Origin: Bacteroidota bacterium
GTDB lineage: Bacteria > Bacteroidota > Ignavibacteria > Kryptoniales > JAKASW01
Assembly (NCBI GenBank): GCA_021789975.1
Contig: JAJYIT010000019.1
Location: forward strand, 1 to 64,000
Direction: 5' to 3'
DNA: 64,000 nucleotides
The notes below the pieces were generated by a model. It worked only from the letters and a program-made list of their open reading frames with translations, was not told where the DNA came from and made no database searches. The position numbers and the translations under genes are program-made. Below are positions 1 to 64,000 of the stretch, in pieces (the stretch's first letter is position 1; each line of letters begins with the position of its first letter).

Positions 1-86
1 CGGTAATAAAAACCGCGTACAATGCCCCAAAGCCAGCCAAAAATCCCTTGGCTTGGAATATAGGTGAAGGCTCGCTCATTCGTCAT
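1..86 (-). CDS. Start of an unidentified small protein, cut by the window edge
   Basis: A reading frame opens with ATG at 86 and runs off the left edge after 28 codons. The visible N-terminus is MTNERAFTYIPSQGIFGWLW, followed by further hydrophobic and aromatic residues, so a membrane segment may begin near residue 14. Its ATG overlaps the stop codon of the next gene upstream (83-256) in the arrangement ATGA, which suggests translational coupling. I recognise no family and cannot judge the full length. Confidence 0.35.
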   Translation of the reverse strand, partial: MTNERAFTYIPSQGIFGWLWGIVRGFYY

Positions 87-256
87 ATTAATTCATCCCA
101 AGTTAATGTGCAAATGCGATAAGCACGATAATTAATTATAAGATGCTCATCAGGTTTGCCATTCTTATCACATGAAGCTTTGATGGCCTCTCTAAGAATG
201 TCATCCCTCTGCTTCTGCTGGTGGTTTCTCATCACCCTCTCTTCAAAATCGATCAT
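83..256 (-). CDS. Hypothetical 57-residue protein
   Basis: An ATG at 256 opens a 57-codon frame ending in TGA at 83-85. The product is charged and probably soluble: it starts MIDFEERVMRNHQQKQRDDI, looks helical in its first half, and ends in a short segment rich in Tyr, Cys and Trp. A purine-rich AAAGGGA lies about 8 bases before the ATG. The stop codon overlaps the start of the frame at 86-1. That overlap and the direction shared with all other genes here are the only reasons to believe it is real. I do not recognise a family. Confidence 0.35.
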   Translation of the reverse strand: MIDFEERVMRNHQQKQRDDILREAIKASCDKNGKPDEHLIINYRAYRICTLTWDELI

Positions 257-534
257 TGCTCAATCCCTTTGATCTTCTGAGTGTGTCACTACTTGGTTCT
301 TTTAATCAGTCCAACGGTGAGAGAGTATCCCAGGTTCCACCAATTCCCGGTCCGATGATTCACATCACACGCCGCTCATTGTGCCATCAAACCATTGCCA
401 TCATTATTGCGACTCTTCAACTCGTGAGCTGAGTACACCCAATTGGGGAGTGGCATGCAAGACCACCGCGTGTCTGCGAGGCATGATTCATGATTCCGCT
501 GGAGATCCGGCTGGAAGGCCCGTGCAGAAAAGAG

Positions 535-645
535 AACCGCTGAGACGCTAAGGCGCAAGGTTGAAGACTGATTCGCTTATTGCATCTGCGCTGTTGCGTC
601 TCTGCCGGCAGGCAGGTTCGCGGTGAGACCCTTTTCGGCCACGCT
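535..645. repeat. Remnant of a dispersed intergenic repeat (tentative)
   Basis: The segment begins with a GAGACGCTAAGGCGCAAGG-type stretch and contains CTGCCGGCAGGCAGG near 601-615. A related arrangement (CGCCAAGACTCCG followed by CCTGCCGGCAAGCAGG) occurs at about 29155-29205. Two copies of such unusual G+C-rich text in non-coding DNA suggest a dispersed repeat family. I cannot define its ends from this window. Confidence 0.3.
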
Positions 646-1034
646 TCCAGGTGCTCCGCGTATTTACCCAAAAGGATGCCCCTCTGAAAAAAATGCGATT
701 GATACTTGGGTGCTGCCACCGAGCCGTTCTGTCTCCCATTGCAGAACCGACTTGCGAATCCGACCCGTGATCAAATTGAATTTGGATTGAAGTTAGGCGT
801 GTTAAGATGAGGTTATTTGGCGGAGTCGACTTTCCCACGCCGCGACTATCTTTAGGGTAGAGGAGAGGTCATTTAGCGCACTTCTTTTCACTCAGACGAA
901 ATCCGCGCAATGGAAAGACGATTATCTAAGTCTTCTGTCGCGTCCCCTGTTAATCAAAATCCAAAAATGAAAACGAGGAATCCATTTTCGCGGGGGCTTG
1001 CTGCTTCGCGACCCCAGGACCAGTCACACAAATA

Positions 1035-1065
1035 GGACGGCTCAACCTAATCAGCTAAACCGTCC
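1035..1065 (-). terminator. Possible terminator of the alpha-glucan block
   Basis: GGACGG at 1035-1040 pairs with CCGTCC at 1060-1065, with one more G-T pair inside. The hairpin lies 14 bases beyond the stop of the last amylase gene. On the minus strand it is followed by TATTTGTGTG, which is T-rich but not a clean T-run, so the call is tentative. Confidence 0.4.
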
Positions 1066-1078
1066 CGGCACATTGTTG

Positions 1079-2455
1079 TCAATGCTGTATCAGAATAACA
1101 TATCCGTAACTCTTCATCGAAAGAGTAAGCGTGTTATTCCTGATTACCAGCGGTCGTCCGTTTAATTCGTTCATCATCCTCGCATGATTAAATCCAGAAA
1201 GAAGCACTTTGACGTTTTTCACCGGTTGCTTAGAGAAATTGAAAACACATATTGCCTTCTTTCCGTCAAGTTGTCTTTCGTAAGCAAGCACGTTTCTGTT
1301 CCTCTCAGCATAGAAAGGCGTGTAATTCCCTCTGACCAGCTCAGGGTTGTTCCGCCTGATCGAATATACTTTCTCGTAGAGCTTTCTGAATCCATTCTTC
1401 ACATTCCAGTCTATCGAGACCTGCTCAAACAGGCTGAGTCGTTTCGGGTTGCCGACTTCATCACCGTTGTAAATAAGCGGGACACCGGGAAAAGTGGCGA
1501 TCAACGCAACTGTCATACTATCTCCGCCAGGTCCGTATCTTTCAATCGACGGCGCATCATATGCATTCTCATCATGGTTAGTGTTGAATCGCAAGCGCAG
1601 TGCACCGATCGGATAAACCGTCTTTTCCCACGCGAGTACGCTATCAATTGAAGTTGCTGGGGATTTCCCTTTAACAATCTGTCCCAGCAAATTATAAATA
1701 TCCCATGAATATGTGAGGTCGAAAGCCTTGAGCTGCAAATCCGGTTTTGCACCTTCGGCGAGCATCATCACCGGTTTAATACTGTCTAGCGCAGCCCGCG
1801 CCTCGTCCCAGAAACTCAGCGGAACAAGTTCCGCAGCGTCGCAGCGGAAGCCGTCGACGCCTATGTCTTTCACCCAGTACTTCAGCATGTTGATCATGTA
1901 TTGACGCAAATGTGGATTGTCATAATTAAGCTGAGCAACGTCCGTCCAATCCGGATTTGGCGGAATGATTTTGCCGGTGCTATCATGTTTGTACCAACTC
2001 GGGTGTTCTTTGATGAGAGGGTTGTCCCACGCCGTGTGATTGAGCACGGCATCCATGATGATATGCATGCCGACGGCATGGACGGCTTTCACTAGTTTCT
2101 TGAAATCCGCAAGTGTACCATATTCCGGGTTTATCGCATAATAGTCCTTGATTGAGTACGGGCTCCCCAATGGTCCCTTCCTATGCAGCTCGCCTATTGG
2201 GTGAACAGGCATGACCCACAACACTGTCACGCCAAGTTTTCTCAGCTCCGGGATCTTTCTTACTATCGAGAGGAGACTCTCATTTTTCGAAAACGATCGC
2301 GGATATACTTCATATATCACCGCGTCCTTCACCCATGCCGGGCTTGGTCTTGCGTGTTCTTTTGAAACGTTCGGAAGACTCTGTGCTAAGACACTGTGAC
2401 GCGACTGACCTGCCAGACAGGCACATAAGATCGCGGCGATAATCCACTTTTTCAT
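1079..2455 (-). CDS. Exported GH13 alpha-amylase without a T9SS tail
   Basis: This 458-residue protein is a glycoside hydrolase family 13 enzyme that should cleave alpha-1,4 bonds in maltodextrins. Conserved region I reads DAVLNHT (about residues 135-141). The nucleophile is probably D206 in DGFRCDAA, the acid/base E234 in MLAEG, and the third acid D295 in NTNHDE. I chose the ATG at 2455, not one 69 bases upstream, because a signal peptide (MKKWIIAAILCACLAGQ) begins there with GGAGA about 9 bases before it. The signal resembles a type I signal more than a lipobox. It has neither the starch-binding N-terminus nor the sorting domain of the two larger amylases nearby, so it probably works in the periplasm on imported oligosaccharides. 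It is the last gene of the block, 65 bases after the sugar transporter. Confidence 0.88.
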   Translation of the reverse strand: MKKWIIAAILCACLAGQSRHSVLAQSLPNVSKEHARPSPAWVKDAVIYEVYPRSFSKNESLLSIVRKIPELRKLGVTVLWVMPVHPIGELHRKGPLGSPYSIKDYYAINPEYGTLADFKKLVKAVHAVGMHIIMDAVLNHTAWDNPLIKEHPSWYKHDSTGKIIPPNPDWTDVAQLNYDNPHLRQYMINMLKYWVKDIGVDGFRCDAAELVPLSFWDEARAALDSIKPVMMLAEGAKPDLQLKAFDLTYSWDIYNLLGQIVKGKSPATSIDSVLAWEKTVYPIGALRLRFNTNHDENAYDAPSIERYGPGGDSMTVALIATFPGVPLIYNGDEVGNPKRLSLFEQVSIDWNVKNGFRKLYEKVYSIRRNNPELVRGNYTPFYAERNRNVLAYERQLDGKKAICVFNFSKQPVKNVKVLLSGFNHARMMNELNGRPLVIRNNTLTLSMKSYGYVILIQH

Positions 2456-2520
2456 ATAAACATTCTCCGATAATTTTCTGCGCTGACGATTGAGTAAAGT
2501 AAACAGCCAATTTTGAACAC

Positions 2521-4038
2521 TCAAGCTTCGAGTTCGTCCACATCATCCACTCTCAACACCAGGAGTGCGGCAACAACCAGCGATGCTCCGCCGAGTAATA
2601 ATGCGTATATCGCCTGGTCTCCGAAAAAGTGTTTGAGGAAGAAACCGAGAATCGCGGCCGCCGTTATTTGAGGGATGACGATAAAGAAATTGAATATGCC
2701 CATATAGACCCCCATCTTCTCCGCCGGAAGCGAACCGGTAAGTATCGCATATGGCATTGCGAGTATCGAAGCCCAGGCAAGTCCGATCCCCAGCTCCGAG
2801 ACGATAAGAAGTTTCGGATCTTTAATGACGTAGAAAGAAAGAAGTCCCGCGGCACCGCACATCAGGCTGATCGCGTGTACACTCTTCCGGCTCGTTTTCC
2901 TGGCGATCCAGACCAGGAGGAACGCCATTATTGCCGCAAACCCGTTGTATACCGCCATCAATACGCCGACCCAATTCGCGCCTTCATTATATAGTGCAGA
3001 TGCAGTATCAGTCGCACCGTAGACGAATTTGGTGACTGCCGGCGTAGTGTAGATCCACATGGCGAACAAAGCAAACCAGGAGAAAAACTGCACATAGGCA
3101 AGCTGTACCATCGTCTTCGGCATGCCGAACAAATCGTTCATAACCACCACCAACCCGCCGGAAGTTCTATTCCGATTTGAAAATATGCCCGCCACAATTT
3201 GCAGCACGCCGAATGCGATTATTCCCCCAAAGAAAACTGAAAGACCGTAGTCGAGACCAATCAAGAGCGCAAACACAAGGAACAGAACTATGCCTGCCAA
3301 AATCCACATTAATCCGCTCCTGAGAAACTTCGATCCGGGAATGCCTTTTTGCACTCCGCCATTTGCGGAACCGTCCGCATTATTAACCTTCGCCTCCGAG
3401 TACTTAATGAGTTCTTCCGGTGGATATTCTTTCGAGCTGAAAACCGTCCACAGAACGGCCAGAAGAAAAACGACGCCGCCTATGTAGAAAGAGAGTTTCA
3501 CGGAATCGGGAATCGCTCCGTCAGGCGCCGTATTAGGCACGCCGAACCATTTAGTCAAGACATACGGGAGTGAGGAAGCCACGACGGCACCCGTTCCGAT
3601 GAAGAAGCTCTGCATCGAAAAACCAATGGTCCTCTGCTCCGACGGAAGCATGTCACCGACGAAAGCCCTGAATGGCTCCATGGATATATTGATCGAAGTG
3701 TCCATAATCCAAAGCATCCCGGCTGCAAACCAAAGGATCGGTGAATTCGGTATAATGAGAAGAGCTGCGGACGCCAGAATCGCACCGGTCAGAAAATACG
3801 GACGTCGCCTTCCAAGCCTTCCCCACGTCTTGTCGCTCATATGACCGATTATGGGCTGGACAATCAGCCCTGTAACTGGTGCCGCTATCCACAGGACGGG
3901 TATCGACTCTATACGCGCTCCGAGTGTCTCGAAGATTCTGCTAACATTTGCATTCTGAAGCGCAAAACCGAACTGAATTCCTAAGAAGCCGAAACTCATG
4001 TTCCAAATTTGCCAGAAGCTCAGACGTGGTTTCTTCAT
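2521..4038 (-). CDS. SLC45-like MFS sugar transporter
   Basis: A 505-residue integral membrane protein of the major facilitator superfamily, with about 12 hydrophobic segments. The N-terminus (SFWQIWNMSFGFLGIQFG) and the loop between segments 2 and 3, DKTWGRLGRRRPYFLTGA, match the GRRRP signature of the glycoside/SLC45-type proton-sugar symporters often found beside maltose and maltodextrin genes in FCB bacteria. The likely task is uptake of maltose or short maltodextrins across the inner membrane. It lies between two GH13 amylase genes: the upstream stop is 36 bases before its ATG and the downstream amylase starts 65 bases after its end. A copy of the AAGTG-N5-CACTT motif sits 27 bases upstream of the ATG. 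Exact substrate is inferred from context only. Confidence 0.85.
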   Translation of the reverse strand: MKKPRLSFWQIWNMSFGFLGIQFGFALQNANVSRIFETLGARIESIPVLWIAAPVTGLIVQPIIGHMSDKTWGRLGRRRPYFLTGAILASAALLIIPNSPILWFAAGMLWIMDTSINISMEPFRAFVGDMLPSEQRTIGFSMQSFFIGTGAVVASSLPYVLTKWFGVPNTAPDGAIPDSVKLSFYIGGVVFLLAVLWTVFSSKEYPPEELIKYSEAKVNNADGSANGGVQKGIPGSKFLRSGLMWILAGIVLFLVFALLIGLDYGLSVFFGGIIAFGVLQIVAGIFSNRNRTSGGLVVVMNDLFGMPKTMVQLAYVQFFSWFALFAMWIYTTPAVTKFVYGATDTASALYNEGANWVGVLMAVYNGFAAIMAFLLVWIARKTSRKSVHAISLMCGAAGLLSFYVIKDPKLLIVSELGIGLAWASILAMPYAILTGSLPAEKMGVYMGIFNFFIVIPQITAAAILGFFLKHFFGDQAIYALLLGGASLVVAALLVLRVDDVDELEA

Positions 4039-4064
4039 GGTACAGGAAGCCTCCTTGAACTTTG

Positions 4065-4080
4065 AAAGTGCGAATCACTT
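4065..4080. promoter_or_regulatory. AAGTG-N5-CACTT motif before the MFS gene
   Basis: AAGTGCGAATCACTT lies here, overlapping the stop codon of the upstream amylase and ending about 27 bases before the transporter ATG. Its arms form an inverted repeat. Close relatives sit before three other genes (9037-9103, 18459-18473, 42770-42834). Its function is unknown; a regulator site is one possibility. Confidence 0.35.
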
Positions 4081-7000
4081 CAACAACAGCATCTTGTTCA
4101 CCGCAACGAAGGAGCCGGAAGATTGAATTCCTCTCGCGGAAAGTCTATAAAAATAGACCCCCGATGCCAGATCGTTTCCGTCGAACACCACTTCGTGATC
4201 TCCTGCATACTCAGTTGATGATACAAGAGTCTTGACTTCTCTTCCCAACACATCATACACCTTAAGCGTGACAAAGCTATTCGCCGGTAACCGATAGTCA
4301 ATGAACGTGGTTGGATTGAAGGGGTTCGGATAATTCTGCGAAAGAGCATAATGAATCGGCAGCGGTGCGCTGCTGCCGGTCCGTATGGCGGTTATAACCG
4401 GATAGGTCATCTTGATGAGCGAATCACTAAGCACGTAAACTGCTGAACCGTAAGGCGGAAGTGTCGCTGAGAAGCCCGCCGCGCCACCTGAGAAAACTAT
4501 CGAAGTCGTCGTATCGTCGTACACATCGTTCAAATAGTATGTTTTGCCGTTCACGACACCACCGGGAAAGACGACGTTTGCTGAGCTACCGTTGGAAGTG
4601 AGAGCTATACTTACCGAGGCTGTCGTGTCGCTGAAATTCTCGAGTGCAATTCCATTTTGGTCCGGGTATGGCCTCGTGTACGCATACACCCACGGATTGC
4701 CGACTGTAAGACGATTGAACTGCTGAGTCGAGAACGCAGGGAACGTCCCGCGTATCCAGGCAAGCTTCTCGTAATGTGGTGTCAGCAGGGCTTTGCCCGG
4801 GCTGTTCCAGTCTATGACCCCGCGTTCCCGCTCCAACTGATTGGAGATGCCGGGTCCGAAGCCGACTTCTTGCCCGGAATACATCTCCGGAATTCCAGGA
4901 ACAGTGAAGACCACGGTCGCCATGGGCATCGTCTTCTGGTACGAGCCGTATTGATATGCGATTCGCTCCTGATCATGGTTTTCCATAAAGCGCATGAAGA
5001 GGGCGTTGGGTCCGGGGACGTATCCCATCGTATCGATGCCAAAGTTAGTTACGTACTTGTTTAAATTGGAAATGCTCGAAGATGTTCCGAAGTTGAAGTT
5101 ATAAATAGCATTCCAGTAGAGATTCCAATCATAGGCAGCATCGAGTCCGCCGCCGTCGTCTGCATAGTCCACTTGCGTTCCGAGTCCTGTTCCTGCGGTT
5201 TCGCCCAGCAGGAAGATATCGGGATTGACATGCTTCAATAATGTTCTAGTCGGAGTCCCCATCTCGTTTTCACCGCCGTTCCCGTTGTTCGCTCTGTCGT
5301 GTGGTCCCCAATATGAGTCGAATCTGTAGCCGTCGACACCCATGTTCTGGACCCACCACGCATAAACACTATCCATGTAAGCTCTGGCATCCGGATCAGC
5401 CCAGTTGTAATTCAAAAGCTGATCGCTGTAACCGTTGTAATATATGAATTTGTCGCTCGTTTCCTCCTCGGGCAAATTCGGTTCGTAGTTCAGATTGGTG
5501 ATCAGATGATGCTGATAGAAATCCCAGTAGAAAGAATATTTCCCGTACTCTCTCGCGTTGACGGCCATCGGGTTGTTGAAACTCGTATGGTTCGGAGTAA
5601 CGTCGAGTATCACTTTCATTCCAAGCGCGTGGGCCGCATCGACAAAGTCCTTGAAGTCGGCATTTGTACCATATTCCGGCGCGACTTTATAAAAGTTTAT
5701 GATATTGTAGCCGGTGTTCGTGCCGTTGTCGATCGGCTGGTTGTTCTGCATGACCGGCATAACCCAGATTATATTGAATCCCATATCGTGGATGTACTGG
5801 AGCTTCGGTATGGCAGCGTCGATCGTTCCCTGTGAAGTAAACGACTTGAAGAAGAGCTCATATATACGACCCATCTTTGCCCATTCCGGATTCGATGCAT
5901 AAGTCGAAAATGAGACCGAGTCATTGCTATAGATCGTGAAATAAGAGCGAGTCGTGTCGCTGTACCCGCTCGAATCGGTGGCAACCAAAGAGAAAATGTA
6001 TTCACCTGGAATTGTCGGTTGTGAAATGGTTATCGACGGTAAATTTGAGCCTTGAACACCAGCAATCGCCGAAGGATTAGCCGAATCAACTCCCCAATCA
6101 AACTTCAATGAAGGTGTCTGAGTTGAATCGGGATCGGTACTCTGTTTAGCAGAAAGAATTATGTTATTGCCACTCTCAGAAAAACTGATAACAGCATTTG
6201 GAGAATGATTTACAAAGTATGTCATCGTGAACGGCGTCGAAGTGATCGTTGAATCAGCGGCGGTCTTCGCAATTGCGACGAAAGTATTCAGTCCCGGCTG
6301 GTATGAAGCATTCAATGAGAAACTCCCGCCGGTCGCCTGAACCGCGGTGGTATCTGCTCCGTTTTGAATTACCTCGACGTTGTGTATCGACGTGTCTTCA
6401 AGGCTGCCGTAAATAGTGATGCCTGTTTTAAGCGTGACATATCCGCCCTGGTTTAGAATTTGAATCGAGCCTGCCTGCACCGTAACGGAAGTAGAATCTG
6501 AGACGAGGTCGCCGTGAAGATTTTTCACTGACAACTTCAGGTTCCTGATACCGTTCTGCAAGATGATCGGTGAAAGGAAACTGAGCTGCTTTGTCGACGG
6601 ATTGTAAGCGGTACCTGGTATTTTGAATGATTCCGCATCCACATCGAGAACAAAACTCGATGTGTCGACTCCGTATTTAGCGGAAGGAAAAACATAGGCG
6701 GAGATGAGCGGCTGCTGTGAATAAACGATTCCGGACGTAACGTTCGGAAGGAAATGGCAGATTGTTGGACTCTTAATATAAAGGATGGAGTTGCTGTTAT
6801 TCTGCGAATTTTGATATGGATTAAGCGGATCCGGTAGCCATGTGCTTCCGTTTTCATTGAACTTGTACTGGTAGGCACCGGGGACTTCACCCGCCGCACC
6901 ACTGTTTGCCTGAGGCGGCCCACCGACTTGAAGCCAGTAGGTTCTGGACCAGATTCCGGTCGAGGGATCTATCGTCATCACAGAAGCCGCGCCAGGCCCG

Positions 7001-7176
7001 GGAGAGATTGTTCCACCGGAGTTTGGTCCCCAGTTGTTAAACTCACCGGGAACATAGACGATCGATGGATTGTCGGTTGGCTTGTAGTAGAAAGTCACAT
7101 CGACGCTGTCCTGAGCGAACAGAGATCCGGTGAAGATGAGAACAACTGAGGTCAAAGACAGAAATATATTCTTCAA
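4075..7176 (-). CDS. T9SS-secreted multidomain GH13 alpha-amylase
   Basis: A 1033-residue cell-surface or secreted amylase. A signal peptide (residues 1-21) is followed by a CBM48/E-set-like glycogen-binding module with the VPGEFNNWG motif (about 25-135), Ig-like modules (about 145-415), a GH13 catalytic domain (about 430-900) and a type IX sorting domain (about 945-1033) opening with YALSQNYPNPFNPTT. The catalytic set is intact: region I DVTPNHT, nucleophile D620 in GYRFD, acid/base E659 in LLGET and D735 in ENHD. It should attack starch or glycogen outside the cell, with export by T9SS and processing of the C-terminal domain. It lies 24 bases downstream of the SGNH-TPR gene, consistent with one transcript. 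Whether it is an endo-amylase or a pullulanase-like enzyme cannot be told from the motifs. Confidence 0.9.
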   Translation of the reverse strand: MKNIFLSLTSVVLIFTGSLFAQDSVDVTFYYKPTDNPSIVYVPGEFNNWGPNSGGTISPGPGAASVMTIDPSTGIWSRTYWLQVGGPPQANSGAAGEVPGAYQYKFNENGSTWLPDPLNPYQNSQNNSNSILYIKSPTICHFLPNVTSGIVYSQQPLISAYVFPSAKYGVDTSSFVLDVDAESFKIPGTAYNPSTKQLSFLSPIILQNGIRNLKLSVKNLHGDLVSDSTSVTVQAGSIQILNQGGYVTLKTGITIYGSLEDTSIHNVEVIQNGADTTAVQATGGSFSLNASYQPGLNTFVAIAKTAADSTITSTPFTMTYFVNHSPNAVISFSESGNNIILSAKQSTDPDSTQTPSLKFDWGVDSANPSAIAGVQGSNLPSITISQPTIPGEYIFSLVATDSSGYSDTTRSYFTIYSNDSVSFSTYASNPEWAKMGRIYELFFKSFTSQGTIDAAIPKLQYIHDMGFNIIWVMPVMQNNQPIDNGTNTGYNIINFYKVAPEYGTNADFKDFVDAAHALGMKVILDVTPNHTSFNNPMAVNAREYGKYSFYWDFYQHHLITNLNYEPNLPEEETSDKFIYYNGYSDQLLNYNWADPDARAYMDSVYAWWVQNMGVDGYRFDSYWGPHDRANNGNGGENEMGTPTRTLLKHVNPDIFLLGETAGTGLGTQVDYADDGGGLDAAYDWNLYWNAIYNFNFGTSSSISNLNKYVTNFGIDTMGYVPGPNALFMRFMENHDQERIAYQYGSYQKTMPMATVVFTVPGIPEMYSGQEVGFGPGISNQLERERGVIDWNSPGKALLTPHYEKLAWIRGTFPAFSTQQFNRLTVGNPWVYAYTRPYPDQNGIALENFSDTTASVSIALTSNGSSANVVFPGGVVNGKTYYLNDVYDDTTTSIVFSGGAAGFSATLPPYGSAVYVLSDSLIKMTYPVITAIRTGSSAPLPIHYALSQNYPNPFNPTTFIDYRLPANSFVTLKVYDVLGREVKTLVSSTEYAGDHEVVFDGNDLASGVYFYRLSARGIQSSGSFVAVNKMLLLK

Positions 7177-7200
7177 GTACTTACTCCATTAATCGGTTCT

Positions 7201-9036
7201 TTATTTTGCCAAAAACAATAGCCTCTTTTTCAAAGCGCTTGCTCCCGGAAAACCCGGATTCAAAGATAATGTAGTGCTGACTGCTTCGAGCGCTTTTTCA
7301 TAATCCTTCTCATAAAGATATGCCCCCGCAAGATTGTACCAAACCTGCGGATCATCCCCGTTGATTTTCAGGCTTGCGAGAAGATGTACTTTAGCAGAAT
7401 CAGGGTTGTGTCTGAAAAGGTCGATGTTGCCGAGCCATTTCTCCGCGAATGCACTTCTGTCAATGTTGTTCCTCTTTGTAAGATAATAACAAGCAGTATC
7501 GTATTCTTTGTCGTGTATAAGCACACTCGCGGCATAGTCATAGTACTCGGTCGAAATCGGATATTGGCTGATTAGGACATTCATCACTCGAATGAACGCA
7601 TCGGTGTTCCCCTCATTAGCATACCATTCGGCCGCATCTTTCTGAACGGCTAACCAGTTCAGTTTGTCCAACACCAGGTCGTATGCGAGTGAATCAATAT
7701 GATTCCTCGGCGAAAGGAGCTGGTACACGGGAATTCTATCTGCATCTTCGATATACGGCCAGTCATCCTTTAGCACTTTGATCCGGTATTCGGCGATCAC
7801 ACTGTCGAGTCCCGAGAAAGGAAAATCGGCGACTGTTATGCTATCTTGCTGATGATTTGTGAGATCGAGAGGGCTTGTTTTCGGAAGCAACGCGGCACGC
7901 TCCATCTCGTCGTAGTATAAGCGTCCGATAATTTCGTATCCCTGCAAAGTTGGATGGAGATGATCTGTCATAAGGTTGTTACCGACAATGCCGTCCGGGC
8001 TGAGCGCATCGAACGCTGAATCAACGTTGACCACCGGATCGTCAAATTTCCTGCCGAGTGAATCTATGACGACGTTTAACTCGCTCGGCGCTCTAAACCT
8101 CAACGCATCGAGGTCTTTCGCAAACCTGAAAAGAGAATCCGCGGCGTGGAACTCATGTTCCCTCAATGCATTCTCTGCCATGACGAAAACGGAATCAGCA
8201 GGCGGGAACCTTTTCTGGTTGATCGAGACGAACGGATATTGGTCCTTCAAATTGCATGCAAGGGTTCCTAAAACGACAGGGACGCGGGCTTTCTTGGCCA
8301 TTCTCAGAATGTCCGTCATGTTTCCCTGAAATTGCCTGATCCCCTCCCAGTAAACCTTGGAGTCAAGGCCGATATACTGGTCGCGAGCCATGCGCGACAT
8401 CAACGTACCGGTTGGTTGAGCTTTTTTTCCGAACATGCTGGAGACTTCTTCAATCAGGTTTCGCAACAGTTGGAAAGTTCTGAACTGCTCCAGATAAATG
8501 ACCAGGTTGACCACGGTGCGGGACGTTCCGAAAGATTCCATCGACCCTACGCCTAGAGCGCCGTAATATTCGTTGTTGCCTGCATAAATCATGATCATGT
8601 CGGGTTTTTCTTTCAGTATTCCCGGCATCATGTCGCGCATCGCGTAGCTGTTTATGGCCGTCATGGCACAGTTGATCATTTCGATTTTTGAATCCGGATA
8701 TTCGAGGCTTAGCCGCTGCTTCAGATATCTGGAGAAAGAGCCGTTCGGAAGGTATGGATAACCTGCTGCAGCACTCTCTCCGAGCACAAACACCCTGAAC
8801 GCATTCGGCTTCTTCACTTTGTCGAAAATATCCACATCCGAATATGGGACATTCTGAATATCGTAGAAATATTTGTGCGCGATGTCGGTGTTCAGCACAA
8901 GGATTCCCTTTGCAGGGCTCACCCACTGTTTGAAGTTGTACCCGTAATTGAAAATCCGGAGCCCGACTTCGAGAAGGACGAAGAAGAGTACAGGAACAAG
9001 GATGGTGACGAGATAGAAAGAGATTCTCTTTTTCAT
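7201..9036 (-). CDS. Membrane-anchored SGNH hydrolase-like protein with TPR tail
   Basis: A 611-residue protein with an N-terminal hydrophobic anchor (residues 7-30) that has no obvious cleavage site. The SGNH/GDSL esterase fold is shown by block I VLGESAAAGY with Ser88 (GES instead of GDS), block III YAGNNEYYG, and block V DHLHPTLQGYE near residue 360. The last 150 residues form TPR-like repeats (for example VWYNLAGAYLYEKDYEKALE). Enzymes of this fold remove or transfer acyl groups on glycans and lipids. Its place between two secreted amylase genes suggests deacylation of a glycan or a task in surface assembly, but no direct evidence fixes the substrate. One arm of a 15-base inverted repeat abuts its ATG. 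Confidence is high in the fold and low in the role. Confidence 0.8.
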   Translation of the reverse strand: MKKRISFYLVTILVPVLFFVLLEVGLRIFNYGYNFKQWVSPAKGILVLNTDIAHKYFYDIQNVPYSDVDIFDKVKKPNAFRVFVLGESAAAGYPYLPNGSFSRYLKQRLSLEYPDSKIEMINCAMTAINSYAMRDMMPGILKEKPDMIMIYAGNNEYYGALGVGSMESFGTSRTVVNLVIYLEQFRTFQLLRNLIEEVSSMFGKKAQPTGTLMSRMARDQYIGLDSKVYWEGIRQFQGNMTDILRMAKKARVPVVLGTLACNLKDQYPFVSINQKRFPPADSVFVMAENALREHEFHAADSLFRFAKDLDALRFRAPSELNVVIDSLGRKFDDPVVNVDSAFDALSPDGIVGNNLMTDHLHPTLQGYEIIGRLYYDEMERAALLPKTSPLDLTNHQQDSITVADFPFSGLDSVIAEYRIKVLKDDWPYIEDADRIPVYQLLSPRNHIDSLAYDLVLDKLNWLAVQKDAAEWYANEGNTDAFIRVMNVLISQYPISTEYYDYAASVLIHDKEYDTACYYLTKRNNIDRSAFAEKWLGNIDLFRHNPDSAKVHLLASLKINGDDPQVWYNLAGAYLYEKDYEKALEAVSTTLSLNPGFPGASALKKRLLFLAK

Positions 9037-9103
9037 AAAGTGCGACTCACTCCTGCAACATACTTAAGAACTTCTGATCAAATAGACAAGTGAGTCGCAC
9101 TTT
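9037..9103 (-). promoter_or_regulatory. Long inverted repeat between the giant amylase and SGNH genes
   Basis: AAAGTGCGACTCACT (about 9037-9051) pairs perfectly with AGTGAGTCGCACTTT (about 9089-9103) across a 37-base loop. The two arms fill most of the space between the genes; one arm abuts the SGNH ATG and would cover its ribosome-binding site. It could be an RNA hairpin controlling translation or read-through, or two copies of a protein-binding motif in opposite orientation. Confidence 0.5.
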
Positions 9104-9110
9104 GATTCAC

Positions 9111-12100
9111 TTACTTCAAAAGCAGCATCTTCTTCACGCTGACAAAGCTTCCGGCATGCAGACGGTAGAAATAAACTCCGGTTGCAACGTGCACGCCGTT
9201 GCCGTTCGCTCCATCCCAGACCACTGAGTAGTTGCCGGGTTGCAGCATACCGCTCACAAGTGTAGCGACGTGCTGGCCGAGCACATCATACACTTCCAGG
9301 GAAACGCGTTCCGGTTTCGCAATCTCGTATTCAATCGTCGTTGTAGGGTTGAACGGATTCGGGTAGTTTTGCTCAAGTCCGAACGTCAACGGGACATCTG
9401 GTTTTGTTTCTATTGCGGTGAGCGGACTGTTGCCTAAAACGAGTATCTGTGATTGGTACGGAGCGAGATTTACAGTGAGACTGGAAACTGAAGATGGCGT
9501 AACTGGCTGACTACTAATGTTCAGGACGTCGTTTGCGTACCACGGCTTCGTCGGGTCGAGGTTCAAGCTATCGGCCGGAACTGTGACCACAGCTTTGAAT
9601 TGGCTGCCGTAGAAGTTGTTTATCACGATCACTTTATCGTTACCTTCCATTCTCAGATAGGCATAAACTGAATCTCCAGCAGTCGTCTTGAGTCTCATGA
9701 AGCTTCCCTGTTGAAGTGCCGGATTTGCATCCCTGATATGGATGAGACTTGTGTAATATGGCTGCAGATTATCCGGATCGCTCCAATTGATGATGCTTCG
9801 CTGAGTAGTTTCGCCGACTTCTTGTCCTGCATAGACCAACGGCAATCCCGGCAAGGTGTAGATGAAGGCTGCTGCCATCATTGTCTGCTGACTGCCGAAA
9901 ACATCGATGAACCTCGGCTCATCTTGGTTCTCGAGAAATCTGAGAGGCCGCACAAACGAAGGATACGCTGGCTTTCTGTACCATTCTATCAAGCTGTCCA
10001 AAGAAGTGATGGAGGCGTCATGGTTCATCGTTGACTGCAGGAGACTGTACAGCGACCAATCGTAACCGCTGTCGAATTTCTGCTCAAAGTATTGCAGGCC
10101 GGTCGCATCACATTCACCGAGGAGGAGAATATCCGGTTTCACTTGTTTGAGGTCCGATCTCATGCTTTGTAGAAATGCCGGGCCCGAAACACGGTCGTCG
10201 TTTATTCCCCAGGCAACGTCGAACCTGTAGCCATCGATATTGAAGTTCTCCACCCAGTATTTGAGCATCCTGAGAAGATAATTTCTTACCCAGGCAGATT
10301 CATAATTGATGTTTGCCAAATTCCACCAGGAGCCGAAGTAATTGTACGTTCCGTTCGCGTTCCACATATAGAAGTCATGATAAGGAGAATAGGTTCCGTA
10401 TTCGTACGCATCCTGCATGAATGGATGAATTGCAGAAGTGTGGTTGATAACCATGTCGAGAATTACTTTGATGCCGTATTGGTGAGCAGTCGTGATCACC
10501 TTCTTCAAATCGGCGGGCGTTCCATAATCAGGATTGACGCCATAGTAATTTGTCACCGTATAGCCGGGTTGGTTGGCGGACAACTGCTCGGAGTCATAGA
10601 TCGGCATAAGCCAGATGCAATTGACACCCAGTGCCTTGAGCTGCGGCATCCTTCCGGCCACGGCGTTGAGCTTCCCGGTGAGGCTGAGAGTCCTGACGTA
10701 GATTTCGTAAACCACGGCAGTGTCGACCCACTTCGGATGGAAGATTGACAAGTCCACTGCCTGCGGCAGGCCGGAATCGACGACGACGACTGCTCTCGCC
10801 CATGATGTGTCGAGACTCGTGGCTGCCGTGACATTGAAATAGTATTCGCCATCAACATTTGGCGAAGTGTAAGAAGCGGTGGCAGTGGTGGCGCCTGTCA
10901 AACTAACCGGGGCGGGATTAGAAGGATCTGGCGTCCAGGTGAATGTCGGCGCCAAGCCATCCGGATTAGTTGAGCTACTGGCATCCATAGTCACCGACGA
11001 TCCACTGGTGATGTATTTTATTATAATATCCGTCGAGTGATCGGCATGATAATCAAAGAGAACTCCTTTGCTGGTTGTCGATACTCCCGATTTTGTTACC
11101 GAAACACTTATCGTGTTGATTCCGTCGGTCAACGGCAGTAGAGCCGAAAGCATACCGGAGGAAACCGATACCGTGGTATCATGGACGACGCCGCTGTTCG
11201 AGACGTGTACCACTGCACTTGTTATCGTTGAGTCGCTCACCGTCGCGTAAACTCTCACGGTATCCTCATACCAGTCGCCTCCACCGGTAAGTATTCTGAT
11301 CAGAGGTCTGTTGGCAAGAGTGGAGCTTATTTGCGACGGATCAACGGCGACGACACCACGCCGAACCGTGCCTATGACCGCCAATCGCGGCGCACCGATG
11401 TTGAAACCTCCTATATAGTTCGACAGAAGTCTGTGCTGGTTGCTCACATTGCCCATGAACGCAACGTTATAAACATAAGGATTGTCAGCCTGGGGTGATA
11501 CCGGTATAGCGCCCGAACTGTTTCCAAAGAATGTATAACCGCAGAAGTACCACGGCTCGACATACGAGCCTAAAACGTTTTCGAGATCCGACAGCGCAAG
11601 TGCGAATCTGAATTGGGAAGAAGTCTGCGCATCGCTGTTTACCGATATCGCCGGGCCTCGCTGCAAAGGACTCCGTGAAACAAACAGCACGTTATCCATC
11701 GTGTCGAGCTGCGTAGAATTCGGCGGAGCGATTATCATGTAGACGCCTACGTTGTTCCACTCCGGGACTTTCATATTTACAGCCGGGAGAGCGTCGACAA
11801 AGTCTGCTTGCTTCAGAGTATTTGTAATTTCCAGTGCAAAACGCGTCTGGTTGTCGACGGCTCCCATGTCGATCGTGAACTCAAGTGAGTCACCGGCGGC
11901 GTTTGGCGCAATGTGGATATCATATAGATCACCGGAATGAGCAGCGACTCCGGCCGGATAGGCGTATCCTCCGGGCCCGTCGTCATTGTTTTGGCCGTCT
12001 ACGTAGTAATAGCCTGTCTTAGATTGGTACACTCCGAATGTCAGGTATGAGTTCTTCGCTCTGTTGCCGCCGACGTCTGCCCCAATCACTTCGACGACAT

Positions 12101-13385
12101 GCCTTCCGATTGCAGGGCTCGTCGCGACGGCCGAGATATCATAACCATTCTCAGTGGAGTCAACTGTGTGCTGTACCAGCATCCCATCGACGTAAACCTG
12201 TATAGAGTTCGTGTCGATAGCAGTGCCGCTGTCATTTTCGGTTATGACCGCTCCTATAGGCACTGTACTCACTGGTGACCAAAGGATTGTTCCCTGTCCC
12301 GGACTTGAGAATTCTATTTTCGGAATTGGATTTATTGTCTTGATCACGTACGGCGTGTAGTCGGATCCGATATTCGGATTGTCCGGATCAGGCACGTAGC
12401 CAATAACCGCACTCGCGCCTTTCACGATGAACTGATAGTTGGAAACCACCTGGTTCACAGGGAGCATCTCGTTCAACTTGAAGACGCCGTTTGAATCCGG
12501 ACCTACCATAGGATCAGCACCGTAGAAATTGAAAGGACCCTGAACCGACACTCCGGTAATCCCGTCACCGAGGTATTTGAGATTCGGGCTATGCGGATCA
12601 AATACAAATGTGTACGGGGCATTTACGATAGCGTTGGAGACATTGAAGATGGATGAATCGATTCCGACAGAACCTTTACTATTCATTGCACTCAGCACGA
12701 CTGAGTACCTTCCTGCCAGCAAAGGCGAAGGGATTTGATAAGAAAAGATTCCGGTGGTGGAATCGAAATATGTTGGACTGTTAGAAACCGGAGTGCCGTT
12801 AATTGTAAGCCCGATACTCGACACGACAAGCTTGCTCACAAGACCGGCCGTGATCCTCGCAGAGATTACGGGAGTTTTGTTGTTTATTGTTGAGCCGCTG
12901 AGAGGAGCAAGATCGTATATAGCAGGATCAGTTACATATAGGATCGAATTGTTGTTATTTGCCGCATTCTGGAGAGGATCAAGCGGATCGGGGAACCAAC
13001 CCGCGATGCTCGTGTCGCCGCCAGAAATGCTGTATGTGACAAACTTGTATTCATAAACACCAGGGCCATCGACACCTGAGCCGCCCGGCTTCGTGTAATG
13101 CCCGGTGGTGTCAGGCGTCAGAGGGACGGTGATTTCCCATGTGTCGTTCCCGACATTCTGCATCTGATACGGATGTCTATTGTTGTAAAAGCCCCAGTTG
13201 TTGAATGTACCATTTATGCCGACGCCGGTCTCTCCCGCCTGAAGCGTGTGAGTGAATACGAATGTGATTGGAACGCCTTTCGTGGAGTCAATCTGCGCAC
13301 TTGCTTGAAGCACCATCAACGCAACAAGTGAAATGATCATTCCACTTCCACGAAGGACCTTATTAAGCAATGTCTCATACCGCAT
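9111..13385 (-). CDS. Giant T9SS-secreted GH13 enzyme with glucodextranase-like module
   Basis: A 1424-residue exported protein. After the signal peptide (to about residue 31) come two CBM48/E-set-like starch-binding modules (GTFNNWG near 59-65; QGPFNFYG near 282-289). A region at about 455-690 resembles the C-terminal module of glucodextranase and amylopullulanases (NNDDGPGGYAYPAG). More Ig-like modules follow to about 870, then a GH13 domain (about 885-1320) and a type IX sorting domain opening with GLEQNYPNPFNPTT. Region I is DMVINHT, the nucleophile D1056 in GYRFD, and the acid/base E1091 in LLGEC. Region IV reads ENQDE: the usual His before D1155 is Gln1154. It stands 16 bases downstream of the propeller gene in a run of co-directional genes. 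The target is probably a branched or long alpha-glucan. Confidence 0.88.
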   Translation of the reverse strand: MRYETLLNKVLRGSGMIISLVALMVLQASAQIDSTKGVPITFVFTHTLQAGETGVGINGTFNNWGFYNNRHPYQMQNVGNDTWEITVPLTPDTTGHYTKPGGSGVDGPGVYEYKFVTYSISGGDTSIAGWFPDPLDPLQNAANNNNSILYVTDPAIYDLAPLSGSTINNKTPVISARITAGLVSKLVVSSIGLTINGTPVSNSPTYFDSTTGIFSYQIPSPLLAGRYSVVLSAMNSKGSVGIDSSIFNVSNAIVNAPYTFVFDPHSPNLKYLGDGITGVSVQGPFNFYGADPMVGPDSNGVFKLNEMLPVNQVVSNYQFIVKGASAVIGYVPDPDNPNIGSDYTPYVIKTINPIPKIEFSSPGQGTILWSPVSTVPIGAVITENDSGTAIDTNSIQVYVDGMLVQHTVDSTENGYDISAVATSPAIGRHVVEVIGADVGGNRAKNSYLTFGVYQSKTGYYYVDGQNNDDGPGGYAYPAGVAAHSGDLYDIHIAPNAAGDSLEFTIDMGAVDNQTRFALEITNTLKQADFVDALPAVNMKVPEWNNVGVYMIIAPPNSTQLDTMDNVLFVSRSPLQRGPAISVNSDAQTSSQFRFALALSDLENVLGSYVEPWYFCGYTFFGNSSGAIPVSPQADNPYVYNVAFMGNVSNQHRLLSNYIGGFNIGAPRLAVIGTVRRGVVAVDPSQISSTLANRPLIRILTGGGDWYEDTVRVYATVSDSTITSAVVHVSNSGVVHDTTVSVSSGMLSALLPLTDGINTISVSVTKSGVSTTSKGVLFDYHADHSTDIIIKYITSGSSVTMDASSSTNPDGLAPTFTWTPDPSNPAPVSLTGATTATASYTSPNVDGEYYFNVTAATSLDTSWARAVVVVDSGLPQAVDLSIFHPKWVDTAVVYEIYVRTLSLTGKLNAVAGRMPQLKALGVNCIWLMPIYDSEQLSANQPGYTVTNYYGVNPDYGTPADLKKVITTAHQYGIKVILDMVINHTSAIHPFMQDAYEYGTYSPYHDFYMWNANGTYNYFGSWWNLANINYESAWVRNYLLRMLKYWVENFNIDGYRFDVAWGINDDRVSGPAFLQSMRSDLKQVKPDILLLGECDATGLQYFEQKFDSGYDWSLYSLLQSTMNHDASITSLDSLIEWYRKPAYPSFVRPLRFLENQDEPRFIDVFGSQQTMMAAAFIYTLPGLPLVYAGQEVGETTQRSIINWSDPDNLQPYYTSLIHIRDANPALQQGSFMRLKTTAGDSVYAYLRMEGNDKVIVINNFYGSQFKAVVTVPADSLNLDPTKPWYANDVLNISSQPVTPSSVSSLTVNLAPYQSQILVLGNSPLTAIETKPDVPLTFGLEQNYPNPFNPTTTIEYEIAKPERVSLEVYDVLGQHVATLVSGMLQPGNYSVVWDGANGNGVHVATGVYFYRLHAGSFVSVKKMLLLK

Positions 13386-13401
13386 GTGCTTTTCTCCCAG
13401 A

Positions 13402-16149
13402 TTATTTTATAAGTGCCATCTTTTTAATGTAAACATGACCGGCTGTAGTCAACCGGTAAATGTAAACTCCGCTCGGTAAACCGCTCGCATTAAACGTAAC
13501 CTCGTAACTTCCTGACTGTTCCACCTTATCGACTAATGTCCTTACCTTCCTGCCAAGTACATCATAGACGTTCAAGCTGACGAACCCGGAAACGGGAACA
13601 TCGAACCTGATCCTCGTGGATGGATTGAATGGATTCGGATAGTTCTGGTAGAGCACGTAGCTTGAAGGTATATTGCCAGCACTTAAGATTGATTGGACCA
13701 CTAAAGCTCTCACCTGCACACTATCCACATAGCTTGCACCGTTGTGCAGAAAGTACAATGTACCCTGATGTGTCCCGGAGGAGTCTTCTTTGGTAGAAAC
13801 AAAGAATGTCAGACTGTCACCCGGCGGTACCGCGGCATACGCCGGGCTCACTTCGATGTTCGTGTCGGTCGAGATGACAGTGGAAATATCAAGATTGCTC
13901 TTCCCGGTGTTCGTCACCGTTACGCTGTCCATAACCAATTTCCCGGACCCGATAGTGCCAAAATCCAAGTCAGATGTTTCTGTCTCAAAGACAGGCGGAT
14001 TGTTCAACGCAAAGTCGCCGGCATTTATCATGTTTGCAAAATAGTCCTGCGGCGCACCGCTGACGGTAGTAAAGTTGCCTCCGAAGTAAACTCGGGCGTC
14101 GGAGTAAGAAAGCCCGATTGACATCACATCCGAATTGAGAGATGGATTCCAACCGGTGGCGGAACCAGACAATGTATCAAGTGCTGCAATGCCGACGACC
14201 GACTTGCCGTCGATGGCTGTGAAATATCCGCCCGCGTAGACTTGATCACCGCTGCAAGCAAGCGCATAGATGACAGAGTTCGCATCGGGATTCCATTGAG
14301 TGGCAATGCCACTCACAGTATCGACAGCACCGAGATAGTTCCTGGCGCTGCCGCCAATGTGTGCAAATCCACCTCCAGCATAAACAACACCGTTTTGGAC
14401 TGCGAGGCTGGTAACGAAATCGTCTGCCTCAGGATCCCATTTGGTCACGGCACCAGTTACTGAATTTACTGCAGCGGCATTCATTCGGAGCTGGCCATCC
14501 ACTTTGTCAAAGAATCCTCCGAAGTAGACGTTATCACCGGCAAGTGCAATTGCATCGACAAGATTATCAGGATCAGGATTCCAAGCCGTCAGCAGACCGG
14601 TATTATTGTTCACTGCCGCAAGGAAACGTCTCGATGTTCCACCAACGGCCGTAAAACCTCCGCCCATGTACACAACATTCCCCGCGATAGCAATAGCATT
14701 CACGCCTGCATTTGGATCGGGATCCCAACCTGTCGCCTCACCGGTCCTTTGATCAAGCGCCGCAGCGAAATTTCTGGACTGTCCCCCTACATTCGAGAAA
14801 GCACCGCCGACATAAATGATTCCTGGCCCGAGTGTCATGGCTGAGATCGAGCCGTTGGCGTCGGGATTCCACGAAGTGAGATCACCTGCTGCAATATCAA
14901 ATGCGGCCAGATTGTTTCTTGCTTCTCCACCAATACTCTCGAAGCTGCCGCCAGCGTAAACAGTTCCGCCTGCAACTTGAACCGAATAGACAATCCCATT
15001 TGCATTTGGATTCCAACTTTCAGCGTTGCCTGTAACAGGATTCAACTCAGCGATGTATTTCTGCTCTGCCCCCCCTATGTTGGTGAAATTGCCTCCTACA
15101 TAAACGGCACCATTAGCAGGCGTAATGGTGAGCACGTAACTGTCCGGATTAGGATTCCAACTCGTCGCGTTCCCTGTCGAAGTATCAAGCGCGGCCAGGC
15201 CGTTTCGGGTTTGTCCGCCAATAGCGTTGAAAAATCCTCCGGCATAAACCAGTCCGTTCGATGCTGTTAGTGTAAAGACAAAACTGCTGGCAGATGGATT
15301 CCAGGAAGTAGCTGTTGTGGTTCCGGTGTCCACAGCCGCAACGTAGCTTCGCGATTCTCCGGCAAAGTTGGTAAAAGCCCCGGCCACGTAGAGAACCCCT
15401 GACGCAATTGCAAGCGAATACACACTGCCGTTCGTGGCAGGAGACCAGGCAGTAACCGATCCACTGACCCCATTGACAGATGCCAGGTAACTTCTTGAGG
15501 CGCCACCAATACCGGTGAAGTCACCTCCCGCATAGACTGTTCCTTCTGAAATTTGCAGTGCGTTCACCGCGCCGGTTGCGCTCAGATCCCAATTCCTAAC
15601 TGAACCAGTCGCCGAGTCAAGCGCAACAAAGTTTGAGTCATTCGTCCCGCCAACTTGAGTGAATCCACCTCCAGCGAAGAGCGTACCATGCCAGAGTCCC
15701 AATGTATTGACCTGTCCATTGATCGACGCCCTCCAACTGGAATCTACTGAGCCATTTGGTAGGATGTGAAATAGATTCGCGAGTGAAGGATGGCCGACGA
15801 CAGTGAATTGTCCACCGACGTAATATCCGCCCGCACCATCAGGAAGGATCGTTCTAACGGTTCCCTGAATTTTTGGAGCGTCTCCGGTGTAGGCACCCGC
15901 AGAATTAAGCGCCGCCAGGCCACCGGTCAGCGGACTAACATAGCTGAAGCTGCCTCCGATGTACACCGTATTCCCACAAGGTACCACGGCATCGACTTCG
16001 CCGTTGGTGACAACGGTATTCGAGCCGGATGTCTGAGCTACGACGACACTCGCAAAAAGGAAATAGAAAGACAAGAGCAACGCTCTATTTAAGGTTACCT
16101 GCCGGTCGACGGAGCCGTCTGAATTTCGATGACCTTTCCTGCTCATCAT
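13402..16149 (-). CDS. T9SS-secreted 48-residue-repeat propeller-like protein
   Basis: I start this gene at the ATG pair at 16146-16149 (915 residues), because a signal peptide (ALLLSFYFLFASVVVAQ) follows; a longer open frame upstream looks non-coding. The body is 13 full tandem repeats of 48 residues plus a partial one, with a consensus like VYAGGxFTxIGGxxRNxLAA followed by a TGxxTSWNP turn, which should fold as beta-propeller blades. Next comes an ASPM/SPD-2/Hydin-like domain (DLDFGTIGSGKLVMDSVTV) and a type IX sorting domain (LYQNYPNPFNPST). It has no catalytic motif I can see. Sitting among secreted alpha-glucan enzymes it is most likely a surface binding or scaffolding protein. Gene boundaries and fold are fairly sure, the role is not. 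Confidence 0.75.
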   Translation of the reverse strand: MMSRKGHRNSDGSVDRQVTLNRALLLSFYFLFASVVVAQTSGSNTVVTNGEVDAVVPCGNTVYIGGSFSYVSPLTGGLAALNSAGAYTGDAPKIQGTVRTILPDGAGGYYVGGQFTVVGHPSLANLFHILPNGSVDSSWRASINGQVNTLGLWHGTLFAGGGFTQVGGTNDSNFVALDSATGSVRNWDLSATGAVNALQISEGTVYAGGDFTGIGGASRSYLASVNGVSGSVTAWSPATNGSVYSLAIASGVLYVAGAFTNFAGESRSYVAAVDTGTTTATSWNPSASSFVFTLTASNGLVYAGGFFNAIGGQTRNGLAALDTSTGNATSWNPNPDSYVLTITPANGAVYVGGNFTNIGGAEQKYIAELNPVTGNAESWNPNANGIVYSVQVAGGTVYAGGSFESIGGEARNNLAAFDIAAGDLTSWNPDANGSISAMTLGPGIIYVGGAFSNVGGQSRNFAAALDQRTGEATGWDPDPNAGVNAIAIAGNVVYMGGGFTAVGGTSRRFLAAVNNNTGLLTAWNPDPDNLVDAIALAGDNVYFGGFFDKVDGQLRMNAAAVNSVTGAVTKWDPEADDFVTSLAVQNGVVYAGGGFAHIGGSARNYLGAVDTVSGIATQWNPDANSVIYALACSGDQVYAGGYFTAIDGKSVVGIAALDTLSGSATGWNPSLNSDVMSIGLSYSDARVYFGGNFTTVSGAPQDYFANMINAGDFALNNPPVFETETSDLDFGTIGSGKLVMDSVTVTNTGKSNLDISTVISTDTNIEVSPAYAAVPPGDSLTFFVSTKEDSSGTHQGTLYFLHNGASYVDSVQVRALVVQSILSAGNIPSSYVLYQNYPNPFNPSTRIRFDVPVSGFVSLNVYDVLGRKVRTLVDKVEQSGSYEVTFNASGLPSGVYIYRLTTAGHVYIKKMALIK
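14011..15972 (-). repeat. Tandem 144-bp coding repeat (13 full copies)
   Basis: Each unit encodes 48 residues, for example from TVYAGGDFTGIGG to YSLAIASG, with the next unit beginning immediately after. All thirteen full units keep close to the same 48-residue length, while their sequences have diverged clearly. A partial unit follows at the 3' end. The equal spacing points to growth by duplication of whole propeller blades. Confidence 0.8.
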
Positions 16150-16334
16150 TGTACATATAGAATGCGGGATGGCGCCAAAGGCGCTCATAGGTCGTGGTAC
16201 GGATCTTAAACTCCGACGGGCTTTAACCCCGATAGAAACGAGCCCTCGGGTAAAAACCCTGGAAACGCTGAGGGACCGGTCCGCGAATTGAAGCTCGCGA
16301 GAATATTCTAACTCTATGGTAGTCGGCTCCCTCA
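16150..16334. repeat. Palindrome-rich spacer, possible REP-like insertion
   Basis: The 185 bases between the dextranase-like gene and the propeller gene contain several short palindromic blocks: GGCGCC-AAA-GGCGC near 16170, GGGCTTTAACCCC and CCCTCGGG near 16210-16255. The frame stays open through it, giving an Arg- and Ser-rich extension that does not look like protein. It resembles dispersed palindromic repeats. I could not match it to a named family. Confidence 0.3.
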
Positions 16335-18458
16335 TTACCTCACCAACAACATTTTTCGAACCGAAGTATACTTGCCTGCGATGAGCCGGTAGAAGTACAT
16401 ACCGCTTGGGAGCCCGCTTGCATCGAAAGATAAGGTATAATTTCCCGGTTGCTCTACCCTGTCGACCAGACTTTTGACCTCCCTACCAAGAACGTCGTAC
16501 ACTTTCAGGGTAACATAGCTGGTGGTTGACAGTTGATAGCCGATGGTTGTACTCGGATTGAACGGATTCGGATAATTCTGATCCAGCGCGAACGACCGCG
16601 GCAGTCCGTCTTCTTCGCGATGGACCGAAGTGAACGTCGAATCGTACTGTACCACCACCATGTCCCAGTAAACCAAGCCAGGAAGTGTCACCGATGTATT
16701 TCCTCCGCTCTGAGTGAATGGAAGACTCACCGGCGCTCCATCATAGAAATCCGGAGAAGCGCACCATACAGCAACAACTGTGCTACTTGTATTTAAATTG
16801 ATGGCTAATGGCTCCAGAGTATCAGGCGCTGTCTGTCTACCACCCGTGTCGCGCCACGCAAGTGATTTGACTCCACGCAGGTTGATCAGGTTGATAATCT
16901 GTTTATGATCTTTTGCACTGACCATGCTCCAGATTCCGCCAAGCTGCGGCGTCGAGCTCACCGGAGTTGGCAGCGAACCGGATTGCGCAGACATATTCAG
17001 GATAGAATGCACCTCCCCGTCCCGGAGTAGATTCTCATAAGCAACCATGAAATCATAATCGCGGACCAGATCTCGCTGCAAAGTGTCGGTCATTTGCAGT
17101 CCGGCGGCGGGAAAGTACGAATTATAAAGCATGTGCTCGCCCAATTCGAGATGATCGCCGCCTGCAGCAAAGATTACGGCGTCGGTCAGAAGAACTCCAG
17201 GAGTGTTGAAGAAGCCCGTCCCGTTTGAAACATCGTCCATGTAGGCTGCAAGGACGGTGGCAAGACTTCCGTCGCTGTAAGATGTATTCTGATTAATGAT
17301 ATTGACCAGATCGGAGTACGTCGTGTCAGGAGGCCACACTTCGGTATAAAGGAAATCTACGGGTGACTGCGCTATCTGCTGCTGGCCATATTGCCCGACG
17401 GCGTTCATAACCAGGTCGACATTGAGCTGAGTCTTAGCGTTCGAAAGGAACGACGAAAAGGAATTCGTAAGGTTAACCGGCTGCCCGTCGTAATTCCAGA
17501 GGGAGCCGAGATAGCCAAGCTGATCCACGTGCCACCCGTCGAAAGAAATTGCGAGAAAGACTTTTCGCTCCTGAGCACAAATATAGTTTTGCCAATCGCT
17601 GTTGCTCGGATCCATGATGTACAAGTTGCTCGCCCACTCGGGAGGAGGGAGAGGAAAATATTCACGGGACTGGTGATTCGGATCCGAATAAAGACTCCAG
17701 GTTATGTCGACTCCATCCTGGTAAGCGTCGGCATACGCACCGTAGAGCAAGTTGTAATTCATCGCCTTCATACCATGCTCGTGCGCGGCCCGGATGTACC
17801 CTTCAACCGTCGATAAATAGGTCGTCCGATTCCCGATATCTTTCCACGTCGAGTCCGGATTTTGGACTGTTCCAGCGAGAGGCTCATTATGTTTATATTG
17901 CCAATCGTAAAACTGGAGACCGTTTATGTGATACCGGTTGAGGACCGAAATTGTGCTGTCCATTTTGGATTGACTCATGTACGGATAGGCAGATAAGAAA
18001 CCATAACGTGGGAATTTGTTCCAGGTCGAAGAAACGTCGACCCCGATCGTGGTATGATCCAAAACCGTGTCCGAGCTTTCAAGGAACAGCTCGACAAGAA
18101 CGCCGAAGTGATCGACGTCAGGCGCTTGCCAGGACCATGATATAGAATCCGTACCTGTCAGGCTGATGGTGTCCACACTCATTGCACTGTCAAGATGCTG
18201 GTAGACAATCCGAAGGACCTTCCCAGGCACTACCTGTTTGAAAGTGACAATGAACTGGACCATCGAGAGAGGATTGTACAACGCACGGTCGGTTGAAACA
18301 TTTGCAAACCAATCTCCCTGGTTTATCCCGACAGTCAAATTGGATTGAGCTCCCGCCTGTCCGCATGTTGCAAGCAGGATGAGAACTGGCAGAGACAAAG
18401 ACAAAAACCTGAAACGAGGTACTTCAACTATCATGAAACGGCCCGAATGCTTTGTCAC
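16335..18458 (-). CDS. T9SS-secreted GH66 dextranase-like enzyme
   Basis: A 707-residue protein resembling glycoside hydrolase family 66 (dextranases and cycloisomaltooligosaccharide glucanotransferases), which act on alpha-1,6-glucan. After a signal peptide (about 15-38) and a beta-domain, the catalytic barrel starts near PRYGFLSAYPY. The family nucleophile matches D312 in FDGWHVDQLG and the acid/base E373 in LYTEVWPPD. The C-terminus is a type IX sorting domain (LDQNYPNPFNPST). The protein lacks the inserted carbohydrate-binding module of the transferases, so hydrolysis is more likely. The start is either the GTG at 18458 or the ATG at 18434; neither has a clear Shine-Dalgarno sequence. Its stop lies 185 bases before the propeller gene. 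It widens the block from alpha-1,4 to alpha-1,6 glucans. Confidence 0.85.
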   Translation of the reverse strand: MTKHSGRFMIVEVPRFRFLSLSLPVLILLATCGQAGAQSNLTVGINQGDWFANVSTDRALYNPLSMVQFIVTFKQVVPGKVLRIVYQHLDSAMSVDTISLTGTDSISWSWQAPDVDHFGVLVELFLESSDTVLDHTTIGVDVSSTWNKFPRYGFLSAYPYMSQSKMDSTISVLNRYHINGLQFYDWQYKHNEPLAGTVQNPDSTWKDIGNRTTYLSTVEGYIRAAHEHGMKAMNYNLLYGAYADAYQDGVDITWSLYSDPNHQSREYFPLPPPEWASNLYIMDPSNSDWQNYICAQERKVFLAISFDGWHVDQLGYLGSLWNYDGQPVNLTNSFSSFLSNAKTQLNVDLVMNAVGQYGQQQIAQSPVDFLYTEVWPPDTTYSDLVNIINQNTSYSDGSLATVLAAYMDDVSNGTGFFNTPGVLLTDAVIFAAGGDHLELGEHMLYNSYFPAAGLQMTDTLQRDLVRDYDFMVAYENLLRDGEVHSILNMSAQSGSLPTPVSSTPQLGGIWSMVSAKDHKQIINLINLRGVKSLAWRDTGGRQTAPDTLEPLAINLNTSSTVVAVWCASPDFYDGAPVSLPFTQSGGNTSVTLPGLVYWDMVVVQYDSTFTSVHREEDGLPRSFALDQNYPNPFNPSTTIGYQLSTTSYVTLKVYDVLGREVKSLVDRVEQPGNYTLSFDASGLPSGMYFYRLIAGKYTSVRKMLLVR

Positions 18459-18473
18459 AAGTTTGACTCACTT
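18459..18473. promoter_or_regulatory. AAGTG-N5-CACTT-like motif before the GH66 gene
   Basis: AAGTTTGACTCACTT abuts the GTG at 18458, in the same position relative to the start codon as the arm at 9037-9051 before the SGNH gene. One arm deviates from the other copies (AAGTT instead of AAGTG). Confidence 0.3.
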
Positions 18474-18508
18474 TGGGGATGAACAGAGGAAGTTTTGAGA
18501 GCATAGAC

Positions 18509-18540
18509 ACGCAGGCGAAGTCACGCGACTTCGCCTGTGT
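18509..18540 (-). terminator. Strong hairpin after the starch-binding protein gene
   Basis: CAGGCGAAGTC pairs perfectly with GACTTCGCCTG around an ACGC loop, and three further pairs (one G-T) extend the stem to 14. It begins 14 bases beyond the stop at 18554. On the minus strand there is no T-run after it, so it may instead be an attenuator or an mRNA-stabilising hairpin inside the operon. Confidence 0.5.
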
Positions 18541-18553
18541 ATCGACTCAATTG

Positions 18554-20068
18554 TTACTTCAGCAGAAGCATCTTCTTCACCGCGGAGAAGCTCCCTGCGT
18601 GTAGAGAATAAAAGTATACTCCACTCGCGAGCCTCGATGCGTTGAACCTGTACTCATATGTTCCTGCCTGCTGCATCCCGTTGTAAAGTGTCGCCACTTC
18701 CTGACCCAGGACGTTATAGATCCTGAGGGACACCTGACTATTCTTCGGTACTGAATACCTGATTACCGTAGATGGGTTGAACGGATTCGGATAATTCTGG
18801 TCGAGGCTGAAGACAGTCGGCATCACATTCGGCAAGCGAGATATCCCTGTAACAACTGTCACGCTGTCCAGGTAATCGCCGAACATGTTTGCCTGATACC
18901 TTACTACCTGACCAGGACCGGTAGAATCCGGCAGCCATATCTGATGATTGTCGAAATTGTTTGACGTATTCTGTTCGTTCTGCTCGATCAGTCCACCCGA
19001 AAGTACGAATGCGCTGTACATCACCCACAGCTTGTTGACTGAACCTTTCGGGAAGGTGAAAGTACCGGAATATATCGAGTCTCCCGCGACGAGGTCGCCG
19101 TGTGTACCATCGTCATAGAGTCGCAGTGAATGCATCGTATCTGCCCATGCTTGGCCATACAGCCATGACAGCGGCGGCTCACTTCCACCGACAAAGACGC
19201 TGTCGTTTGCAGGGAACGGTTGGCCAGTTACTGCATTCTTTGCTCCGTGCATGTCGACCGACAAAACCACCGTCACTGGAGTCTTGAGCACTCCGGTAAT
19301 ATCATCGAAGAAACGTTCAGGAAGCGTACTGTCTTTTCCGGTGAACGTGTATTCGTAGTTAGCTCCATGAGGACCTTCTTCCCACCCACCGTTAGGCGGT
19401 AGTGGAAAGGCTGTTCTAGTCGTATTGATGAAATATTTCTGACCGAACTGAGACCCAACCGGAGCGATGAGATGAACCGTAGCAGAATAGTGGCCGGGGT
19501 TTAACGGGTTTTCAGTCATCTTTGTACCGGGTCCCCAACCGCCTGGGATAATGTCTCCTCGCAGGTCTACGAAGTCGCCGCTGTCCGGCTGAAAGTATCC
19601 GGTCTGTTCCATCTCAGACATGTTCACCTGGAATGTCCAGTTGGCGGATGCTCCAACAACGCTGTCCTGGTTGAAATAGTACGGACCGACCTGCTGGCCT
19701 CCGGAAACAAGCACGAACCATCGGTTACCGCCTATAGCGTTGGCTGGGACCGTAGATTCCCAGTTGTCGCCACCGTTGTGGGTCTCCACGAACTTGTATC
19801 CTAAGGTGTCACCAATCAAAGAATCAGGCAACGCCATTGTCACGGTGTAGATCGTATCATTTGCGTCCTTCGTCATTAGGCCGGTAAAGCCGCTCCAGCC
19901 ATTGAAGCTGCCGCGTACTTCGACACTATCTGTGTTGATGTTAAACAGTGTGCTCTGAACCTGGACGTTCATCTGGACCTCGAACTTGACAGGGTTCTGA
20001 GCAAAGGCTGCCGGCACTATCATCAATAGCGCCATTGCAAAAGTCACAAGGTATGACCTCTTGTTCAT
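18554..20068 (-). CDS. T9SS-secreted starch-binding-like protein
   Basis: A 504-residue exported protein made of three consecutive beta-sandwich modules that look like CBM20/CBM48-type starch-binding domains: VEVRGSFNGWSGF near the N-terminus, VDLRGDIIPGGWGPGTKM in the middle, and VFVGGSEPPLSW in the third. A type IX sorting domain (LDQNYPNPFNPST) ends it. There is no catalytic motif. The start at 20068 is set by an excellent GGAGGT seven bases before the ATG and by the signal peptide MNKRSYLVTFAMALLMIVPA. It lies 81 bases downstream of the PorV-family gene. The likely role is to hold alpha-glucan at the cell surface, as the SusE/SusF lipoproteins do in Bacteroides, but displayed through T9SS. 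That parallel is inference. Confidence 0.78.
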   Translation of the reverse strand: MNKRSYLVTFAMALLMIVPAAFAQNPVKFEVQMNVQVQSTLFNINTDSVEVRGSFNGWSGFTGLMTKDANDTIYTVTMALPDSLIGDTLGYKFVETHNGGDNWESTVPANAIGGNRWFVLVSGGQQVGPYYFNQDSVVGASANWTFQVNMSEMEQTGYFQPDSGDFVDLRGDIIPGGWGPGTKMTENPLNPGHYSATVHLIAPVGSQFGQKYFINTTRTAFPLPPNGGWEEGPHGANYEYTFTGKDSTLPERFFDDITGVLKTPVTVVLSVDMHGAKNAVTGQPFPANDSVFVGGSEPPLSWLYGQAWADTMHSLRLYDDGTHGDLVAGDSIYSGTFTFPKGSVNKLWVMYSAFVLSGGLIEQNEQNTSNNFDNHQIWLPDSTGPGQVVRYQANMFGDYLDSVTVVTGISRLPNVMPTVFSLDQNYPNPFNPSTVIRYSVPKNSQVSLRIYNVLGQEVATLYNGMQQAGTYEYRFNASRLASGVYFYSLHAGSFSAVKKMLLLK

Positions 20069-20149
20069 TACCTTTACCTCCTTAAGTTGTGTTTTAGTTG
20101 CTGACTTCTTGAAAATGAAAACTGTACCTATCTCCAATTATCACCTCCT

Positions 20150-21157
20150 TCAAATTCCAATGGAAAGCGAAAACTCCTGAATGTTTTTGAGCAATCCGTA
20201 GTTCTCATATGCATAATCAAGTTTCACGATGAGATGCATGCTAGCTTCGTACCTAAATCCGGCGCCAAGGGTCAATCCTTCCTGGCTGTTAGGCATGAAA
20301 AGGGACTTGTATCCTGCTCGCAGGTAAAGAAGTTTATGCCAGGAGTATTGTGCCCCGACGTTCATGCTCTGCAAATTGTCGCTCGGATGCACCGCGTCTG
20401 CTGCCAGAGTCAGTTCGTTGTCGCCAGCCTTGATTACATTCATTGCGAGACCTACCCTAAAAAAAAGCGGGAGGGGGTATGCGTCTGTATAGTATTGCGC
20501 GGGGATATTCTTGTTGTTCCCTTCCATTGAAGGATTTGGATCGTATGCGACCAGCAAGTCAGTTCCACTCATCCGCATGTCGGTGCCGAAATTTGCGATC
20601 TCCATTCCGATCTTAAGATTGTTAAAGGGAGTTATGTAGAGGACCCCTGCGTCCAACGCCCATCCCGTGGCCGACTCATGCCATATGTTCTGCATGATCA
20701 TCTTGGCAGTTCCCCCGATCGAGAATCTGTCGGTCAGGTTTCGTGCATATGTAAGTCCAATTGCCCAGTCGCTCGCGCTCCAAGTCTCTCCGGTCCCGTT
20801 GGGTTGGGCCACGGTTGTCACGAGATCACTTCCGTAGTCGAGCTCAGTCACGCTGAGACCAATCGCATTATCTTCATCAAGCGCTACTACCCCGGCGAAA
20901 TAGTTGAAGCTTGTACCGACCAGGTAGTTCGTGTGTTCAAGGAGCGCCCCAGTCTCGCCGGTTCGCGAGATACCGGCAGGGTTCCAATACAATGCGGAAG
21001 GATCTGTAGCAACCGCGGTGAACGCGCCGCCCATGCCCATAGCAACGGGTCCCGCACCGATACCCAAGAAAGGGGCCGCAGTTGTACCGACTTTGTTCTG
21101 AGCGTATGCCTGCGCTGTTATCAGAACAAGAACTATTGACAAAGCCTTCAACTTCAT
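20150..21157 (-). CDS. PorV/PorQ-family outer-membrane protein
   Basis: A 335-residue predicted beta-barrel with a signal peptide (MKLKALSIVLVLITAQAYA). The N-terminal stretch FLGIGAGPVAMGMGGAFTAVATDPSALYWNPAG, of which GMGGAFTAVATD and YWNPAG are the most telling parts, is the hallmark of the PorV/PorQ (UPF0164) group. PorV shuttles T9SS cargo from the translocon to the attachment complex. The gene sits 12 bases after a 1235-residue exported protein and just before the starch-binding protein gene, so it may be a locus-specific PorV-like partner and not the housekeeping PorV, whose usual neighbours are absent here. It is the right length for the family. Assignment to the family is solid, the specific role is inferred. 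Confidence 0.85.
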   Translation of the reverse strand: MKLKALSIVLVLITAQAYAQNKVGTTAAPFLGIGAGPVAMGMGGAFTAVATDPSALYWNPAGISRTGETGALLEHTNYLVGTSFNYFAGVVALDEDNAIGLSVTELDYGSDLVTTVAQPNGTGETWSASDWAIGLTYARNLTDRFSIGGTAKMIMQNIWHESATGWALDAGVLYITPFNNLKIGMEIANFGTDMRMSGTDLLVAYDPNPSMEGNNKNIPAQYYTDAYPLPLFFRVGLAMNVIKAGDNELTLAADAVHPSDNLQSMNVGAQYSWHKLLYLRAGYKSLFMPNSQEGLTLGAGFRYEASMHLIVKLDYAYENYGLLKNIQEFSLSIGI

Positions 21158-21169
21158 GTGCGTCCTCTT

Positions 21170-24100
21170 CTACTTTATGATTGCAATCTTGCCGAACTTC
21201 TGGCCGTATCCCGGTGCATCCACCATATAGAAGTACACGCCGTATGCGACCGACAAATTTGCATCTGTCGTCAAATCCCAGTTAACGCTACCATTGCCGA
21301 TATCCTGACCCAGCGGCATAGTGAGTTTTTTTACCAACTCGCCGCGTGAAGTGTAGATGTATATCGTGCAGTTCGGCGGGAGATGAATAAAAGAAATCTT
21401 CCGCGTTCCACGTCCGCTGTTGATCCCTATCGGGAGGGGCGGCTCCTGGGTGGTCGCAGCTATATATGGATTGGGAACAACCCTGATGAGACCAAGTTGG
21501 TTCTCGGCAAGTGATTTACTGACAGAATCCGCGTGTGCAGTGAAACTGAAGATGTCCCCTTTTCTGAACGGCTTGTAGGTCAGTATCGAGAAAGCAGCGT
21601 TGTCGTTGGTCGGAAGTTGCAGAGTCGTGTCCTTCCCATTGAACTTCACATACCAACCAAGATTAGGATTACCGTTAGTGTAGCTTGGAATTGTAATTAT
21701 GTCTATGTACTTAACCGGAGGAGACAAGAGCCTGTTGTAAACAACGGCATAGGCAAACTTAGCGTCCTGTCCGGTGGTCAAATCTTTGACTCTGAAGTTC
21801 ACCGGCTGGGCAGGAAGTCCCAGAAGGGGCACGGCCGTGGATGTATCGACAATATTCTGATTGAACTGGATCTGATAATCTGACGGGTCATAGATGAGAT
21901 CACTCGAAGGGAAGACCGCCACTGTGTATGAAGAATACTGTTGTGCCAATGCCGGAGAATTCCAGCCGAAAGCAGAATCTGAGACTGCCAACTGAGTCGA
22001 ATCGTCGGCAATAGTCACTCTCATCCCGTCAAAAAGCGGGGGTTGGCCTGTCGGCTGGATGGCCCCATCACTGATCAGCGTGTCACCATCGGTTACGTCA
22101 ATGACCGAATACGATGTGGTATTGTGAAGGTACGTCACGGGAATCGCAGCCCCGTTCGGTGTGTATGTGATATTGGTGTCGTTGAAAACGACATGAAACA
22201 CATGTCCATCTACATTCCTGAGGGTAAGCGGGTCCACTATTTGGAGGCTTGCCGACCCTGTGCCGTACACCGGATTTTCATGATAGATCGCGCCTCCGTT
22301 AGCCGGCATGTAGCCTGCGACAGGAGCCTGAGGGACGACATACGCAACATTAACATCGGGGTGTGCAACCCCTTCCGCATCAACGCTGACAAACTTCGAA
22401 CATTCAGCAGGGTATATGTTGTCTTTGGCATCGCCTTTTGTAAAGGCAGTCACGGCATAGAAATATCCCTGGCCGTTTTGCAGCCCGCTGTCAACGAATG
22501 TGTGGACGAGTCCTAAACCGTCGCCAAGATAGAAGCGTGGCAACGCTGCAAGTGTCTGCGTTTGCGGAATGAAGTAGCCGGTAATGCCGTCATCAAGACT
22601 GTAAGTTGCTATCGCCTTACCCCCATTTTCGGTGAAACCCGGGCCTGTGGACCTGTAGATCTTGTAACCCTGAAAAGCGTGCTGCAGTGAAGTGTCAGGG
22701 ATGGACGGATCCACGAAGCTCTCTGCAGTACTGTCCCACATCAGGGTGACTTCGTGATCGCCGACAATTGCTACGAGGTGAGGCTTCGGAGGAGCTTTCG
22801 TAAAGTTGTAGTTGTTGTTGTAAATCTCCTGGACAATTTGTTTGTTTGCAAACATCGTGGTACTGTCCTGGCCGAACACGAGCGCAAGGGAGAATCTTTC
22901 TGAATGAAGAGGCGGCATCGGGAAATATCCGGAAGCAAAGGCGAAATTGCCTGCCATGGCAATATCAGGTATGACGTCGAAGTAACCCGGCGTCATGACG
23001 TTCCACATGACCTCGCTGTTGCTCATGTTCGGAGAACCTGCTACTGTGAAATAGCTGAAGCTTGTCAGTCCAAGTTGGTCCGACTCTTCGACGTCGGTTT
23101 GATCGAAATTCGGCTCGCCTAAATTGTCGGTTGGAATTTTATCGCCGACGTAATCGTCGAACTGAGCATTCCAGTTGCCATTCTCATCGCCGGACCAATG
23201 ACTGGCCAACATACCCGGATGCTTCCCGGTAACCGGATCGATGGGTTGACTATAATCAGGCACCCAGCTTGTCACCAGGTGACCCGGCCCGCTGTCCCTT
23301 GCCTTGTCAACCATTGTATTGTTGAGTCCCACACCGGTCATATAATCCTTATATGCCAATGGACGGAGATCTTGCCTGATAACGTTTCCTGACTGATCCT
23401 TAAACACTCTTTCGTAATCGAGATCATGATTTGCGTCGATGAGCCCATTGAGGAGATCGTCATACCCGTCGTTTGGTATCTGCGTTAACGTCTCTCCGTC
23501 ATATATTTTATACGCCTTGCCGAGAGAGTAAACCGTCGCAGTGTCTGTCGGACTTTTCAAAAGAGTATCCAGTTGGACAACCTGCCTCTCATACCTGATC
23601 ACCTGAAAAGGAGTAGTACCGGCCTCCGTGATGATTTCAGGCGTCGGAGTAATCAAGACGATCTCGTTATCCGGCCAGTTAGCATCGCTGCCCACAGAGT
23701 TGATATGAAGGGTACGGCTCGACACATAACTCCTGGTTGCTGAATTGTAGATAAAATCGTTTGACGTGAAAACCGGAGCGCTCGGATCCTCGTTGGAATT
23801 GTTATTATCGATCCCATCGTAAGGATTACCTGGACTTTCGAGGTAAGCGTATCCCACATATCCGACGACGGCCGAAGTTCCGGAGATAAGCTGGCTCAGA
23901 GGGATGTATCCTCTCGCGACGTTGTTGTCGTTTGCCAGCCAACTGTACGCAAGATTATTGTTCAAATCGAAATACGCGACCAAGTCCTGGCAAGGGGTAT
24001 AGTCCCCATTGTTGGCATAGGCGCCGCTGCAAGTACCGATTATAATTCCAAAGTCACTCTTGTCATAAGTAGTCGTGCTTACGTTCGTTATGTCATAGAG

Positions 24101-24877
24101 CCAGAACAGCACATCCTGCGCCTGGATCTGAGACCATTGCAACCCCCGCACGGCGACTGCTATACCGATGCCGTGCCGGTACTTGTTTATGTCGTCAGTC
24201 AATGCATTCACAGTATCACCCGGAGGCGGCATCTGAGTCGAGTCTGGCCAGAACTTGTATCTTGTCCTTTGCTGAACACTATTGTCCTGAGCATCATCCA
24301 TGACGAAGTAGCTTTCTTCATCCGCGTTGAATTGCCCTTTTCCGAAATAGCCGTCCCATAACGATTTTCCCGTCTCGGGATCTTTCCAATCAGGATGGTC
24401 TGCCCATGAACTTGGCCAGCTGTTCGGATCCTGACTCATTGCAACGCTATCCTGGGCAGGGTTCACGTAACCCGGCTCCGGCTCAAATCCCTGAAAGGCG
24501 CCGCTGACGGGATCCACTTTCGTGGTTTGTCCAGTGCGAGGACCGGGCGGTATTTCAACCGCGTGCAAAGTGTCCATCTTACCGTTGCCGAAGTAGTCCG
24601 CAACGGGAAGCTGTACTCCTACCATTGGGCTGACATCACCGATGTAGCTGTCTTTGGATGGATACGGCCAGTACCCGCGAATATCGTTTGCGTTCGTCCC
24701 CGCAATCGACCCATCATTACGAAAGGAGATTGCGACGCGGTTGCCGTTGTGCACTCCGAAGCGAGTGTACAATGCGTTTCCATAATGGGTCTTCGCCCAC
24801 TGGATAAACTCTGGTGATTGACCGAAGGCTGCTCCTGAAATCAGAAGGACAGCGATAGCAGTATAAATTCCCTTCAT
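21170..24877 (-). CDS. Very large exported protein with a divergent C-terminal domain
   Basis: From the ATG at 24877 the product has 1235 residues and a signal peptide (MKGIYTAIAVLLISGAAFGQ). That start leaves 16 bases after the TonB receptor stop; a longer frame would overlap that gene. The central part carries fibronectin-III-like stretches (LVAIVGDHEVTLMWD; YKIYRSTGPGF). The C-terminus lacks NYPNPF but has a related VVPNPYIAA motif, then RKISFIHLPPNCTIYIYT and a final VYFYMVDAPGYGQKFGKIAIIK-like strand, so it looks like a variant sorting domain. The protein is directly between a TonB receptor and a PorV-family barrel. I do not recognise an enzyme in it. A surface glycan-capture subunit partnering the receptor is a reasonable hypothesis, since no SusD is present. 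Confidence 0.75.
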   Translation of the reverse strand: MKGIYTAIAVLLISGAAFGQSPEFIQWAKTHYGNALYTRFGVHNGNRVAISFRNDGSIAGTNANDIRGYWPYPSKDSYIGDVSPMVGVQLPVADYFGNGKMDTLHAVEIPPGPRTGQTTKVDPVSGAFQGFEPEPGYVNPAQDSVAMSQDPNSWPSSWADHPDWKDPETGKSLWDGYFGKGQFNADEESYFVMDDAQDNSVQQRTRYKFWPDSTQMPPPGDTVNALTDDINKYRHGIGIAVAVRGLQWSQIQAQDVLFWLYDITNVSTTTYDKSDFGIIIGTCSGAYANNGDYTPCQDLVAYFDLNNNLAYSWLANDNNVARGYIPLSQLISGTSAVVGYVGYAYLESPGNPYDGIDNNNSNEDPSAPVFTSNDFIYNSATRSYVSSRTLHINSVGSDANWPDNEIVLITPTPEIITEAGTTPFQVIRYERQVVQLDTLLKSPTDTATVYSLGKAYKIYDGETLTQIPNDGYDDLLNGLIDANHDLDYERVFKDQSGNVIRQDLRPLAYKDYMTGVGLNNTMVDKARDSGPGHLVTSWVPDYSQPIDPVTGKHPGMLASHWSGDENGNWNAQFDDYVGDKIPTDNLGEPNFDQTDVEESDQLGLTSFSYFTVAGSPNMSNSEVMWNVMTPGYFDVIPDIAMAGNFAFASGYFPMPPLHSERFSLALVFGQDSTTMFANKQIVQEIYNNNYNFTKAPPKPHLVAIVGDHEVTLMWDSTAESFVDPSIPDTSLQHAFQGYKIYRSTGPGFTENGGKAIATYSLDDGITGYFIPQTQTLAALPRFYLGDGLGLVHTFVDSGLQNGQGYFYAVTAFTKGDAKDNIYPAECSKFVSVDAEGVAHPDVNVAYVVPQAPVAGYMPANGGAIYHENPVYGTGSASLQIVDPLTLRNVDGHVFHVVFNDTNITYTPNGAAIPVTYLHNTTSYSVIDVTDGDTLISDGAIQPTGQPPLFDGMRVTIADDSTQLAVSDSAFGWNSPALAQQYSSYTVAVFPSSDLIYDPSDYQIQFNQNIVDTSTAVPLLGLPAQPVNFRVKDLTTGQDAKFAYAVVYNRLLSPPVKYIDIITIPSYTNGNPNLGWYVKFNGKDTTLQLPTNDNAAFSILTYKPFRKGDIFSFTAHADSVSKSLAENQLGLIRVVPNPYIAATTQEPPLPIGINSGRGTRKISFIHLPPNCTIYIYTSRGELVKKLTMPLGQDIGNGSVNWDLTTDANLSVAYGVYFYMVDAPGYGQKFGKIAIIK

Positions 24878-24893
24878 GACAAACCTTTTCACT

Positions 24894-27755
24894 TTAGAAA
24901 GAGATCTTCGTCCCGATTTCGATTCTTCTCGGAGCCGAATAGAAACTCGGGTTAGTGTAATAATCCTGGATTGATGCGATCCTGTGAGGGGAGTTGGCAT
25001 TTATTAGTGACTGTTCATACAACGAGACGCTTGGAAGCCCGGTGTCGGTGTATACGTTCAGCGGATTCAGAGTATCGAAGATATTATTGATCCGCGCGAA
25101 GATCTGTAAGAAAGAAGTACCACCGAGGCTGAAGTTCTTGTACACCTGTGCATCCAGATTGTAAGTGACCGGTTTCACGGCCGAGTTGTATGCAAGCTCT
25201 CCGACATTAGACACCTGGGCGGGTGTGTAAGGCGTACCACTGCCGAAATTGAAGACCAGGCCGAATCCCCAGTTGCTCGGATTAACGTAGTCGAAAGTCG
25301 CATTGACGGTGTGCTCCTGATCCCAATTAAGCGGGATCAACTGGGTTTCCGGAAGCACTCCACTTGCTACAAGATTTGCTGCAGAGTTTGGGTCGGAGGC
25401 ATCACCCTTGGCGATCTGGAATGTGTAATTAAGGGTAGCAGACCACGAATTCGACAGGCGCTTTTCAAGAGTAACAACAATTCCTCTGACAAATCCGAAG
25501 TCTGTGTTAACATACCTGCTGTATTCACCGGCATTGCCTGTTACAAAGATGATCTCATTCAATGTGCCGGACAGGTTCTTTATATCATTAAAATATCCGG
25601 TAACATCGATTGCTAATTCATTTGTGAGTTGCTGTTCGACCCCCAGCTCACCTTTTGTGGTTTCTTCGGGATTCATGTTCGGGTTTCCAATTATGCCCAG
25701 GAATGTGCTTCCTGCAAGTTGAAGCTTGTACCCCGGACTCTGATAGAGCTGGTCAAACGTAGGCATCTGAAAAAACAGTCCGTAGGAGAAATGTATGATC
25801 CCACGATCGGTTATGGGGAACGCGACTCCTACTCTTGGGCTGAACTGGTATTTATTGGTCGCATTCCTGTACCAGAAAGCCATTCTTCTCTGAAGGGCGA
25901 TCTGATGCTGGTTGGCAAGAGTAACTCCGTTGCCGAGCGGTGCAATGACGCTATCCTGGTACTGCGGCTCGAGAGGTGCATACACATCGGGGTCGGCAGG
26001 GTTCGCCAGCACCCGCCCGTCGGGATGAAACCAGTCGAACCTGACACCGAGGTTAATGATAAGAGATTTGTATTCCATCTTGTCCTGGAGATACGCGGAG
26101 AACTGCTGAGGTTGATGGAAATACATATTGTTATATGGACCTTCCAGGCTCGGCATAACAAAAGGCTCCATGAGGTATGGAGTTGATCCATCTGTCGCCG
26201 GGTCACGTCCGATGTCCTGGGGTCCAATTGCATGAGATAGATCTACGTTGTGAAGAAACAGTCTGTACTGGGTAAACTGCACTCCGGCCTTGATCATGTG
26301 GTGATCAGTAATCTGGCTTGTGATGTCGAACTTGGCGAGGTAAGTATCCGTATTTCGAACATTATTATTCATGTTTATGCCGCCGGAGTAGAAGGTGCCT
26401 TCAGGTTGCTGAAGCACTATCGGCAGGACATATTGCTTATAATTCATAGGGTCCTGTCTCGTAAACAGGTCTGATAAACTGAACGGGTTCGGGTCGTAAT
26501 ACTCACGGTAATCGTTGAAATCGTAGGAGAGATCCAAGGTGAAATACGTTCTACTGCTAAGAGCATCCGTCAAAGAAAGTGTGTTCAAGTATCCCTTCGT
26601 GAAATTGCTGAGTTCACCATTCGGATCGTACTTAAAGTTCCAATCAAAGTCTTTGCCCCGAGAATTGTCAAGTATGTAGTTGTAGGCGATCTGGAATTCC
26701 GGCGAGACCTTGTATGTCAGCTTACCCTGGAGGTAAGCTTCGAGAGAAGGATTCAGCGGCACAATATTGCCATTGCCGGTTTGCTGGATGGTCCACAGTG
26801 CGGGACTGGGGTTTGTCGTGTTTGTAACGTCGCCCACATTGAACTTGTTGAACCCGAAAAAGTCACCTCCGGAGTAATAGTATCGGGCATCGGTGTAGAA
26901 GAAGAGTTTGTTTTTAACGATCGGGCCATCAAGTGAACCTTCGAGCCAATTATCATTGAGAGGGTTTACCGTCTGAAGCCCGTTGAAGATATTGGCATTT
27001 GAAGTGGCATAGCCGCCGGAGTAAGCCGTAACGCTTCCATGAAAATGGTTGCCGCCTGTTTTCGTAGCGATGTTTACGACACCGCTCATTGCCTGACCGT
27101 ATTCGGCATTGAAGGCACCCGTGACGAGCTGCATCTGCTGGATAGCGTTTGTATTAACGTCGATAATGTTTGAACCATCATACGGATTGGTCACCGGGAC
27201 GCCGTCGATCATGTAAGTCACTTCGCCGCCGCGCCCGCCCCTGGCATGCAAGGTTCCGTTCGGACCAGTGTATATTCCCGCTTGCAAGTTGAGGACATCT
27301 TTGAAATTTGTCACCGGTAACGACTCTATCTGCCGACTGTTAACTATCGCGGTCGTAGCCGTCATGTCCTTTTGTACCAACGGTCGTTTTGCCGTGACGA
27401 TTACCGCCTTCGTCGTTACGGCCGACTGATTGAGGTTGAAATCGACATCAGTTGTCAGATCGATGGAGACTTCGTTGTTCTTTATTTCTTCGGACTGGTA
27501 CCCCACGGCACTCGCTCTCAACGAGTAAGTCCCCGGATGAAGATCAAGTATGACATATCTTCCGTTAATGTCCGTTGCTGCCCCCAGGGATGTCCCTTCG
27601 ATGACAACGGTGGCACCGATCAGTGGCTGTTTAGTCGCTGCATCAATTACCTTTCCGGCGATCTTCCCGGTATCGCCGGCGTAAGCTATTCCCGTTGGGA
27701 AGGACAACCAGAAACTCAGAAGGAGAAAAACTGAAAGAGTAGCGATTTTCCGCAT
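24894..27755 (-). CDS. TonB-dependent receptor of the alpha-glucan block
   Basis: A 953-residue outer-membrane receptor. The signal peptide is followed by a carboxypeptidase-regulatory-like domain (GKVIDAATKQPLIGATVVIEG, about 30-115), a plug domain (ESLPVTNFKDVLNLQAGI; MIDGVPVTNPYDG; GVVNIATKTGG, about 130-245) and a 22-strand-type barrel ending in Phe, as usual. Proteins like this import ligands using energy from the TonB-ExbBD complex. It begins 4 bases after the LacI-type regulator and is followed by the 1235-residue exported protein. Its likely substrate is malto- or isomaltooligosaccharide, inferred from the amylase and GH66 genes downstream. It belongs to the Oar-like group more than to classical SusC, and no SusD gene follows. 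Confidence 0.88.
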   Translation of the reverse strand: MRKIATLSVFLLLSFWLSFPTGIAYAGDTGKIAGKVIDAATKQPLIGATVVIEGTSLGAATDINGRYVILDLHPGTYSLRASAVGYQSEEIKNNEVSIDLTTDVDFNLNQSAVTTKAVIVTAKRPLVQKDMTATTAIVNSRQIESLPVTNFKDVLNLQAGIYTGPNGTLHARGGRGGEVTYMIDGVPVTNPYDGSNIIDVNTNAIQQMQLVTGAFNAEYGQAMSGVVNIATKTGGNHFHGSVTAYSGGYATSNANIFNGLQTVNPLNDNWLEGSLDGPIVKNKLFFYTDARYYYSGGDFFGFNKFNVGDVTNTTNPSPALWTIQQTGNGNIVPLNPSLEAYLQGKLTYKVSPEFQIAYNYILDNSRGKDFDWNFKYDPNGELSNFTKGYLNTLSLTDALSSRTYFTLDLSYDFNDYREYYDPNPFSLSDLFTRQDPMNYKQYVLPIVLQQPEGTFYSGGINMNNNVRNTDTYLAKFDITSQITDHHMIKAGVQFTQYRLFLHNVDLSHAIGPQDIGRDPATDGSTPYLMEPFVMPSLEGPYNNMYFHQPQQFSAYLQDKMEYKSLIINLGVRFDWFHPDGRVLANPADPDVYAPLEPQYQDSVIAPLGNGVTLANQHQIALQRRMAFWYRNATNKYQFSPRVGVAFPITDRGIIHFSYGLFFQMPTFDQLYQSPGYKLQLAGSTFLGIIGNPNMNPEETTKGELGVEQQLTNELAIDVTGYFNDIKNLSGTLNEIIFVTGNAGEYSRYVNTDFGFVRGIVVTLEKRLSNSWSATLNYTFQIAKGDASDPNSAANLVASGVLPETQLIPLNWDQEHTVNATFDYVNPSNWGFGLVFNFGSGTPYTPAQVSNVGELAYNSAVKPVTYNLDAQVYKNFSLGGTSFLQIFARINNIFDTLNPLNVYTDTGLPSVSLYEQSLINANSPHRIASIQDYYTNPSFYSAPRRIEIGTKISF

Positions 27756-27759
27756 GCAT

Positions 27760-28839
27760 CTACCTCAATTTTGATTTTGCCGTCACGAGCCCGTCGGAAT
27801 TCCTCAAGGCGCCACAGCTTTCTCTCACAATAAGCGTGGGAGAAAATGTTGTGTGAAGTATTTCCAAATCCGGATTCGACATCCTCGCCACCATGCGGTC
27901 CACGGCAAGTATTCCCATCTGGTACATCGGTTGTCGCATAGTAGTGAGTTTTAGATGACGGGCCAGCTCTATATCGTCAAAGCCCACTATAGAAATATCG
28001 TCCGGTACTCTCATTTCATTTTCTGACAACGCCGCAATTGCTCCCATTGCCTGAATGTCTGATGAGACGAAGAACGCCTTAGGCATCTCGGGACCCATCT
28101 TGATGAAGTCCGACATAGCTTCGTAGCCGGCTTCACGGTTAAACCCATCTTGCTTCATGGTACACCCCGTCTTCACGAGATCTTCGGAAAAAGAGATGCC
28201 GTGGATCTCAAGCGCATGTTTGTACCCCTGCAGTCGCTCGATCGCCGGGGCGCTAACGAGCTGTGCATTGACCATCCCGACCGGACGGCGACCCAGCTCT
28301 ATAAGATGAGTCGTCGCTGCATATGCACCGTCCACGTTTGCCACTGAGATGGAATCGAAGTGTGGCGATACCGTGTCGACAAGGACTACTGGCACATTTG
28401 TTTCCTGAAGGCGCACGATGACTTTCTCAGGAATCTTCATTGAGAAGAGAAGTATCCCGTCCACCCTCCCTCTCTGAAGAGCCCGAGAGACGTAACCTTC
28501 TACTTGATCAATATTGTTGACCCCGTACAGCACAAGGTCGTATCCAAGTTGGCTTATTCTGTCCTGTACGCCCTGGAGAATTTCAATGAAGAAGTAGTTG
28601 GTGAAAAAGGGGATGATTGCGGAAAGTGTTTCGGACTGTCGTTTGGCAAGGCGCTGGGCGTAGGTGTGAGGCTGGTAGTTGAGACGCTCCGCAACGTCTT
28701 TCACCCGTTTGCGGGTTTCAGGCGCAACACTCGGATGATTATTTAGAACCCTCGAAACGGTACCGACACCGACGTTTGCCTCTTTGGCGACGTCGTAGAT
28801 GGTAAGTTTGTGCGTCGCGATCTCCTTCTTTGGAAGCAC
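27760..28839 (-). CDS. LacI-family regulator of the alpha-glucan block
   Basis: A 359-residue repressor-type protein. The helix-turn-helix is at residues 12-35 (LTIYDVAKEANVGVGTVSRVLNNH), the hinge helix follows around 58-70, and a periplasmic-binding-protein-like sensor domain fills the rest (ends with IVGFDDIELARHLKLTTMRQP and LIVRESCG). The first codon is GTG at 28837-28839. It is the first gene of a 12-gene co-directional run of alpha-glucan genes, and its stop is 4 bases before the TonB receptor. Two TGGAAG-N2-CTTCCA palindromes, one over the start codon and one 58 bases upstream, are probable autoregulatory operators. Maltooligosaccharide is the natural guess for the inducer, without direct evidence. 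Confidence 0.9.
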   Translation of the reverse strand: MLPKKEIATHKLTIYDVAKEANVGVGTVSRVLNNHPSVAPETRKRVKDVAERLNYQPHTYAQRLAKRQSETLSAIIPFFTNYFFIEILQGVQDRISQLGYDLVLYGVNNIDQVEGYVSRALQRGRVDGILLFSMKIPEKVIVRLQETNVPVVLVDTVSPHFDSISVANVDGAYAATTHLIELGRRPVGMVNAQLVSAPAIERLQGYKHALEIHGISFSEDLVKTGCTMKQDGFNREAGYEAMSDFIKMGPEMPKAFFVSSDIQAMGAIAALSENEMRVPDDISIVGFDDIELARHLKLTTMRQPMYQMGILAVDRMVARMSNPDLEILHTTFSPTLIVRESCGALRNSDGLVTAKSKLR

Positions 28840-28844
28840 TTCCA
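28831..28844. promoter_or_regulatory. Probable LacI-type operator over the regulator start codon
   Basis: TGGAAGCACTTCCA has perfect 6-base arms around a 2-base centre and covers the GTG start codon of the regulator. The same arms recur in the palindrome at 28887-28904. Binding here could block both transcription and translation initiation. Confidence 0.5.
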
Positions 28845-28886
28845 GGCTAAATCGTAAAGAACCGTCTTGTGCGCTACTATCTCAGC

Positions 28887-28904
28887 CTTGGAAGTACTTC
28901 CAAG
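28887..28904. promoter_or_regulatory. Perfect 18-base palindrome, probable operator
   Basis: CTTGGAAGTACTTCCAAG is a perfect palindrome about 50 bases before the regulator start. It shares the TGGAAG-N2-CTTCCA core with the site at 28831-28844; the centres are 58 bases apart, close to five and a half helical turns. A weaker relative (TTGGAAGCTGTCCCAAG) lies near 29011. Confidence 0.65.
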
Positions 28905-29389
28905 AAGATGCACAAAATATTGATTTATGTCAAGTCCAAAGTATATTACTACCCATCGGTGTGGAACCGGTTTCCCGAAGCGTGGATATTCCTTACCATC
29001 GAAACCAAATTTGGAAGCTGTCCCAAGACATTTTAGTCTTAACGCTATATGCTGAAACCTGTTCTCTCAGGCTGCAGGTTTGCTCACTCTCTCCGGGAAC
29101 CAAAAGATGTCGCGGCTTGTGCCGGTACGACCTGGAGACCCGGCCGAAAACTGAAACCGCCAAGACTCCGCCTGCCGGCAAGCAGGCGCGAAAGCACGCA
29201 AGGGAAATCACCGTTGAAAACAAAGGAGATTACCCTCATTTTCCCAATGATTCTTAGTGTATCACGGCGTCCATTGCGGTTATCTCGTGCGGGTTTTCGG
29301 CTAAGCTTCTAGTCTATAGGTCCCGGTGTCAAACCGATTAGTACCAGGTAAGTGCCATGACCTGTCGTCGAACTCGGATTTCTACCCGT
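28905..29389. other. Gene-free stretch between the two main sugar blocks
   Basis: About 485 bases separate the putative LacI operator from the end of the (alpha/alpha)6 protein gene. The promoter of the alpha-glucan block should lie in its left part. The right part holds a dispersed-repeat-like segment. No open frame looks coding. I see no clear terminator for the gene ending at 29390. Confidence 0.6.
29150..29215. repeat. Second copy of a dispersed G+C-rich repeat (tentative)
   Basis: The stretch with CCGCCAAGACTCCG, then CCTGCCGGCAAGCAGG and GCGAAAGCACGCAAGG resembles the segment at 535-645 and lies in otherwise A+T-richer intergenic DNA. I cannot set its ends. Confidence 0.3.
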
Positions 29390-30637
29390 CTAGCGGAATT
29401 TGTAATTGTAGTAATCTATAAGGAATCTTAGAGCAAACGTGGTCCCAAGATCCCTCTGCGTTATCCAAAGTTGCGCGTCTTTGTTCCGCAAGTTGAGATC
29501 GATTACCCCGCCCCTGAGATTCCTGTCAGGATGATCGTATGCAAAGTGGTTCTTCGCGATCCAATGATAGGACTTCTCTATACTCTTTTTGAACTCGTCG
29601 CCGGCCCCGTAGCCGACCATTCTGATCCATAGAATACCGGCAAATGCAACGGCCGAACCCGCGACTGAGCCCTTCTCAAATTTACCATCCAAATAATTCT
29701 TGTAATAGATCGTACCATCTTTTTGCTGTGCCTTCTGATAAGTAAACAGAGTCTTCTCAGCGGCATCAAGGTACGCTCGGTCATGCGTCAGATCGTAGCC
29801 ATTCAAGAGCGACTCGGCATACCATAGATTAAACCTCGGATGGTATGAGCTGTCCGCTGCTTTGTTCGGGGAGAACTGCATCCACAAACCCTGGGGCCCT
29901 TGCTTGTCGACCAGACTGTTGCAGATCTCGATGAATACCTTCTTGTATTTCTCATCATGGGTATATTTGTACATATCCAGGAAAAGAGAGCCTTCGCTGT
30001 TCGGGCGCGCGACGTCATTCAATGTTTGGTTCTTTTTCCCGGGCCAGAACGGGCTTTCTTTCTTCATAACCTCGCCGGTTCTTACATCTATTGCATCATA
30101 GAACATTCCCTCTTTCGGCAGGTACATATTCCGCAACAGCCATTCCCCCGCTTCAGTCGGGATCTCCGCACATTTCTCTTCGTGAGTCACATCGTATAAT
30201 CGGAACAGACCCGGCGTCCCGTCGGAGACAGTGGAAAAGACGATGTAATCTCCGACATAATCTCCGTGAACTGCCATGACCAAACCATCCAGCTTTGGAT
30301 TGCCGGTAATCTTCAAGCTGCACCACCAGTTCCCCGCCTTTTGCGCGTAAGCAAGATATTTCTTCTCTCCGGAAAGCTCATAAACCTTAACAAGCGCATT
30401 TATAACTTGTCCCGTATGCCAGGCCGGCTCATACGGGAACCACTTCCCAAGCGTGATATTGTAATCGCATCTCGACTCCCCGTTCTTGTCGAGCAAGGTG
30501 GTACAGGAGTAATCTGCCAATTTTCTGATTTGCGCCAGCACCTGCTCCTTCAGACTGCCGGTATTCTGAGCAAAGCATGTTTTTGCCAGCAGTATTGCCA
30601 GAACTGCCAGCCGTGAAGCCGCGATTTTACTTCTCAT
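29390..30637 (-). CDS. Exported (alpha/alpha)6-barrel protein, probable glycan-active enzyme
   Basis: From the ATG at 30637 the protein has 415 residues. That start has GGAGG eight bases upstream and a signal peptide (MRSKIAASRLAVLAILLAKTCFAQ). The rest is a series of paired helices with the usual aromatic-rich motifs of six-hairpin glycosidases and lyases: WHTGQVINALVKVYELSGEKKY, LNGYDLTHDRAYLDAAEKTL, and Gly-rich turns. I cannot assign a CAZy family with certainty; a GH154-like or other uronic-acid-active enzyme is possible given the beta-glucuronidase and GH28 genes upstream. It starts 32 bases after the symporter stop and is the last gene of the uronate-like block. No catalytic residue can be named. 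Confidence 0.65.
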   Translation of the reverse strand: MRSKIAASRLAVLAILLAKTCFAQNTGSLKEQVLAQIRKLADYSCTTLLDKNGESRCDYNITLGKWFPYEPAWHTGQVINALVKVYELSGEKKYLAYAQKAGNWWCSLKITGNPKLDGLVMAVHGDYVGDYIVFSTVSDGTPGLFRLYDVTHEEKCAEIPTEAGEWLLRNMYLPKEGMFYDAIDVRTGEVMKKESPFWPGKKNQTLNDVARPNSEGSLFLDMYKYTHDEKYKKVFIEICNSLVDKQGPQGLWMQFSPNKAADSSYHPRFNLWYAESLLNGYDLTHDRAYLDAAEKTLFTYQKAQQKDGTIYYKNYLDGKFEKGSVAGSAVAFAGILWIRMVGYGAGDEFKKSIEKSYHWIAKNHFAYDHPDRNLRGGVIDLNLRNKDAQLWITQRDLGTTFALRFLIDYYNYKFR

Positions 30638-30669
30638 GAAATGATCCTCCATCAAGTGAAGACAATAAA

Positions 30670-32370
30670 TCAGCCGATCGCCGCAGTGATCAACCCTAAG
30701 GCAAATATTCCCAGCACGAACAGAAGTGCCAGACCAAAGCCTTCGATATCAACCCTATATCGTCTGAATGAAAACTTCCGACGCAGCGACAAGAGATCCA
30801 CCAGAAGGAGGCTGTGTCCACGCGTCTCCAATGGGAGGTTATTGATCTCAGCTTCCGGTTTTGAGTCTCCTTCAAGCTTTATGTCGACTCCCATTTCTTT
30901 CAACCTGAACTCCTCGCCAACCGGCGTGTGGAGAAGCGCATACACCGCGTCCAACTTCTCCTCCGGCTCACCCTTCGTTACGAGGCTAACTATTATCAAC
31001 GCTAGGAATCCTGCCGGAAGGAAAGCAGCAATCTGGTACGGTACACTCAATCCAAGCCCGAAGGGAAGGTACGGCCCGGCCAGTAGGTTAACCAGAAACG
31101 CAACGGCGACACTTGCCCAGACACCGTACCGGTTTGCCTTCCTCCACATGATCCCCATGTAGAAGGAAATGCCGAAGTAGGAAGTCAGAAACATCTGCAG
31201 GATGAGACCCTTCACAATGCTCGGGATTGTCAGGGCAACCACAACTCCGCCCGCCATGATTAATACGGAAGTCAGTCTGGCTACTCTAAGTTCACCCTTG
31301 TTATGGAGGTCGGCCTTCATATACTTCCTGAAGAGGTTGCGAGTAAGAAGTGCCGACCCGGAGACCATATAATTGTGGCATACGGGCAGTACTGCCGCCA
31401 CCATTGCCGCCACCATCAACCCGATCAGTCCTACAGGCAAAAGGTTTTTGACAGCGAGGCCGAAAGCAAACTCCCTGTTGGCCTGTGTCAGTCCCGGAAA
31501 CAATGCTGCCGCAAAGACCCCGACAAATGCCCAGCCGAGAGTTGCAATCCTCTTCGTAAAAGTGCCGTAAGTCCACCCCATCCTGCAGCTCTTTTCAGTC
31601 TTTCCCGAACCTGCAACCGCCATATGATGAGGCTGCGTCACGATGCCGACTAATCCATTTATCACGAACATTATTATGAAGAAGAGCGTTACCTCGTGAG
31701 GCGCGACAAAGCTAAACATGGATCCAGGAAGGCTGGCCTTGATAGCTGCCAGACCTCCTCCACGAGCCAGCGCAAATGGTATCAAAAGAAATGAGAGAAG
31801 AAGAATGAAGGCTCCCTGCAGAACGTTCAGCGACAATGCGGATGCCAGTCCTCCGAGAACACTGTACGCCAGGAAAAAGATGACGATGAAAATGATGACG
31901 ACTTCGACGGAAATTTTGCCGCCGGTAATTGCGCTTATTGCGAGACCGGTCCCTTTCAAAATGAGGCCGAGGTCCATGGCAAGATATATCATGGCCATCA
32001 CAACGTATGCAACTGAAAGCTTCGACCCGAACCTTTCATCATAGTAATCGGCAGTCGTAACGTACCTCATTCTCCTGTAGACCGGGGTAAGAAGCCAGAA
32101 AAAGGGAGTGACAAAGAGATACACCCACTGATACCAGATGCCTGCGAGGCCTATCTTATACGCCGCACCGGCTACCGCGATAGCCTGGTCGGTGTGAGTT
32201 CCTGCGCCAAGTGCGTTGGCAACCATCATTATCTTGTTACCTTTGCGCCCGGCCATGAAATAATCTCCGGTAGATTTGACCTTTCTCTTCGCACGCCAGC
32301 CGAGAGCAGTTATCACCAGGACATATGCTGCAAAAACTCCCCAGTCGAGCGGCGCGAGCCCTAGTAGCAA
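30670..32370 (-). CDS. Sodium/solute symporter (SSS/SLC5 family)
   Basis: A 566-residue inner-membrane transporter with about 13-14 hydrophobic helices. The N-terminus APLDWGVFAAYVLVITALGW and the FMAGRKGN motif after helix 1 (DYFMAGRKGNK) are typical of the sodium/solute symporter family, whose members carry sugars, uronates or amino acids. The start is TTG at 32370 with GAGGGA six bases upstream. It lies 43 bases after the beta-glucuronidase gene and 32 bases before the (alpha/alpha)6 protein gene, so uptake of glucuronides or uronic-acid oligosaccharides is the likely job. The C-terminal 100 residues are cytoplasmic and charged, with one last membrane helix. Substrate is inferred from neighbours only. 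Confidence 0.85.
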   Translation of the reverse strand: MLLGLAPLDWGVFAAYVLVITALGWRAKRKVKSTGDYFMAGRKGNKIMMVANALGAGTHTDQAIAVAGAAYKIGLAGIWYQWVYLFVTPFFWLLTPVYRRMRYVTTADYYDERFGSKLSVAYVVMAMIYLAMDLGLILKGTGLAISAITGGKISVEVVIIFIVIFFLAYSVLGGLASALSLNVLQGAFILLLSFLLIPFALARGGGLAAIKASLPGSMFSFVAPHEVTLFFIIMFVINGLVGIVTQPHHMAVAGSGKTEKSCRMGWTYGTFTKRIATLGWAFVGVFAAALFPGLTQANREFAFGLAVKNLLPVGLIGLMVAAMVAAVLPVCHNYMVSGSALLTRNLFRKYMKADLHNKGELRVARLTSVLIMAGGVVVALTIPSIVKGLILQMFLTSYFGISFYMGIMWRKANRYGVWASVAVAFLVNLLAGPYLPFGLGLSVPYQIAAFLPAGFLALIIVSLVTKGEPEEKLDAVYALLHTPVGEEFRLKEMGVDIKLEGDSKPEAEINNLPLETRGHSLLLVDLLSLRRKFSFRRYRVDIEGFGLALLFVLGIFALGLITAAIG

Positions 32371-32413
32371 TTCTTATCCCTCTGTGGAAATCTGATATTA
32401 ATTCTCGACGTGT

Positions 32414-34201
32414 TCAGCTAAATCTTCTTTTGTCTGCCCACAATTCTTTCAGCTTGAATGCCGACAGTTTCGGTTCCCTGCTTCTGGTGAAAACACCTTT
32501 CAAATTCAACACGACTCTCCTGAAATGTTGCGGTGTTCTGAAGTCTGCAAAGTTCCAGACCATCTCCCCCACGCTGTAAGGTTTGGATTCGATACATTGA
32601 ATGTACCCCTCGATGAGCCGCATCTGGTATTCCTCGGTGAACATTTGCAGAGAAGTCGAATGAACACCCGGAAGACTATCGGCACCAAATTCCGTCACAA
32701 GAACAGGTTTCCCATACCGCTTGTGCAGCTCTTCCATATCACGGGTTAGCTTTGCGATCGCAAGATTAAGATTGCCCGGGTATTCGTACCAGCCATAATA
32801 CCTGTTTATGGAAAGAATATCGGAGAATTGGAATACCGGATCATCCAATCCGGCCCGCGTGCAGTTAGGAACTGTGACAGGACGGGATTTGTCGAGGGAC
32901 TTTGTAAACTCGAATATTTCTTTCCAATAATCCTTCCCGCTCCCGTCGTAGTAGCCTTGGTCGCCGACGATGTTCGGTTCATTGCCGAGTGACCAAATGA
33001 TTACACTCGGATGATTCCGATCGCGTTCCACCATGCTTTGAATAAACCGCTTGTGATTATCAAGAGCTTTGGAACTCACATAGCGCAAATCGAGGCTGAC
33101 CGCCGGCGCTTCGGAGATAACGAGAATTCCTTTCTTGTCTGCGTACGATAGTATCTCTTCCGCATAAGGGTAGTGAGATGTCCTGAACGAGTTGGAATTG
33201 GTCCACTTCATCAACTCAAAATCTTTGACAGTCAGTGGGAGAAAGAGTCCGCGACCTATCACCGAGAAATCCTCGTGCTTGCCGTACCCCCTTAGAAATA
33301 TTTTCTTTCCATTGAGCAAAAGGCTGTCACCTTCGATCTTGACCTCCCGAACTCCAATTTCCAGAGAATGCTCATCCTTGAATTCCGTCCCGCTTTTCAG
33401 ATTGGCTACCAAAGTGTAAAGATAAGGATCATCCTGGGACCAGAATCGACAATCATTAACGATCAACTCACGCCGAAGACCTGAGTCACCGGGATCTGAC
33501 TCGGCCACCACATTACCTTCTTTATCGAGCAATCGGACCGAGAGCGAGCATAACTCATCCCCTCCAACTTCAGCGGTTACTCCGATCCCTCCGGTGGACG
33601 GGAGGGTTATTTTCATGTCGACACTCAGGTTCTTGATATATGTGCGCGGCGTGGTGTAAGCCATGACCGGCCGATGTATTCCGCCGAAAGGACAGAAGTC
33701 AAACCTGGCCGGAGGATTTGTCTCTTCTCTTATCCTGTTGTCGTTGGTATAGTCTTCCGATTTGATCCCCTGCGGAAGGGAGTCATCATTGAGTTCATTG
33801 CTCACTGCGACTACGATCAGATTTTCGCAACCAGTCTTTACGAAGTTAGTTATTTCGAAATCATACGGAAGAAATCCGAACTCACCTGTGCCGACGAAAG
33901 ATCCGTTCACCCACACTTTCGAGGAAAAATCTGCCGAACCGATCCGCAGCCATATTCGCTGGCCGGAGAAATGAGCCGGCAAGAACATTCGCCGGGAGTA
34001 CCAGGCTAATCCGATGTAGTGGAGGAGACCGATCTCTTCGAGCTGCTCATTCCAGCTTCCGGGCACTGCAATCTCAATATCACTATCGAAGTCAGTGAAC
34101 CACTTCAAACTTTCCCCGTGCTTCTCAGGGTCTACCCGGAACTTCCAGAGCGAGTTGATCTCCATCAAATCTCTGAACAGGTTTCTATTAGGAAATAACA
34201 C
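32414..34201 (-). CDS. uidA: Cytoplasmic GH2 beta-glucuronidase
   Basis: A 595-residue protein with clear similarity to E. coli GusA/UidA over its whole length. It has the sugar-binding domain (about 10-180), the Ig-like domain (about 185-285) and the GH2 barrel (about 290-595). Signatures include GYGKHEDF, NSFRTSHYPYAEE, the acid/base E408 in WSLGNEP, NRYYGWYEYPG, the nucleophile E504 in VTEFGAD, and VWNFADF. The N566-x-K568 pair in LNLKGVFTR, which in E. coli GusA contacts the glucuronate carboxylate, is kept. It has no signal peptide, so it should release glucuronic acid from imported beta-glucuronides in the cytoplasm. The start is a GTG, supported by alignment of the first 20 residues with GusA. 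It lies 39 bases after the regulator gene. Confidence 0.92.
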   Translation of the reverse strand: MLFPNRNLFRDLMEINSLWKFRVDPEKHGESLKWFTDFDSDIEIAVPGSWNEQLEEIGLLHYIGLAWYSRRMFLPAHFSGQRIWLRIGSADFSSKVWVNGSFVGTGEFGFLPYDFEITNFVKTGCENLIVVAVSNELNDDSLPQGIKSEDYTNDNRIREETNPPARFDFCPFGGIHRPVMAYTTPRTYIKNLSVDMKITLPSTGGIGVTAEVGGDELCSLSVRLLDKEGNVVAESDPGDSGLRRELIVNDCRFWSQDDPYLYTLVANLKSGTEFKDEHSLEIGVREVKIEGDSLLLNGKKIFLRGYGKHEDFSVIGRGLFLPLTVKDFELMKWTNSNSFRTSHYPYAEEILSYADKKGILVISEAPAVSLDLRYVSSKALDNHKRFIQSMVERDRNHPSVIIWSLGNEPNIVGDQGYYDGSGKDYWKEIFEFTKSLDKSRPVTVPNCTRAGLDDPVFQFSDILSINRYYGWYEYPGNLNLAIAKLTRDMEELHKRYGKPVLVTEFGADSLPGVHSTSLQMFTEEYQMRLIEGYIQCIESKPYSVGEMVWNFADFRTPQHFRRVVLNLKGVFTRSREPKLSAFKLKELWADKRRFS

Positions 34202-34240
34202 AAGCGCACCCTGCTGCAGATCTCATATCAAAATGTCTTG

Positions 34241-35407
34241 TCATACCACGACGCCTTCGCTGCTCACTGCTCCCGACATGGGAGCCCTCTTCGAAGCACC
34301 ACACGACTCTCTAATCGTGAGCGTCGGATTGAGAATCGTTCTATTTCCTACATCAGATACGTCAATTCTCTTTTGAATAATGTCGACAGCCATTCTCCCT
34401 ATCTTGTGAGCAGGCTGATGGACGGTTGTCAATGGAACATTCGCATAAGCGGACATGACTATATCATCGAAGCCAACAAGGCCCACATCATCAGGAATCG
34501 AGACTCCCTGCTCCATCAGCGACTTTTCGAGTCCAAGAGCAACGAGATCCGTGTAAACGAATAGTGCATCAGGCTTCTTCTCGATCGACTTCCAGGTCCT
34601 ACCGAACTCGTAGCCGAGTCTGAACCTGTCTGATACAGATGTGGGATGGTCCCTATCCAGATAGAAAATCAGTTTCGAGTCGTAAGGAATATCATACTCT
34701 GTCAGTGCCCGATAATAGCCGTTCTTTCTGATCTCGCTTAGGATGTTTCCTTTCTCGGCGTGCAGATAGCCAATTGACTTGTATCCCAGCTTTACGAGAT
34801 GCTGCGCCCCAAGATATCCCCCAAGCTCCTGGTTGCTGCCTACGTACCAGTAGTCAGGATCATGGATGTAGGAAACCATAATGTAAGGGAAGTTCTCTTC
34901 GTGAATTTTCTGAATATAGTCTGTAGCCTTGTATTCCAATGAGAGGGATGCGATAATCAGCCCGTCGACTCCAAGCCTCCTGAAATGATTTATCTGACTC
35001 TCTTCCTTTTCGATTCTGTCGGAAGAACTTGACAATAGAACATTATAACCAAGCTCATAGGCCCTCTCCTCGACCCCCTGGACCACCAGGGAGAAATAGG
35101 GGTGGTCAAGATTTTGCAGGACAAGTCCGATGGTCTTGTGCTTCGAAAGGTCGAGCTCCTCCCTCCCGGGCTCGGCAATGTAAATACCTTTTCCTGCGCG
35201 GGTAAAAACCATGCCCTGGATCATTAAATCGGAAATTGCCCTTCTTACGGTTATAACGCTGACGGAGTACTCTTTGCTCAAGTCGTTGTAAGAACCAAGC
35301 TGGTCACCGGGTTTGAGGTGACCGTCCTTTATTTTTCTTCTGATGTTTTTTTCAACCTGGAAGTAGAGGGGATCAGGATCGGTCAGCTTTATATGTTTTC
35401 TTATCAT
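34241..35407 (-). CDS. GntR-type regulator with LacI-type sensor domain
   Basis: A 388-residue transcription factor with the AraR-like architecture. A GntR winged helix occupies residues 1-75 (DPLYFQVEKNIRRKIKDGHLKPGDQL; SVSVITVRRAISDLMIQGMV), and a periplasmic-binding-protein-like sensor follows (TIGLVLQNLDHPYFSLVVQGVE; LVGFDDIVMSAYANVPLTTV). Such proteins usually repress sugar genes until their sugar binds. It sits between the GH28 gene and the beta-glucuronidase gene, all in one direction, so it probably controls the uronate-like block and senses a uronic-acid or related sugar. A candidate site is the GTATAC palindrome cluster at 46807-46824 before the first gene of the block. Confidence 0.88.
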   Translation of the reverse strand: MIRKHIKLTDPDPLYFQVEKNIRRKIKDGHLKPGDQLGSYNDLSKEYSVSVITVRRAISDLMIQGMVFTRAGKGIYIAEPGREELDLSKHKTIGLVLQNLDHPYFSLVVQGVEERAYELGYNVLLSSSSDRIEKEESQINHFRRLGVDGLIIASLSLEYKATDYIQKIHEENFPYIMVSYIHDPDYWYVGSNQELGGYLGAQHLVKLGYKSIGYLHAEKGNILSEIRKNGYYRALTEYDIPYDSKLIFYLDRDHPTSVSDRFRLGYEFGRTWKSIEKKPDALFVYTDLVALGLEKSLMEQGVSIPDDVGLVGFDDIVMSAYANVPLTTVHQPAHKIGRMAVDIIQKRIDVSDVGNRTILNPTLTIRESCGASKRAPMSGAVSSEGVVV

Positions 35408-35542
35408 AGTTTTACTCTCATAATATGGTTCAAAACACCTATCGAAAACGGGGATCTATCACTCAGATCGACGGACAGATCCTCTGCTTTTAGGTTGCAC
35501 ATGATTCAACCTTGAGAAATCGGAAAATCATGGCCAGTGCGT

Positions 35543-37096
35543 TCACTCCCCGAGAACCTGCACGCTTTCTTTAGAAGCACCCCCGCTGAATTCTACGGTT
35601 TTTCTTGTGCGGCTGAGATCGTTTCCAATCAGTCGTATTCGAGCGGAGCCCTTCCCGCTTATACCGAGAAATGGGCCCCCGCTACTATCCGGCTCACAAT
35701 TTCGGATGGTAACATTTGCGCATTCGATCATTTCGATCACGGGATCGCGCTGGTTCTTGATCACCTGTCGTGTCTTCATCCCATCGATCAGAATTTCTTG
35801 CAAATCTTTTCCCCAGAGAACACATCTCTCAAAATCGGTGAGGCGGTCCGAGTCTCGTATCGTGAGACCACGAATTGTAAGATCTTTCATATATGCAAGA
35901 GTGAAATGGGAGGAGATATCGGCATAGTCGTTTGACGCTGTGCTGGTGAGCGTTCTCGTCCCCCGTGGCTTGTGTCTTTGAGAGTAGTCTATTCTCTTGA
36001 GAACTCTCATCCTGACATTGTTCATGACCACATTTTCGATCTCGTCGTTCGGCTGACCGAGAAACAGACAGTTTCCATTATATGTCTCAATGTCAATGTT
36101 ATCGAAACTTATGTTTCTTATCCATCCCAGAGAAGATGCATCGCTCCTTCGTTCAATGTCCATAAAGATTGGAAAGCTGTATCGCCCGGCTTTGCAATAT
36201 GCGGCAGTCTCTGTCTGAAGAATGATATCCGAGAACTTAAGCCCTTCGAAAGTCCCTCCGTCTTTCATGAATAAGCTGATACCGTATCTTGAGTTCTTTA
36301 TGATGATGTTGTTGAAGGTACAATCTTTAATAACACCGTGCGAGCTGGTACCGCACTTGAGAGCTGAATCATCGGTTTCAAGAACGCAGTTCTGAACAAC
36401 AATGTCACTAGTGATGGCATCGCGGTCATTCGACTTCAGGCACACCGCGTCGTCGCCTGTCGAGATGTAACAATCACTGATGAACACATCCGAAGAGCCG
36501 TCCGGGTCGATACCGTCCGTGTTTGGAGATTCTCTATCATTAATGATACTGATGCCGTGTATCTCGACAAGTTTGCACTCGCTGAGGGATATATTGAACC
36601 TCGGAGAATTTCTGATGTTTATGTCTTCGATCCTGACATTCCGGCACGAGTCGAAGCGGATGAGAAATCTGGGCCGGTGGTAAGGTCTCTCCTTTCCCTT
36701 CCAGAAAGTGCTCCCTTGCCCATCTACAAATCCTGATCCGACTATTCCGACATTACTCGCGCCGTCCGCCGATATCAGTGCATGGTACGGAAAATCGGAA
36801 ATATCCTTGCTCCCGAGAATCGTCGCGCCGCTGCCGAGTTCTAGGAAGACATTGCTCTTCAACCGAATGCTGCCGGTCAGGAATCTGCCGGCAGGGAAAA
36901 AGACGCTTCCGCCTCCTGCACTGTAACACGAATCGATTGCAGCCTGGAGATATTTTGTATTTAATGTTGACCCGTCTCCCTTTGCCCCGAAGTCCCTAAC
37001 ATCAAAAAGAGTCTCGCCGGTGCGAGGGTAACCGCTTCCTGGCATGATAATGAAATAGAGTATAATCAGCGGCGCAAGTTCCACAAGATTTTTCAT
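35543..37096 (-). CDS. GH28-family enzyme (polygalacturonase-like, atypical active site)
   Basis: A right-handed beta-helix glycoside hydrolase of 517 residues from the ATG at 37096, chosen because the hydrophobic signal MKNLVELAPLIILYFIIMPG starts there. The N-terminal FDVRDFGAKGDGSTLNTKYLQ motif is typical of the family. The three catalytic aspartates are kept in NTDGIDPDG (D194) and STGDDAV (D215, D216), and the His in SSHGVIKDC (H253), where polygalacturonases have GHG. The Arg-Ile-Lys motif that binds galacturonate is not recognisable; the matching place reads SRYGISLFMKD. The enzyme may therefore act on rhamnogalacturonan or another alpha-linked glycan. It lies 59 bases after the barrel gene, in the uronate-like block. 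Confidence 0.85.
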   Translation of the reverse strand: MKNLVELAPLIILYFIIMPGSGYPRTGETLFDVRDFGAKGDGSTLNTKYLQAAIDSCYSAGGGSVFFPAGRFLTGSIRLKSNVFLELGSGATILGSKDISDFPYHALISADGASNVGIVGSGFVDGQGSTFWKGKERPYHRPRFLIRFDSCRNVRIEDINIRNSPRFNISLSECKLVEIHGISIINDRESPNTDGIDPDGSSDVFISDCYISTGDDAVCLKSNDRDAITSDIVVQNCVLETDDSALKCGTSSHGVIKDCTFNNIIIKNSRYGISLFMKDGGTFEGLKFSDIILQTETAAYCKAGRYSFPIFMDIERRSDASSLGWIRNISFDNIDIETYNGNCLFLGQPNDEIENVVMNNVRMRVLKRIDYSQRHKPRGTRTLTSTASNDYADISSHFTLAYMKDLTIRGLTIRDSDRLTDFERCVLWGKDLQEILIDGMKTRQVIKNQRDPVIEMIECANVTIRNCEPDSSGGPFLGISGKGSARIRLIGNDLSRTRKTVEFSGGASKESVQVLGE

Positions 37097-37155
37097 GATT
37101 CTCTTCAGACACGCTATCTGGGCCCAGACTTTGTCTGTCGAATAATTTATTCCGG

Positions 37156-37917
37156 TCACAGCTCAATCCCCAGGATAATTTGGAACATCTCCACCTTCCT
37201 CTGGTCTCCAAGGATCTTTGACTCCCTTGTTACAATTGTAGGGAAATATTCCGGCGACAAGGTCCTGGTACCGGTAAATGAAGGCGTGCCGAGGTTGAGG
37301 TATCTTACGCTCAGATTATAACGGTTAAAGAGTATAACCCCGACGCCCGCCTCAAAACCGAAACCTAAATAGGAGTTAAACTTCGTATCTTCTGCGACGT
37401 TGCCGGATACAGTAATTCTCCTGTTCGGCTCTTTGGATATATTTATTCCACCCTGAAGCACAGCATATAGAGACGCGTCGTCCATCAAGTCCTGCCTGTA
37501 CCTCATCCCTGTCATAATCGGAAAGTTTATCCAATCTGAAAGATCAATCGCCAGCGACAATGAATCGCCCACATCCGTCTGAAAGATATCCTTGATCGCA
37601 GAAATGTTCGGTGAGCTTATCAGAAGCTGTCCGCTGAATACCCAATCGGCTCCCCTCAAGCTGCGGATCGGAAGATATACTTCGGCGCCCACTCCCCAGC
37701 CATTTTTTGCGAGACCGACCAGATCACCGAAATAGTATCCATTTCTTCTGGTGATGTAGGCTGCCGAACCTACATCACGCCCAAAATCACCACGGGGAAC
37801 CGAAATGCTGCCAAAGACAAGGAAGCTATTCGCAGGGTCATTCATTCTTCCCTGAGCTTCAATCTGCTGCGTGAAGACCACGACAGACAAGAAGATCAAT
37901 CCAGCATATATTCTCAT
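37156..37917 (-). CDS. Small outer-membrane beta-barrel protein
   Basis: A 253-residue exported protein with signal peptide MRIYAGLIFLSVVVFTQQIEA. The mature part alternates polar and hydrophobic residues in short strands separated by Asn/Gly/Asp turns, for example FNSYLGFGFEAGVGVILFNRYNL, of which the Gly-rich core GFGFEAGVGV is typical, and ends in a strand closing with Leu. This is the pattern of an 8- to 10-strand outer-membrane barrel. GGAG lies about 9 bases before the ATG. I do not recognise a specific family and see no catalytic residues. Its neighbours are a T9SS beta-helix protein and the GH28 enzyme, so a role in the uronate-like block is likely but unproven. Confidence 0.65.
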   Translation of the reverse strand: MRIYAGLIFLSVVVFTQQIEAQGRMNDPANSFLVFGSISVPRGDFGRDVGSAAYITRRNGYYFGDLVGLAKNGWGVGAEVYLPIRSLRGADWVFSGQLLISSPNISAIKDIFQTDVGDSLSLAIDLSDWINFPIMTGMRYRQDLMDDASLYAVLQGGINISKEPNRRITVSGNVAEDTKFNSYLGFGFEAGVGVILFNRYNLSVRYLNLGTPSFTGTRTLSPEYFPTIVTRESKILGDQRKVEMFQIILGIEL

Positions 37918-38056
37918 TTCCCTGCTCTCCAGGTAATCAAATTAGTATATCAATCCGATCAAGACCAGAAAGTGAATAATTGCCCGACGGACAATCCTGC
38001 CGGAGCGGAGAGCGACATCCTCCCCGGCTAAGAAGGAGGAGCAATCACAAATTATA

Positions 38057-39745
38057 TTATTTGACGAGGACAAGTTTCTTCACATTCACATAGGTTCCGG
38101 CAGATAGGCGATAGAAGTAAATACCGCTGGCTAATTTACCGGCGTCAAAAGTCACCGAATAGCTCCCGGCATTTTGTTTTTCATTTACGAGAGTTGCCAT
38201 TTCCCTGCCGAGAATATCATACAACTTCAAGGTCACCTGACTACTTATCGGTAATTGATAAGTGATGACTGTAGAAGGGTTGAATGGGTTCGGAAAATTC
38301 TGTGAGAGAGTGAACCCAGTGGGAATCTTTGCGCCGGGGCGTTCGATTATCGGAGTCCATAAGTCATATTTCTCAGGGAACCAATTCAGATCACCGACTG
38401 GAAACCCGCCTATGCCGTAGGTGTATGCCTTGGAATTAGTACCATAACTGAAATCAAATGGATTGGGCCCTGTTCCGAAGCTTCCCGGATTCGTGCTGAA
38501 TTGTCCAAGTCCATTCTCATCTGCAAAAATGTTTGGATTATCCGTGCCTGCGAAGTCCGTCTGCTCTCGATATTTGATGTAAGCAAGAAGGGAGTCATCC
38601 TTCGGTGCGTTCGCGAAAACGACAGTGTCCTCAAGGTTGTCTTTAGCTACGAAGTTCGGATTTCCGCTTATCATTAGTGAGTCATACCCGTTTAGGAAGA
38701 CCCACGGTATTATCGAATCGGTTGAAGCGAAGTAATTCAACAGATCAGACGTGTACCCCCAAACATTGTTTGTGATAGTATAATGGCGTTGACTCTCACT
38801 CGCGATCGGCGGTGCATTTAACGAATCGATGCAGACAATCGATGCAGCGATTGTATCCGTGAGGGCCGCTGCAGTATTCGGATGCCAGTCGCCTTCAAAT
38901 CCGACGTTGATGAGGAGATTGTTCGTAAATCTCAATGTGACGCATCGTGAGATATCGAATACTCCGGTGTTACGTGAATCGTCAACTCCGTTGGCATGGT
39001 TGGAGCCTGCACATTGATAAAAAGTGCAGTGATCTATTATCACATTCTCTATAACATTTCCGCCGGATCTTATGACATCGGACGAGCCGACATAGAATGT
39101 GCTATTCTGGAAACAGATGGTGTCCTGAATGTTGCCTCTTGTGTCGACGAACCTTCCGTTTGCAGGATCGGCAGAGAGCATCGCATTCCGGAGCTGAGAG
39201 TTGTTGAAGCAGACGGACTGGCCGGGAGCGTTCATCCTGACAAAGGACTGTGCATCGTAATCGATGAAGCAGCTGTCCACCGACAGTTTGATACTATCGG
39301 CATCCATTCGGAGCATGTTTTTGTCGCCCGGATTTCCCAGGTTGTTGATTCCTGAGACATACAGTCCTTTTAGAAAAGCATTCCCTTTGAAGTCGAATGG
39401 TCGCGAGGAAGAACCGGTTGTGCTCGCCGCAGGAATCAACATTGGCATGGGCCCGGTGCCGTCGGCAGCTACGATCCTCAACTTCGAGCCCTTCACGTTC
39501 ACTATCGAACCGTTGAGAAGATAGGCGCCACCTCTTTGCAGCCTGTACACTCTGTTCGTGTCCTTAGGTGCTCCAGTTGTGGTAGTATCTCCCAACACTG
39601 CCAGGTTCAGCGTTTGGTATCCGGGTGGCACGTCCAGAGTATCGGATGTTTGAGCCAGCACAGCAACCGGGACAGATACCAGAGCCATCAATGATATCGA
39701 GAGGAACATTTTTGATATGTTGCCTCCCGCCGACTTGGTTTTCAT
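38057..39745 (-). CDS. T9SS-secreted beta-helix protein, pectin-associated type
   Basis: A 562-residue exported protein whose central 350 residues look like a right-handed parallel beta-helix: short repeating strands such as VDSCFIDYDAQSFVRM, ICFQNSTFYVGSSDVI and VIIDHCTFYQCAG. The layout resembles the DUF4957/DUF5123 proteins that accompany pectin-degrading enzymes in Bacteroidota; no polysaccharide-lyase catalytic set is obvious. A type IX sorting domain (LSQNFPNPFNPST) ends it. Two ATGs stand in tandem; the second (39745) is better spaced from AGGAGGA. It follows the TonB receptor by 67 bases. Likely role: surface binding, or lysis, of a uronic-acid polysaccharide. Confidence 0.75.
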   Translation of the reverse strand: MKTKSAGGNISKMFLSISLMALVSVPVAVLAQTSDTLDVPPGYQTLNLAVLGDTTTTGAPKDTNRVYRLQRGGAYLLNGSIVNVKGSKLRIVAADGTGPMPMLIPAASTTGSSSRPFDFKGNAFLKGLYVSGINNLGNPGDKNMLRMDADSIKLSVDSCFIDYDAQSFVRMNAPGQSVCFNNSQLRNAMLSADPANGRFVDTRGNIQDTICFQNSTFYVGSSDVIRSGGNVIENVIIDHCTFYQCAGSNHANGVDDSRNTGVFDISRCVTLRFTNNLLINVGFEGDWHPNTAAALTDTIAASIVCIDSLNAPPIASESQRHYTITNNVWGYTSDLLNYFASTDSIIPWVFLNGYDSLMISGNPNFVAKDNLEDTVVFANAPKDDSLLAYIKYREQTDFAGTDNPNIFADENGLGQFSTNPGSFGTGPNPFDFSYGTNSKAYTYGIGGFPVGDLNWFPEKYDLWTPIIERPGAKIPTGFTLSQNFPNPFNPSTVITYQLPISSQVTLKLYDILGREMATLVNEKQNAGSYSVTFDAGKLASGIYFYRLSAGTYVNVKKLVLVK

Positions 39746-39812
39746 CATCGTCCTCCTTTTTTGGATTTAAAGTTAGAATTCCTTTTCTCGGACTTCACTC
39801 TGTGCTCTCTAT

Positions 39813-42740
39813 TTAGAATTGGAATCGAAAGCCTGCGTTAGTGGTCATGCCGTAATAGGCTATACTGGTCGGGTACTGTGATTGTTCCTGGAATGTTTGA
39901 TCGGGCCGGTTGGTCAAGTTCTCGAGATTCCAAAATATGCTGATGCCGTCGGTCAGGCGGTACTTTAGAGATACATCCCACCTGATCAGGCTCGCGGTAA
40001 AAAGGTCCAGTTCGGGCCGCTCACCAATCAGAGATAGTGTCTTCCCCTGATATAGCATCGATACTCTCCCGGAAAATTGCCCGAGATCGTATCCGACGGA
40101 AATATTCGCTACATCCCGAGGCTGGTCGGGCATGTCACCGGTCCTGAACGAATCCACAACCGTCGTCTGGAGATAGGGAGGGCCGGATAGAATCTCCTGT
40201 CGAACAAACGACAACGGGTATTCAGTGTTCGAATATATGTGCGTGTAATTAAGGTCGATCACAAGCCCACTGAAAGGCTCCGGCAACCACATCAAGTTCG
40301 TCTGGAGGTCTGCTTCCAGGCCTCTGACCGTAGTCTTATTCGGATTGTTCTCCGGAATTGACAAATAGAAGCCCTGCAGGTTGGGCGGATACCCATCCTC
40401 GACCGCATTCAAAATCAGATGACCGGCCCTTTCGAAGATCAGGTTATCTATGCTCTTGTAGAAGAATCCGAGAGTTAACAGGCCGAATTCATTCTTATAT
40501 GCGGAGAAGTACAGGTCGTAGTTCTGGGAAGTCTGAGGTTTCAGGTTAGGGTCGCCATAAACGACGGTCATCGCAGAGCCGAGCACTTGCATTGTCGGGA
40601 CTATATAGCTGAACTGCGGCCGTGAGTACGAGCGGGTATAAGCCAACCGAATGTCGAACCAGTCCAGCGGTTTTATTCTGGAATTGATCATTGGGAACCA
40701 CTCGCCATAGTGGCGCATTGTAGTCGAATCACTGATAGCCGGATTGGCAAGGTTATTCTCGCTGAAGTCCTGGTACGCAACTCCGCGTGCACCCGTGTTG
40801 TTGTCCGTGACATACTCATACCGGACCCCCGGCAGAATCATGAGAAAGTCGCCGTAGTTGATCTGTGCCATGACGTAGCCGGCGGAAACGGCTTCTCTCA
40901 CGATGTAGTCATTCAGCATCGCAAGTGTCGTGTTGGCATAGAGGGAGTCGAGCAGGTAGTTCTGGAAAAAGTTATCGAGCTGAAAAGCGCTGAACCCCGG
41001 CCCGAACTGGTATTCGCCGCTTAGAAAGTTTCCCGGATTGAACCCGTGGTTAAAATAATTGACCATCGAGGCGAGGCCGGCCGAAGGCGTGTATATGAAT
41101 TCGTAATTCGGATCGTTTGCAATAGAGAAGTGATTCGCCGCAGCAACGGTCACCGCCTTGATGAGGTCCAGACGGCTGTAGTACTTGTTAAAGGCCACAT
41201 TCCGGTAGTTATCGTTGTACTTCGCACCCAACTGGAAATTCACAGCAAGAAATGAAAGGAGGTTGAACGGTATCTGCATATCGGCGTGTGCGGTCAGATT
41301 TTCCTGAAATGATCTCTGCTGATTTGAATAGCCATCATAAAGGGAAGCGTTGATGTAATTGTTGTTCGCATATTTTATTATGTCCGAGGGACTTGCTGCC
41401 GTCGGAAGCTCCGCCTGGTTGAAGGCGCCCAATTCCCTGAAACGGATGTAGTTTTCATAGGGCTGATCATTGGTTGACACGGAATTTGCCATTCCCCATT
41501 TTATGTCGGACCAGGGAAGATGATGCTCACCCTGTAGCGCGTTGGAGTAAACGACAATAGAGGAATGCGTCTGGTCGAAAATATAGTTATGGAAGTTGTT
41601 CTCCGAGTCAAAGTAGTTAGTCATCTGAAGCTCGTCATCACTCCTTCGGCTGAAGAAGTTCGCAAACATAACCTTCCCGTCGTTGTACTGATAGTCGAGG
41701 ATGAGGCTTGCTCCGTATCTTTCCCGAGGATCAGTACTGTATTTCAGCTTCAATCCTGAGGTTGTGATGGGAGCATAGGCCTCTCCCGGCAACTTCTCCC
41801 TGAGGATTGCGTAGCTGGCATTAAACTGGTCTGAACCGCGCTGGACTCTCTCGAGATTCCCCGTTACTAGAAGCCCAAGTTTTTCGTCAAAAAACCTCTC
41901 GCTGAATGTAAGATCGCCTTTGTACTGCCCCAACTGCTCTCTCAACCCGTTGTAGCCGTACTGAAAGTCGATTCTGTGCTTGACGCCACCCCTTGATGCC
42001 TGTGCAAGCTCCAGGTCGACCGTGCCGCCGATCGCATCGGCATCCTGGTTAGGTGTCAGCGTCTTTGAGACCTCGATGCCAGCGAGAGCGTCAGGAGAAA
42101 TCATGCTCAAGTCCACACTCCTGTTTTCAAGATCCGTCGGAGGTATCCCGATACCGGCAATCTCAATCCGGTTGTATGTTGGTGCAAGCCCGCGTATGAC
42201 CACCTGGTTCGCTTCACCGCCGCTCCTTATTATCGAAATCCCCGGCAGCCTTCCGACCGATTCGGCTGCATTGGCATCCGGAAGTTGCTGTATTCTGTCG
42301 GCGGAGACAACGTTCGTTATGGAGCTCGCGGTCAACTGCTGGTTTATTGCCTGGGTTTGCCCCATAGCCTGCGCCAACACGACCACGGTGTCGCCTGTCA
42401 GAGCTTCGGCAACTAGATAAACTTTCAGATGTACCACCTTACCAGGCTCAAGATCCACCTTTTTTCTTTGATCCCGATAACCGAGATACGAGAAGCGAAC
42501 GGTGTATACGCCAGGCTTGACTTCCATCAACTTATATCCGCCGTCCAAATCCGTCGAGGTTCCGACTGCTGTACCTATCAGAAACACATTTGCACCCGGG
42601 AGCGGCTCTTTAGTGGCTTCGTCGAGCACTGTTCCCGTGAGCGTTGCGTTCTGGGCTTGCGCGAACCGTGGAGAAAAAACAAATGTGAGTACGAAGAAGA
42701 ATATCAGCTCATACTTTAATCGTCGATGGCTATGGAACAT
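39813..42740 (-). CDS. TonB-dependent receptor of the uronate-like block
   Basis: A 975-residue outer-membrane receptor. The start at 42740 is chosen because GGAG precedes the ATG and a signal peptide (YELIFFFVLTFVFSPRFAQA) follows. A carboxypeptidase-regulatory-like domain comes first (GTVLDEATKEPLPGANVFLIG), then the plug (DRIQQLPDANAAESVGRLPG; VVIRGLAPTYNRIEI; DAIGGTVDLEL) and a long barrel ending in RFQF. The plug signatures resemble the large Caulobacter/Xanthomonas group of TonB receptors used for plant polysaccharides, and differ from those of the receptor at 24894-27755. It lies between two T9SS genes, consistent with import of oligosaccharides cut at the surface. No SusD is present. 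Confidence 0.87.
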   Translation of the reverse strand: MFHSHRRLKYELIFFFVLTFVFSPRFAQAQNATLTGTVLDEATKEPLPGANVFLIGTAVGTSTDLDGGYKLMEVKPGVYTVRFSYLGYRDQRKKVDLEPGKVVHLKVYLVAEALTGDTVVVLAQAMGQTQAINQQLTASSITNVVSADRIQQLPDANAAESVGRLPGISIIRSGGEANQVVIRGLAPTYNRIEIAGIGIPPTDLENRSVDLSMISPDALAGIEVSKTLTPNQDADAIGGTVDLELAQASRGGVKHRIDFQYGYNGLREQLGQYKGDLTFSERFFDEKLGLLVTGNLERVQRGSDQFNASYAILREKLPGEAYAPITTSGLKLKYSTDPRERYGASLILDYQYNDGKVMFANFFSRRSDDELQMTNYFDSENNFHNYIFDQTHSSIVVYSNALQGEHHLPWSDIKWGMANSVSTNDQPYENYIRFRELGAFNQAELPTAASPSDIIKYANNNYINASLYDGYSNQQRSFQENLTAHADMQIPFNLLSFLAVNFQLGAKYNDNYRNVAFNKYYSRLDLIKAVTVAAANHFSIANDPNYEFIYTPSAGLASMVNYFNHGFNPGNFLSGEYQFGPGFSAFQLDNFFQNYLLDSLYANTTLAMLNDYIVREAVSAGYVMAQINYGDFLMILPGVRYEYVTDNNTGARGVAYQDFSENNLANPAISDSTTMRHYGEWFPMINSRIKPLDWFDIRLAYTRSYSRPQFSYIVPTMQVLGSAMTVVYGDPNLKPQTSQNYDLYFSAYKNEFGLLTLGFFYKSIDNLIFERAGHLILNAVEDGYPPNLQGFYLSIPENNPNKTTVRGLEADLQTNLMWLPEPFSGLVIDLNYTHIYSNTEYPLSFVRQEILSGPPYLQTTVVDSFRTGDMPDQPRDVANISVGYDLGQFSGRVSMLYQGKTLSLIGERPELDLFTASLIRWDVSLKYRLTDGISIFWNLENLTNRPDQTFQEQSQYPTSIAYYGMTTNAGFRFQF

Positions 42741-42769
42741 CTTGCTCCAACTTATTTTTGGCAGTTGAG

Positions 42770-42834
42770 AAGTGCGGCTCACTTTTCATGTATACGCTGA
42801 TATTTCAATTCAACGGTACACGTAAGCCGCACTT
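42770..42834 (-). promoter_or_regulatory. Inverted repeat between the large T9SS gene and the TonB receptor gene
   Basis: AAGTGCGGCT (42770-42779, within AAGTGCGGCTCACTT) pairs with AGCCGCACTT (42825-42834) across about 45 bases. This repeats the arrangement at 9037-9103 with nearly the same motif. It lies upstream of the TonB receptor ATG and downstream of the large T9SS gene. Confidence 0.45.
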
Positions 42835-42851
42835 ACAAAACCATTTAATTC

Positions 42852-45800
42852 TTACTTAAGCAGCAGCATTTTCTGTTTGAAGATTTTCTCACCAGCGCGC
42901 ATCAAATAAAAATATACGCCGGACGAGAGCCTGTCACCGTTGAACATCACAGCATGATTTCCCGCGTTCATCTTCCCATCAACAAGAACCGCTACCCTTT
43001 GTCCGAGGATATTATAAACCATAATCTGCACATTTGATGCTTTCGGCAAACCAAAAGTTATCGTTGTTGAAGGGTTAAACGGGTTCGGGTAGTTCTGGCT
43101 GAGATAGAATTCCTTTGGAATATTATTGGCGATGTCATTTATCCCGACAATTTCAACATGAACTATGTCAGTCGAATCTCTCGGAACAATTTCGTAGCCA
43201 TTATCCAAAGTCTTGCCGGAAGAATATTGCGAACCTATGCCAACAACGTTCACCGGGTACTTTGGCTCTACCGTTCCGGCGATGTTCGTGCTCGCATTGA
43301 TATACATCTGCGCTGTGTCAGCGCGGGTCTCGTCAGTCAGGTAGATGCTGGCACCCTTGGATGCTGCAGGCCATGTGCCCGATGCCTTGTAAAGAGTATC
43401 TATCTCGAACAGTGTGCCTTCATAGGTTTCGGCATTTGCAAGATATTGATGGAGTGTCAAATGGACCGGCTTCTGCATCGTCGCATTGTGCTTCAGAATT
43501 CTGAAGTGCGCCGTGTCAAGCACTAACGGCTCAAATTCATCTAATCCATGGTATTGAGCGACTACTCCAATGACAAAGACTGAGTCTCCCATCGTATAAG
43601 TGGTTGGAGGAAGTCCATATTGGAACACTTCAATTCCAGCTGTGGCATCCTGCACAAAATAAGCCGTGTTGCTTCCCTGGAGGTTCGGTGATGTAATTAT
43701 GCCGACAATCTCCAATGTGTCGCCGGTTACAGAATAATCAGGAATTAGATCGTGGTTGTCGTCTTTCCGGGCTTCGGCGATGGTAACGAGCCGCAGAGAA
43801 AGCGGAATTAATAATTTTCCACCGGCGTAAACGACAGAACCGTGCGGCCCCAGTGTGAGCGGAAAAGTGTTGTTGAACAAGCCTGCTTTCAATGTAAGCA
43901 CACCGTTGACGAGCGTGGCCTTTGTAAGGACAACTCCCAGGGAATCGTCGATCGTGAGATTGTTCAGAGTATCCGGTAGCATGGTGCCGGTTACTTGCAC
44001 GGCTGTGCCATCGTAGACAAAGTTGGCACCGGTGTTTAGACTTGTTCCGCCGCCCAGCGTCAGATTTCCATTCAATCCGGCGGGATGGCCGGTTTTCACT
44101 GTCGCGCCTGAAGCCACTGCGAATGAACTGCTGCTTCCTTCAAACGCGCTTGTATCCATGTCGAGTGTCGAGCCACTGAGAACAGCGAAGTTCACATGCC
44201 CCCGGTTCGCTGCACCGCCGCCCGGGCCAGCGACAAAGGCTTGCACGCCAGGCCCCGCGAAGAAGAGCGAATCTTTCGTCTTCGAATGCGAACACAAGGA
44301 TGACCCGGCCTGCAATGTCAGGTCCCCATATAGAGTTAGATTGATCAGGTTAAGCGAGCTGCCATAAGTTAGCGCCAAAAATCCCGCGACGGAAATATTG
44401 CCTTTAACAACCATGTTCACCGACTCAAGAGGATGACTGCTGGAGTAATCATCTACCGCTACCGAATCAGAAGTGCTGTCTAGAGAGAAATTCCCGTTTA
44501 CTGTTATAGTCTTAGGACTACCCGGCACTTCGTAGCCGGTGAGGGCAAAGAACTTGCCATTGGTGCTGTGAAACGTCAGGTTGCCCTGTATCGTGTTGTT
44601 GCTCATATCGAAGTGACACGGGTAAGACGGCTGGAGTAATCCCGGGCAGTCGACCGTCAGATTGTAGAAATTCTGGTTTACATTGGTCGGCGCTATAGTT
44701 GTAGTTCCCGTCAAGAGGCAAGTTGAACCCGTGTTCCATGATGCAGTAGGGATTGCACCTCCATTGAAATCGTGCTGGTACGTGCCGTTGACTATCACCG
44801 TATCGGCCGCTATTCCTTTCTGGTTGACAAGCAAACCGTTGATCAGGAGTGTGCCGTTCACAGTTATTCCCGTATCCGGTGTTACACCGGCAGCATTATC
44901 GATCGTAAGATTCTTCAGGGTGTCCGGCATTAGCGACCCTGTTATCTGGGGTGATGTCCCGCTGAAAACGTAATTCGCGTCTTCGCTCAAAATTGTTCCA
45001 CCGCCGAGCACGAGGTTGCCGTTGATTCCTGCCGGATGTCCTGTTTTTAAAGTAGCTCCTGGCGACAATGCAAATGTGCTGCTTCCTCCCTCAAATTGGC
45101 TGGTGTCTGCATCTACGGTAGCCCCGCTCATTACGACGAAGTTAATATGTGAGCGATTGGCCGCCCCACCCTGACCCGCCAGGTAGGCTTGTATACCTGT
45201 CCCGGCAAAGAAGAGAGAATCTTGCGTTTTAGAATGAGAGCAGAATGACACATTCGGTTGGATAGCAAGGTTACCATGCAAATACAAGTTGATAAAGTTG
45301 AGCGCACTTCCGTAGGTCATCGCAAAGAATCCGTTGACCGACATATTTCCCTTTATAACAAGATTAACCGTTTCCACGATGTGAGAACTTGAATAATCAT
45401 CCACAGCCACAGAATCGGAAGAGCCATCCATGATGAAATCGCCGTTGATTGTTATCGTCTTTGGACTGCCGGAAATCTCGTAACCGGTAAGAGCGAAAAA
45501 TTTACCGTTGGTACCGTGAAAAGTCAGGTTGCCCTCTATCGTGTTGTTTTGCATGTCGAAGTGGCAGGGATAAGACGGTTGCATGAGTCCCGGACAATCC
45601 ACCGTGAGGTTGTAGAAGTTCTGGTTCGCGTTAGTCGGACCCAATGTCTTGGAGCCAGTTACCAGGCACGTCGACCCGGCGTTCCATGTTGCCGTGGGAA
45701 TGATTCCACCATCTAAGGAATGCTCGTAAATTCCATCGACAGTGATCATGGCAGCGTTGCCTCCGTCAAGGCTATCTATCAAACTGCTCCCGCGAACTAT

Positions 45801-46601
45801 CAATCTGCCTGCGCTGCCAATATTCAGAGCGGCCGTAGCTGTGGAGCTGTCCGCAAGCACGACCGTTCCCGAATCATTGACGACACCGTCAACATTCAAA
45901 ACAGTGTTCATTAGTCCGTTGAGGCCTGCTGTAGAGTTAATCATAAAGTTGCACTTATTAGCAAAGTTTACCGTATCACCTGCACTTACGGTGATTGTCG
46001 AGCTCGTTTGGGTACCCCGTTGTGTGTAGATACCCGCACCTCCGCTTCCGTCCTCACCTGCATAATTGACATTCGCATTCATTCCGAATACGAATTCCAA
46101 GGTGCCAGTTTGACCGGAATTTGGTCTCACCTGAGCCACGTTTACTTTGCCAGTGCCGGATAACGTGATGGTGCCATTGTGTTTCGTCTCGATGACTAAA
46201 GCATCATTCGGTCCGCCGCCGAGGTTGCCGTCAACCCAGACGGTTGGGCCGTTGATCTTGAGCGCCATCAATGAGCCGGTCGGGCATGGAAGCGTACTAT
46301 CGGATTTAAAAGTAGCGCCTGACTGGACGACAAGGTTCTTGCAGTTCTGTGACGGATTGTCATAGGTTACAGTGGTACCCGACAGTATGAAAACCTGTTT
46401 ACTGGATGATGGTGCGCCCGTAACTGTAGAGTCGAACGCACTTCCGGTCCACGCTTTCCAATTGCCTGCAGAACTCCAGTTGCCCGAAGTCACAGAACCG
46501 TAGTCGCCGTAGGCTGGAGTAGGTGCCTGAGCAAAAGCTCCCCTGACAAGGAAGAAGATGCCCGCAGCAACAATAGCCGAAGAGAGTAGATTCTTAAACA
46601 T
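42852..46601 (-). CDS. Large T9SS-secreted beta-helix protein with internal duplication
   Basis: A 1249-residue exported protein. The signal peptide (to about residue 26) is followed by a G8/beta-helix-like region (SGNWSSAGNWKAW, about 35-285), two tandem 316-residue copies of a beta-helix module (about 289-604 and 605-920), an OB-fold-like region (SVTGDTLEIVGIITSPNL, about 930-1150) and a type IX sorting domain (LSQNYPNPFNPST). The second of two tandem ATGs (46601) is better spaced from AAGGAG. I see no catalytic motif. As first gene of the uronate-like block, ahead of a TonB receptor, it is most likely a surface glycan-binding or adhesin-type protein. OB-fold plus sorting-domain endings occur in secreted FCB nucleases and adhesins, so other roles are open. 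Confidence 0.72.
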   Translation of the reverse strand: MFKNLLSSAIVAAGIFFLVRGAFAQAPTPAYGDYGSVTSGNWSSAGNWKAWTGSAFDSTVTGAPSSSKQVFILSGTTVTYDNPSQNCKNLVVQSGATFKSDSTLPCPTGSLMALKINGPTVWVDGNLGGGPNDALVIETKHNGTITLSGTGKVNVAQVRPNSGQTGTLEFVFGMNANVNYAGEDGSGGAGIYTQRGTQTSSTITVSAGDTVNFANKCNFMINSTAGLNGLMNTVLNVDGVVNDSGTVVLADSSTATAALNIGSAGRLIVRGSSLIDSLDGGNAAMITVDGIYEHSLDGGIIPTATWNAGSTCLVTGSKTLGPTNANQNFYNLTVDCPGLMQPSYPCHFDMQNNTIEGNLTFHGTNGKFFALTGYEISGSPKTITINGDFIMDGSSDSVAVDDYSSSHIVETVNLVIKGNMSVNGFFAMTYGSALNFINLYLHGNLAIQPNVSFCSHSKTQDSLFFAGTGIQAYLAGQGGAANRSHINFVVMSGATVDADTSQFEGGSSTFALSPGATLKTGHPAGINGNLVLGGGTILSEDANYVFSGTSPQITGSLMPDTLKNLTIDNAAGVTPDTGITVNGTLLINGLLVNQKGIAADTVIVNGTYQHDFNGGAIPTASWNTGSTCLLTGTTTIAPTNVNQNFYNLTVDCPGLLQPSYPCHFDMSNNTIQGNLTFHSTNGKFFALTGYEVPGSPKTITVNGNFSLDSTSDSVAVDDYSSSHPLESVNMVVKGNISVAGFLALTYGSSLNLINLTLYGDLTLQAGSSLCSHSKTKDSLFFAGPGVQAFVAGPGGGAANRGHVNFAVLSGSTLDMDTSAFEGSSSSFAVASGATVKTGHPAGLNGNLTLGGGTSLNTGANFVYDGTAVQVTGTMLPDTLNNLTIDDSLGVVLTKATLVNGVLTLKAGLFNNTFPLTLGPHGSVVYAGGKLLIPLSLRLVTIAEARKDDNHDLIPDYSVTGDTLEIVGIITSPNLQGSNTAYFVQDATAGIEVFQYGLPPTTYTMGDSVFVIGVVAQYHGLDEFEPLVLDTAHFRILKHNATMQKPVHLTLHQYLANAETYEGTLFEIDTLYKASGTWPAASKGASIYLTDETRADTAQMYINASTNIAGTVEPKYPVNVVGIGSQYSSGKTLDNGYEIVPRDSTDIVHVEIVGINDIANNIPKEFYLSQNYPNPFNPSTTITFGLPKASNVQIMVYNILGQRVAVLVDGKMNAGNHAVMFNGDRLSSGVYFYLMRAGEKIFKQKMLLLK
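43845..45740 (-). repeat. Two tandem 948-bp copies inside the large T9SS gene
   Basis: The two copies meet near 44793. Matching marks such as NQNFYNLTVDCPGL, SDSVAVDDYSSSH and TGHPAG recur exactly 316 residues apart. By eye about 70 percent of residues agree. No frame change separates the copies. Confidence 0.8.
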
Positions 46602-46806
46602 CATAATCTCCTTATGCTTTTGTTAGTTATTCTATCGAAAGTTCAATACTGACTGGAGACTAGCCCGACTACGTTCGGCTTGAAGAATACGGACAAAACC
46701 AATCTTGGTGCAGTCGCGACTCCGACCAAACCTCCTGACAATTCATCTGGGCAAGTGATAGAACCAAGAAACCCACACAATTGACCAGACGACGCAAAGC
46801 ATACCA

Positions 46807-46824
46807 GGTATACCTTGTATACAA
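46807..46824. promoter_or_regulatory. Adjacent GTATAC palindromes, candidate regulator site
   Basis: GGTATACC is followed at once by TTGTATACAA, two perfect palindromes side by side about 205 bases before the large T9SS gene. TTGTA-TACAA arms resemble the half-sites bound by AraR-type GntR-LacI hybrids, and such a regulator is encoded in this block. Confidence 0.4.
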
Positions 46825-47098
46825 AGTTAAAGTAGAAACGCTTTCTTGTCAAGAGCCTTAAGGAAAAATCATGATTGCGAAAACCTTCATCCTTAAGAGG
46901 CTTTTGCAGTTGAATCTCAAAACGGGATCCCGGTCGACCGCGATGAAATCACGTTGCAGCCCTGTCTTCGTAGAACTGATCCAGAAACCCGTCGTCGACG
47001 ATAGAGAAAAGGTGGCAGAGCTTGATGTCACGGCGCTGATTCCGCAGTCCAGCTAAGCCCTCGCCGGGTACTCCCCCTTTACTTCAAGCTGGCGTAGT

Positions 47099-47122
47099 CC
47101 GGCGGTCAGATTTAGCCGCCGG
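47099..47122 (-). terminator. Hairpin after the GH125 gene
   Basis: CCGGCGG pairs with CCGCCGG around a 10-base loop, starting 17 bases after the GH125 stop. No T-run follows on the minus strand, so termination would be Rho-dependent or weak. Confidence 0.4.
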
Positions 47123-47138
47123 GTCAACTTCGCTTAAC

Positions 47139-48587
47139 TTAAGCCTTAAGCAACTCCGGCTTTTCGTGGTACAACTTGATTATCAGCTCACCGAAGAGCG
47201 AGTTAGCCCATGCAAACCAACTCCTCGTAAATTTATTCGGGTCGTTCTGGTCAAACGACTCGTGCATAAAGCCAGTCCCGGCACTTGAGTCGATCAGAAT
47301 CTTGAGGCACGTAGAAATCTCAGACGTGTCGTCACTAGTGAATGCCTGTACCATTATGCTCATTGGCCAGATTTTCCCGAGACCAGTGTGTGGACTACCC
47401 ACGCCGTCACCGGCGCTCCCCTTGAAAAAGTAAGGATTGCTCCCGCTCAGGACAAATTTGCGAGTCCGATGATACAGCGGGTCGCTTTGCGGCAGACAAT
47501 CGAGAAATGGCAGAGACAACAGGCTCGGTGCGTTGGCATCATCCATATACAGTCGATTCCCGAACCCGTCCACCTCATAAGATAGGATCTCCCCGAAGTC
47601 AAGATGATTCACGTACGCATACTTATTGATTGCCGATCCCACTTCATCAGCAAGGGCGGAGCATTCTCCGGCAAAACCACTGTCGTGCACTATCTGTTTC
47701 GACATTTCTGAAAGCTGTCTCAATGAAGCGATGGCGAAATAATTCGACGGGATGAGGAACGGGAAGATAGTAGCGTCATCAGATGGCCTGAACATGGAAC
47801 AGATCAGCCCAACCGGCTTTATTGGATTGCCGTATCCGCCACCGGGCAAAGTATCGGTCGCGACCGGCGTCACCCTCTGAAACTTGTACGGGCCATGCCC
47901 GTCCTTCCGCTGCTGTTGTTTGAAAGTACTTGCGACAAGCTTCATTGCTTCTAGCCACTTGTCGTCGAAGCATGATGTGTCGCCGGTCGTTTTCCAGTAA
48001 CCGTATGCCAACCTGATGGGATAGCACAATGAATCGATCTCCCACTTTCGCTCGTGGAGCTGCGGCTTCATTGTTGTCAGATCGCTGTCAAATGGACTCC
48101 CTGTCGGACCGTAGTTGAATGCATTGGCATAAGGGTCGATCAAGATACATTTGGTTTGCCTGTTGATAACGCCGGCCAGGAGCTGCTTCAACTTATCATC
48201 CTCGTTTGCGAGAGGGACATATGGCCACACCTGTGCACTTGAATCCCTGAGCCACATCGCATCGATGTCGCCTGTGATGACAAAAGTGTCCGGCTTACCG
48301 TTCAGCATCTGGAACTTCACCGTCGTGTCGAGCGGATTGGGATAACAGTTCTCAAAGATCCATGCGAGTTCCCTATCTCCTATGGCATTTTTTACCTGGC
48401 GTATCTTATTCTCAACCGCCTCGCTGACAAATTTCCTCTCCGAGAGTTTTGGCCTGCGGCTGACGAAATCATTCGGCTCTGCCAAGAACCGCAGTCGGGA
48501 TTTTGCCAGACCTCTCACATTTCCAAGAGCGGCTAATCCGGCAAAAGCGGTTCCACTCTTTACGATGAATTCCCTGCGTGTGGTCAT
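47139..48587 (-). CDS. Exported GH125 exo-alpha-mannosidase
   Basis: A 482-residue protein of glycoside hydrolase family 125, metal-independent exo-alpha-1,6-mannosidases with an (alpha/alpha)6 barrel. Family marks are GDIDAMWLRDSSAQVWPY, QLHERKWEIDSLCYPIRLAY, YMDDANAPSLLSLPFL and TGFMHESFD. The EIDSLCYP and MHESF segments probably carry the acid and the base. The N-terminus MTTRREFIVKSGTAFAGLAALG is a twin-arginine signal, so the enzyme is exported folded. AGAGGA lies six bases before the ATG. Two Cys in mature surface loops could bind or bridge, but nothing shows it. It ends the glycosidase block, downstream of a GH31 gene and an SGNH remnant. The substrate is likely an alpha-mannose-containing glycan. 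Confidence 0.92.
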   Translation of the reverse strand: MTTRREFIVKSGTAFAGLAALGNVRGLAKSRLRFLAEPNDFVSRRPKLSERKFVSEAVENKIRQVKNAIGDRELAWIFENCYPNPLDTTVKFQMLNGKPDTFVITGDIDAMWLRDSSAQVWPYVPLANEDDKLKQLLAGVINRQTKCILIDPYANAFNYGPTGSPFDSDLTTMKPQLHERKWEIDSLCYPIRLAYGYWKTTGDTSCFDDKWLEAMKLVASTFKQQQRKDGHGPYKFQRVTPVATDTLPGGGYGNPIKPVGLICSMFRPSDDATIFPFLIPSNYFAIASLRQLSEMSKQIVHDSGFAGECSALADEVGSAINKYAYVNHLDFGEILSYEVDGFGNRLYMDDANAPSLLSLPFLDCLPQSDPLYHRTRKFVLSGSNPYFFKGSAGDGVGSPHTGLGKIWPMSIMVQAFTSDDTSEISTCLKILIDSSAGTGFMHESFDQNDPNKFTRSWFAWANSLFGELIIKLYHEKPELLKA

Positions 48588-48638
48588 AAATTGTCCTCTT
48601 TGAATCTTATTGTAATTTAGCTGGTATCACATTTACCG

Positions 48639-48899
48639 TTATCGGTTCAGTCTCGAATTAGTTAAGCATGGCTGGATAGCTCCGAAAGCTATCTGTACCA
48701 TGATATAGTCACCTATTGAATCCGGATGGACACTATCGAACAAATACTTGCCATCGCTTTTCATCGGATCATAAAAATCGATCGGGCAGGAGTAAGAGGC
48801 ATTCCGCTCCTTTCTGATGATCGGGACAACTCCCTTATCCACGATCGAGCCTGTGATTCCAAATTTTGAATGAAACACCGGTGGTGGATAGCAGACAAA
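48639..48899 (-). pseudogene. 3' remnant of an SGNH/GDSL esterase gene
   Basis: The frame encodes only the last third of an SGNH esterase: FVCYPPPVFHSKFGITGSIV, then VVPIIRK, IDFYDPM and block V DSVHPDSIGDYIMV. The block I serine and blocks II and III are missing, and a TGA at 48900-48902 interrupts the frame directly before FVCYPPP. The GH31 stop is only a few bases further upstream, so the esterase 5' end was probably lost by deletion against the GH31 gene. An 79-codon frame opening at a GTG (48878) exists but has no signal and no ribosome-binding site I can see. It marks a former acetyl- or acylesterase in the block. Confidence 0.7.
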
Positions 48900-48907
48900 T
48901 CATCCCC

Positions 48908-51505
48908 CTAATATGGTCGCAACGCTGCGCCAAGATGGTTCAGCGCTTGTTGTATTACCGTGCTGTCTCCATTGAGATGCATGATGGCATCACGAATCTC
49001 CGGGACCTCGGTTTGAAACTTCTGCAATCTGGTTCGTGCAGAATCCGGATAGTACGTCATGACATCGCCTGTCTGTGCCGCATCGATCAGCACGTCCGGG
49101 GACCAGTCCTGCGGCCAAAGATGATTCAAGATCGTCATCGCTTGCTTGAACCTCTCTATCTTTCCCCGCACGCCGTCCAGCAAATGTGAATCCATCGATT
49201 CGGGAAATTCGACCGTCAGCTCTAGATTTTCGTTGACTCCGAAACTTCCCGTCCTGATCACGGTCTCAAGCTTGTCACCGTCATACCGCCATCCATTCTT
49301 ACCGTAGCTTATGACTCTGCCGTTGCAGGACACCTGCTCCGGCGGAAAGACGTTCATTAATTCGACGACATACGTTCGCGTCTTCTTCATGCCGGGATAT
49401 GTTCCCTTTGCAGCCGCGATTGTAATGTGCATGACGCGATGGTTGTCGGTATTATAACTCACCTCGGTCCGACTGAACCGACCGTTTTGGTAACCCTGTG
49501 AGTTCCCTTCATCTTCATAGACGCTCGTTGCGCCATTCGACGACGGGAAAATCCTCAGGACGAGAGGGTTGACGTTTTCAATATCCGCCTTTTGTTTCAG
49601 CGTTTGCATCGGGATTATCGAGCCCGCCCTCACGAAAATAGGGATGTCATTGAGAGAATACTGCCTCTTAACTACGGCGGGGCCGTGAAGCCGTTTGCCG
49701 CTGTACCATTCTATCCAGGTTCCCGGCGGGATCCACACGTTTTCAGTCGCCAGCAAGGAATCCTTCGACATCGGCGTGACGACAGGCGAGACGATCATGT
49801 CTTTGCCGTAAAAGTATTCGTCGCCAAAATTGTACGCCTCGTTCGACTCCGGGTATTCATAATAAAGCGGATGGATCATAGAAATCCCGGTGTCGAATGC
49901 ATTCCGCGAGGCGGTATAGATGTATGGAAGAAGTTTATATCTCAAGAGGTACGCCCGTCGCATCGCCCTGGCATAGGGATACGGATATGCCCAGATCCGT
50001 CGCTCCGCATCCGCGTTCCGCGTAGTGTGAGTTCGGAGAACGGGACTCAGTGCTCCCCACTGCACCCACCTCGTGAAGAGTTCAGGCGCTATTGTTCCGG
50101 GTATGTGTCCGCCGATATCATGGCTCCAGTATCCAAAGCAAACGTTGGCGGCAGTTGAAGTGAAGTAAGGCTGGAACTGGAGTGAGGACCAATCGGTGAT
50201 AACGTCCCCGGAGAATCCGATCTGGTATCGGTGCGATCCGAGTCCTCCCCATCGTGCGAGGATGATTGGGCGAGCTCTCCCTTCGCGTTCCATGTTCGTA
50301 TAAAATGTATAATTAAGCCACCATGTCGGATTCAGATTGTGGATTTTCGTTGTGTCCCATTGCTGCCAGTCGATCCACCAAAAGTTGACGCCTTCCTTTT
50401 CCAGCGGACCGAGCACCAGTTTGAAATAGTTCTCGGCAAATTTCTTGTCGGTTGGATCAAATGGGATGTACTTTTGCGTTGACGGATCGACACCCATCGC
50501 GCGTGCCATTGCAGGATAACTCTTCTCCCATGGCTGAATACCCGAGGCAGGATGGAGATTCAGGACAACCTTCAAATCCTTTTTGTGGCACCAATGGAGG
50601 AATTCCTTCGGATCGGGAAACAGAATTTTGTTCCAGGTATATCCTGTCCAGCCTTTCATCTGTCCGGCCTGGTCGAGCACACGCTTGCTCCACCGGAGAT
50701 CGAACGTCTGATGCCAGTCCATATCGACAACGAGGACATCGAGAGGGACGCTGTGATTTGAAAACTCATTTACGATGTCTTTCAGCTCCTCATCCGTGTA
50801 TGCCCAATACCTCGACCACCATGCGCCGAACGCAAACCGCGGCGGCATCGGAATTCGTCCCGCAACTTTCACATAATCGCCCAGCTCTTTCACATAATTG
50901 TGCCCGTACCCAAAGAAGTACCAGTCCTGGAGTTCGTCGGCGGGTCTGTTGGTGGCCCACGGCCAACTCGAATTATCGAACAGGGGGCCGTGACTGTCGT
51001 CGATCAGAGTCCATCCACCGCGCGACAGCAAACCCTGGTCAAGTGGAATCGCACCATTAGCTCCGTCCAGAGTCCTGACTGTACCATGAAGGTTAGTCGT
51101 ATCTTGGTCGCCTGGCTGCCACACAACTTGTTTCCCATCAAGAGTGAACTCTATTTGCAGATTGTTCCTGGAAAACTCACCCGACTTTTTCTTGTAACGA
51201 AGCGTCAGAGCGGAAGTTCGCAAGACAACCCACCCGTCCTCCGTCTCGACTTTGTAGAAAGGTACGGGCAATCTTCTGTTAATAAAAATCAGCGATGCGG
51301 CATTTATGAACTTCGCGTCTCTCGACCATTCCAGCCGGATAAGGTCGGGCGTGAGGACCGTGAACCTGGCATTCCCTTCGATAACCATCGCCTTGGGGTC
51401 GGCAACAGGGTCGTGCTCTGACGAGCGGGTCTGACCTATCGCGGGCGGCAAAAAGTATAAGAGCATCATGATGAAGAAGATGGTGCTGATTTCGCGAGCT
51501 TTCAT
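48908..51505 (-). CDS. Exported GH31 alpha-glycosidase
   Basis: An 865-residue enzyme of glycoside hydrolase family 31. The signal peptide (FFIMMLLYFLPPAIGQ) is followed by the N-terminal beta-sandwich (about 40-215), the (beta/alpha)8 barrel (about 225-560) and the C-terminal beta-domains (to about 770). The nucleophile is D379 in NFWWIDWQQWD, the acid/base D434 in SGDVITDW; WSRYWAY and GYWSHDIGGH are further family marks. An extra helical tail of about 95 residues (from VRGKIERFKQAM) follows. Family members hydrolyse alpha-glucosides, alpha-xylosides or related bonds; the sequence alone does not fix which. GGAGG lies eight bases before the ATG. It lies 64 bases after the Uma2 gene, in the glycosidase block. 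Confidence 0.9.
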   Translation of the reverse strand: MKAREISTIFFIMMLLYFLPPAIGQTRSSEHDPVADPKAMVIEGNARFTVLTPDLIRLEWSRDAKFINAASLIFINRRLPVPFYKVETEDGWVVLRTSALTLRYKKKSGEFSRNNLQIEFTLDGKQVVWQPGDQDTTNLHGTVRTLDGANGAIPLDQGLLSRGGWTLIDDSHGPLFDNSSWPWATNRPADELQDWYFFGYGHNYVKELGDYVKVAGRIPMPPRFAFGAWWSRYWAYTDEELKDIVNEFSNHSVPLDVLVVDMDWHQTFDLRWSKRVLDQAGQMKGWTGYTWNKILFPDPKEFLHWCHKKDLKVVLNLHPASGIQPWEKSYPAMARAMGVDPSTQKYIPFDPTDKKFAENYFKLVLGPLEKEGVNFWWIDWQQWDTTKIHNLNPTWWLNYTFYTNMEREGRARPIILARWGGLGSHRYQIGFSGDVITDWSSLQFQPYFTSTAANVCFGYWSHDIGGHIPGTIAPELFTRWVQWGALSPVLRTHTTRNADAERRIWAYPYPYARAMRRAYLLRYKLLPYIYTASRNAFDTGISMIHPLYYEYPESNEAYNFGDEYFYGKDMIVSPVVTPMSKDSLLATENVWIPPGTWIEWYSGKRLHGPAVVKRQYSLNDIPIFVRAGSIIPMQTLKQKADIENVNPLVLRIFPSSNGATSVYEDEGNSQGYQNGRFSRTEVSYNTDNHRVMHITIAAAKGTYPGMKKTRTYVVELMNVFPPEQVSCNGRVISYGKNGWRYDGDKLETVIRTGSFGVNENLELTVEFPESMDSHLLDGVRGKIERFKQAMTILNHLWPQDWSPDVLIDAAQTGDVMTYYPDSARTRLQKFQTEVPEIRDAIMHLNGDSTVIQQALNHLGAALRPY

Positions 51506-51569
51506 TGAAATTCCTCCGCGCCTAATAATTCACACTTACTTGCACCCGCAACCCCGGCAGGATGGTCTT

Positions 51570-52133
51570 CTAGAAAGTTACCTTGTCGTACACTTCCGCC
51601 AGCTTCAGCGAGCACCGAATCGACGGCAGATCTATCGACTTCTCCAATTCACCTTCTTCAGACAGCGTCCATTCTTTATGTCTGGTGAACTTTTCGATTT
51701 TGTACCGGTCTTGAGAAATCAAGACGTATTCCTGCAAAGATGGAATTTGTCTGTAGTGTTCGAACTTCCTTCCCCTGTCGTAGGCTTCGGTGGATTCCGA
51801 CAACACTTCGATTATCACAACAGGGTTCAGCAGAGTATCGCGCTCTTTGTCTTCGAAAGAAGGATCCCCGCAGACGATAACTACTTCCGGATATGTGTAG
51901 AGTCCGGTTTCGTAAGCCCTGACCCTCATATCGCCGGGGTACACTTTACAAGGACGCCCCTTAAGTTGGGACCTTAATTCGCTGCCAGTGTTAAGAACGA
52001 TGAGGTTATGATTTTCTTTCGCACCGGCCAGCGCGAACATCTCTCCATTGAAATACTCGCTCTTATACTCAGCCTTGCGTTCGATTTCAAGATATTGCTC
52101 TGGTGACATCTGACTCTTTGTCTTCGGTTCCAT
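51570..52133 (-). CDS. Uma2-family (DUF820) putative endonuclease
   Basis: A 187-residue soluble protein of the Uma2 family, a PD-(D/E)XK-type putative nuclease seen in many copies in cyanobacteria and FCB bacteria. Typical marks are MSPEQYLEIERKAEYKSEYFNGEMFALAGA at the N-terminus (YLEIERKAEYKSEYF is the clearest), the PEVVIVCGDP strand, PVVIIEVLSEST with the probable metal-binding Glu, and REF-like YDRGRKFEHYRQIPSLQEYVLI, in which KFEHYRQIPSLQEY is the family signature. AGGAG precedes the ATG. It is the only non-carbohydrate gene within the glycosidase block, 65 bases downstream of the GH63-like gene. Its biological role is unknown for the family and I infer none here. Confidence 0.88.
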   Translation of the reverse strand: MEPKTKSQMSPEQYLEIERKAEYKSEYFNGEMFALAGAKENHNLIVLNTGSELRSQLKGRPCKVYPGDMRVRAYETGLYTYPEVVIVCGDPSFEDKERDTLLNPVVIIEVLSESTEAYDRGRKFEHYRQIPSLQEYVLISQDRYKIEKFTRHKEWTLSEEGELEKSIDLPSIRCSLKLAEVYDKVTF

Positions 52134-52198
52134 TTCGACTCTCCTGCCCTTCCCAAAAAATTAGTCGTTGTAACGGTGACAAACAAATTTACACCGGC

Positions 52199-54466
52199 TT
52201 ATCTCCTCGCGTATTTTTCGATCAGCACCTTCGCCATAATCGAGTCCCAAATATAGTTCGGCGGACTTTGCTGGATCGGGAAATCAGCGCTGTACGATTC
52301 CCAGAAATGGTGGTTCGTCGCGAGCTGTGTCTCGACGGCGAGGAGCATTTTGTCCGCAACTTCATCTGCGATTTTCCTGTAATCATAGTGCTCCAATCCA
52401 TCCATCACCGTATAATCCCACAGCATCCACACTGGCCCGTTCCAGTGGCAGCAGTCGTCCACGAACGGCGTATACCCCGGATCGTTTGCAGCGACAGTCG
52501 GTACACCGTACTTTCGCCAGAATGTTTCCAGATTCGTAAGTTGCTTCACCAGGTCCGCAGCCTGTTCCTTTGTGGCGACGCGCGCCCACATCGGCAGGAA
52601 ACCGATTATCTCTTTTCGCCTGAGACTCTTCCCTTCGAACTCGAACAAGTGACGGTTCATCGAGACATGATAGAAAAACTTGTCCTGCTTGTTCCACATA
52701 TATTTATCTATCAATTTCGAAAGCTGATTGTATTTCTCTGACCACTCTTCGACCCCCGCCTGGTCGCCAAGTTCGCGTGCCATCAGCTTGAGGTAATACA
52801 TTTCGTTTGCGGTCTGCGAAGAAAGGTCGAGGCAATCGAGGTCATGCGAAATATCGCGCCCCTCCAGACCTCGCGATGGGTTCATCATCTGGAAGACCAC
52901 ATTCCAGTCATCACGAACGTTCTCGATAATTCCATACGGTCCCCACTCAAGCAGGCCGTCATGATTTTGATCCCTGTTCTTTTCAAGGTAATCCACGAAC
53001 TTCGCCCCTGACTGATATGCCTCTCTCAAAAAAGTCTTATCATGACTTACTTTATATATTTCCCAATTGGTCCATGAAAAGAACGGCGCGGACGTAGTGC
53101 CGACCGAGTCGTGAGTGTAAGTCTGCGGCCCACGCGGCCCGACTCGATACGGGATGAGGCCGTCCGGTAATTGCTGATCCATGTAGATGCGCTGCGACTC
53201 CTCCGCAGATTTCCAATCCATATATGCATAAGGAATCATCGACATGGATTCATGCATCACCTGGTGACCGTGCCCCCATCCCCAAATCGGATTCCTGGAG
53301 AAGACATAGTAATTGTGCTTCGCCTGACCGCTCGGAGGAAGAATGCACTGCCTGACAAGGTTGAAGGCAGACAGATACACGAGCTTCTCGCCACTCGTCT
53401 TGAAAGCAATCCGGGGCACCGATGAATATAGATTGATGTCTGCGTCGACCATCGTCTGCGGATCGATCGCGAGCGCGCGTTCGACATCGCTGACCATTTC
53501 CTGCATCGGTGAACGTGCATCCTGGCACCCCCTGACAAATCTAACCTCCGCAGATTGACCGGGCTCCAGATACAGATTTCTTTGGAGTGCGACAAGTCCT
53601 GACGGCCCGCCTGAGATCTCGTTCAGTTTTGACTTATGCGGATCATATTCATTGAACCTTCGAAGCTCCGGCTCAAACTGACTGAGCTTACACACCTGGT
53701 AAGAACCGAAGCTTTGAGGCATGGAATCAGAAACCAGCATGTCCCGAAAGCGGTCGGGATAACCCGGATAGAGATCGCTGAACAATCTGACAGGAGACTC
53801 ATAATGAGTCAACTCGTAACCGTCGCCCGCGGAATCAAACTTGACGACCCTCATCGAGTCAGCACTATCCATTTCGAGTGCCGAGTAGATGTTTATGTTG
53901 TATTCTATTCTTCCGGTGTTCTTGACGTGGAAGTCTATCAATGCGGCGCCTGAGCTATAGACTGCGAAGACCTCCTGCACATCGATTCCGGCGAACGGTT
54001 CATAATCTATGACCGCTAAATCAGGAAATGAAGCTACCACAACCGGTTGTTTCACAAACTGGCTGATCTTATCGACTATGACATTGTTCACCCGCCATAA
54101 CGTGAACCAGTCACCTGCGTCCTGGCTCGAACAAGTGATCGGTTTGTCGGAGGTGAAGTAGTTCATGAAGTATGCTTTATCCGCATAGAGCCGCGACCGA
54201 TCCTTTGCGGCCGCGTAAGTCGTAAATAATGGATCGTTTGCGCCGGCACGAATCTTCAAGTAACTATCTTTGACCACGACCTGCGACGACACATTACTGC
54301 AAAAGGACAAAATGAGAACCAAAAAGGCCACTGCTGTTCGAGCGCTCTTCCAGGAGGTCTGATAGAAAAATGCGCCGCCGGGATGCCGTGACAAGAAAGA
54401 AAAGGATGCTAAAGAGATTAACCTTGCGCCATCGCGCCTCTGCAGTGAAGTGTCAGGCCGCTTCAA
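52199..54466 (-). CDS. Exported GH63/MGH1-like glycosidase, copy 1
   Basis: A 755-residue protein with an (alpha/alpha)6 catalytic domain in its C-terminal two thirds, resembling the GH63 and mannosylglycerate-hydrolase-like group. Marks include NPIWGWGHGHQVMHESMSM, LEWGPYGIIENVRDDW, SQTANEMYYLKLMA, GVPTVAANDPGYTPF and the trehalase/GH63-like HWNGPVWMLWDY. The hydrophobic signal (AVAFLVLILSFCSNVSSQ) starts only near residue 45. The only usable start is the TTG at 54466, which directly follows the TAA of the upstream gene and has GAGGA eight bases before it, so it may be translated by coupling. It is a paralogue of the gene at 57302-59452. Activity on an alpha-linked mannose or glucose residue is inferred. 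Confidence 0.8.
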   Translation of the reverse strand: MKRPDTSLQRRDGARLISLASFSFLSRHPGGAFFYQTSWKSARTAVAFLVLILSFCSNVSSQVVVKDSYLKIRAGANDPLFTTYAAAKDRSRLYADKAYFMNYFTSDKPITCSSQDAGDWFTLWRVNNVIVDKISQFVKQPVVVASFPDLAVIDYEPFAGIDVQEVFAVYSSGAALIDFHVKNTGRIEYNINIYSALEMDSADSMRVVKFDSAGDGYELTHYESPVRLFSDLYPGYPDRFRDMLVSDSMPQSFGSYQVCKLSQFEPELRRFNEYDPHKSKLNEISGGPSGLVALQRNLYLEPGQSAEVRFVRGCQDARSPMQEMVSDVERALAIDPQTMVDADINLYSSVPRIAFKTSGEKLVYLSAFNLVRQCILPPSGQAKHNYYVFSRNPIWGWGHGHQVMHESMSMIPYAYMDWKSAEESQRIYMDQQLPDGLIPYRVGPRGPQTYTHDSVGTTSAPFFSWTNWEIYKVSHDKTFLREAYQSGAKFVDYLEKNRDQNHDGLLEWGPYGIIENVRDDWNVVFQMMNPSRGLEGRDISHDLDCLDLSSQTANEMYYLKLMARELGDQAGVEEWSEKYNQLSKLIDKYMWNKQDKFFYHVSMNRHLFEFEGKSLRRKEIIGFLPMWARVATKEQAADLVKQLTNLETFWRKYGVPTVAANDPGYTPFVDDCCHWNGPVWMLWDYTVMDGLEHYDYRKIADEVADKMLLAVETQLATNHHFWESYSADFPIQQSPPNYIWDSIMAKVLIEKYARR

Positions 54467-57061
54467 TTATCTGGTCCTCACTTCGATCGTGTGTTTCGTG
54501 AAACCTCCTCCGACATTCCCGGGGATCAGGAAGGATAGACGATTACCGCGAAGCTTCGCACCGCTGACTCCCGCAACGAGATTCGGGTTGGTGATTGCCA
54601 TGGCATACTCCTCTCCTGCCAGACCTTCTATTTCCACATCCAACTTTTTCCCGGTGCTGGTCACCGAGACAACTTTGATGCAATGGTCTGAAGCTCCGGT
54701 ACTTGTATGAACGTCCGGCGGAATGATATCTACCGTCGGTACAAGACTAAAATCAAAGTTCAATTCGCTGCCGGAAGCTGGGACAGTAACACTCGGTTCA
54801 TTCCCCTCGGGAAAATTTTCCATTTCAAACCGGACATTCTTTCCGTTCACAGACGCAGACCTGACGATAGTCCCGGTGCCGAAAACAGGTGAGACTTTGA
54901 TATTGTAGGCGGCGGCTCCGTGCGAGCTTACAGCAATATTGATATGGTTTCCGGTTTTCCGGTACCTGAATGAGAATGTCGCGTCGCCGATTCTGTAATT
55001 TGAAGCAGATGCAGAATCCCAATCGGCCGGGAACTGAGGTGCAAAGGTGACGGCCTTATGCACTGCGTCACCGCTTAGTCCAAAGAGTCCTCTTACAAGC
55101 GGCAGCACGGTACCGGCGGTAGAGAAACCCTGGTGAGGCACGGCTTCTCCGAGCCAAACATTCGTAGCGCCCGAAAAGACCTCAGTAACATCCCCCGGCT
55201 CATTGTCGAACGCGTGCCTAACCGATGCCATCAACATTTCGTAACCCTGAATACTGAACCGGTGTTCGAACTCCGCAGTCGCCGCCCAGCTCGTTATGAA
55301 TGGCCAGACCGTTCCGTAATTGTAATTGAGCGGATCGTAATACTTGCTCTTATTTGAGATGCTTCTGACACCCCAGTCCGTTGTCAGCTCTGATGAAGCC
55401 AGCCGCCGTAAGGCTTCATTGGCATGTGCCGGGTCACCGATATTCCAGGCGAGGCCAACCGACATCCACGGAGTCAGCTCATCAACCTGTTGTCCGTTTG
55501 CATTGAATGCATAGGAATAGAATTTCCCATTCTGGTCCCAGAATTTTGTTTCGTAGGCCCTTTCTGCCTTTGCATACTCATCTGCAGCCTTCTTCTGATA
55601 ATTACCATCGCCGACGGCCTTCGACAACAGTTCCATGGCATAAGTTGCACGAACCCAGACGGCCGACAGATAAACGTCAGATTCTATTCCGATCAATGAG
55701 CCGAACTCCAATGCGCCCAACCCTGCTTTACTGTTATCCATAAGACCGTCTCCGTTCGCATCGGTCGAAAGGCACCATTTGTATGCTTTCGTGATCGACT
55801 TCCAGCTCTGCTTCACGAAATCGATGTCTCCGGTCATCCGATAATAATCATAAACCGCATCGATGTAGAACGGAGTCGTATCTCCGTGTATGTACGCGTA
55901 GCCGTACTTGTGAAACCAGTCGACGTAACCGGCGGCCTGCGAAAGTTCGTGTGCCATCTTACCGTCCGACCTCTGCCACTTCTCAGTGAATGCGAGTGCG
56001 TCCCTGACGGTATGGTATGCGCCATAGCTGTTGAGACTAAAAGAATTGATGTAGGCATCTCCGCCGAAGAACCATCCGAATCCTGGCCGTCCGCTCGTTC
56101 CTGACATTCCGAGACCTGCCACCAGTCCTTCTCCGAGATCGGGATTATTAACTACCAGATTGTCGTACGCGACCTTCGCCCATTTGAAAGCCAGGTTAAC
56201 TTCCCTGTTGGGGGTTTCTATCTGAAGCGTGTTCTCTTCGAGAGCATCATAATGCTTGACGTTCTCTTCGTAGAACGATTTCGGATTTGAGCTCAGACTG
56301 TCGTAGACAGCCTTCACACTTTTCCACTTTCCTTTTCCGCCCGCGAGGTAGATCGGGATGTATTGACCTTTCACTGACTCCGGATCCTTAATCTCGATCG
56401 TAAACTGGTTCGGATAATCTGAAAGCATATGAGCGGGCGTGTAAGAAATTCCAGTTGCAGCCGGAGAGCCGACGATGCCGTTGTTCTCTCCGGTCGGTTC
56501 AGATATCACGTAAGCCTTCAGATTATCGTCCCAATAAGCGTACTGACCGCCGATTCCGGCAGGCCACATCGGCTGGAGAACCGGTAGAAATCCGCAGACG
56601 ATTTTAAGAGGCACAACCGAGTGCACCGAAAGGAGGATGATCGCGCCCGGCTCGTACACCGGCGTAATGTAAATTGCCCTGACGGTAAATGATTGATAGA
56701 CGTATGTAATCGTTGTCGCGGCGGGAGAGACGTCAATGTATCTGACGATGTCGGCCGCTTTGATCGGTCTCGTGGAGTTCTGCAGGAAGAAAGAGAACTC
56801 GAAGTTTCGGAGTATCTTCAGCGGATACGCCCACGCCTCGAAGGAGCCGCTTTCATAACCGAGGATCGCGAACTTGCGGCCCACTTTGTCGAAAGGTGTA
56901 AACTGCTGTGCAAGCTGCCGGATCGACATACGGCTTTGCTCGATAGGAAACGCGGGAATAATCCCCGGCATAGACTTCGTGTCAACTTTCTCCTGAGAGA
57001 ACACCGTTGTCGTGGACACGAAACAGATTAGTAGTGACAAGACCAGCCGATATTTAGTCAT
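54467..57061 (-). CDS. Exported glycogen-debranching-like (alpha/alpha)6 enzyme
   Basis: From the ATG at 57061 the protein has 864 residues; GGAGA lies about six bases upstream and a signal peptide (LVLSLLICFVSTTTVFSQ) follows. After an N-terminal beta-rich domain (about 25-290) comes an (alpha/alpha)6 barrel with motifs of the amylo-alpha-1,6-glucosidase/GDE group: GFGWFFGGDAYINSFSL, NSKAGLGALEFG, TDWGVRSISNKSKYYDP and YNYGTVWPFITSW. The last 200 residues are beta-rich. Related proteins cleave alpha-1,6 or other alpha-linked terminal sugars, so its context with GH31, GH125 and two GH63-like enzymes suggests stepwise trimming of a branched alpha-glycan. Its TAA abuts the TTG of the next gene. 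Specificity is open. Confidence 0.75.
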   Translation of the reverse strand: MTKYRLVLSLLICFVSTTTVFSQEKVDTKSMPGIIPAFPIEQSRMSIRQLAQQFTPFDKVGRKFAILGYESGSFEAWAYPLKILRNFEFSFFLQNSTRPIKAADIVRYIDVSPAATTITYVYQSFTVRAIYITPVYEPGAIILLSVHSVVPLKIVCGFLPVLQPMWPAGIGGQYAYWDDNLKAYVISEPTGENNGIVGSPAATGISYTPAHMLSDYPNQFTIEIKDPESVKGQYIPIYLAGGKGKWKSVKAVYDSLSSNPKSFYEENVKHYDALEENTLQIETPNREVNLAFKWAKVAYDNLVVNNPDLGEGLVAGLGMSGTSGRPGFGWFFGGDAYINSFSLNSYGAYHTVRDALAFTEKWQRSDGKMAHELSQAAGYVDWFHKYGYAYIHGDTTPFYIDAVYDYYRMTGDIDFVKQSWKSITKAYKWCLSTDANGDGLMDNSKAGLGALEFGSLIGIESDVYLSAVWVRATYAMELLSKAVGDGNYQKKAADEYAKAERAYETKFWDQNGKFYSYAFNANGQQVDELTPWMSVGLAWNIGDPAHANEALRRLASSELTTDWGVRSISNKSKYYDPLNYNYGTVWPFITSWAATAEFEHRFSIQGYEMLMASVRHAFDNEPGDVTEVFSGATNVWLGEAVPHQGFSTAGTVLPLVRGLFGLSGDAVHKAVTFAPQFPADWDSASASNYRIGDATFSFRYRKTGNHINIAVSSHGAAAYNIKVSPVFGTGTIVRSASVNGKNVRFEMENFPEGNEPSVTVPASGSELNFDFSLVPTVDIIPPDVHTSTGASDHCIKVVSVTSTGKKLDVEIEGLAGEEYAMAITNPNLVAGVSGAKLRGNRLSFLIPGNVGGGFTKHTIEVRTR

Positions 57062-57301
57062 AAAGAGTTCTCCGATTTTGCGTTTCATACATTCCGATTG
57101 CTCAATGGGAAAAAATCCGTTATTCTCCATTCCGGGACATCGAAGTATTTTTTGGCTATCCTTGACGGAGGAAGGCCCATCCTGGCCGCGTCATTCACGC
57201 AAGATCCTGGCGCGAATCAAGGCAATTCCTGAGCATGGATTCTCATTAGAAACGCTCGAGAATGACGCTGGGCCGCCTTGTGAGAGGCCATGCCTTTTCC
57301 T

Positions 57302-59452
57302 TCAGTGAATCCCATTCGCGGTGCGCAAATCCATAATCATTCTCGCCACCAGTCCCGCCCATATATATGTTTTATGATAGCCAGCCCATCGGGCGTCGGG
57401 ATCATAGAACTCCCAGAAATAGTGATCTTTCTTCAGTTGGGCAATTACATTTGAAGTAACTTTCTCGACAAGTTCCCTGGCAAGGTTCCGATAACCATAC
57501 CGGAGAAGCCCGTGCTCGATCAGATAATTCCATTCAACCCAGACAGGTCCGTTCCAGTACCCGCGAGGATTGTAGTATGGATCATTCGCGGCAAGAGACG
57601 GCACACCGTACTCGCGCCAGAACTCAGAAGTGTCCGTCAAGTTTTCCACCAACCGTGCCGCCTGTTCATTGCTCGCAACTCCGGCCCAAAGCGGCAGGAA
57701 ACCGATAATCTCCTTGCGCTTCAAATCGTCGGGACGCTTGAAAGTAAATGTGTGGTTAAGCTTGTTGACATTGTAATAGAACCCAGTGGAATCATCCCAC
57801 ATATACTTGTTGATCAACTCAGACAGTCTAGCCGACTCTTGCCTCCACTTCTCGGCTTCTCTATTTTTTCCGAGTGCAGCGGCCATCCTTGAGAGAGATT
57901 TCGCCTCCATAACAAGCATGCTGTTCAGATCCGGTCCCTCGAAGTTGGAAGGCCATCCGACCTGATCCCATACCGCAACGTCAGCATCTCGCACAGATTC
58001 TAGAACCGCCTGACCGCCCCATTCGAAGAGACTATCGTGCTGACTATCGCGATCCTTCCGCCAGAAGTCGAAGAACTTGACGCCCGACCGATATGCTTCA
58101 GCAAGAAACTTTTTGTCTTTCGTGACTCTGAAGATTTCCCAGTTTTCCCAGCTGAACCACGGTGCCGAGGTTGTCAGCTGGCCTTCGTACGGGATTGCCT
58201 CGTCGAGATACGGACCGGCACGGTAGTCAATGTATCCGTTCGGATGCTGGCGCTCCATGTACACACGTTGAGAGTTCATCGCGCTTGTCGGATCCATATA
58301 GACATACGCGAGCATCGAGAGGCTTTCATGGAACACCTGTCCGCCGTGTCCCCACCCCCAGACAGGTTCGCGTGAGAAGACATAGTAGTTGTAGTGACAC
58401 TTCCCTTCAGGCGGAAGCATACATTGCCTCAGAAGTGAGAACGCACTCCAGTACATCATCTTCTCATCAGGATTGGTAAACCGAAGTTGCGGAATCTTGC
58501 TGTAGAGTTTCTGATCCGCGACAATGAAGGAGTCGAGATTAAGCCCGAACGCTTTCTTCGCAGCTAAACGCATACCGGCAGAATCGGACAGAGATCTTGC
58601 CACGGTACGAACGACTCGAAACGTCACGGTTCCGTGTGACGGAATCAGGATAGTCTTGAAAATGGCGATCGATTTCGCCGAGTCGGACTCAGAGCTTGGC
58701 ATATTCCACGGCCGTTCAGCATATGAATATTCAGTCGAATCCGGAATGAAACTAGATGTGAATAGGTTCGCGACGGTATCCACGTGCGGCATATCGTGGT
58801 CCAGCATCCATCCATCCGGAAGATCAACATAGGTGAACATTGCCTCATCAGAGATCTTGTTCACCAAAATGGAACGGTATGAGCCTTTGCCGATGCTTAG
58901 GAATGGCACGACTTGAATCGTCCGTTTTCTGTTGCTCATGTTCCTGATCAGGAATTCCTGAACGGCAGTGCTTGAGCTGTATACCAGGAACGTGGACTTC
59001 ACTTCAAGGTCTTTGAATGGATAGTAATAGTACTTCACGATGTCTGAATATGAAGTCATTATCACGGGCTGACGGTACAGCGATGGAAGGGTGGACACAT
59101 AATTGGCGCGATGTCCGTCGCTCATTTCAGCGAAGGCTATCGACCAGTTGCCCCCTTTTTGATTCTCGAATTCGATCCCGCGAGTGGAGTCGTAGAAGAC
59201 CATGTGGTAGCCGACATCCAACGTGAATTCGGAGCGCTGCATCGCAGCGGCGTAGGTAGTGTAAAGCGGAGAGTCTTTGGTAGCATGGAGACGAGACAGA
59301 AAAGGCTGGCAGTGAACAGTACCGTGGACGATGAGGGCGAAAGCAAGTATTGAAGTGATCTGAAACGCTTTAGATTTCGTTGCGATGCTCCTCCGAGATT
59401 TTGTCAGAGACTCGTGATCGAAGAAAGGTGAAACAACCGGACCAACTTTCAT
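57302..59452 (-). CDS. Exported GH63/MGH1-like glycosidase, copy 2
   Basis: A 716-residue paralogue of the gene at 52199-54466 with the same order of motifs: REPVWGWGHGGQVFHESLSM, YRAGPY, LFEWGGQAVLESVRDADV, YGVPSLAANDPYYNPRGYWNGPVWVEWNY (in which YWNGPVW is the GH63/trehalase-like active-site segment) and HYFWEFYDPDARW. The N-terminus is ATG at 59452, with the hydrophobic signal ITSILAFALIVHGTVHCQ at about 32-49, a late position like that of its paralogue. A gap of 240 bases with no gene separates it from the debranching-like gene. It is the first gene of the glycosidase block, and its promoter should lie between 59453 and 59640. The exact bond cleaved is not evident. Confidence 0.8.
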   Translation of the reverse strand: MKVGPVVSPFFDHESLTKSRRSIATKSKAFQITSILAFALIVHGTVHCQPFLSRLHATKDSPLYTTYAAAMQRSEFTLDVGYHMVFYDSTRGIEFENQKGGNWSIAFAEMSDGHRANYVSTLPSLYRQPVIMTSYSDIVKYYYYPFKDLEVKSTFLVYSSSTAVQEFLIRNMSNRKRTIQVVPFLSIGKGSYRSILVNKISDEAMFTYVDLPDGWMLDHDMPHVDTVANLFTSSFIPDSTEYSYAERPWNMPSSESDSAKSIAIFKTILIPSHGTVTFRVVRTVARSLSDSAGMRLAAKKAFGLNLDSFIVADQKLYSKIPQLRFTNPDEKMMYWSAFSLLRQCMLPPEGKCHYNYYVFSREPVWGWGHGGQVFHESLSMLAYVYMDPTSAMNSQRVYMERQHPNGYIDYRAGPYLDEAIPYEGQLTTSAPWFSWENWEIFRVTKDKKFLAEAYRSGVKFFDFWRKDRDSQHDSLFEWGGQAVLESVRDADVAVWDQVGWPSNFEGPDLNSMLVMEAKSLSRMAAALGKNREAEKWRQESARLSELINKYMWDDSTGFYYNVNKLNHTFTFKRPDDLKRKEIIGFLPLWAGVASNEQAARLVENLTDTSEFWREYGVPSLAANDPYYNPRGYWNGPVWVEWNYLIEHGLLRYGYRNLARELVEKVTSNVIAQLKKDHYFWEFYDPDARWAGYHKTYIWAGLVARMIMDLRTANGIH

Positions 59453-59639
59453 ACCGGGCTTCTCAAGTCATCACGGTGACAAAATATAAACGAGATAAGT
59501 GATAAGCTCAACAATAAATGGTGGGCACGTCAACACAAGAATCATGGACGATGAAGAGCTGGCACGGTCACTCTTGCACTTTGAATAGATTCTCTAATGA
59601 AAACTACCGAAAGAGGAATCTGGCGGGAATCGACATATA

Positions 59640-59876
59640 TTACTTTTGAGGAAAACGGGAAGTATAGCTATCGGGGAGTTCCCTTATCATTTTCTCGTAT
59701 TGACTCCCATTATCTTTTGCCAGCTTCTTGAAATATTCGACGCTCGACTTATTAAGGTTCAAGGTGACTTTGATGTTCTCTTCCCTGAACACCAGATCTT
59801 CCGGTGTCGGCAAGAAATCTTTCACTATCTCAACTTTGCCCATCTTCTCATTGCTGCACTTTATTCTTTTTTTCAT
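59640..59876 (-). CDS. brnA: BrnA-family antitoxin
   Basis: A 78-residue protein with a ribbon-helix-helix type core (VFREENIKVTLNLNKSSVEYFKKLAKDNGSQYEKMI, of which NIKVTLNLNKSSVEYFKKLA is the DNA-binding part), as in BrnA antitoxins that neutralise BrnT and repress their own operon. The start at 59876 has GGGAGA seven bases upstream. An ATG 33 bases further upstream would lie in a frame without homology. The gene overlaps the end of the broken brnT frame by 29 bases, the usual brnT-brnA arrangement. It looks intact although its toxin is interrupted. It may survive as an orphan repressor. Confidence 0.8.
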   Translation of the reverse strand: MKKRIKCSNEKMGKVEIVKDFLPTPEDLVFREENIKVTLNLNKSSVEYFKKLAKDNGSQYEKMIRELPDSYTSRFPQK

Positions 59877-60192
59877 AAATCTGTCTCCCTTTCCGCCAGT
59901 ACCCTGCACCTACGATTCTTATCTTGTCATTTCCGTTTGTGAACCTAACAGTAATTATTCCGCAGCCGACTTTCCCAAAGCGATAGAATCATTCTTCTTC
60001 CTTACCGTGTTCCAAATCTTTTACGACAATCCTGTATGGGTCAGCGAATGCAAACTGGGCACTCTCAAATGACAAGCCGTGTTTCTGTTTGTGTTCTTCG
60101 TTTTTGTTTTCAACCCATTCAAAACCAGCAAATCGAGGCAACTCACTTTTCACTCTGTTTCCCAATACACCTATTCTTGTATGGTTATTCAA
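59848..60192 (-). pseudogene. brnT: BrnT-family toxin gene interrupted by one TGA
   Basis: The frame starts with a BrnT ribonuclease N-terminus (FEWVENKNEEHKQKHGLSFE; SAQFAFADPYRI) and stops at TGA 59989-59991 after LEHGKEEE. Reading straight on in the same frame gives FYRFGKVGCGIITVRFTNGN and then IRIVGAGYWRKGRQIYEKKN, which is the normal BrnT C-terminus, ending at a TGA at 59848-59850. One C-to-T change in a CGA Arg codon explains it. The first 20 residues from the ATG at 60192 look like upstream non-coding text; the native start may be a TTG at the LPRFAGFEW stretch. The toxin should be inactive unless the stop is read through. Confidence 0.8.
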
Positions 60193-60221
60193 CCATTTCG
60201 ACTCCTGTCAAGGAGCTTAAG

Positions 60222-60249
60222 AAAACAAAGGGCGGTCTTTCGGCCGCCC
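60222..60249 (-). terminator. Intrinsic terminator of the OPT transporter gene
   Basis: On the minus strand GGGCGGCC pairs with GGTCGCCC-type text around GAAA (8 pairs, one G-T) and is followed by TTTGTTTTCTT. It starts about 30 bases after the OPT stop at 60280. Stem, loop and T-run make it the clearest terminator in the window. Confidence 0.8.
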
Positions 60250-60279
60250 CATTGATCCAACAATCCACTATTCCAATTT

Positions 60280-62295
60280 CTACATCGCAGCCTTCGGCGG
60301 TGCAGGCTGATCCGGCGAACCCGCGTTCCGCAACGGATAGTAAATCAGTATCGCAGCAAGAAACACGAAAACAATTATGCTCACGCCAAAACTCGGATGA
60401 GCGAAAATCGAAAGCCACTTCACGTCGTAGAATGCCAGACCGGCGAACACAAGTCCAGTCAACGCCTCACCGGCAATAAAGCCCGACGAGATAAGGATAC
60501 CCGTGTTCTCGACACGCGCTCCTTGTGCGTCGTTGAATTTCCGACGCTTCGCAACTATGTCGACGATCCCTCTGATCAATCCGCCGACGAAAATTGCAGC
60601 GACGGTGCCGAACGGAAGATACATGCCGACAAATACGAGCATCGGGCTCCTGACGCCACTGATGATGAAACCGAATGCCATTATCATCCCCACGATGACC
60701 AGAGGCCAAGCCATGTGCCCGCCGACAATCCCCTGAGCCAGTGCTGCCATCATGCCCGCCTGTGGTGCCGGTAGATTTGCTCCACCGAACCCAATTCCGC
60801 CTCGGTTGATATCACCCTGGTTCAGTATCATCAGGGGAATGAACATGACCGCGGAGCCTGCGAACACACCGAGCAGGTCGCCCACCTGCATTTTCCACGG
60901 AGTGCCGCCCAGTATGTGCCCGACCTTCAGGTCCTGCAGCATTTCGCCGGCGACGGCGGCAGAGACACAAACGACCGCTGCAACACCCAGCACAGCGGCA
61001 ACCCCGCTTGTTCCGGTCTGTCCGAGTACCACCATAAGTATTGCTGCGATGAGCAGCGTCGAGATCGTCAGCCCGCTGACGGGGTTATTACTGGAACCAA
61101 TTATCCCGACGAGGTAGCCGGAGACAGCTGCGAAGAAAAATCCGGTAATGAGCATGACCAGGGTAGCGGTAAGCGCAGCAGCTACATCGTGCGCGAAGTG
61201 GTTATAGATGAAAAATGTTGCGATGCCTGCGAGTAGAATTCCGCCGCCGACATATCTGAAATCCATGTCGCGTTCTGTTCTGATTTCAACTCGTCCGCCG
61301 GTAGCTGCTTTTCTAACGTCACCCACCGCTCTCCCAAGCCCGACGCTCAGACTCTTCCGCATTTTGTACAGAGTGTACGCGGCGCTGAAGAGCATACCGC
61401 CAATCGCAATCGGACGTACCAGCGTCAGCCACACGGAGTAGCTGAGGGCAATCCAAGAACTTTGACGTGCGGCCGCAGGTAAGGACGAAGGGCCCAGAAA
61501 ATACAGAAGGAGCGGAACAAAAAGTCCCCAGGCAATTATGCCGCCGCTGAAATTCAAAGCTGCGAGCCGGGGTCCGATAATGTACCCGACACCGATGTAA
61601 GCAGGACTCACATTCGGAGTAGTAATCAGCGCGCCGCCGCCTGACTGAATGGTCGAGTTAGTTGAGCCCGTACTTAGAGACAAAGGCAAAGGACTGAATT
61701 TGATAAACCGTTCCCAGGCCCCTGCGAAAAAATTGAGCTCGCCGAGTGCCTGAATTGCACCGCCAAGCCCCATGGCTGTGAACAGATATTTCGCACCTGT
61801 TCCGCCTGTCCGTCCCGCCTTGTGAATTTCCGAAGCTGCAATCGATTCGGGGAACGGAAGTTCTTTATCTTCAACCATGACACGCCGCAGCACCGTGACG
61901 AATAGAATGCCGAGAACACTTCCCACAAACATGATGATGGTCGCTTCGAGGTAGTGACTGCTGTCGAAGTGCTTCCAGATTCCTGCAATGTAGAACGCCG
62001 GGATCGTAAAGACTGCACCGGCAGCAATCGACTCGCCGATAGCGCCGACAGTCCGGGCGAAGTTTTCTTCAAGCAGATTTCCCTTCATCAGGCGAAGGAC
62101 TGCCATGCCTATCACTGCCGCAGGATATGTGGCGGCAATGGTCATTCCCGCCTTCAATCCGAGGTAAGCATTTGCTGCTCCAAGAATGACACACATGATC
62201 AACCCGAGCACCAGGGCTCTTATGCTGAATTCTCTCATCGTAGTTTCAGCGGGCACATACGATTGGTATCTCGCAGCGGAAACTTCATCAGCCAT
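60280..62295 (-). CDS. OPT-family oligopeptide transporter
   Basis: A 671-residue membrane protein with about 14-16 hydrophobic helices, typical of the OPT family that takes up small peptides or metal chelates with protons. N-terminal marks are TMREFSIRALVLGLIMCVIL and GAANAYLGLKAGMTIAATYPAAVIGM, of which NAYLGLKAGMTIAATYPA is the family signature; SNNPVSGLTISTLLI is a second one. The ATG at 62295 has GGAG seven bases upstream. It is followed by a strong intrinsic terminator at 60222-60249, and preceded by over 600 bases without a gene, so it is a single-gene unit. It has no evident link with the sugar blocks. Confidence 0.93.
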   Translation of the reverse strand: MADEVSAARYQSYVPAETTMREFSIRALVLGLIMCVILGAANAYLGLKAGMTIAATYPAAVIGMAVLRLMKGNLLEENFARTVGAIGESIAAGAVFTIPAFYIAGIWKHFDSSHYLEATIIMFVGSVLGILFVTVLRRVMVEDKELPFPESIAASEIHKAGRTGGTGAKYLFTAMGLGGAIQALGELNFFAGAWERFIKFSPLPLSLSTGSTNSTIQSGGGALITTPNVSPAYIGVGYIIGPRLAALNFSGGIIAWGLFVPLLLYFLGPSSLPAAARQSSWIALSYSVWLTLVRPIAIGGMLFSAAYTLYKMRKSLSVGLGRAVGDVRKAATGGRVEIRTERDMDFRYVGGGILLAGIATFFIYNHFAHDVAAALTATLVMLITGFFFAAVSGYLVGIIGSSNNPVSGLTISTLLIAAILMVVLGQTGTSGVAAVLGVAAVVCVSAAVAGEMLQDLKVGHILGGTPWKMQVGDLLGVFAGSAVMFIPLMILNQGDINRGGIGFGGANLPAPQAGMMAALAQGIVGGHMAWPLVIVGMIMAFGFIISGVRSPMLVFVGMYLPFGTVAAIFVGGLIRGIVDIVAKRRKFNDAQGARVENTGILISSGFIAGEALTGLVFAGLAFYDVKWLSIFAHPSFGVSIIVFVFLAAILIYYPLRNAGSPDQPAPPKAAM

Positions 62296-62930
62296 AGATT
62301 GCTCCTTTTCTGTCTAAGGAAGAATTAATTAGTGAGTGATGGTACGACTCCGAAAAATGGACCCTCAAGATATATAATAAAAACCGCAGAGCGCGAATGC
62401 ATTTGTCCAAAGCCGATTGAATGGCATTAGAAGCTGATAGAAATGCTCGAAGCATTTCTACCGGAGGCACGGTAAAGTTTTCGGTTGTGTCATCGGTTTG
62501 ACTCGCAAAATATAAAAGGCTAAAGCGGGAATTTCAACGAAAAGGTACAGTAGAACGCTAAATTGAGCATTCAAGTTGTTCATTCAGCCCTTATTGTGAT
62601 GCCCTCCCAAAATGCCAGCATGTGATTCCTCGACGCTGCCACCCGTTCCGAAGGGATCGTAGATGAGCAGAGTCGTCCAATTTCGTGGAAAATTCTTGCA
62701 ATGGAAATGATTGGACTGCAGATAGGAGCCCGTCAAGCCGACATTCATGCCAGTAACATGTTCGCCTTTAGGAAGACACGACTTCGGTGGTTACCGAGAT
62801 GTAGTCATCCACCCCGAGGCAGACCGGGCGGGAGGGATGCACGGGGAGATGTCTCCTTTGTTATGAGGCAATCCATAAGTGGGGTCAAGGCGGTCGTTAG
62901 CTATCCACAACCGGGCGGTTCCAGCTAAGC
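62296..62930. other. Gene-free stretch before the OPT gene
   Basis: About 635 bases without convincing coding frames. The OPT promoter should lie near 62300-62400. A perfect short hairpin is at 62439-62459, and the part from 62740 to 62930 is G+C-richer with open but non-protein-like frames on both strands, resembling worn intergenic repeats. Confidence 0.6.
62439..62459. repeat. Perfect 9-bp stem hairpin
   Basis: AGAAATGCT pairs with AGCATTTCT around CGA. No T-run follows on either strand. It has a TTTCTATC end in common with the palindrome-rich spacer at 16150-16334, which suggests a dispersed palindromic element and not a terminator. Confidence 0.4.
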
Positions 62931-64000
62931 TCAAATCTCCAGCGTCGTCCCTATCGTCCAGGCAAATCCCCTGCAGGCACCTTCTACTCCCCAGGTAAAA
63001 TCCGTTCTGATGAAAGGGAGTACGTTTACCAGGCCAAAACCTGATTCGGCCATCGGATGGCAACCTTCCGCTACCGCACCGTGGACATATATGCTCACAT
63101 CAAACCAGATCTGCTTAACCAGCGGAATATTTGACCACTTGAACAGGCTATTTGCAAAGTCGTGCTCAGCTCCAACCATTATTGTTTTGTTCGAGAGAAG
63201 ACGCTGGAAGACGAGTGTCGCCATGGCCTCATTCTCCGTGTAACCACCGTAGGCCGACTGAATCTCAAACATTCGTTGCACCGGCAGTTCACCGACTGCC
63301 GAACCACCAATTACCCAAAGATTCAAATATCCGGACGCAAATGTCATCTGATGCCTCATGAAACTAACCCGGAAGCGATCAAATGGAAACGATGAGTTCA
63401 ATATTTCCGGAGAAGAGATTTCCAGCGACCCGCTGCACGTCCAGTAGCTCGATCCTTCATCAGACTGCATCGATATTCCCGTATCGTAGAATTTCCGTGT
63501 GTCGAGCTTGATCTCTAAATCGACGCTCCTTAGGTATCCGTCATCTATTGGCGGATTGCTACGATAGTTGTAGCTCTGTGGAAAAATGCTATAATTAGTG
63601 TTTCTACTTACGCTGGATTGCCGCTCGTCACTATATGTCACACGGGCAGCCAGAGTCGAACCGACTCGCCAGTCCAGAAATCCTTGCCACCCTCCGGACA
63701 AATAGTAATCGCGATAGTCATCTCTGTAGAGAAGCGATCCAAGGCTTACGTCGAACCGGCTGTACATGTCCTCCTCTTTTCTGTTCGCAATCCTCCGGAA
63801 GATTCTTCCCCCGAAAGTGAGTCGTTCAAAGCCCGGAAGCTTATATGCTGCCGTCAGATCATACTTCCACATCTTATCTGAAAAACCGTAGCCGCCAATT
63901 GTTGTAAGTTCAACCCCATCTATCAACGTCGAGTTAGTGACTCCCACACCGACATAAGCTCCTTCAACTCTGTTGAAATGGAAGAAGTCGGAAACGGAAG
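62931..64000 (-). CDS. 3' part of a DUF5686-like outer-membrane barrel gene
   Basis: The frame is open to the right window edge, so the gene is truncated at its 5' end; 355 codons are visible. At the edge it reads SVSDFFHFNRVEGAYVGVGV, which matches the entry to the beta-barrel in DUF5686 proteins (an N-terminal carboxypeptidase-regulatory-like domain followed by a BamA-like barrel). A GTG inside this stretch is therefore not the true start. The rest is a run of amphipathic strands with aromatic girdles (RFRVSFMRHQMTFASGYLNL, YVHGAVAEGCHP) and ends TIGTTLEI. The role of the family is uncertain; some members are linked to lipoprotein or T9SS-related envelope functions. Coordinates at the right edge reflect only the visible part. 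Confidence 0.65.
   Translation of the reverse strand, partial: SVSDFFHFNRVEGAYVGVGVTNSTLIDGVELTTIGGYGFSDKMWKYDLTAAYKLPGFERLTFGGRIFRRIANRKEEDMYSRFDVSLGSLLYRDDYRDYYLSGGWQGFLDWRVGSTLAARVTYSDERQSSVSRNTNYSIFPQSYNYRSNPPIDDGYLRSVDLEIKLDTRKFYDTGISMQSDEGSSYWTCSGSLEISSPEILNSSFPFDRFRVSFMRHQMTFASGYLNLWVIGGSAVGELPVQRMFEIQSAYGGYTENEAMATLVFQRLLSNKTIMVGAEHDFANSLFKWSNIPLVKQIWFDVSIYVHGAVAEGCHPMAESGFGLVNVLPFIRTDFTWGVEGACRGFAWTIGTTLEI

Follow-up and report, generated by a model that had tools for sequence, protein, structure and literature searches.

A secreted multi-domain GH13 protein and its locus

The window (the whole 64,000-nucleotide stretch of DNA that was analyzed) encodes a 1424-residue secreted GH13 protein, referred to here as the giant protein, together with the neighboring genes and active-site features collected in Table 1. 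In the giant protein, N-terminal modules without a clear family assignment are followed by a PKD-like domain (aa 791-867), the GH13 barrel (aa 903-1201; PF00128, 1.8e-49, 169.6 bits against a cut-off of 22), a SusG_C-like domain and a C-terminal T9SS-type tail. The FlgD_ig match lies above its Pfam cut-off (7.7e-09), those to PKD, Por_Secre_tail and SusG_C fall below the curated cut-offs, and that to Glucodextran_B is sub-threshold; the PKD-like match scores 25.6 bits with the whole protein and 28.3 bits with its N-terminal part, the cut-off being 27. No match to CBM48 was obtained in this protein with Pfam. The catalytic module, on which all comparisons are based, was modeled by AlphaFold with a mean pLDDT of 94.9 and a pTM of 0.93, and its nearest solved folds are those of neopullulanase, TVAII and maltogenic amylase (Z about 42.6).

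Table 1. Genes and active-site features of the window
Feature	Coordinates	Strand	Support or remark
GH13, 481 aa, sister group, region IV T-N-H-D-E (His)	1079..2524	-	
MFS/GPH-type sugar transporter	2521..4038	-	
Tandem partner, secreted GH13, 1033 aa, region IV E-N-H-D-Q, His734 (CAT, 4975-4977)	4075..7176	-	
GH13 protein, 1424 aa, secreted (giant protein)	9111..13385	-	ORF list, Pfam
Catalytic module, aa 880-1330	9396..10748	-	AlphaFold
GH13 region IV L-E-N-Q-D-E, aa 1151-1156	9918..9935	-	
Gln1154 codon CAA; usual GH13 residue His	9924..9926	-	CAA also in orthologue L010
Region III L-L-G-E-C, acid/base Glu1091	10110..10124	-	
Region II D-G-Y-R-F-D-V-A-W-G, nucleophile Asp1056	10206..10235	-	
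Region I D-M-V-I-N-H, His982 kept	10440..10457	-	
Glu894 codon, strand beta1 (V-V-Y-E-I)	10704..10706	-	Co-evolves with residue 1154
GH66 (dextranase / cycloisomaltooligosaccharide glucanotransferase family), T9SS tail	16335..18458	-	PF13199 1.4e-182, PF18962 4.8e-11
ORF, 1276 aa	21170-25000	-	Overlaps adjoining TonB receptor gene by about 100 bases
TonB-dependent receptor, CarboxypepD_reg-like domain (SusC-like)	24894..27755	-	
LacI-family regulator	27760..28839	-	

The module shows the (beta/alpha)8 barrel and the Asp/Glu/Asp triad of GH13 with an Arg two positions before the nucleophile. The nucleophile, the acid/base and the third Asp (Asp1155, the stabilizer), whose integrity had been pointed out in the preliminary description, are all present, as are Arg1054 and Tyr942. 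Region IV closes with N-Q-D instead of the N-H-D that, according to the available part of PMC11239784, is typical of most GH13 subfamilies. This departure, previously reported as a CAA-encoded Gln in the L-E-N-Q-D-E of a 1424-residue GH13 protein within 9895-9940, is borne out by the ORF translation, in which F-L-E-N-Q-D-E corresponds to aa 1150-1156 and E-N-Q-D-E, at 9918-9932, occurs only once in the whole protein. The replaced His is described in the accessible text of PMC6274110 as 'almost completely conserved' in GH13 and as one of its seven most conserved residues. The earlier statement that it contacts the sugar in subsite -1 agrees with what the accessible sections of PMC4919382 report for its GH70 equivalent, which makes a direct hydrogen bond to the -1 glucosyl unit.

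In addition to the genes of Table 1, the same strand encodes a GDSL-TPR protein, a T9SS-tailed propeller protein, a PorV-like protein and a T9SS-tailed protein with a weak Pfam match to CBM48; the 1276-aa ORF has no Pfam match. GH66 enzymes act on dextran. Because the locus encodes a T9SS-tailed GH66, dextran or another alpha-1,6-containing glucan, together with starch, is a plausible substrate, and the presence of GH66, a TonB receptor and several secreted GH13 enzymes gives the locus the appearance of one for dextran/alpha-glucan utilization. Full-length GH66 was found in 15 of the 41 genomes searched, and just three genomes (G000, G005 and G006) have it on one contig with the giant gene. 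Dextran does not explain the His-to-Gln swap, because G006 has GH66 on the contig of its giant gene and yet retains His; GH66 or dextran as its simple cause is thereby ruled out.

The region IV residue across relatives

The closest orthologue of the giant protein (L010, 93% identical, from a separate genome) also has CAA at residue 1154, and L039, from the Bacteroidetes MAG YP1.bin85, has a catalytic-domain sequence identical to that of L010. The next three orthologues (L011, L012 and L013, with 77, 75 and 74% identity) carry His, encoded by CAC or CAT, so that Gln is not a constant of the subfamily. For a broader survey, catalytic domains were gathered from 13 genus genomes, 20 order genomes (these 13 included) and 294 class genomes, and 60 further matched regions (59 lacking a locus, plus one) were fetched, at least 28 lower-scoring matches being left out. 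With L001 removed as a duplicate of the query and L004/L006 and L007 left out, the resulting alignment comprised 127 domains, which have His (85), Gln (34) or Asn (8) at the site. Every Gln and Asn row belongs to a single clade that comprises 79 rows (37 with His, 34 with Gln and 8 with Asn) and consists of secreted, often multi-domain enzymes, including those of the 1000-1430-aa type; all 48 rows of the sister clade have His, with Gln or Asn in 0/48.

A careful tree of these 79 rows and three outgroup rows, from which the region IV and Glu894 columns were excluded, yielded eight gains or losses of Gln (5-95% range 8-8 over 200 bootstrap trees), seven of them forced by starred branches, and a single origin of Asn. 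Parsimony on the 127-row tree gave seven changes from His to Gln, one from His to Asn and one from Gln to His. The Gln clade of the giant protein contains two rows only. Throughout the 79 rows, the nucleophile, acid/base, stabilizer Asp, Arg and Tyr are invariant, and the region I His is kept in 78. The one remaining row, L032 (G011), has Gln in place of the region I His (T-P-N-Q-T) and retains His in region IV. Another observation concerns a Gln subclade (L129, L130, L133-L137 and L178) in which the Asn preceding the site has changed as well (M-E-S-Q-D-E or M-E-T-Q-D-E) and Trp often stands for Tyr in region VII.

Outside this collection, the pattern [FLIMV]-E-N-H-D-E-x-[RS] was detected in 174 of 395 phylum genomes and its Gln version in 9 of 395, in a census limited to E-N-x-D-E-x-[RS] frames that misses forms such as M-E-S-Q-D-E. 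Four of the nine Gln matches are GH13 genes (three from the genus and one from the class), and five are not GH13; among the His-pattern loci checked, 29 of 30 had the region II motif upstream in frame. A profile search of 80 genomes of other classes returned, among its best 30 loci, 28 with His, one with Gln (L178) and one with Lys (L179). The region IV of L179 (G388) reads L-E-N-K-D-E, and Leu occupies the position of the beta1 Glu. Both non-His rows may come from Gln lineages that had already been sampled, and they therefore do not count as fully independent.

The alignments show a site that has been exchanged repeatedly (for Gln, Asn or Lys) within one Bacteroidota clade, with the other catalytic residues fixed. 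As read from the trees, Gln is a substitution that recurs and not a trait fixed in a subfamily. The expectation that orthologues sharing Gln would mark a genuine subfamily trait was realized in part: the closest orthologue shares it, the next three do not, and other parts of the clade gained Gln on several occasions. An open-access literature search, covering the text available, found no report of natural Gln at GH13 region IV and no mutant data for the region IV His. His mutants of CGTase and barley amylase belong to the general background and carry no weight as evidence here.

The tandem partner encoded at the same locus has His, though the other eight rows of its subclade have Gln, and parsimony assigns the Gln-to-His reversal to it. 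Secreted-clade genes lie side by side at nine loci (G000, G001, G004, G006, G008, G011, G241, G256 and G259), with one His and one Gln member in six, two His members in three and two Gln members in none. In the window it is the giant protein that has Gln and the partner that has His; G001, G004, G006, G008 and G241 show the opposite arrangement. Such reciprocal states are not significant and are not claimed here, because chance alone gives a probability of 0.29 for the lack of a Gln/Gln pair (hand calculation, 6 Gln among 18 genes); genomes G002 and G003 also contain Gln/Gln pairs elsewhere, and the pattern is retained as a lead only.

A coupled glutamate on strand beta1

Strand beta1, corresponding to residues 13-16 of the AlphaFold model, contains Glu894, and the residue at this position differs strongly with that at the region IV site. 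Glu is present in 77 of the 85 His rows versus 8 of the 34 Gln rows, the other Gln rows having Leu (9), Phe (8), Cys (4), Gln (3) or Ser (2). The eight Asn rows have Glu (5), Gly (1), Gln (1) or Cys (1), and the His rows without Glu are seven rows of one sister subclade with Ser and L106 with Thr. Among the best 30 loci from other classes, the position is occupied by Glu (25) or Gln (3) in the 28 with His, by Phe in the one with Gln and by Leu in the one with Lys.

A sign test on independent pairs yielded at most seven pairs for covarying columns, a number insufficient for significance over 1688 tests. It was replaced by branch-length-weighted losses and a correlated-evolution likelihood test. 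Parsimony places five losses of Glu894 on Gln branches (total length 1.8) versus two on His branches (31.2), with a p value of 8.5e-6 that is the lowest among 63 columns conserved in His rows. In Pagel's test of correlated evolution between Glu894 and the site, the likelihood ratio was 30.1 (p 4.6e-6) when the full tree was used and 27.4 (p 1.7e-5) when both columns were excluded from tree building. With the latter tree, Glu894 ranked first among 49 columns (48 of them controls), followed by L919 (19.1) and I964 (18.9). The fitted rate of Glu loss was about 0.001-0.07 with His and 1.5-1.6 without it. Column L919 was the runner-up in both the branch-loss and the correlated-evolution tests. When columns were ranked by raw pair difference, S1261 came first and Glu894 second.

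These reconstructions show that loss of the beta1 Glu is far more frequent where the region IV His has already been replaced. A His at position 1154 and Glu894 would accordingly form a contacting pair in which loss of His frees the Glu, although the two positions could instead be coupled through a third residue. His does not universally need Glu894, given the His rows with Ser or Thr, and eight Gln rows keep the Glu. The giant protein is one that retains Glu894 alongside Gln1154. Its own His-to-Gln swap therefore looks recent, because Glu894 has been kept, and the two-row Gln clade fits this timing.

Alternative explanations, proposed mechanism and known systems

Taken from sequence comparisons, the giant protein is probably a catalytically competent, T9SS-secreted GH13 alpha-glucan hydrolase in which the region IV His has recently been replaced by Gln. 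An origin of Gln1154 in a sequencing or assembly error could be suspected from the facts that one codon only is concerned and that the draft assembly consists of 85 contigs. Its probability is vanishingly small, because the 93% orthologue, which comes from a separate assembly and has diverged from the giant protein at roughly half the synonymous sites of the catalytic domain (pS 0.49), carries the same CAA, and Gln is present in 32 further rows; the read-level error considered in the preliminary description is thereby excluded. A dead or binding-only GH13 domain, the latter also raised at that stage, is unlikely because the triad, Arg and Tyr are invariant and dN/dS lies at about 0.02-0.06 (0.058 for the giant protein and L010; four further Gln/Gln pairs lie at 0.018-0.044). 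The near-complete conservation of the His across GH13, as stated in the available text of PMC6274110, is what could speak for lost catalysis and a purely binding or regulatory role; set against the dN/dS values, the fixed triad, Arg and Tyr and the almost universal region I His of the clade, such a role is very improbable.

Two further explanations concern what the exchange does in an active enzyme. The site may be under near-neutral tolerance, in which, with binding modules holding the polymer for the multi-domain enzyme, the His has ceased to be rate-limiting, and His, Gln and Asn drift with function unchanged. The occurrence of exchange in both directions (seven His to Gln, one His to Asn and one Gln to His by parsimony) and the lack of a consistent link to GH66 are compatible with such drift; however, the remaining active-site positions do not drift, entire subclades have kept Gln along long branches, and the accompanying change at Glu894 has the character of an ordered structural consequence, so that this account has only a modest chance of being right. 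Alternatively, Gln might suit the -1/+1 region to transglycosylation or to glucans with alpha-1,6 linkages (dextran, isomaltooligosaccharides). The GH66 enzyme in the locus of the window points in this direction, as does the Gln that alpha-glucan enzymes of GH70 carry for the region I His of subsite -1 (available part of PMC4919382), whereas His is found in G006, whose orthologue is linked to GH66, and in G250, G265 and G288 the giant Gln genes and GH66 are on separate contigs; a change of specificity is thus possible but doubtful.

For the preferred reading of a competent hydrolase with a recent replacement, a mechanism can be proposed. A single third-position transversion (CAY to CAA) would recently have given Gln1154. 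In the ancestral state, the beta1 Glu would contact the region IV His and stabilize its charge, and it would be retained as long as it partners a charged His and be free to change afterwards. Gln1154 would keep a hydrogen-bond donor to the -1 glucose and lose the charge, thereby abolishing the ionizable Glu-His pair, with the giant protein representing an early stage in which Gln has been gained and Glu894 remains. The expected outcome is an active enzyme with an altered rate, pH profile or balance between hydrolysis and transfer. From the composition of the locus, its substrate may be dextran or a comparable alpha-glucan, soluble or branched, the handling of which would be shared with the GH66 enzyme, the His-bearing tandem GH13 and the TonB receptor.

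More tentatively, the region IV His and the beta1 Glu may constitute a two-state switch in secreted Bacteroidota GH13 enzymes, alternating between a charged Glu-His pair and a neutral Gln or Asn combined with a hydrophobic residue; lineages would switch repeatedly, with the His changing first, and tandem enzymes may split the two states between them. If so, the states could set the pH range or the preference for hydrolysis versus transfer. More generally, repeated replacement under purifying selection suggests that the region IV His is dispensable in nature, and the clade identifies the beta1 Glu as a residue whose constraint depends on this His. Natural enzymes that differ at the site, some of them about 75% identical, are ready for measuring the share of the His in rate, pH dependence and transfer.

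Among known systems, the clade is closest to GH13_49, the group of the Haloarcula japonica alpha-amylase, which the available part of PMC11239784 defines by a region II closing in [WY]-[GA], a Glu in region IV and an Asp before the acid/base, with PKD modules upstream and, in bacterial members, copies of CBM48 and a glucodextranase-like module. The giant protein closes region II with W-G (Trp in 76 of the 79 clade rows), has Glu1152 before the Asn of region IV (Glu in 75 of 79), and shares the G-Q end of region VII; a putative PKD-like domain lies upstream of its barrel. Its best NCBIfam profile is that of haloarchaeal MalA (258.7 bits, below the cut-off of 875), which also matches all 59 rows of structure alignment A1 (58 rows plus the query). 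In contrast to GH13_49 as described there, the Asp before the acid/base occurs in 0/79 clade rows (Gly 47, Ala 32; Gly in the giant protein), and the giant protein has N-Q-D for N-H-D. Judged by these motifs, the clade is GH13_49-like and not a member.

The GH70 glucansucrases offer a parallel in that, according to the accessible sections of PMC4919382, Gln takes the place of one of the two -1 His residues and hydrogen-bonds to the -1 glucose in active enzymes. In GH70, however, it is the region I His that is replaced (Gln1509 in GTF180) and the region IV His (H1135) that is kept, the reverse of the giant protein, which also retains the order I-II-III-IV rather than a region I located C-terminal of II-IV. 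The alpha-amylase BmaN1 (GH13_45, with an aberrant triad) likewise combines a natural change of a near-invariant active-site residue with activity, as far as the text available from PMC5347038 describes it, but there the catalytic acids are replaced, and in the giant protein the supporting His alone. The neopullulanase and maltogenic amylase structures that come nearest in fold (1vfm, 1sma and 1j0h) align over about 418 residues, with an identity of 25-26% over the aligned part.

Follow-up and report, generated by a model that had tools for sequence, protein, structure and literature searches.

The window analysed here is a 64,000-nt stretch from a Bacteroidota bacterium (GCA_021789975.1, JAJYIT010000019.1:1-64000), and all coordinates are given as positions in it. 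Reading of the ORFs in the focal stretch, 18554-28839, revealed an operon with all genes on the minus strand, in which a LacI-family regulator, a TonB-dependent receptor (TBDR), a giant exported protein, a PorV-family barrel and a protein with a T9SS tail follow one another with intergenic gaps of 4, 16, 12 and 12 bases, respectively. The receptor, giant and barrel genes are referred to below as the triad. The features of the operon and of the neighbouring genes are as follows.

27760..28839, minus strand: LacI-family regulator, first gene of the operon (PF00356/PF13377)
24894..27755, minus strand: TBDR of the triad, not SusC, with CarboxypepD_reg, plug and barrel (PF00593, PF07715, PF13715)
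21170..24877, minus strand: giant exported protein of 1235 aa, Sec signal, all-beta, FN3-like domains, without Pfam family
21173..21520, minus strand: VPNPY tail of the giant, ~115 aa, predicted divergent T9SS type-A-like C-terminal domain (weak PorZ/PorU/TIGR04183 matches; hhalign 96%)
20150..21157, minus strand: PorV/PorQ-family barrel, proposed anchor of the giant (NF033709, 212 bits)
18554..20137, minus strand: T9SS type-A-tail protein with CBM48-like domain (PF02922, 22.2 bits; TIGR04183, 44 bits)
16335..18458, minus strand: GH66 endo-dextranase-like enzyme with T9SS tail (PF13199, 608 bits; NF052487, 644 bits)
9111..13385, minus strand: GH13 alpha-amylase-family enzyme with SusG_C-like domain and T9SS tail (domain match)
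4075..7176, minus strand: GH13 alpha-amylase-family enzyme with T9SS tail (domain match)
2521..4038, minus strand: MFS sugar transporter-like protein, candidate for the inner-membrane step (PF07690, PF13347)
1079..2524, minus strand: GH13 enzyme, candidate for intracellular or periplasmic breakdown (domain match)

The giant starts at the ATG at 24877 (1235 aa), and a longer ORF of 1276 aa would overlap the receptor gene. The true start of the CBM48-like protein is probably the ATG at 20068; its CBM_48 match (22.2 bits) lies just below the cut-off of 22.4, and a Por_Secre_tail is also present. A previous, sequence-only reading had described the regulator, receptor, 1235-residue exported protein and PorV/PorQ barrel as tightly packed, with gaps of 4, 16 and 12 bases, which agrees with both the ORF coordinates and the family profiles. 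It had also placed T9SS-anchored starch-binding and hydrolytic proteins beside them, and the CBM48-like, GH66 and GH13 genes with T9SS tails are indeed found there.

The presence of the CBM48-like T9SS protein, the GH66 dextranase-like enzyme, three GH13 enzymes and the MFS transporter nearby suggests that the substrate of this locus is probably an alpha-glucan (starch, or a mixed alpha-1,4/1,6 or dextran-like polymer). The proposed link to alpha-glucan was upheld for the window locus and its close relatives, which keep CBM48-like, GH66 or GH13 genes and have a CBM48-like orthologue beside the triad. Among the 124 co-directional triad neighbours scanned, 31 T9SS-tail proteins, 13 LacI regulators and 12 GH13 enzymes were identified, together with six glucoamylase-type enzymes, six CBM20 proteins, five sugar-binding ABC proteins, three GH94 enzymes and single GH66, GH31, GH77 and GH97 enzymes. 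A LacI gene adjoining or near the triad was also detected in loci of Kryptonia, KSB1, WOR-3 and Fidelibacterota. Next to many of the triads, CAZyme genes are not obvious, so that ligands may vary; other triads probably serve other ligands.

The triad receptor reached 73 bits with the SusC profile TIGR04056, far below its cut-off of 368. A SusD profile search gave no match in the 64-kb window, and the whole genome contains one SusC and one SusD, paired elsewhere on a contig designated C83, the receptor of which was the only one in the genome to pass the TIGR04056 cut-off. The absence of SusD claimed for the locus was therefore confirmed. The same genome yielded 44 TBDR plug matches and 22 PorV-family matches.

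The giant itself belongs to no Pfam family, apart from a weak FlgD_ig match on its tail, and none of eight further giants of this genome that were scanned against Pfam has a family. Giants in this genome range from about 700 to 1350 aa, the tail being common to long and short ones (hhalign 99.8%) while the bodies differ. The C-terminal stretch of the giant in the window reads VVPNPY...FIHLPPNCTIYIYTSRGELV...GVYFY...GKIAIIK. The structure model, built from 64 homologues (mean pLDDT 81.5, pTM 0.72), consists mainly of beta structure and contains FN3/Ig-like domains. For this model, Foldseek listed FN3/Ig arrays as well as PorZ and PorU of the T9SS, with no SusD or carbohydrate-active enzyme among the matches listed, and a PDB profile search with the giant sequence returned only a marginal FN3 match. 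Hence, no recognised carbohydrate-binding or SusD-like fold was found in the giant by Pfam, by the PDB profile or among the Foldseek matches listed. Two candidate identities were rejected. A SusD-like protein was ruled out by the SusD profiles and by the fold, the giant being mostly beta and the SusD fold TPR-like and mostly helical. A known enzyme or lectin was dismissed as well, because Pfam and the PDB sequences offered no such match and, FN3/Ig arrays and PorZ/PorU aside, the fold comparison offered no convincing one.

To find copies of the triad, the giant was used as a query against the whole genome and the surrounding genes were then read. Triad components were present in 12 clusters, eight of which (C59, the one in the window, C74, C33a, C61, C9a, C9b, C47 and C17) keep the strict order receptor-giant-barrel. 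In the remaining clusters, a T9SS protein is inserted between receptor and giant (C12), the barrel precedes the receptor (C36a), the giant comes first with receptor and barrel further on (C33b), or giant and barrel lie at the contig end (C36b). The distances between receptors, giants, tails and barrels of nine paralogous triads were correlated (Mantel rho 0.61-0.77, p 0.0002-0.003).

Public genome contigs were also searched with the giant alone, blind to its context, which gave 80 named loci from approximately ten phylum-level groups (Bacteroidota, Ignavibacteriota, Kryptoniota, Fidelibacterota, Calditrichota, Caldifarciminota, Stahliibacteriota, Gemmatimonadota, KSB1 and others). The gene directly upstream of the giant was a TBDR in 77 of the 78 readable loci, always on the same strand, and the gene directly downstream belonged to the PorV family in 66 of 73; the median gaps were 3 bp on the TBDR side and 7.5 bp on the barrel side. 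As a background, those loci contain 313 other genes that encode 300 aa or more, not one of which had a TBDR or PorV-family neighbour. The ordered triad is thus conserved as a unit, as had been predicted, and homologues of the giant stay with TonB genes, the sole exception (L037) being a truncated gene. Chance can be excluded as the cause of the arrangement, given 12 clusters in one genome and about 80 loci elsewhere against a background of 0/313. No natural fusion of any two triad proteins occurred in the 80 loci. An earlier description of the triad was not found in the open-licence papers that were searched.

In 67 triads, the distances between partners showed rank correlations of 0.81-0.86. 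The partial correlation between receptor and giant body was 0.66 when the barrel was held constant, while that between tail and barrel was 0.32 given the receptor and 0.57 given the body. According to these sequence comparisons, the three genes have travelled and duplicated as a unit, although co-inheritance by itself is no proof of contact. Congruent distances of this kind would also result from shared inheritance, if the three outer-membrane protein genes had simply stayed together as a block, mobile or historical, that has no joint function. That possibility can be regarded as very improbable, since the order persists across several phyla while the rest of the locus is scrambled, and since TBDR or PorV neighbours are missing from the background.

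The tail of the giant gave weak matches to the PorZ, PorU and TIGR04183 models, PorZ and PorU being the closest. A profile scan with the tails of ten giants found one (L021, 29.5 bits) above the TIGR04183 cut-off, the other nine being below it or unreported. Nevertheless, comparison of profiles by hhalign aligned the giant tail with canonical type-A tails from triad loci at 96-97%. The tails are thus homologous, and the weak model matches taken together with this alignment indicate that the giant carries what, by its sequence, is a divergent type-A-like T9SS signal. The barrel of the window reached 212 bits with NF033709, the PorV/PorQ family model (cut-off 90), but remained below the equivalog cut-offs of PorV (73.6/250), PorQ (108.7/220) and PorV2 (82.3/325), and none of the triad barrels tested reached any of these three. 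Separate barrels of housekeeping type are encoded elsewhere in the genome, namely a PorV (229.6 bits, cut-off 250), a PorQ that passes its own cut-off and a PorV2-like protein. In a Foldseek search, the best PDB matches of the window barrel were the PorV chains 8gl6_F and 6h3i_F, the first of which comes from a RemA-CTD-bound translocon.

Giant and barrel lie in one frame in the window, and so the tail and the barrel could be modelled together as a read-through of the stop (model A7, 91 rows). The tethered model, made without negative control or error matrix, had a mean pLDDT of 85.3, a pTM of 0.84 and a disordered linker. By a simple calculation, a tail without a defined position against the barrel would give a pTM of about 0.65-0.70, and one positioned to within ~3 Angstrom would give about 0.84. 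The value obtained is consistent with docking of the tail on the barrel, which is supported in this indirect way.

Type-A cargos all use one general PorV shuttle (PMC12618676). The CTDs of PorZ and PorU stay uncleaved, and PorQ and PorV, respectively, hold these two proteins at the cell surface (PMC5562754, PMC8545088, PMC11285876). The giant could be an ordinary cleaved type-A cargo, lipid-linked near the receptor rather than on it, with the PorV-like protein acting as a dedicated transient shuttle. The homology of its tail to the CTDs of cargos that use the PorV shuttle fits this explanation, as does the match of the barrel to PorV in the translocon occupied by the RemA CTD. However, type-A cargos share one general PorV, which is present in this genome too, and a private barrel for each cargo would be unexpected; furthermore, the tail is closest to the uncleaved CTDs of PorZ and PorU, and each paralogous tail has diverged together with its barrel. 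We therefore consider a cleaved cargo unlikely. The dedicated PorV-like shuttle proposed in the sequence-only reading stood as regards the family of the barrel (NF033709); as regards its role, an anchor fits better than a shuttle, because the tail resembles those of PorZ and PorU, which are kept and permanently held by PorQ and PorV.

Alternatively, the giant might act at the surface as a scaffold or adhesin, bringing T9SS-anchored enzymes and substrate into order close to the receptor but neither gating nor touching it. Co-regulation of the genes would then reflect the one substrate that all parts of the unit serve. Its FN3/Ig-like multidomain build, the many neighbours with T9SS tails and the lack of a fold of known sugar binders are in line with such a role. 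On the other hand, the receptor is the most constant neighbour of the giant, even where CAZymes are missing, and the triad receptors form a group of their own. When 28 of the genome's receptors were placed in a tree, the 11 sampled triad receptors fell on one side of a branch (support 84/76), those paired with a different T9SS protein fell in another group, and none of 500 shuffles was as clustered by triad membership. A free scaffold would need no specialised receptor, and we regard this explanation as rather doubtful.

The distribution of the giant was surveyed in 198 genomes of the phylum, with statistics that ignore kinship. The giant was found in 98 genomes, 76 of which have the full-length type. 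Its occurrence requires SprA, the T9SS translocon (SprA/Sov): this was present in 98 of 98 giant-bearing genomes, compared with 56 of 100 without giant. SusD is scarce where the full giant occurs: such genomes have a mean of 1.4, whereas those that have SprA but no giant have a mean of at least 8.2 (p 9e-17, ignoring kinship; the scarcity of SusD follows class-level phylogeny). This contrast is if anything understated, since SusD counts stop at 11 per genome and 8.2 is a lower bound. Any SusD was lacking in 33 of 76 full-giant genomes, but in only 3 of 56 SprA-bearing genomes without giant, and none of the 39 SprA-bearing genomes with eight or more SusD carries a full-length giant. Among the 49 genomes of the class to which the window belongs, the giant or its tail occurs in 45, and nine have a single SusD match each.

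Considering these results, we propose that the triad is a SusD-free glycan-uptake module, in which a T9SS-delivered giant, held by its own PorQ/PorV-like barrel, serves the receptor; we rate this explanation somewhat above an even chance. Its signal peptide would take the giant across the inner membrane, and the T9SS, with the VPNPY tail as the export signal, would take it across the outer one. The tail would then be kept and docked on the dedicated PorQ/PorV-like barrel encoded by the next gene, so that the giant is surface-held by a protein anchor, like PorZ on PorQ and PorU on PorV, whereas SusD is held by lipid. On the surface, its FN3-like body may lie over or beside the co-encoded TBDR, making contact with it and helping to capture or present oligosaccharides, which the receptor would import with TonB energy. 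The T9SS-anchored GH13 and GH66 enzymes and the CBM protein would cut the polysaccharide outside the cell, and LacI would sense the product. The earlier suggestion that the giant is the capture subunit of the receptor fits the co-inheritance, the co-divergence and the scarcity of SusD, and on these grounds we infer that it may have this function.

SusCD, familiar from well-known gut bacteria, is regarded as the defining uptake machine of the superphylum, and glycan-use loci are commonly sought via SusC/SusD pairs. The window's class carries few or no SusD genes, and consequently its polysaccharide loci would be missed by such searches. The triad can serve as a marker for such loci, and it puts a name to a giant protein family without Pfam entry. 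If the proposed module is correct, the T9SS would not only secrete enzymes but also supply a component of a nutrient receptor, each receptor having a barrel of its own. What takes the place of SusD also becomes a question that can be put to a direct test.

The triad shares with SusC/SusD (RagAB) a TBDR with an N-terminal CarboxypepD_reg extension and a co-encoded surface protein, adjoining CAZymes and regulator, and many paralogous copies per genome. It differs in that the receptor lies below the SusC cut-off, the partner is all-beta with a T9SS tail instead of a SusD-fold lipoprotein, a third gene encodes a barrel, and the regulator next door is LacI, not SusR, HTCS or ECF. Type-B CTD proteins (SprB-SprF, PG1035-PorP) resemble the triad in that the cargo gene is followed by its own barrel gene: an SprF-like barrel gene often lies directly downstream of the type-B cargo gene (PMC12618676), and the barrel, as well as being the shuttle of its cargo, also anchors it (PMC12618676, PMC9143113). 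In the triad, however, the signal appears type-A-like, the barrel is a PorV/PorQ-family member (NF033709) and the unit includes a TBDR. In the PorZ-PorQ and PorU-PorV pairs, a surface protein keeps its CTD and is bound by a barrel of the PorV/PorQ family; the same arrangement is proposed for the giant, whose tail scores best against the PorZ and PorU CTDs. Unlike the triad pair, which is duplicated many times and accompanied by a TBDR and sugar genes, those pairs are single-copy secretion components, and housekeeping PorV and PorQ exist separately in the triad genome.

SprA, the T9SS translocon, and the giant exported protein were both absent from family f20 (43 genomes) and from genome G002 in the survey of 198 genomes of the phylum. 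A full triad of TonB-dependent receptor, giant protein and PorV-family barrel was found on a contig labelled Lentimicrobiaceae (Bacteroidia; L099), which may reflect horizontal transfer or mis-binning. In the WOR-3, Fidelibacterota and Kryptonium loci, the triad is followed by genes of the ABC sugar-importer type, which likely provide the inner-membrane step; at L049 a solute-binding protein was confirmed, and the remaining assignments come from size and family tallies.

L049:14259-17255, L052:10839-12137, L103:16285-19261: ABC sugar-importer-type genes after the WOR-3, Fidelibacterota and Kryptonium triads

The housekeeping-type PorV gene of the window's genome lies directly downstream of a gene for a T9SS-dependent, M6-like inactivated metalloprotease, one more case in which the gene for a PorV-family barrel comes right after that for a CTD protein.

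L123:3631-8014 (contig G000:C41): metalloprotease (NF052323, 806 bits) and PorV

At 11 loci of this genome (the window, L109–L114 and L116–L119), a second type of TonB-dependent receptor recurs upstream of a protein of roughly 570 residues, with the two genes adjoining or almost so.

38057-42782, minus strand: second receptor pair, whole
39813-42782, minus strand: second-type receptor, upstream member
38057-39748, minus strand: ~570-residue protein with canonical type-A T9SS tail, downstream

The tail is the only Pfam match of the smaller protein, whose sequence has the look of a beta-helix. This second receptor pair may be a further SusD substitute. The genome holds a single SusC/SusD pair.

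L127:5939-10178 (contig G000:C83): SusC (482 bits) and SusD (34 bits)
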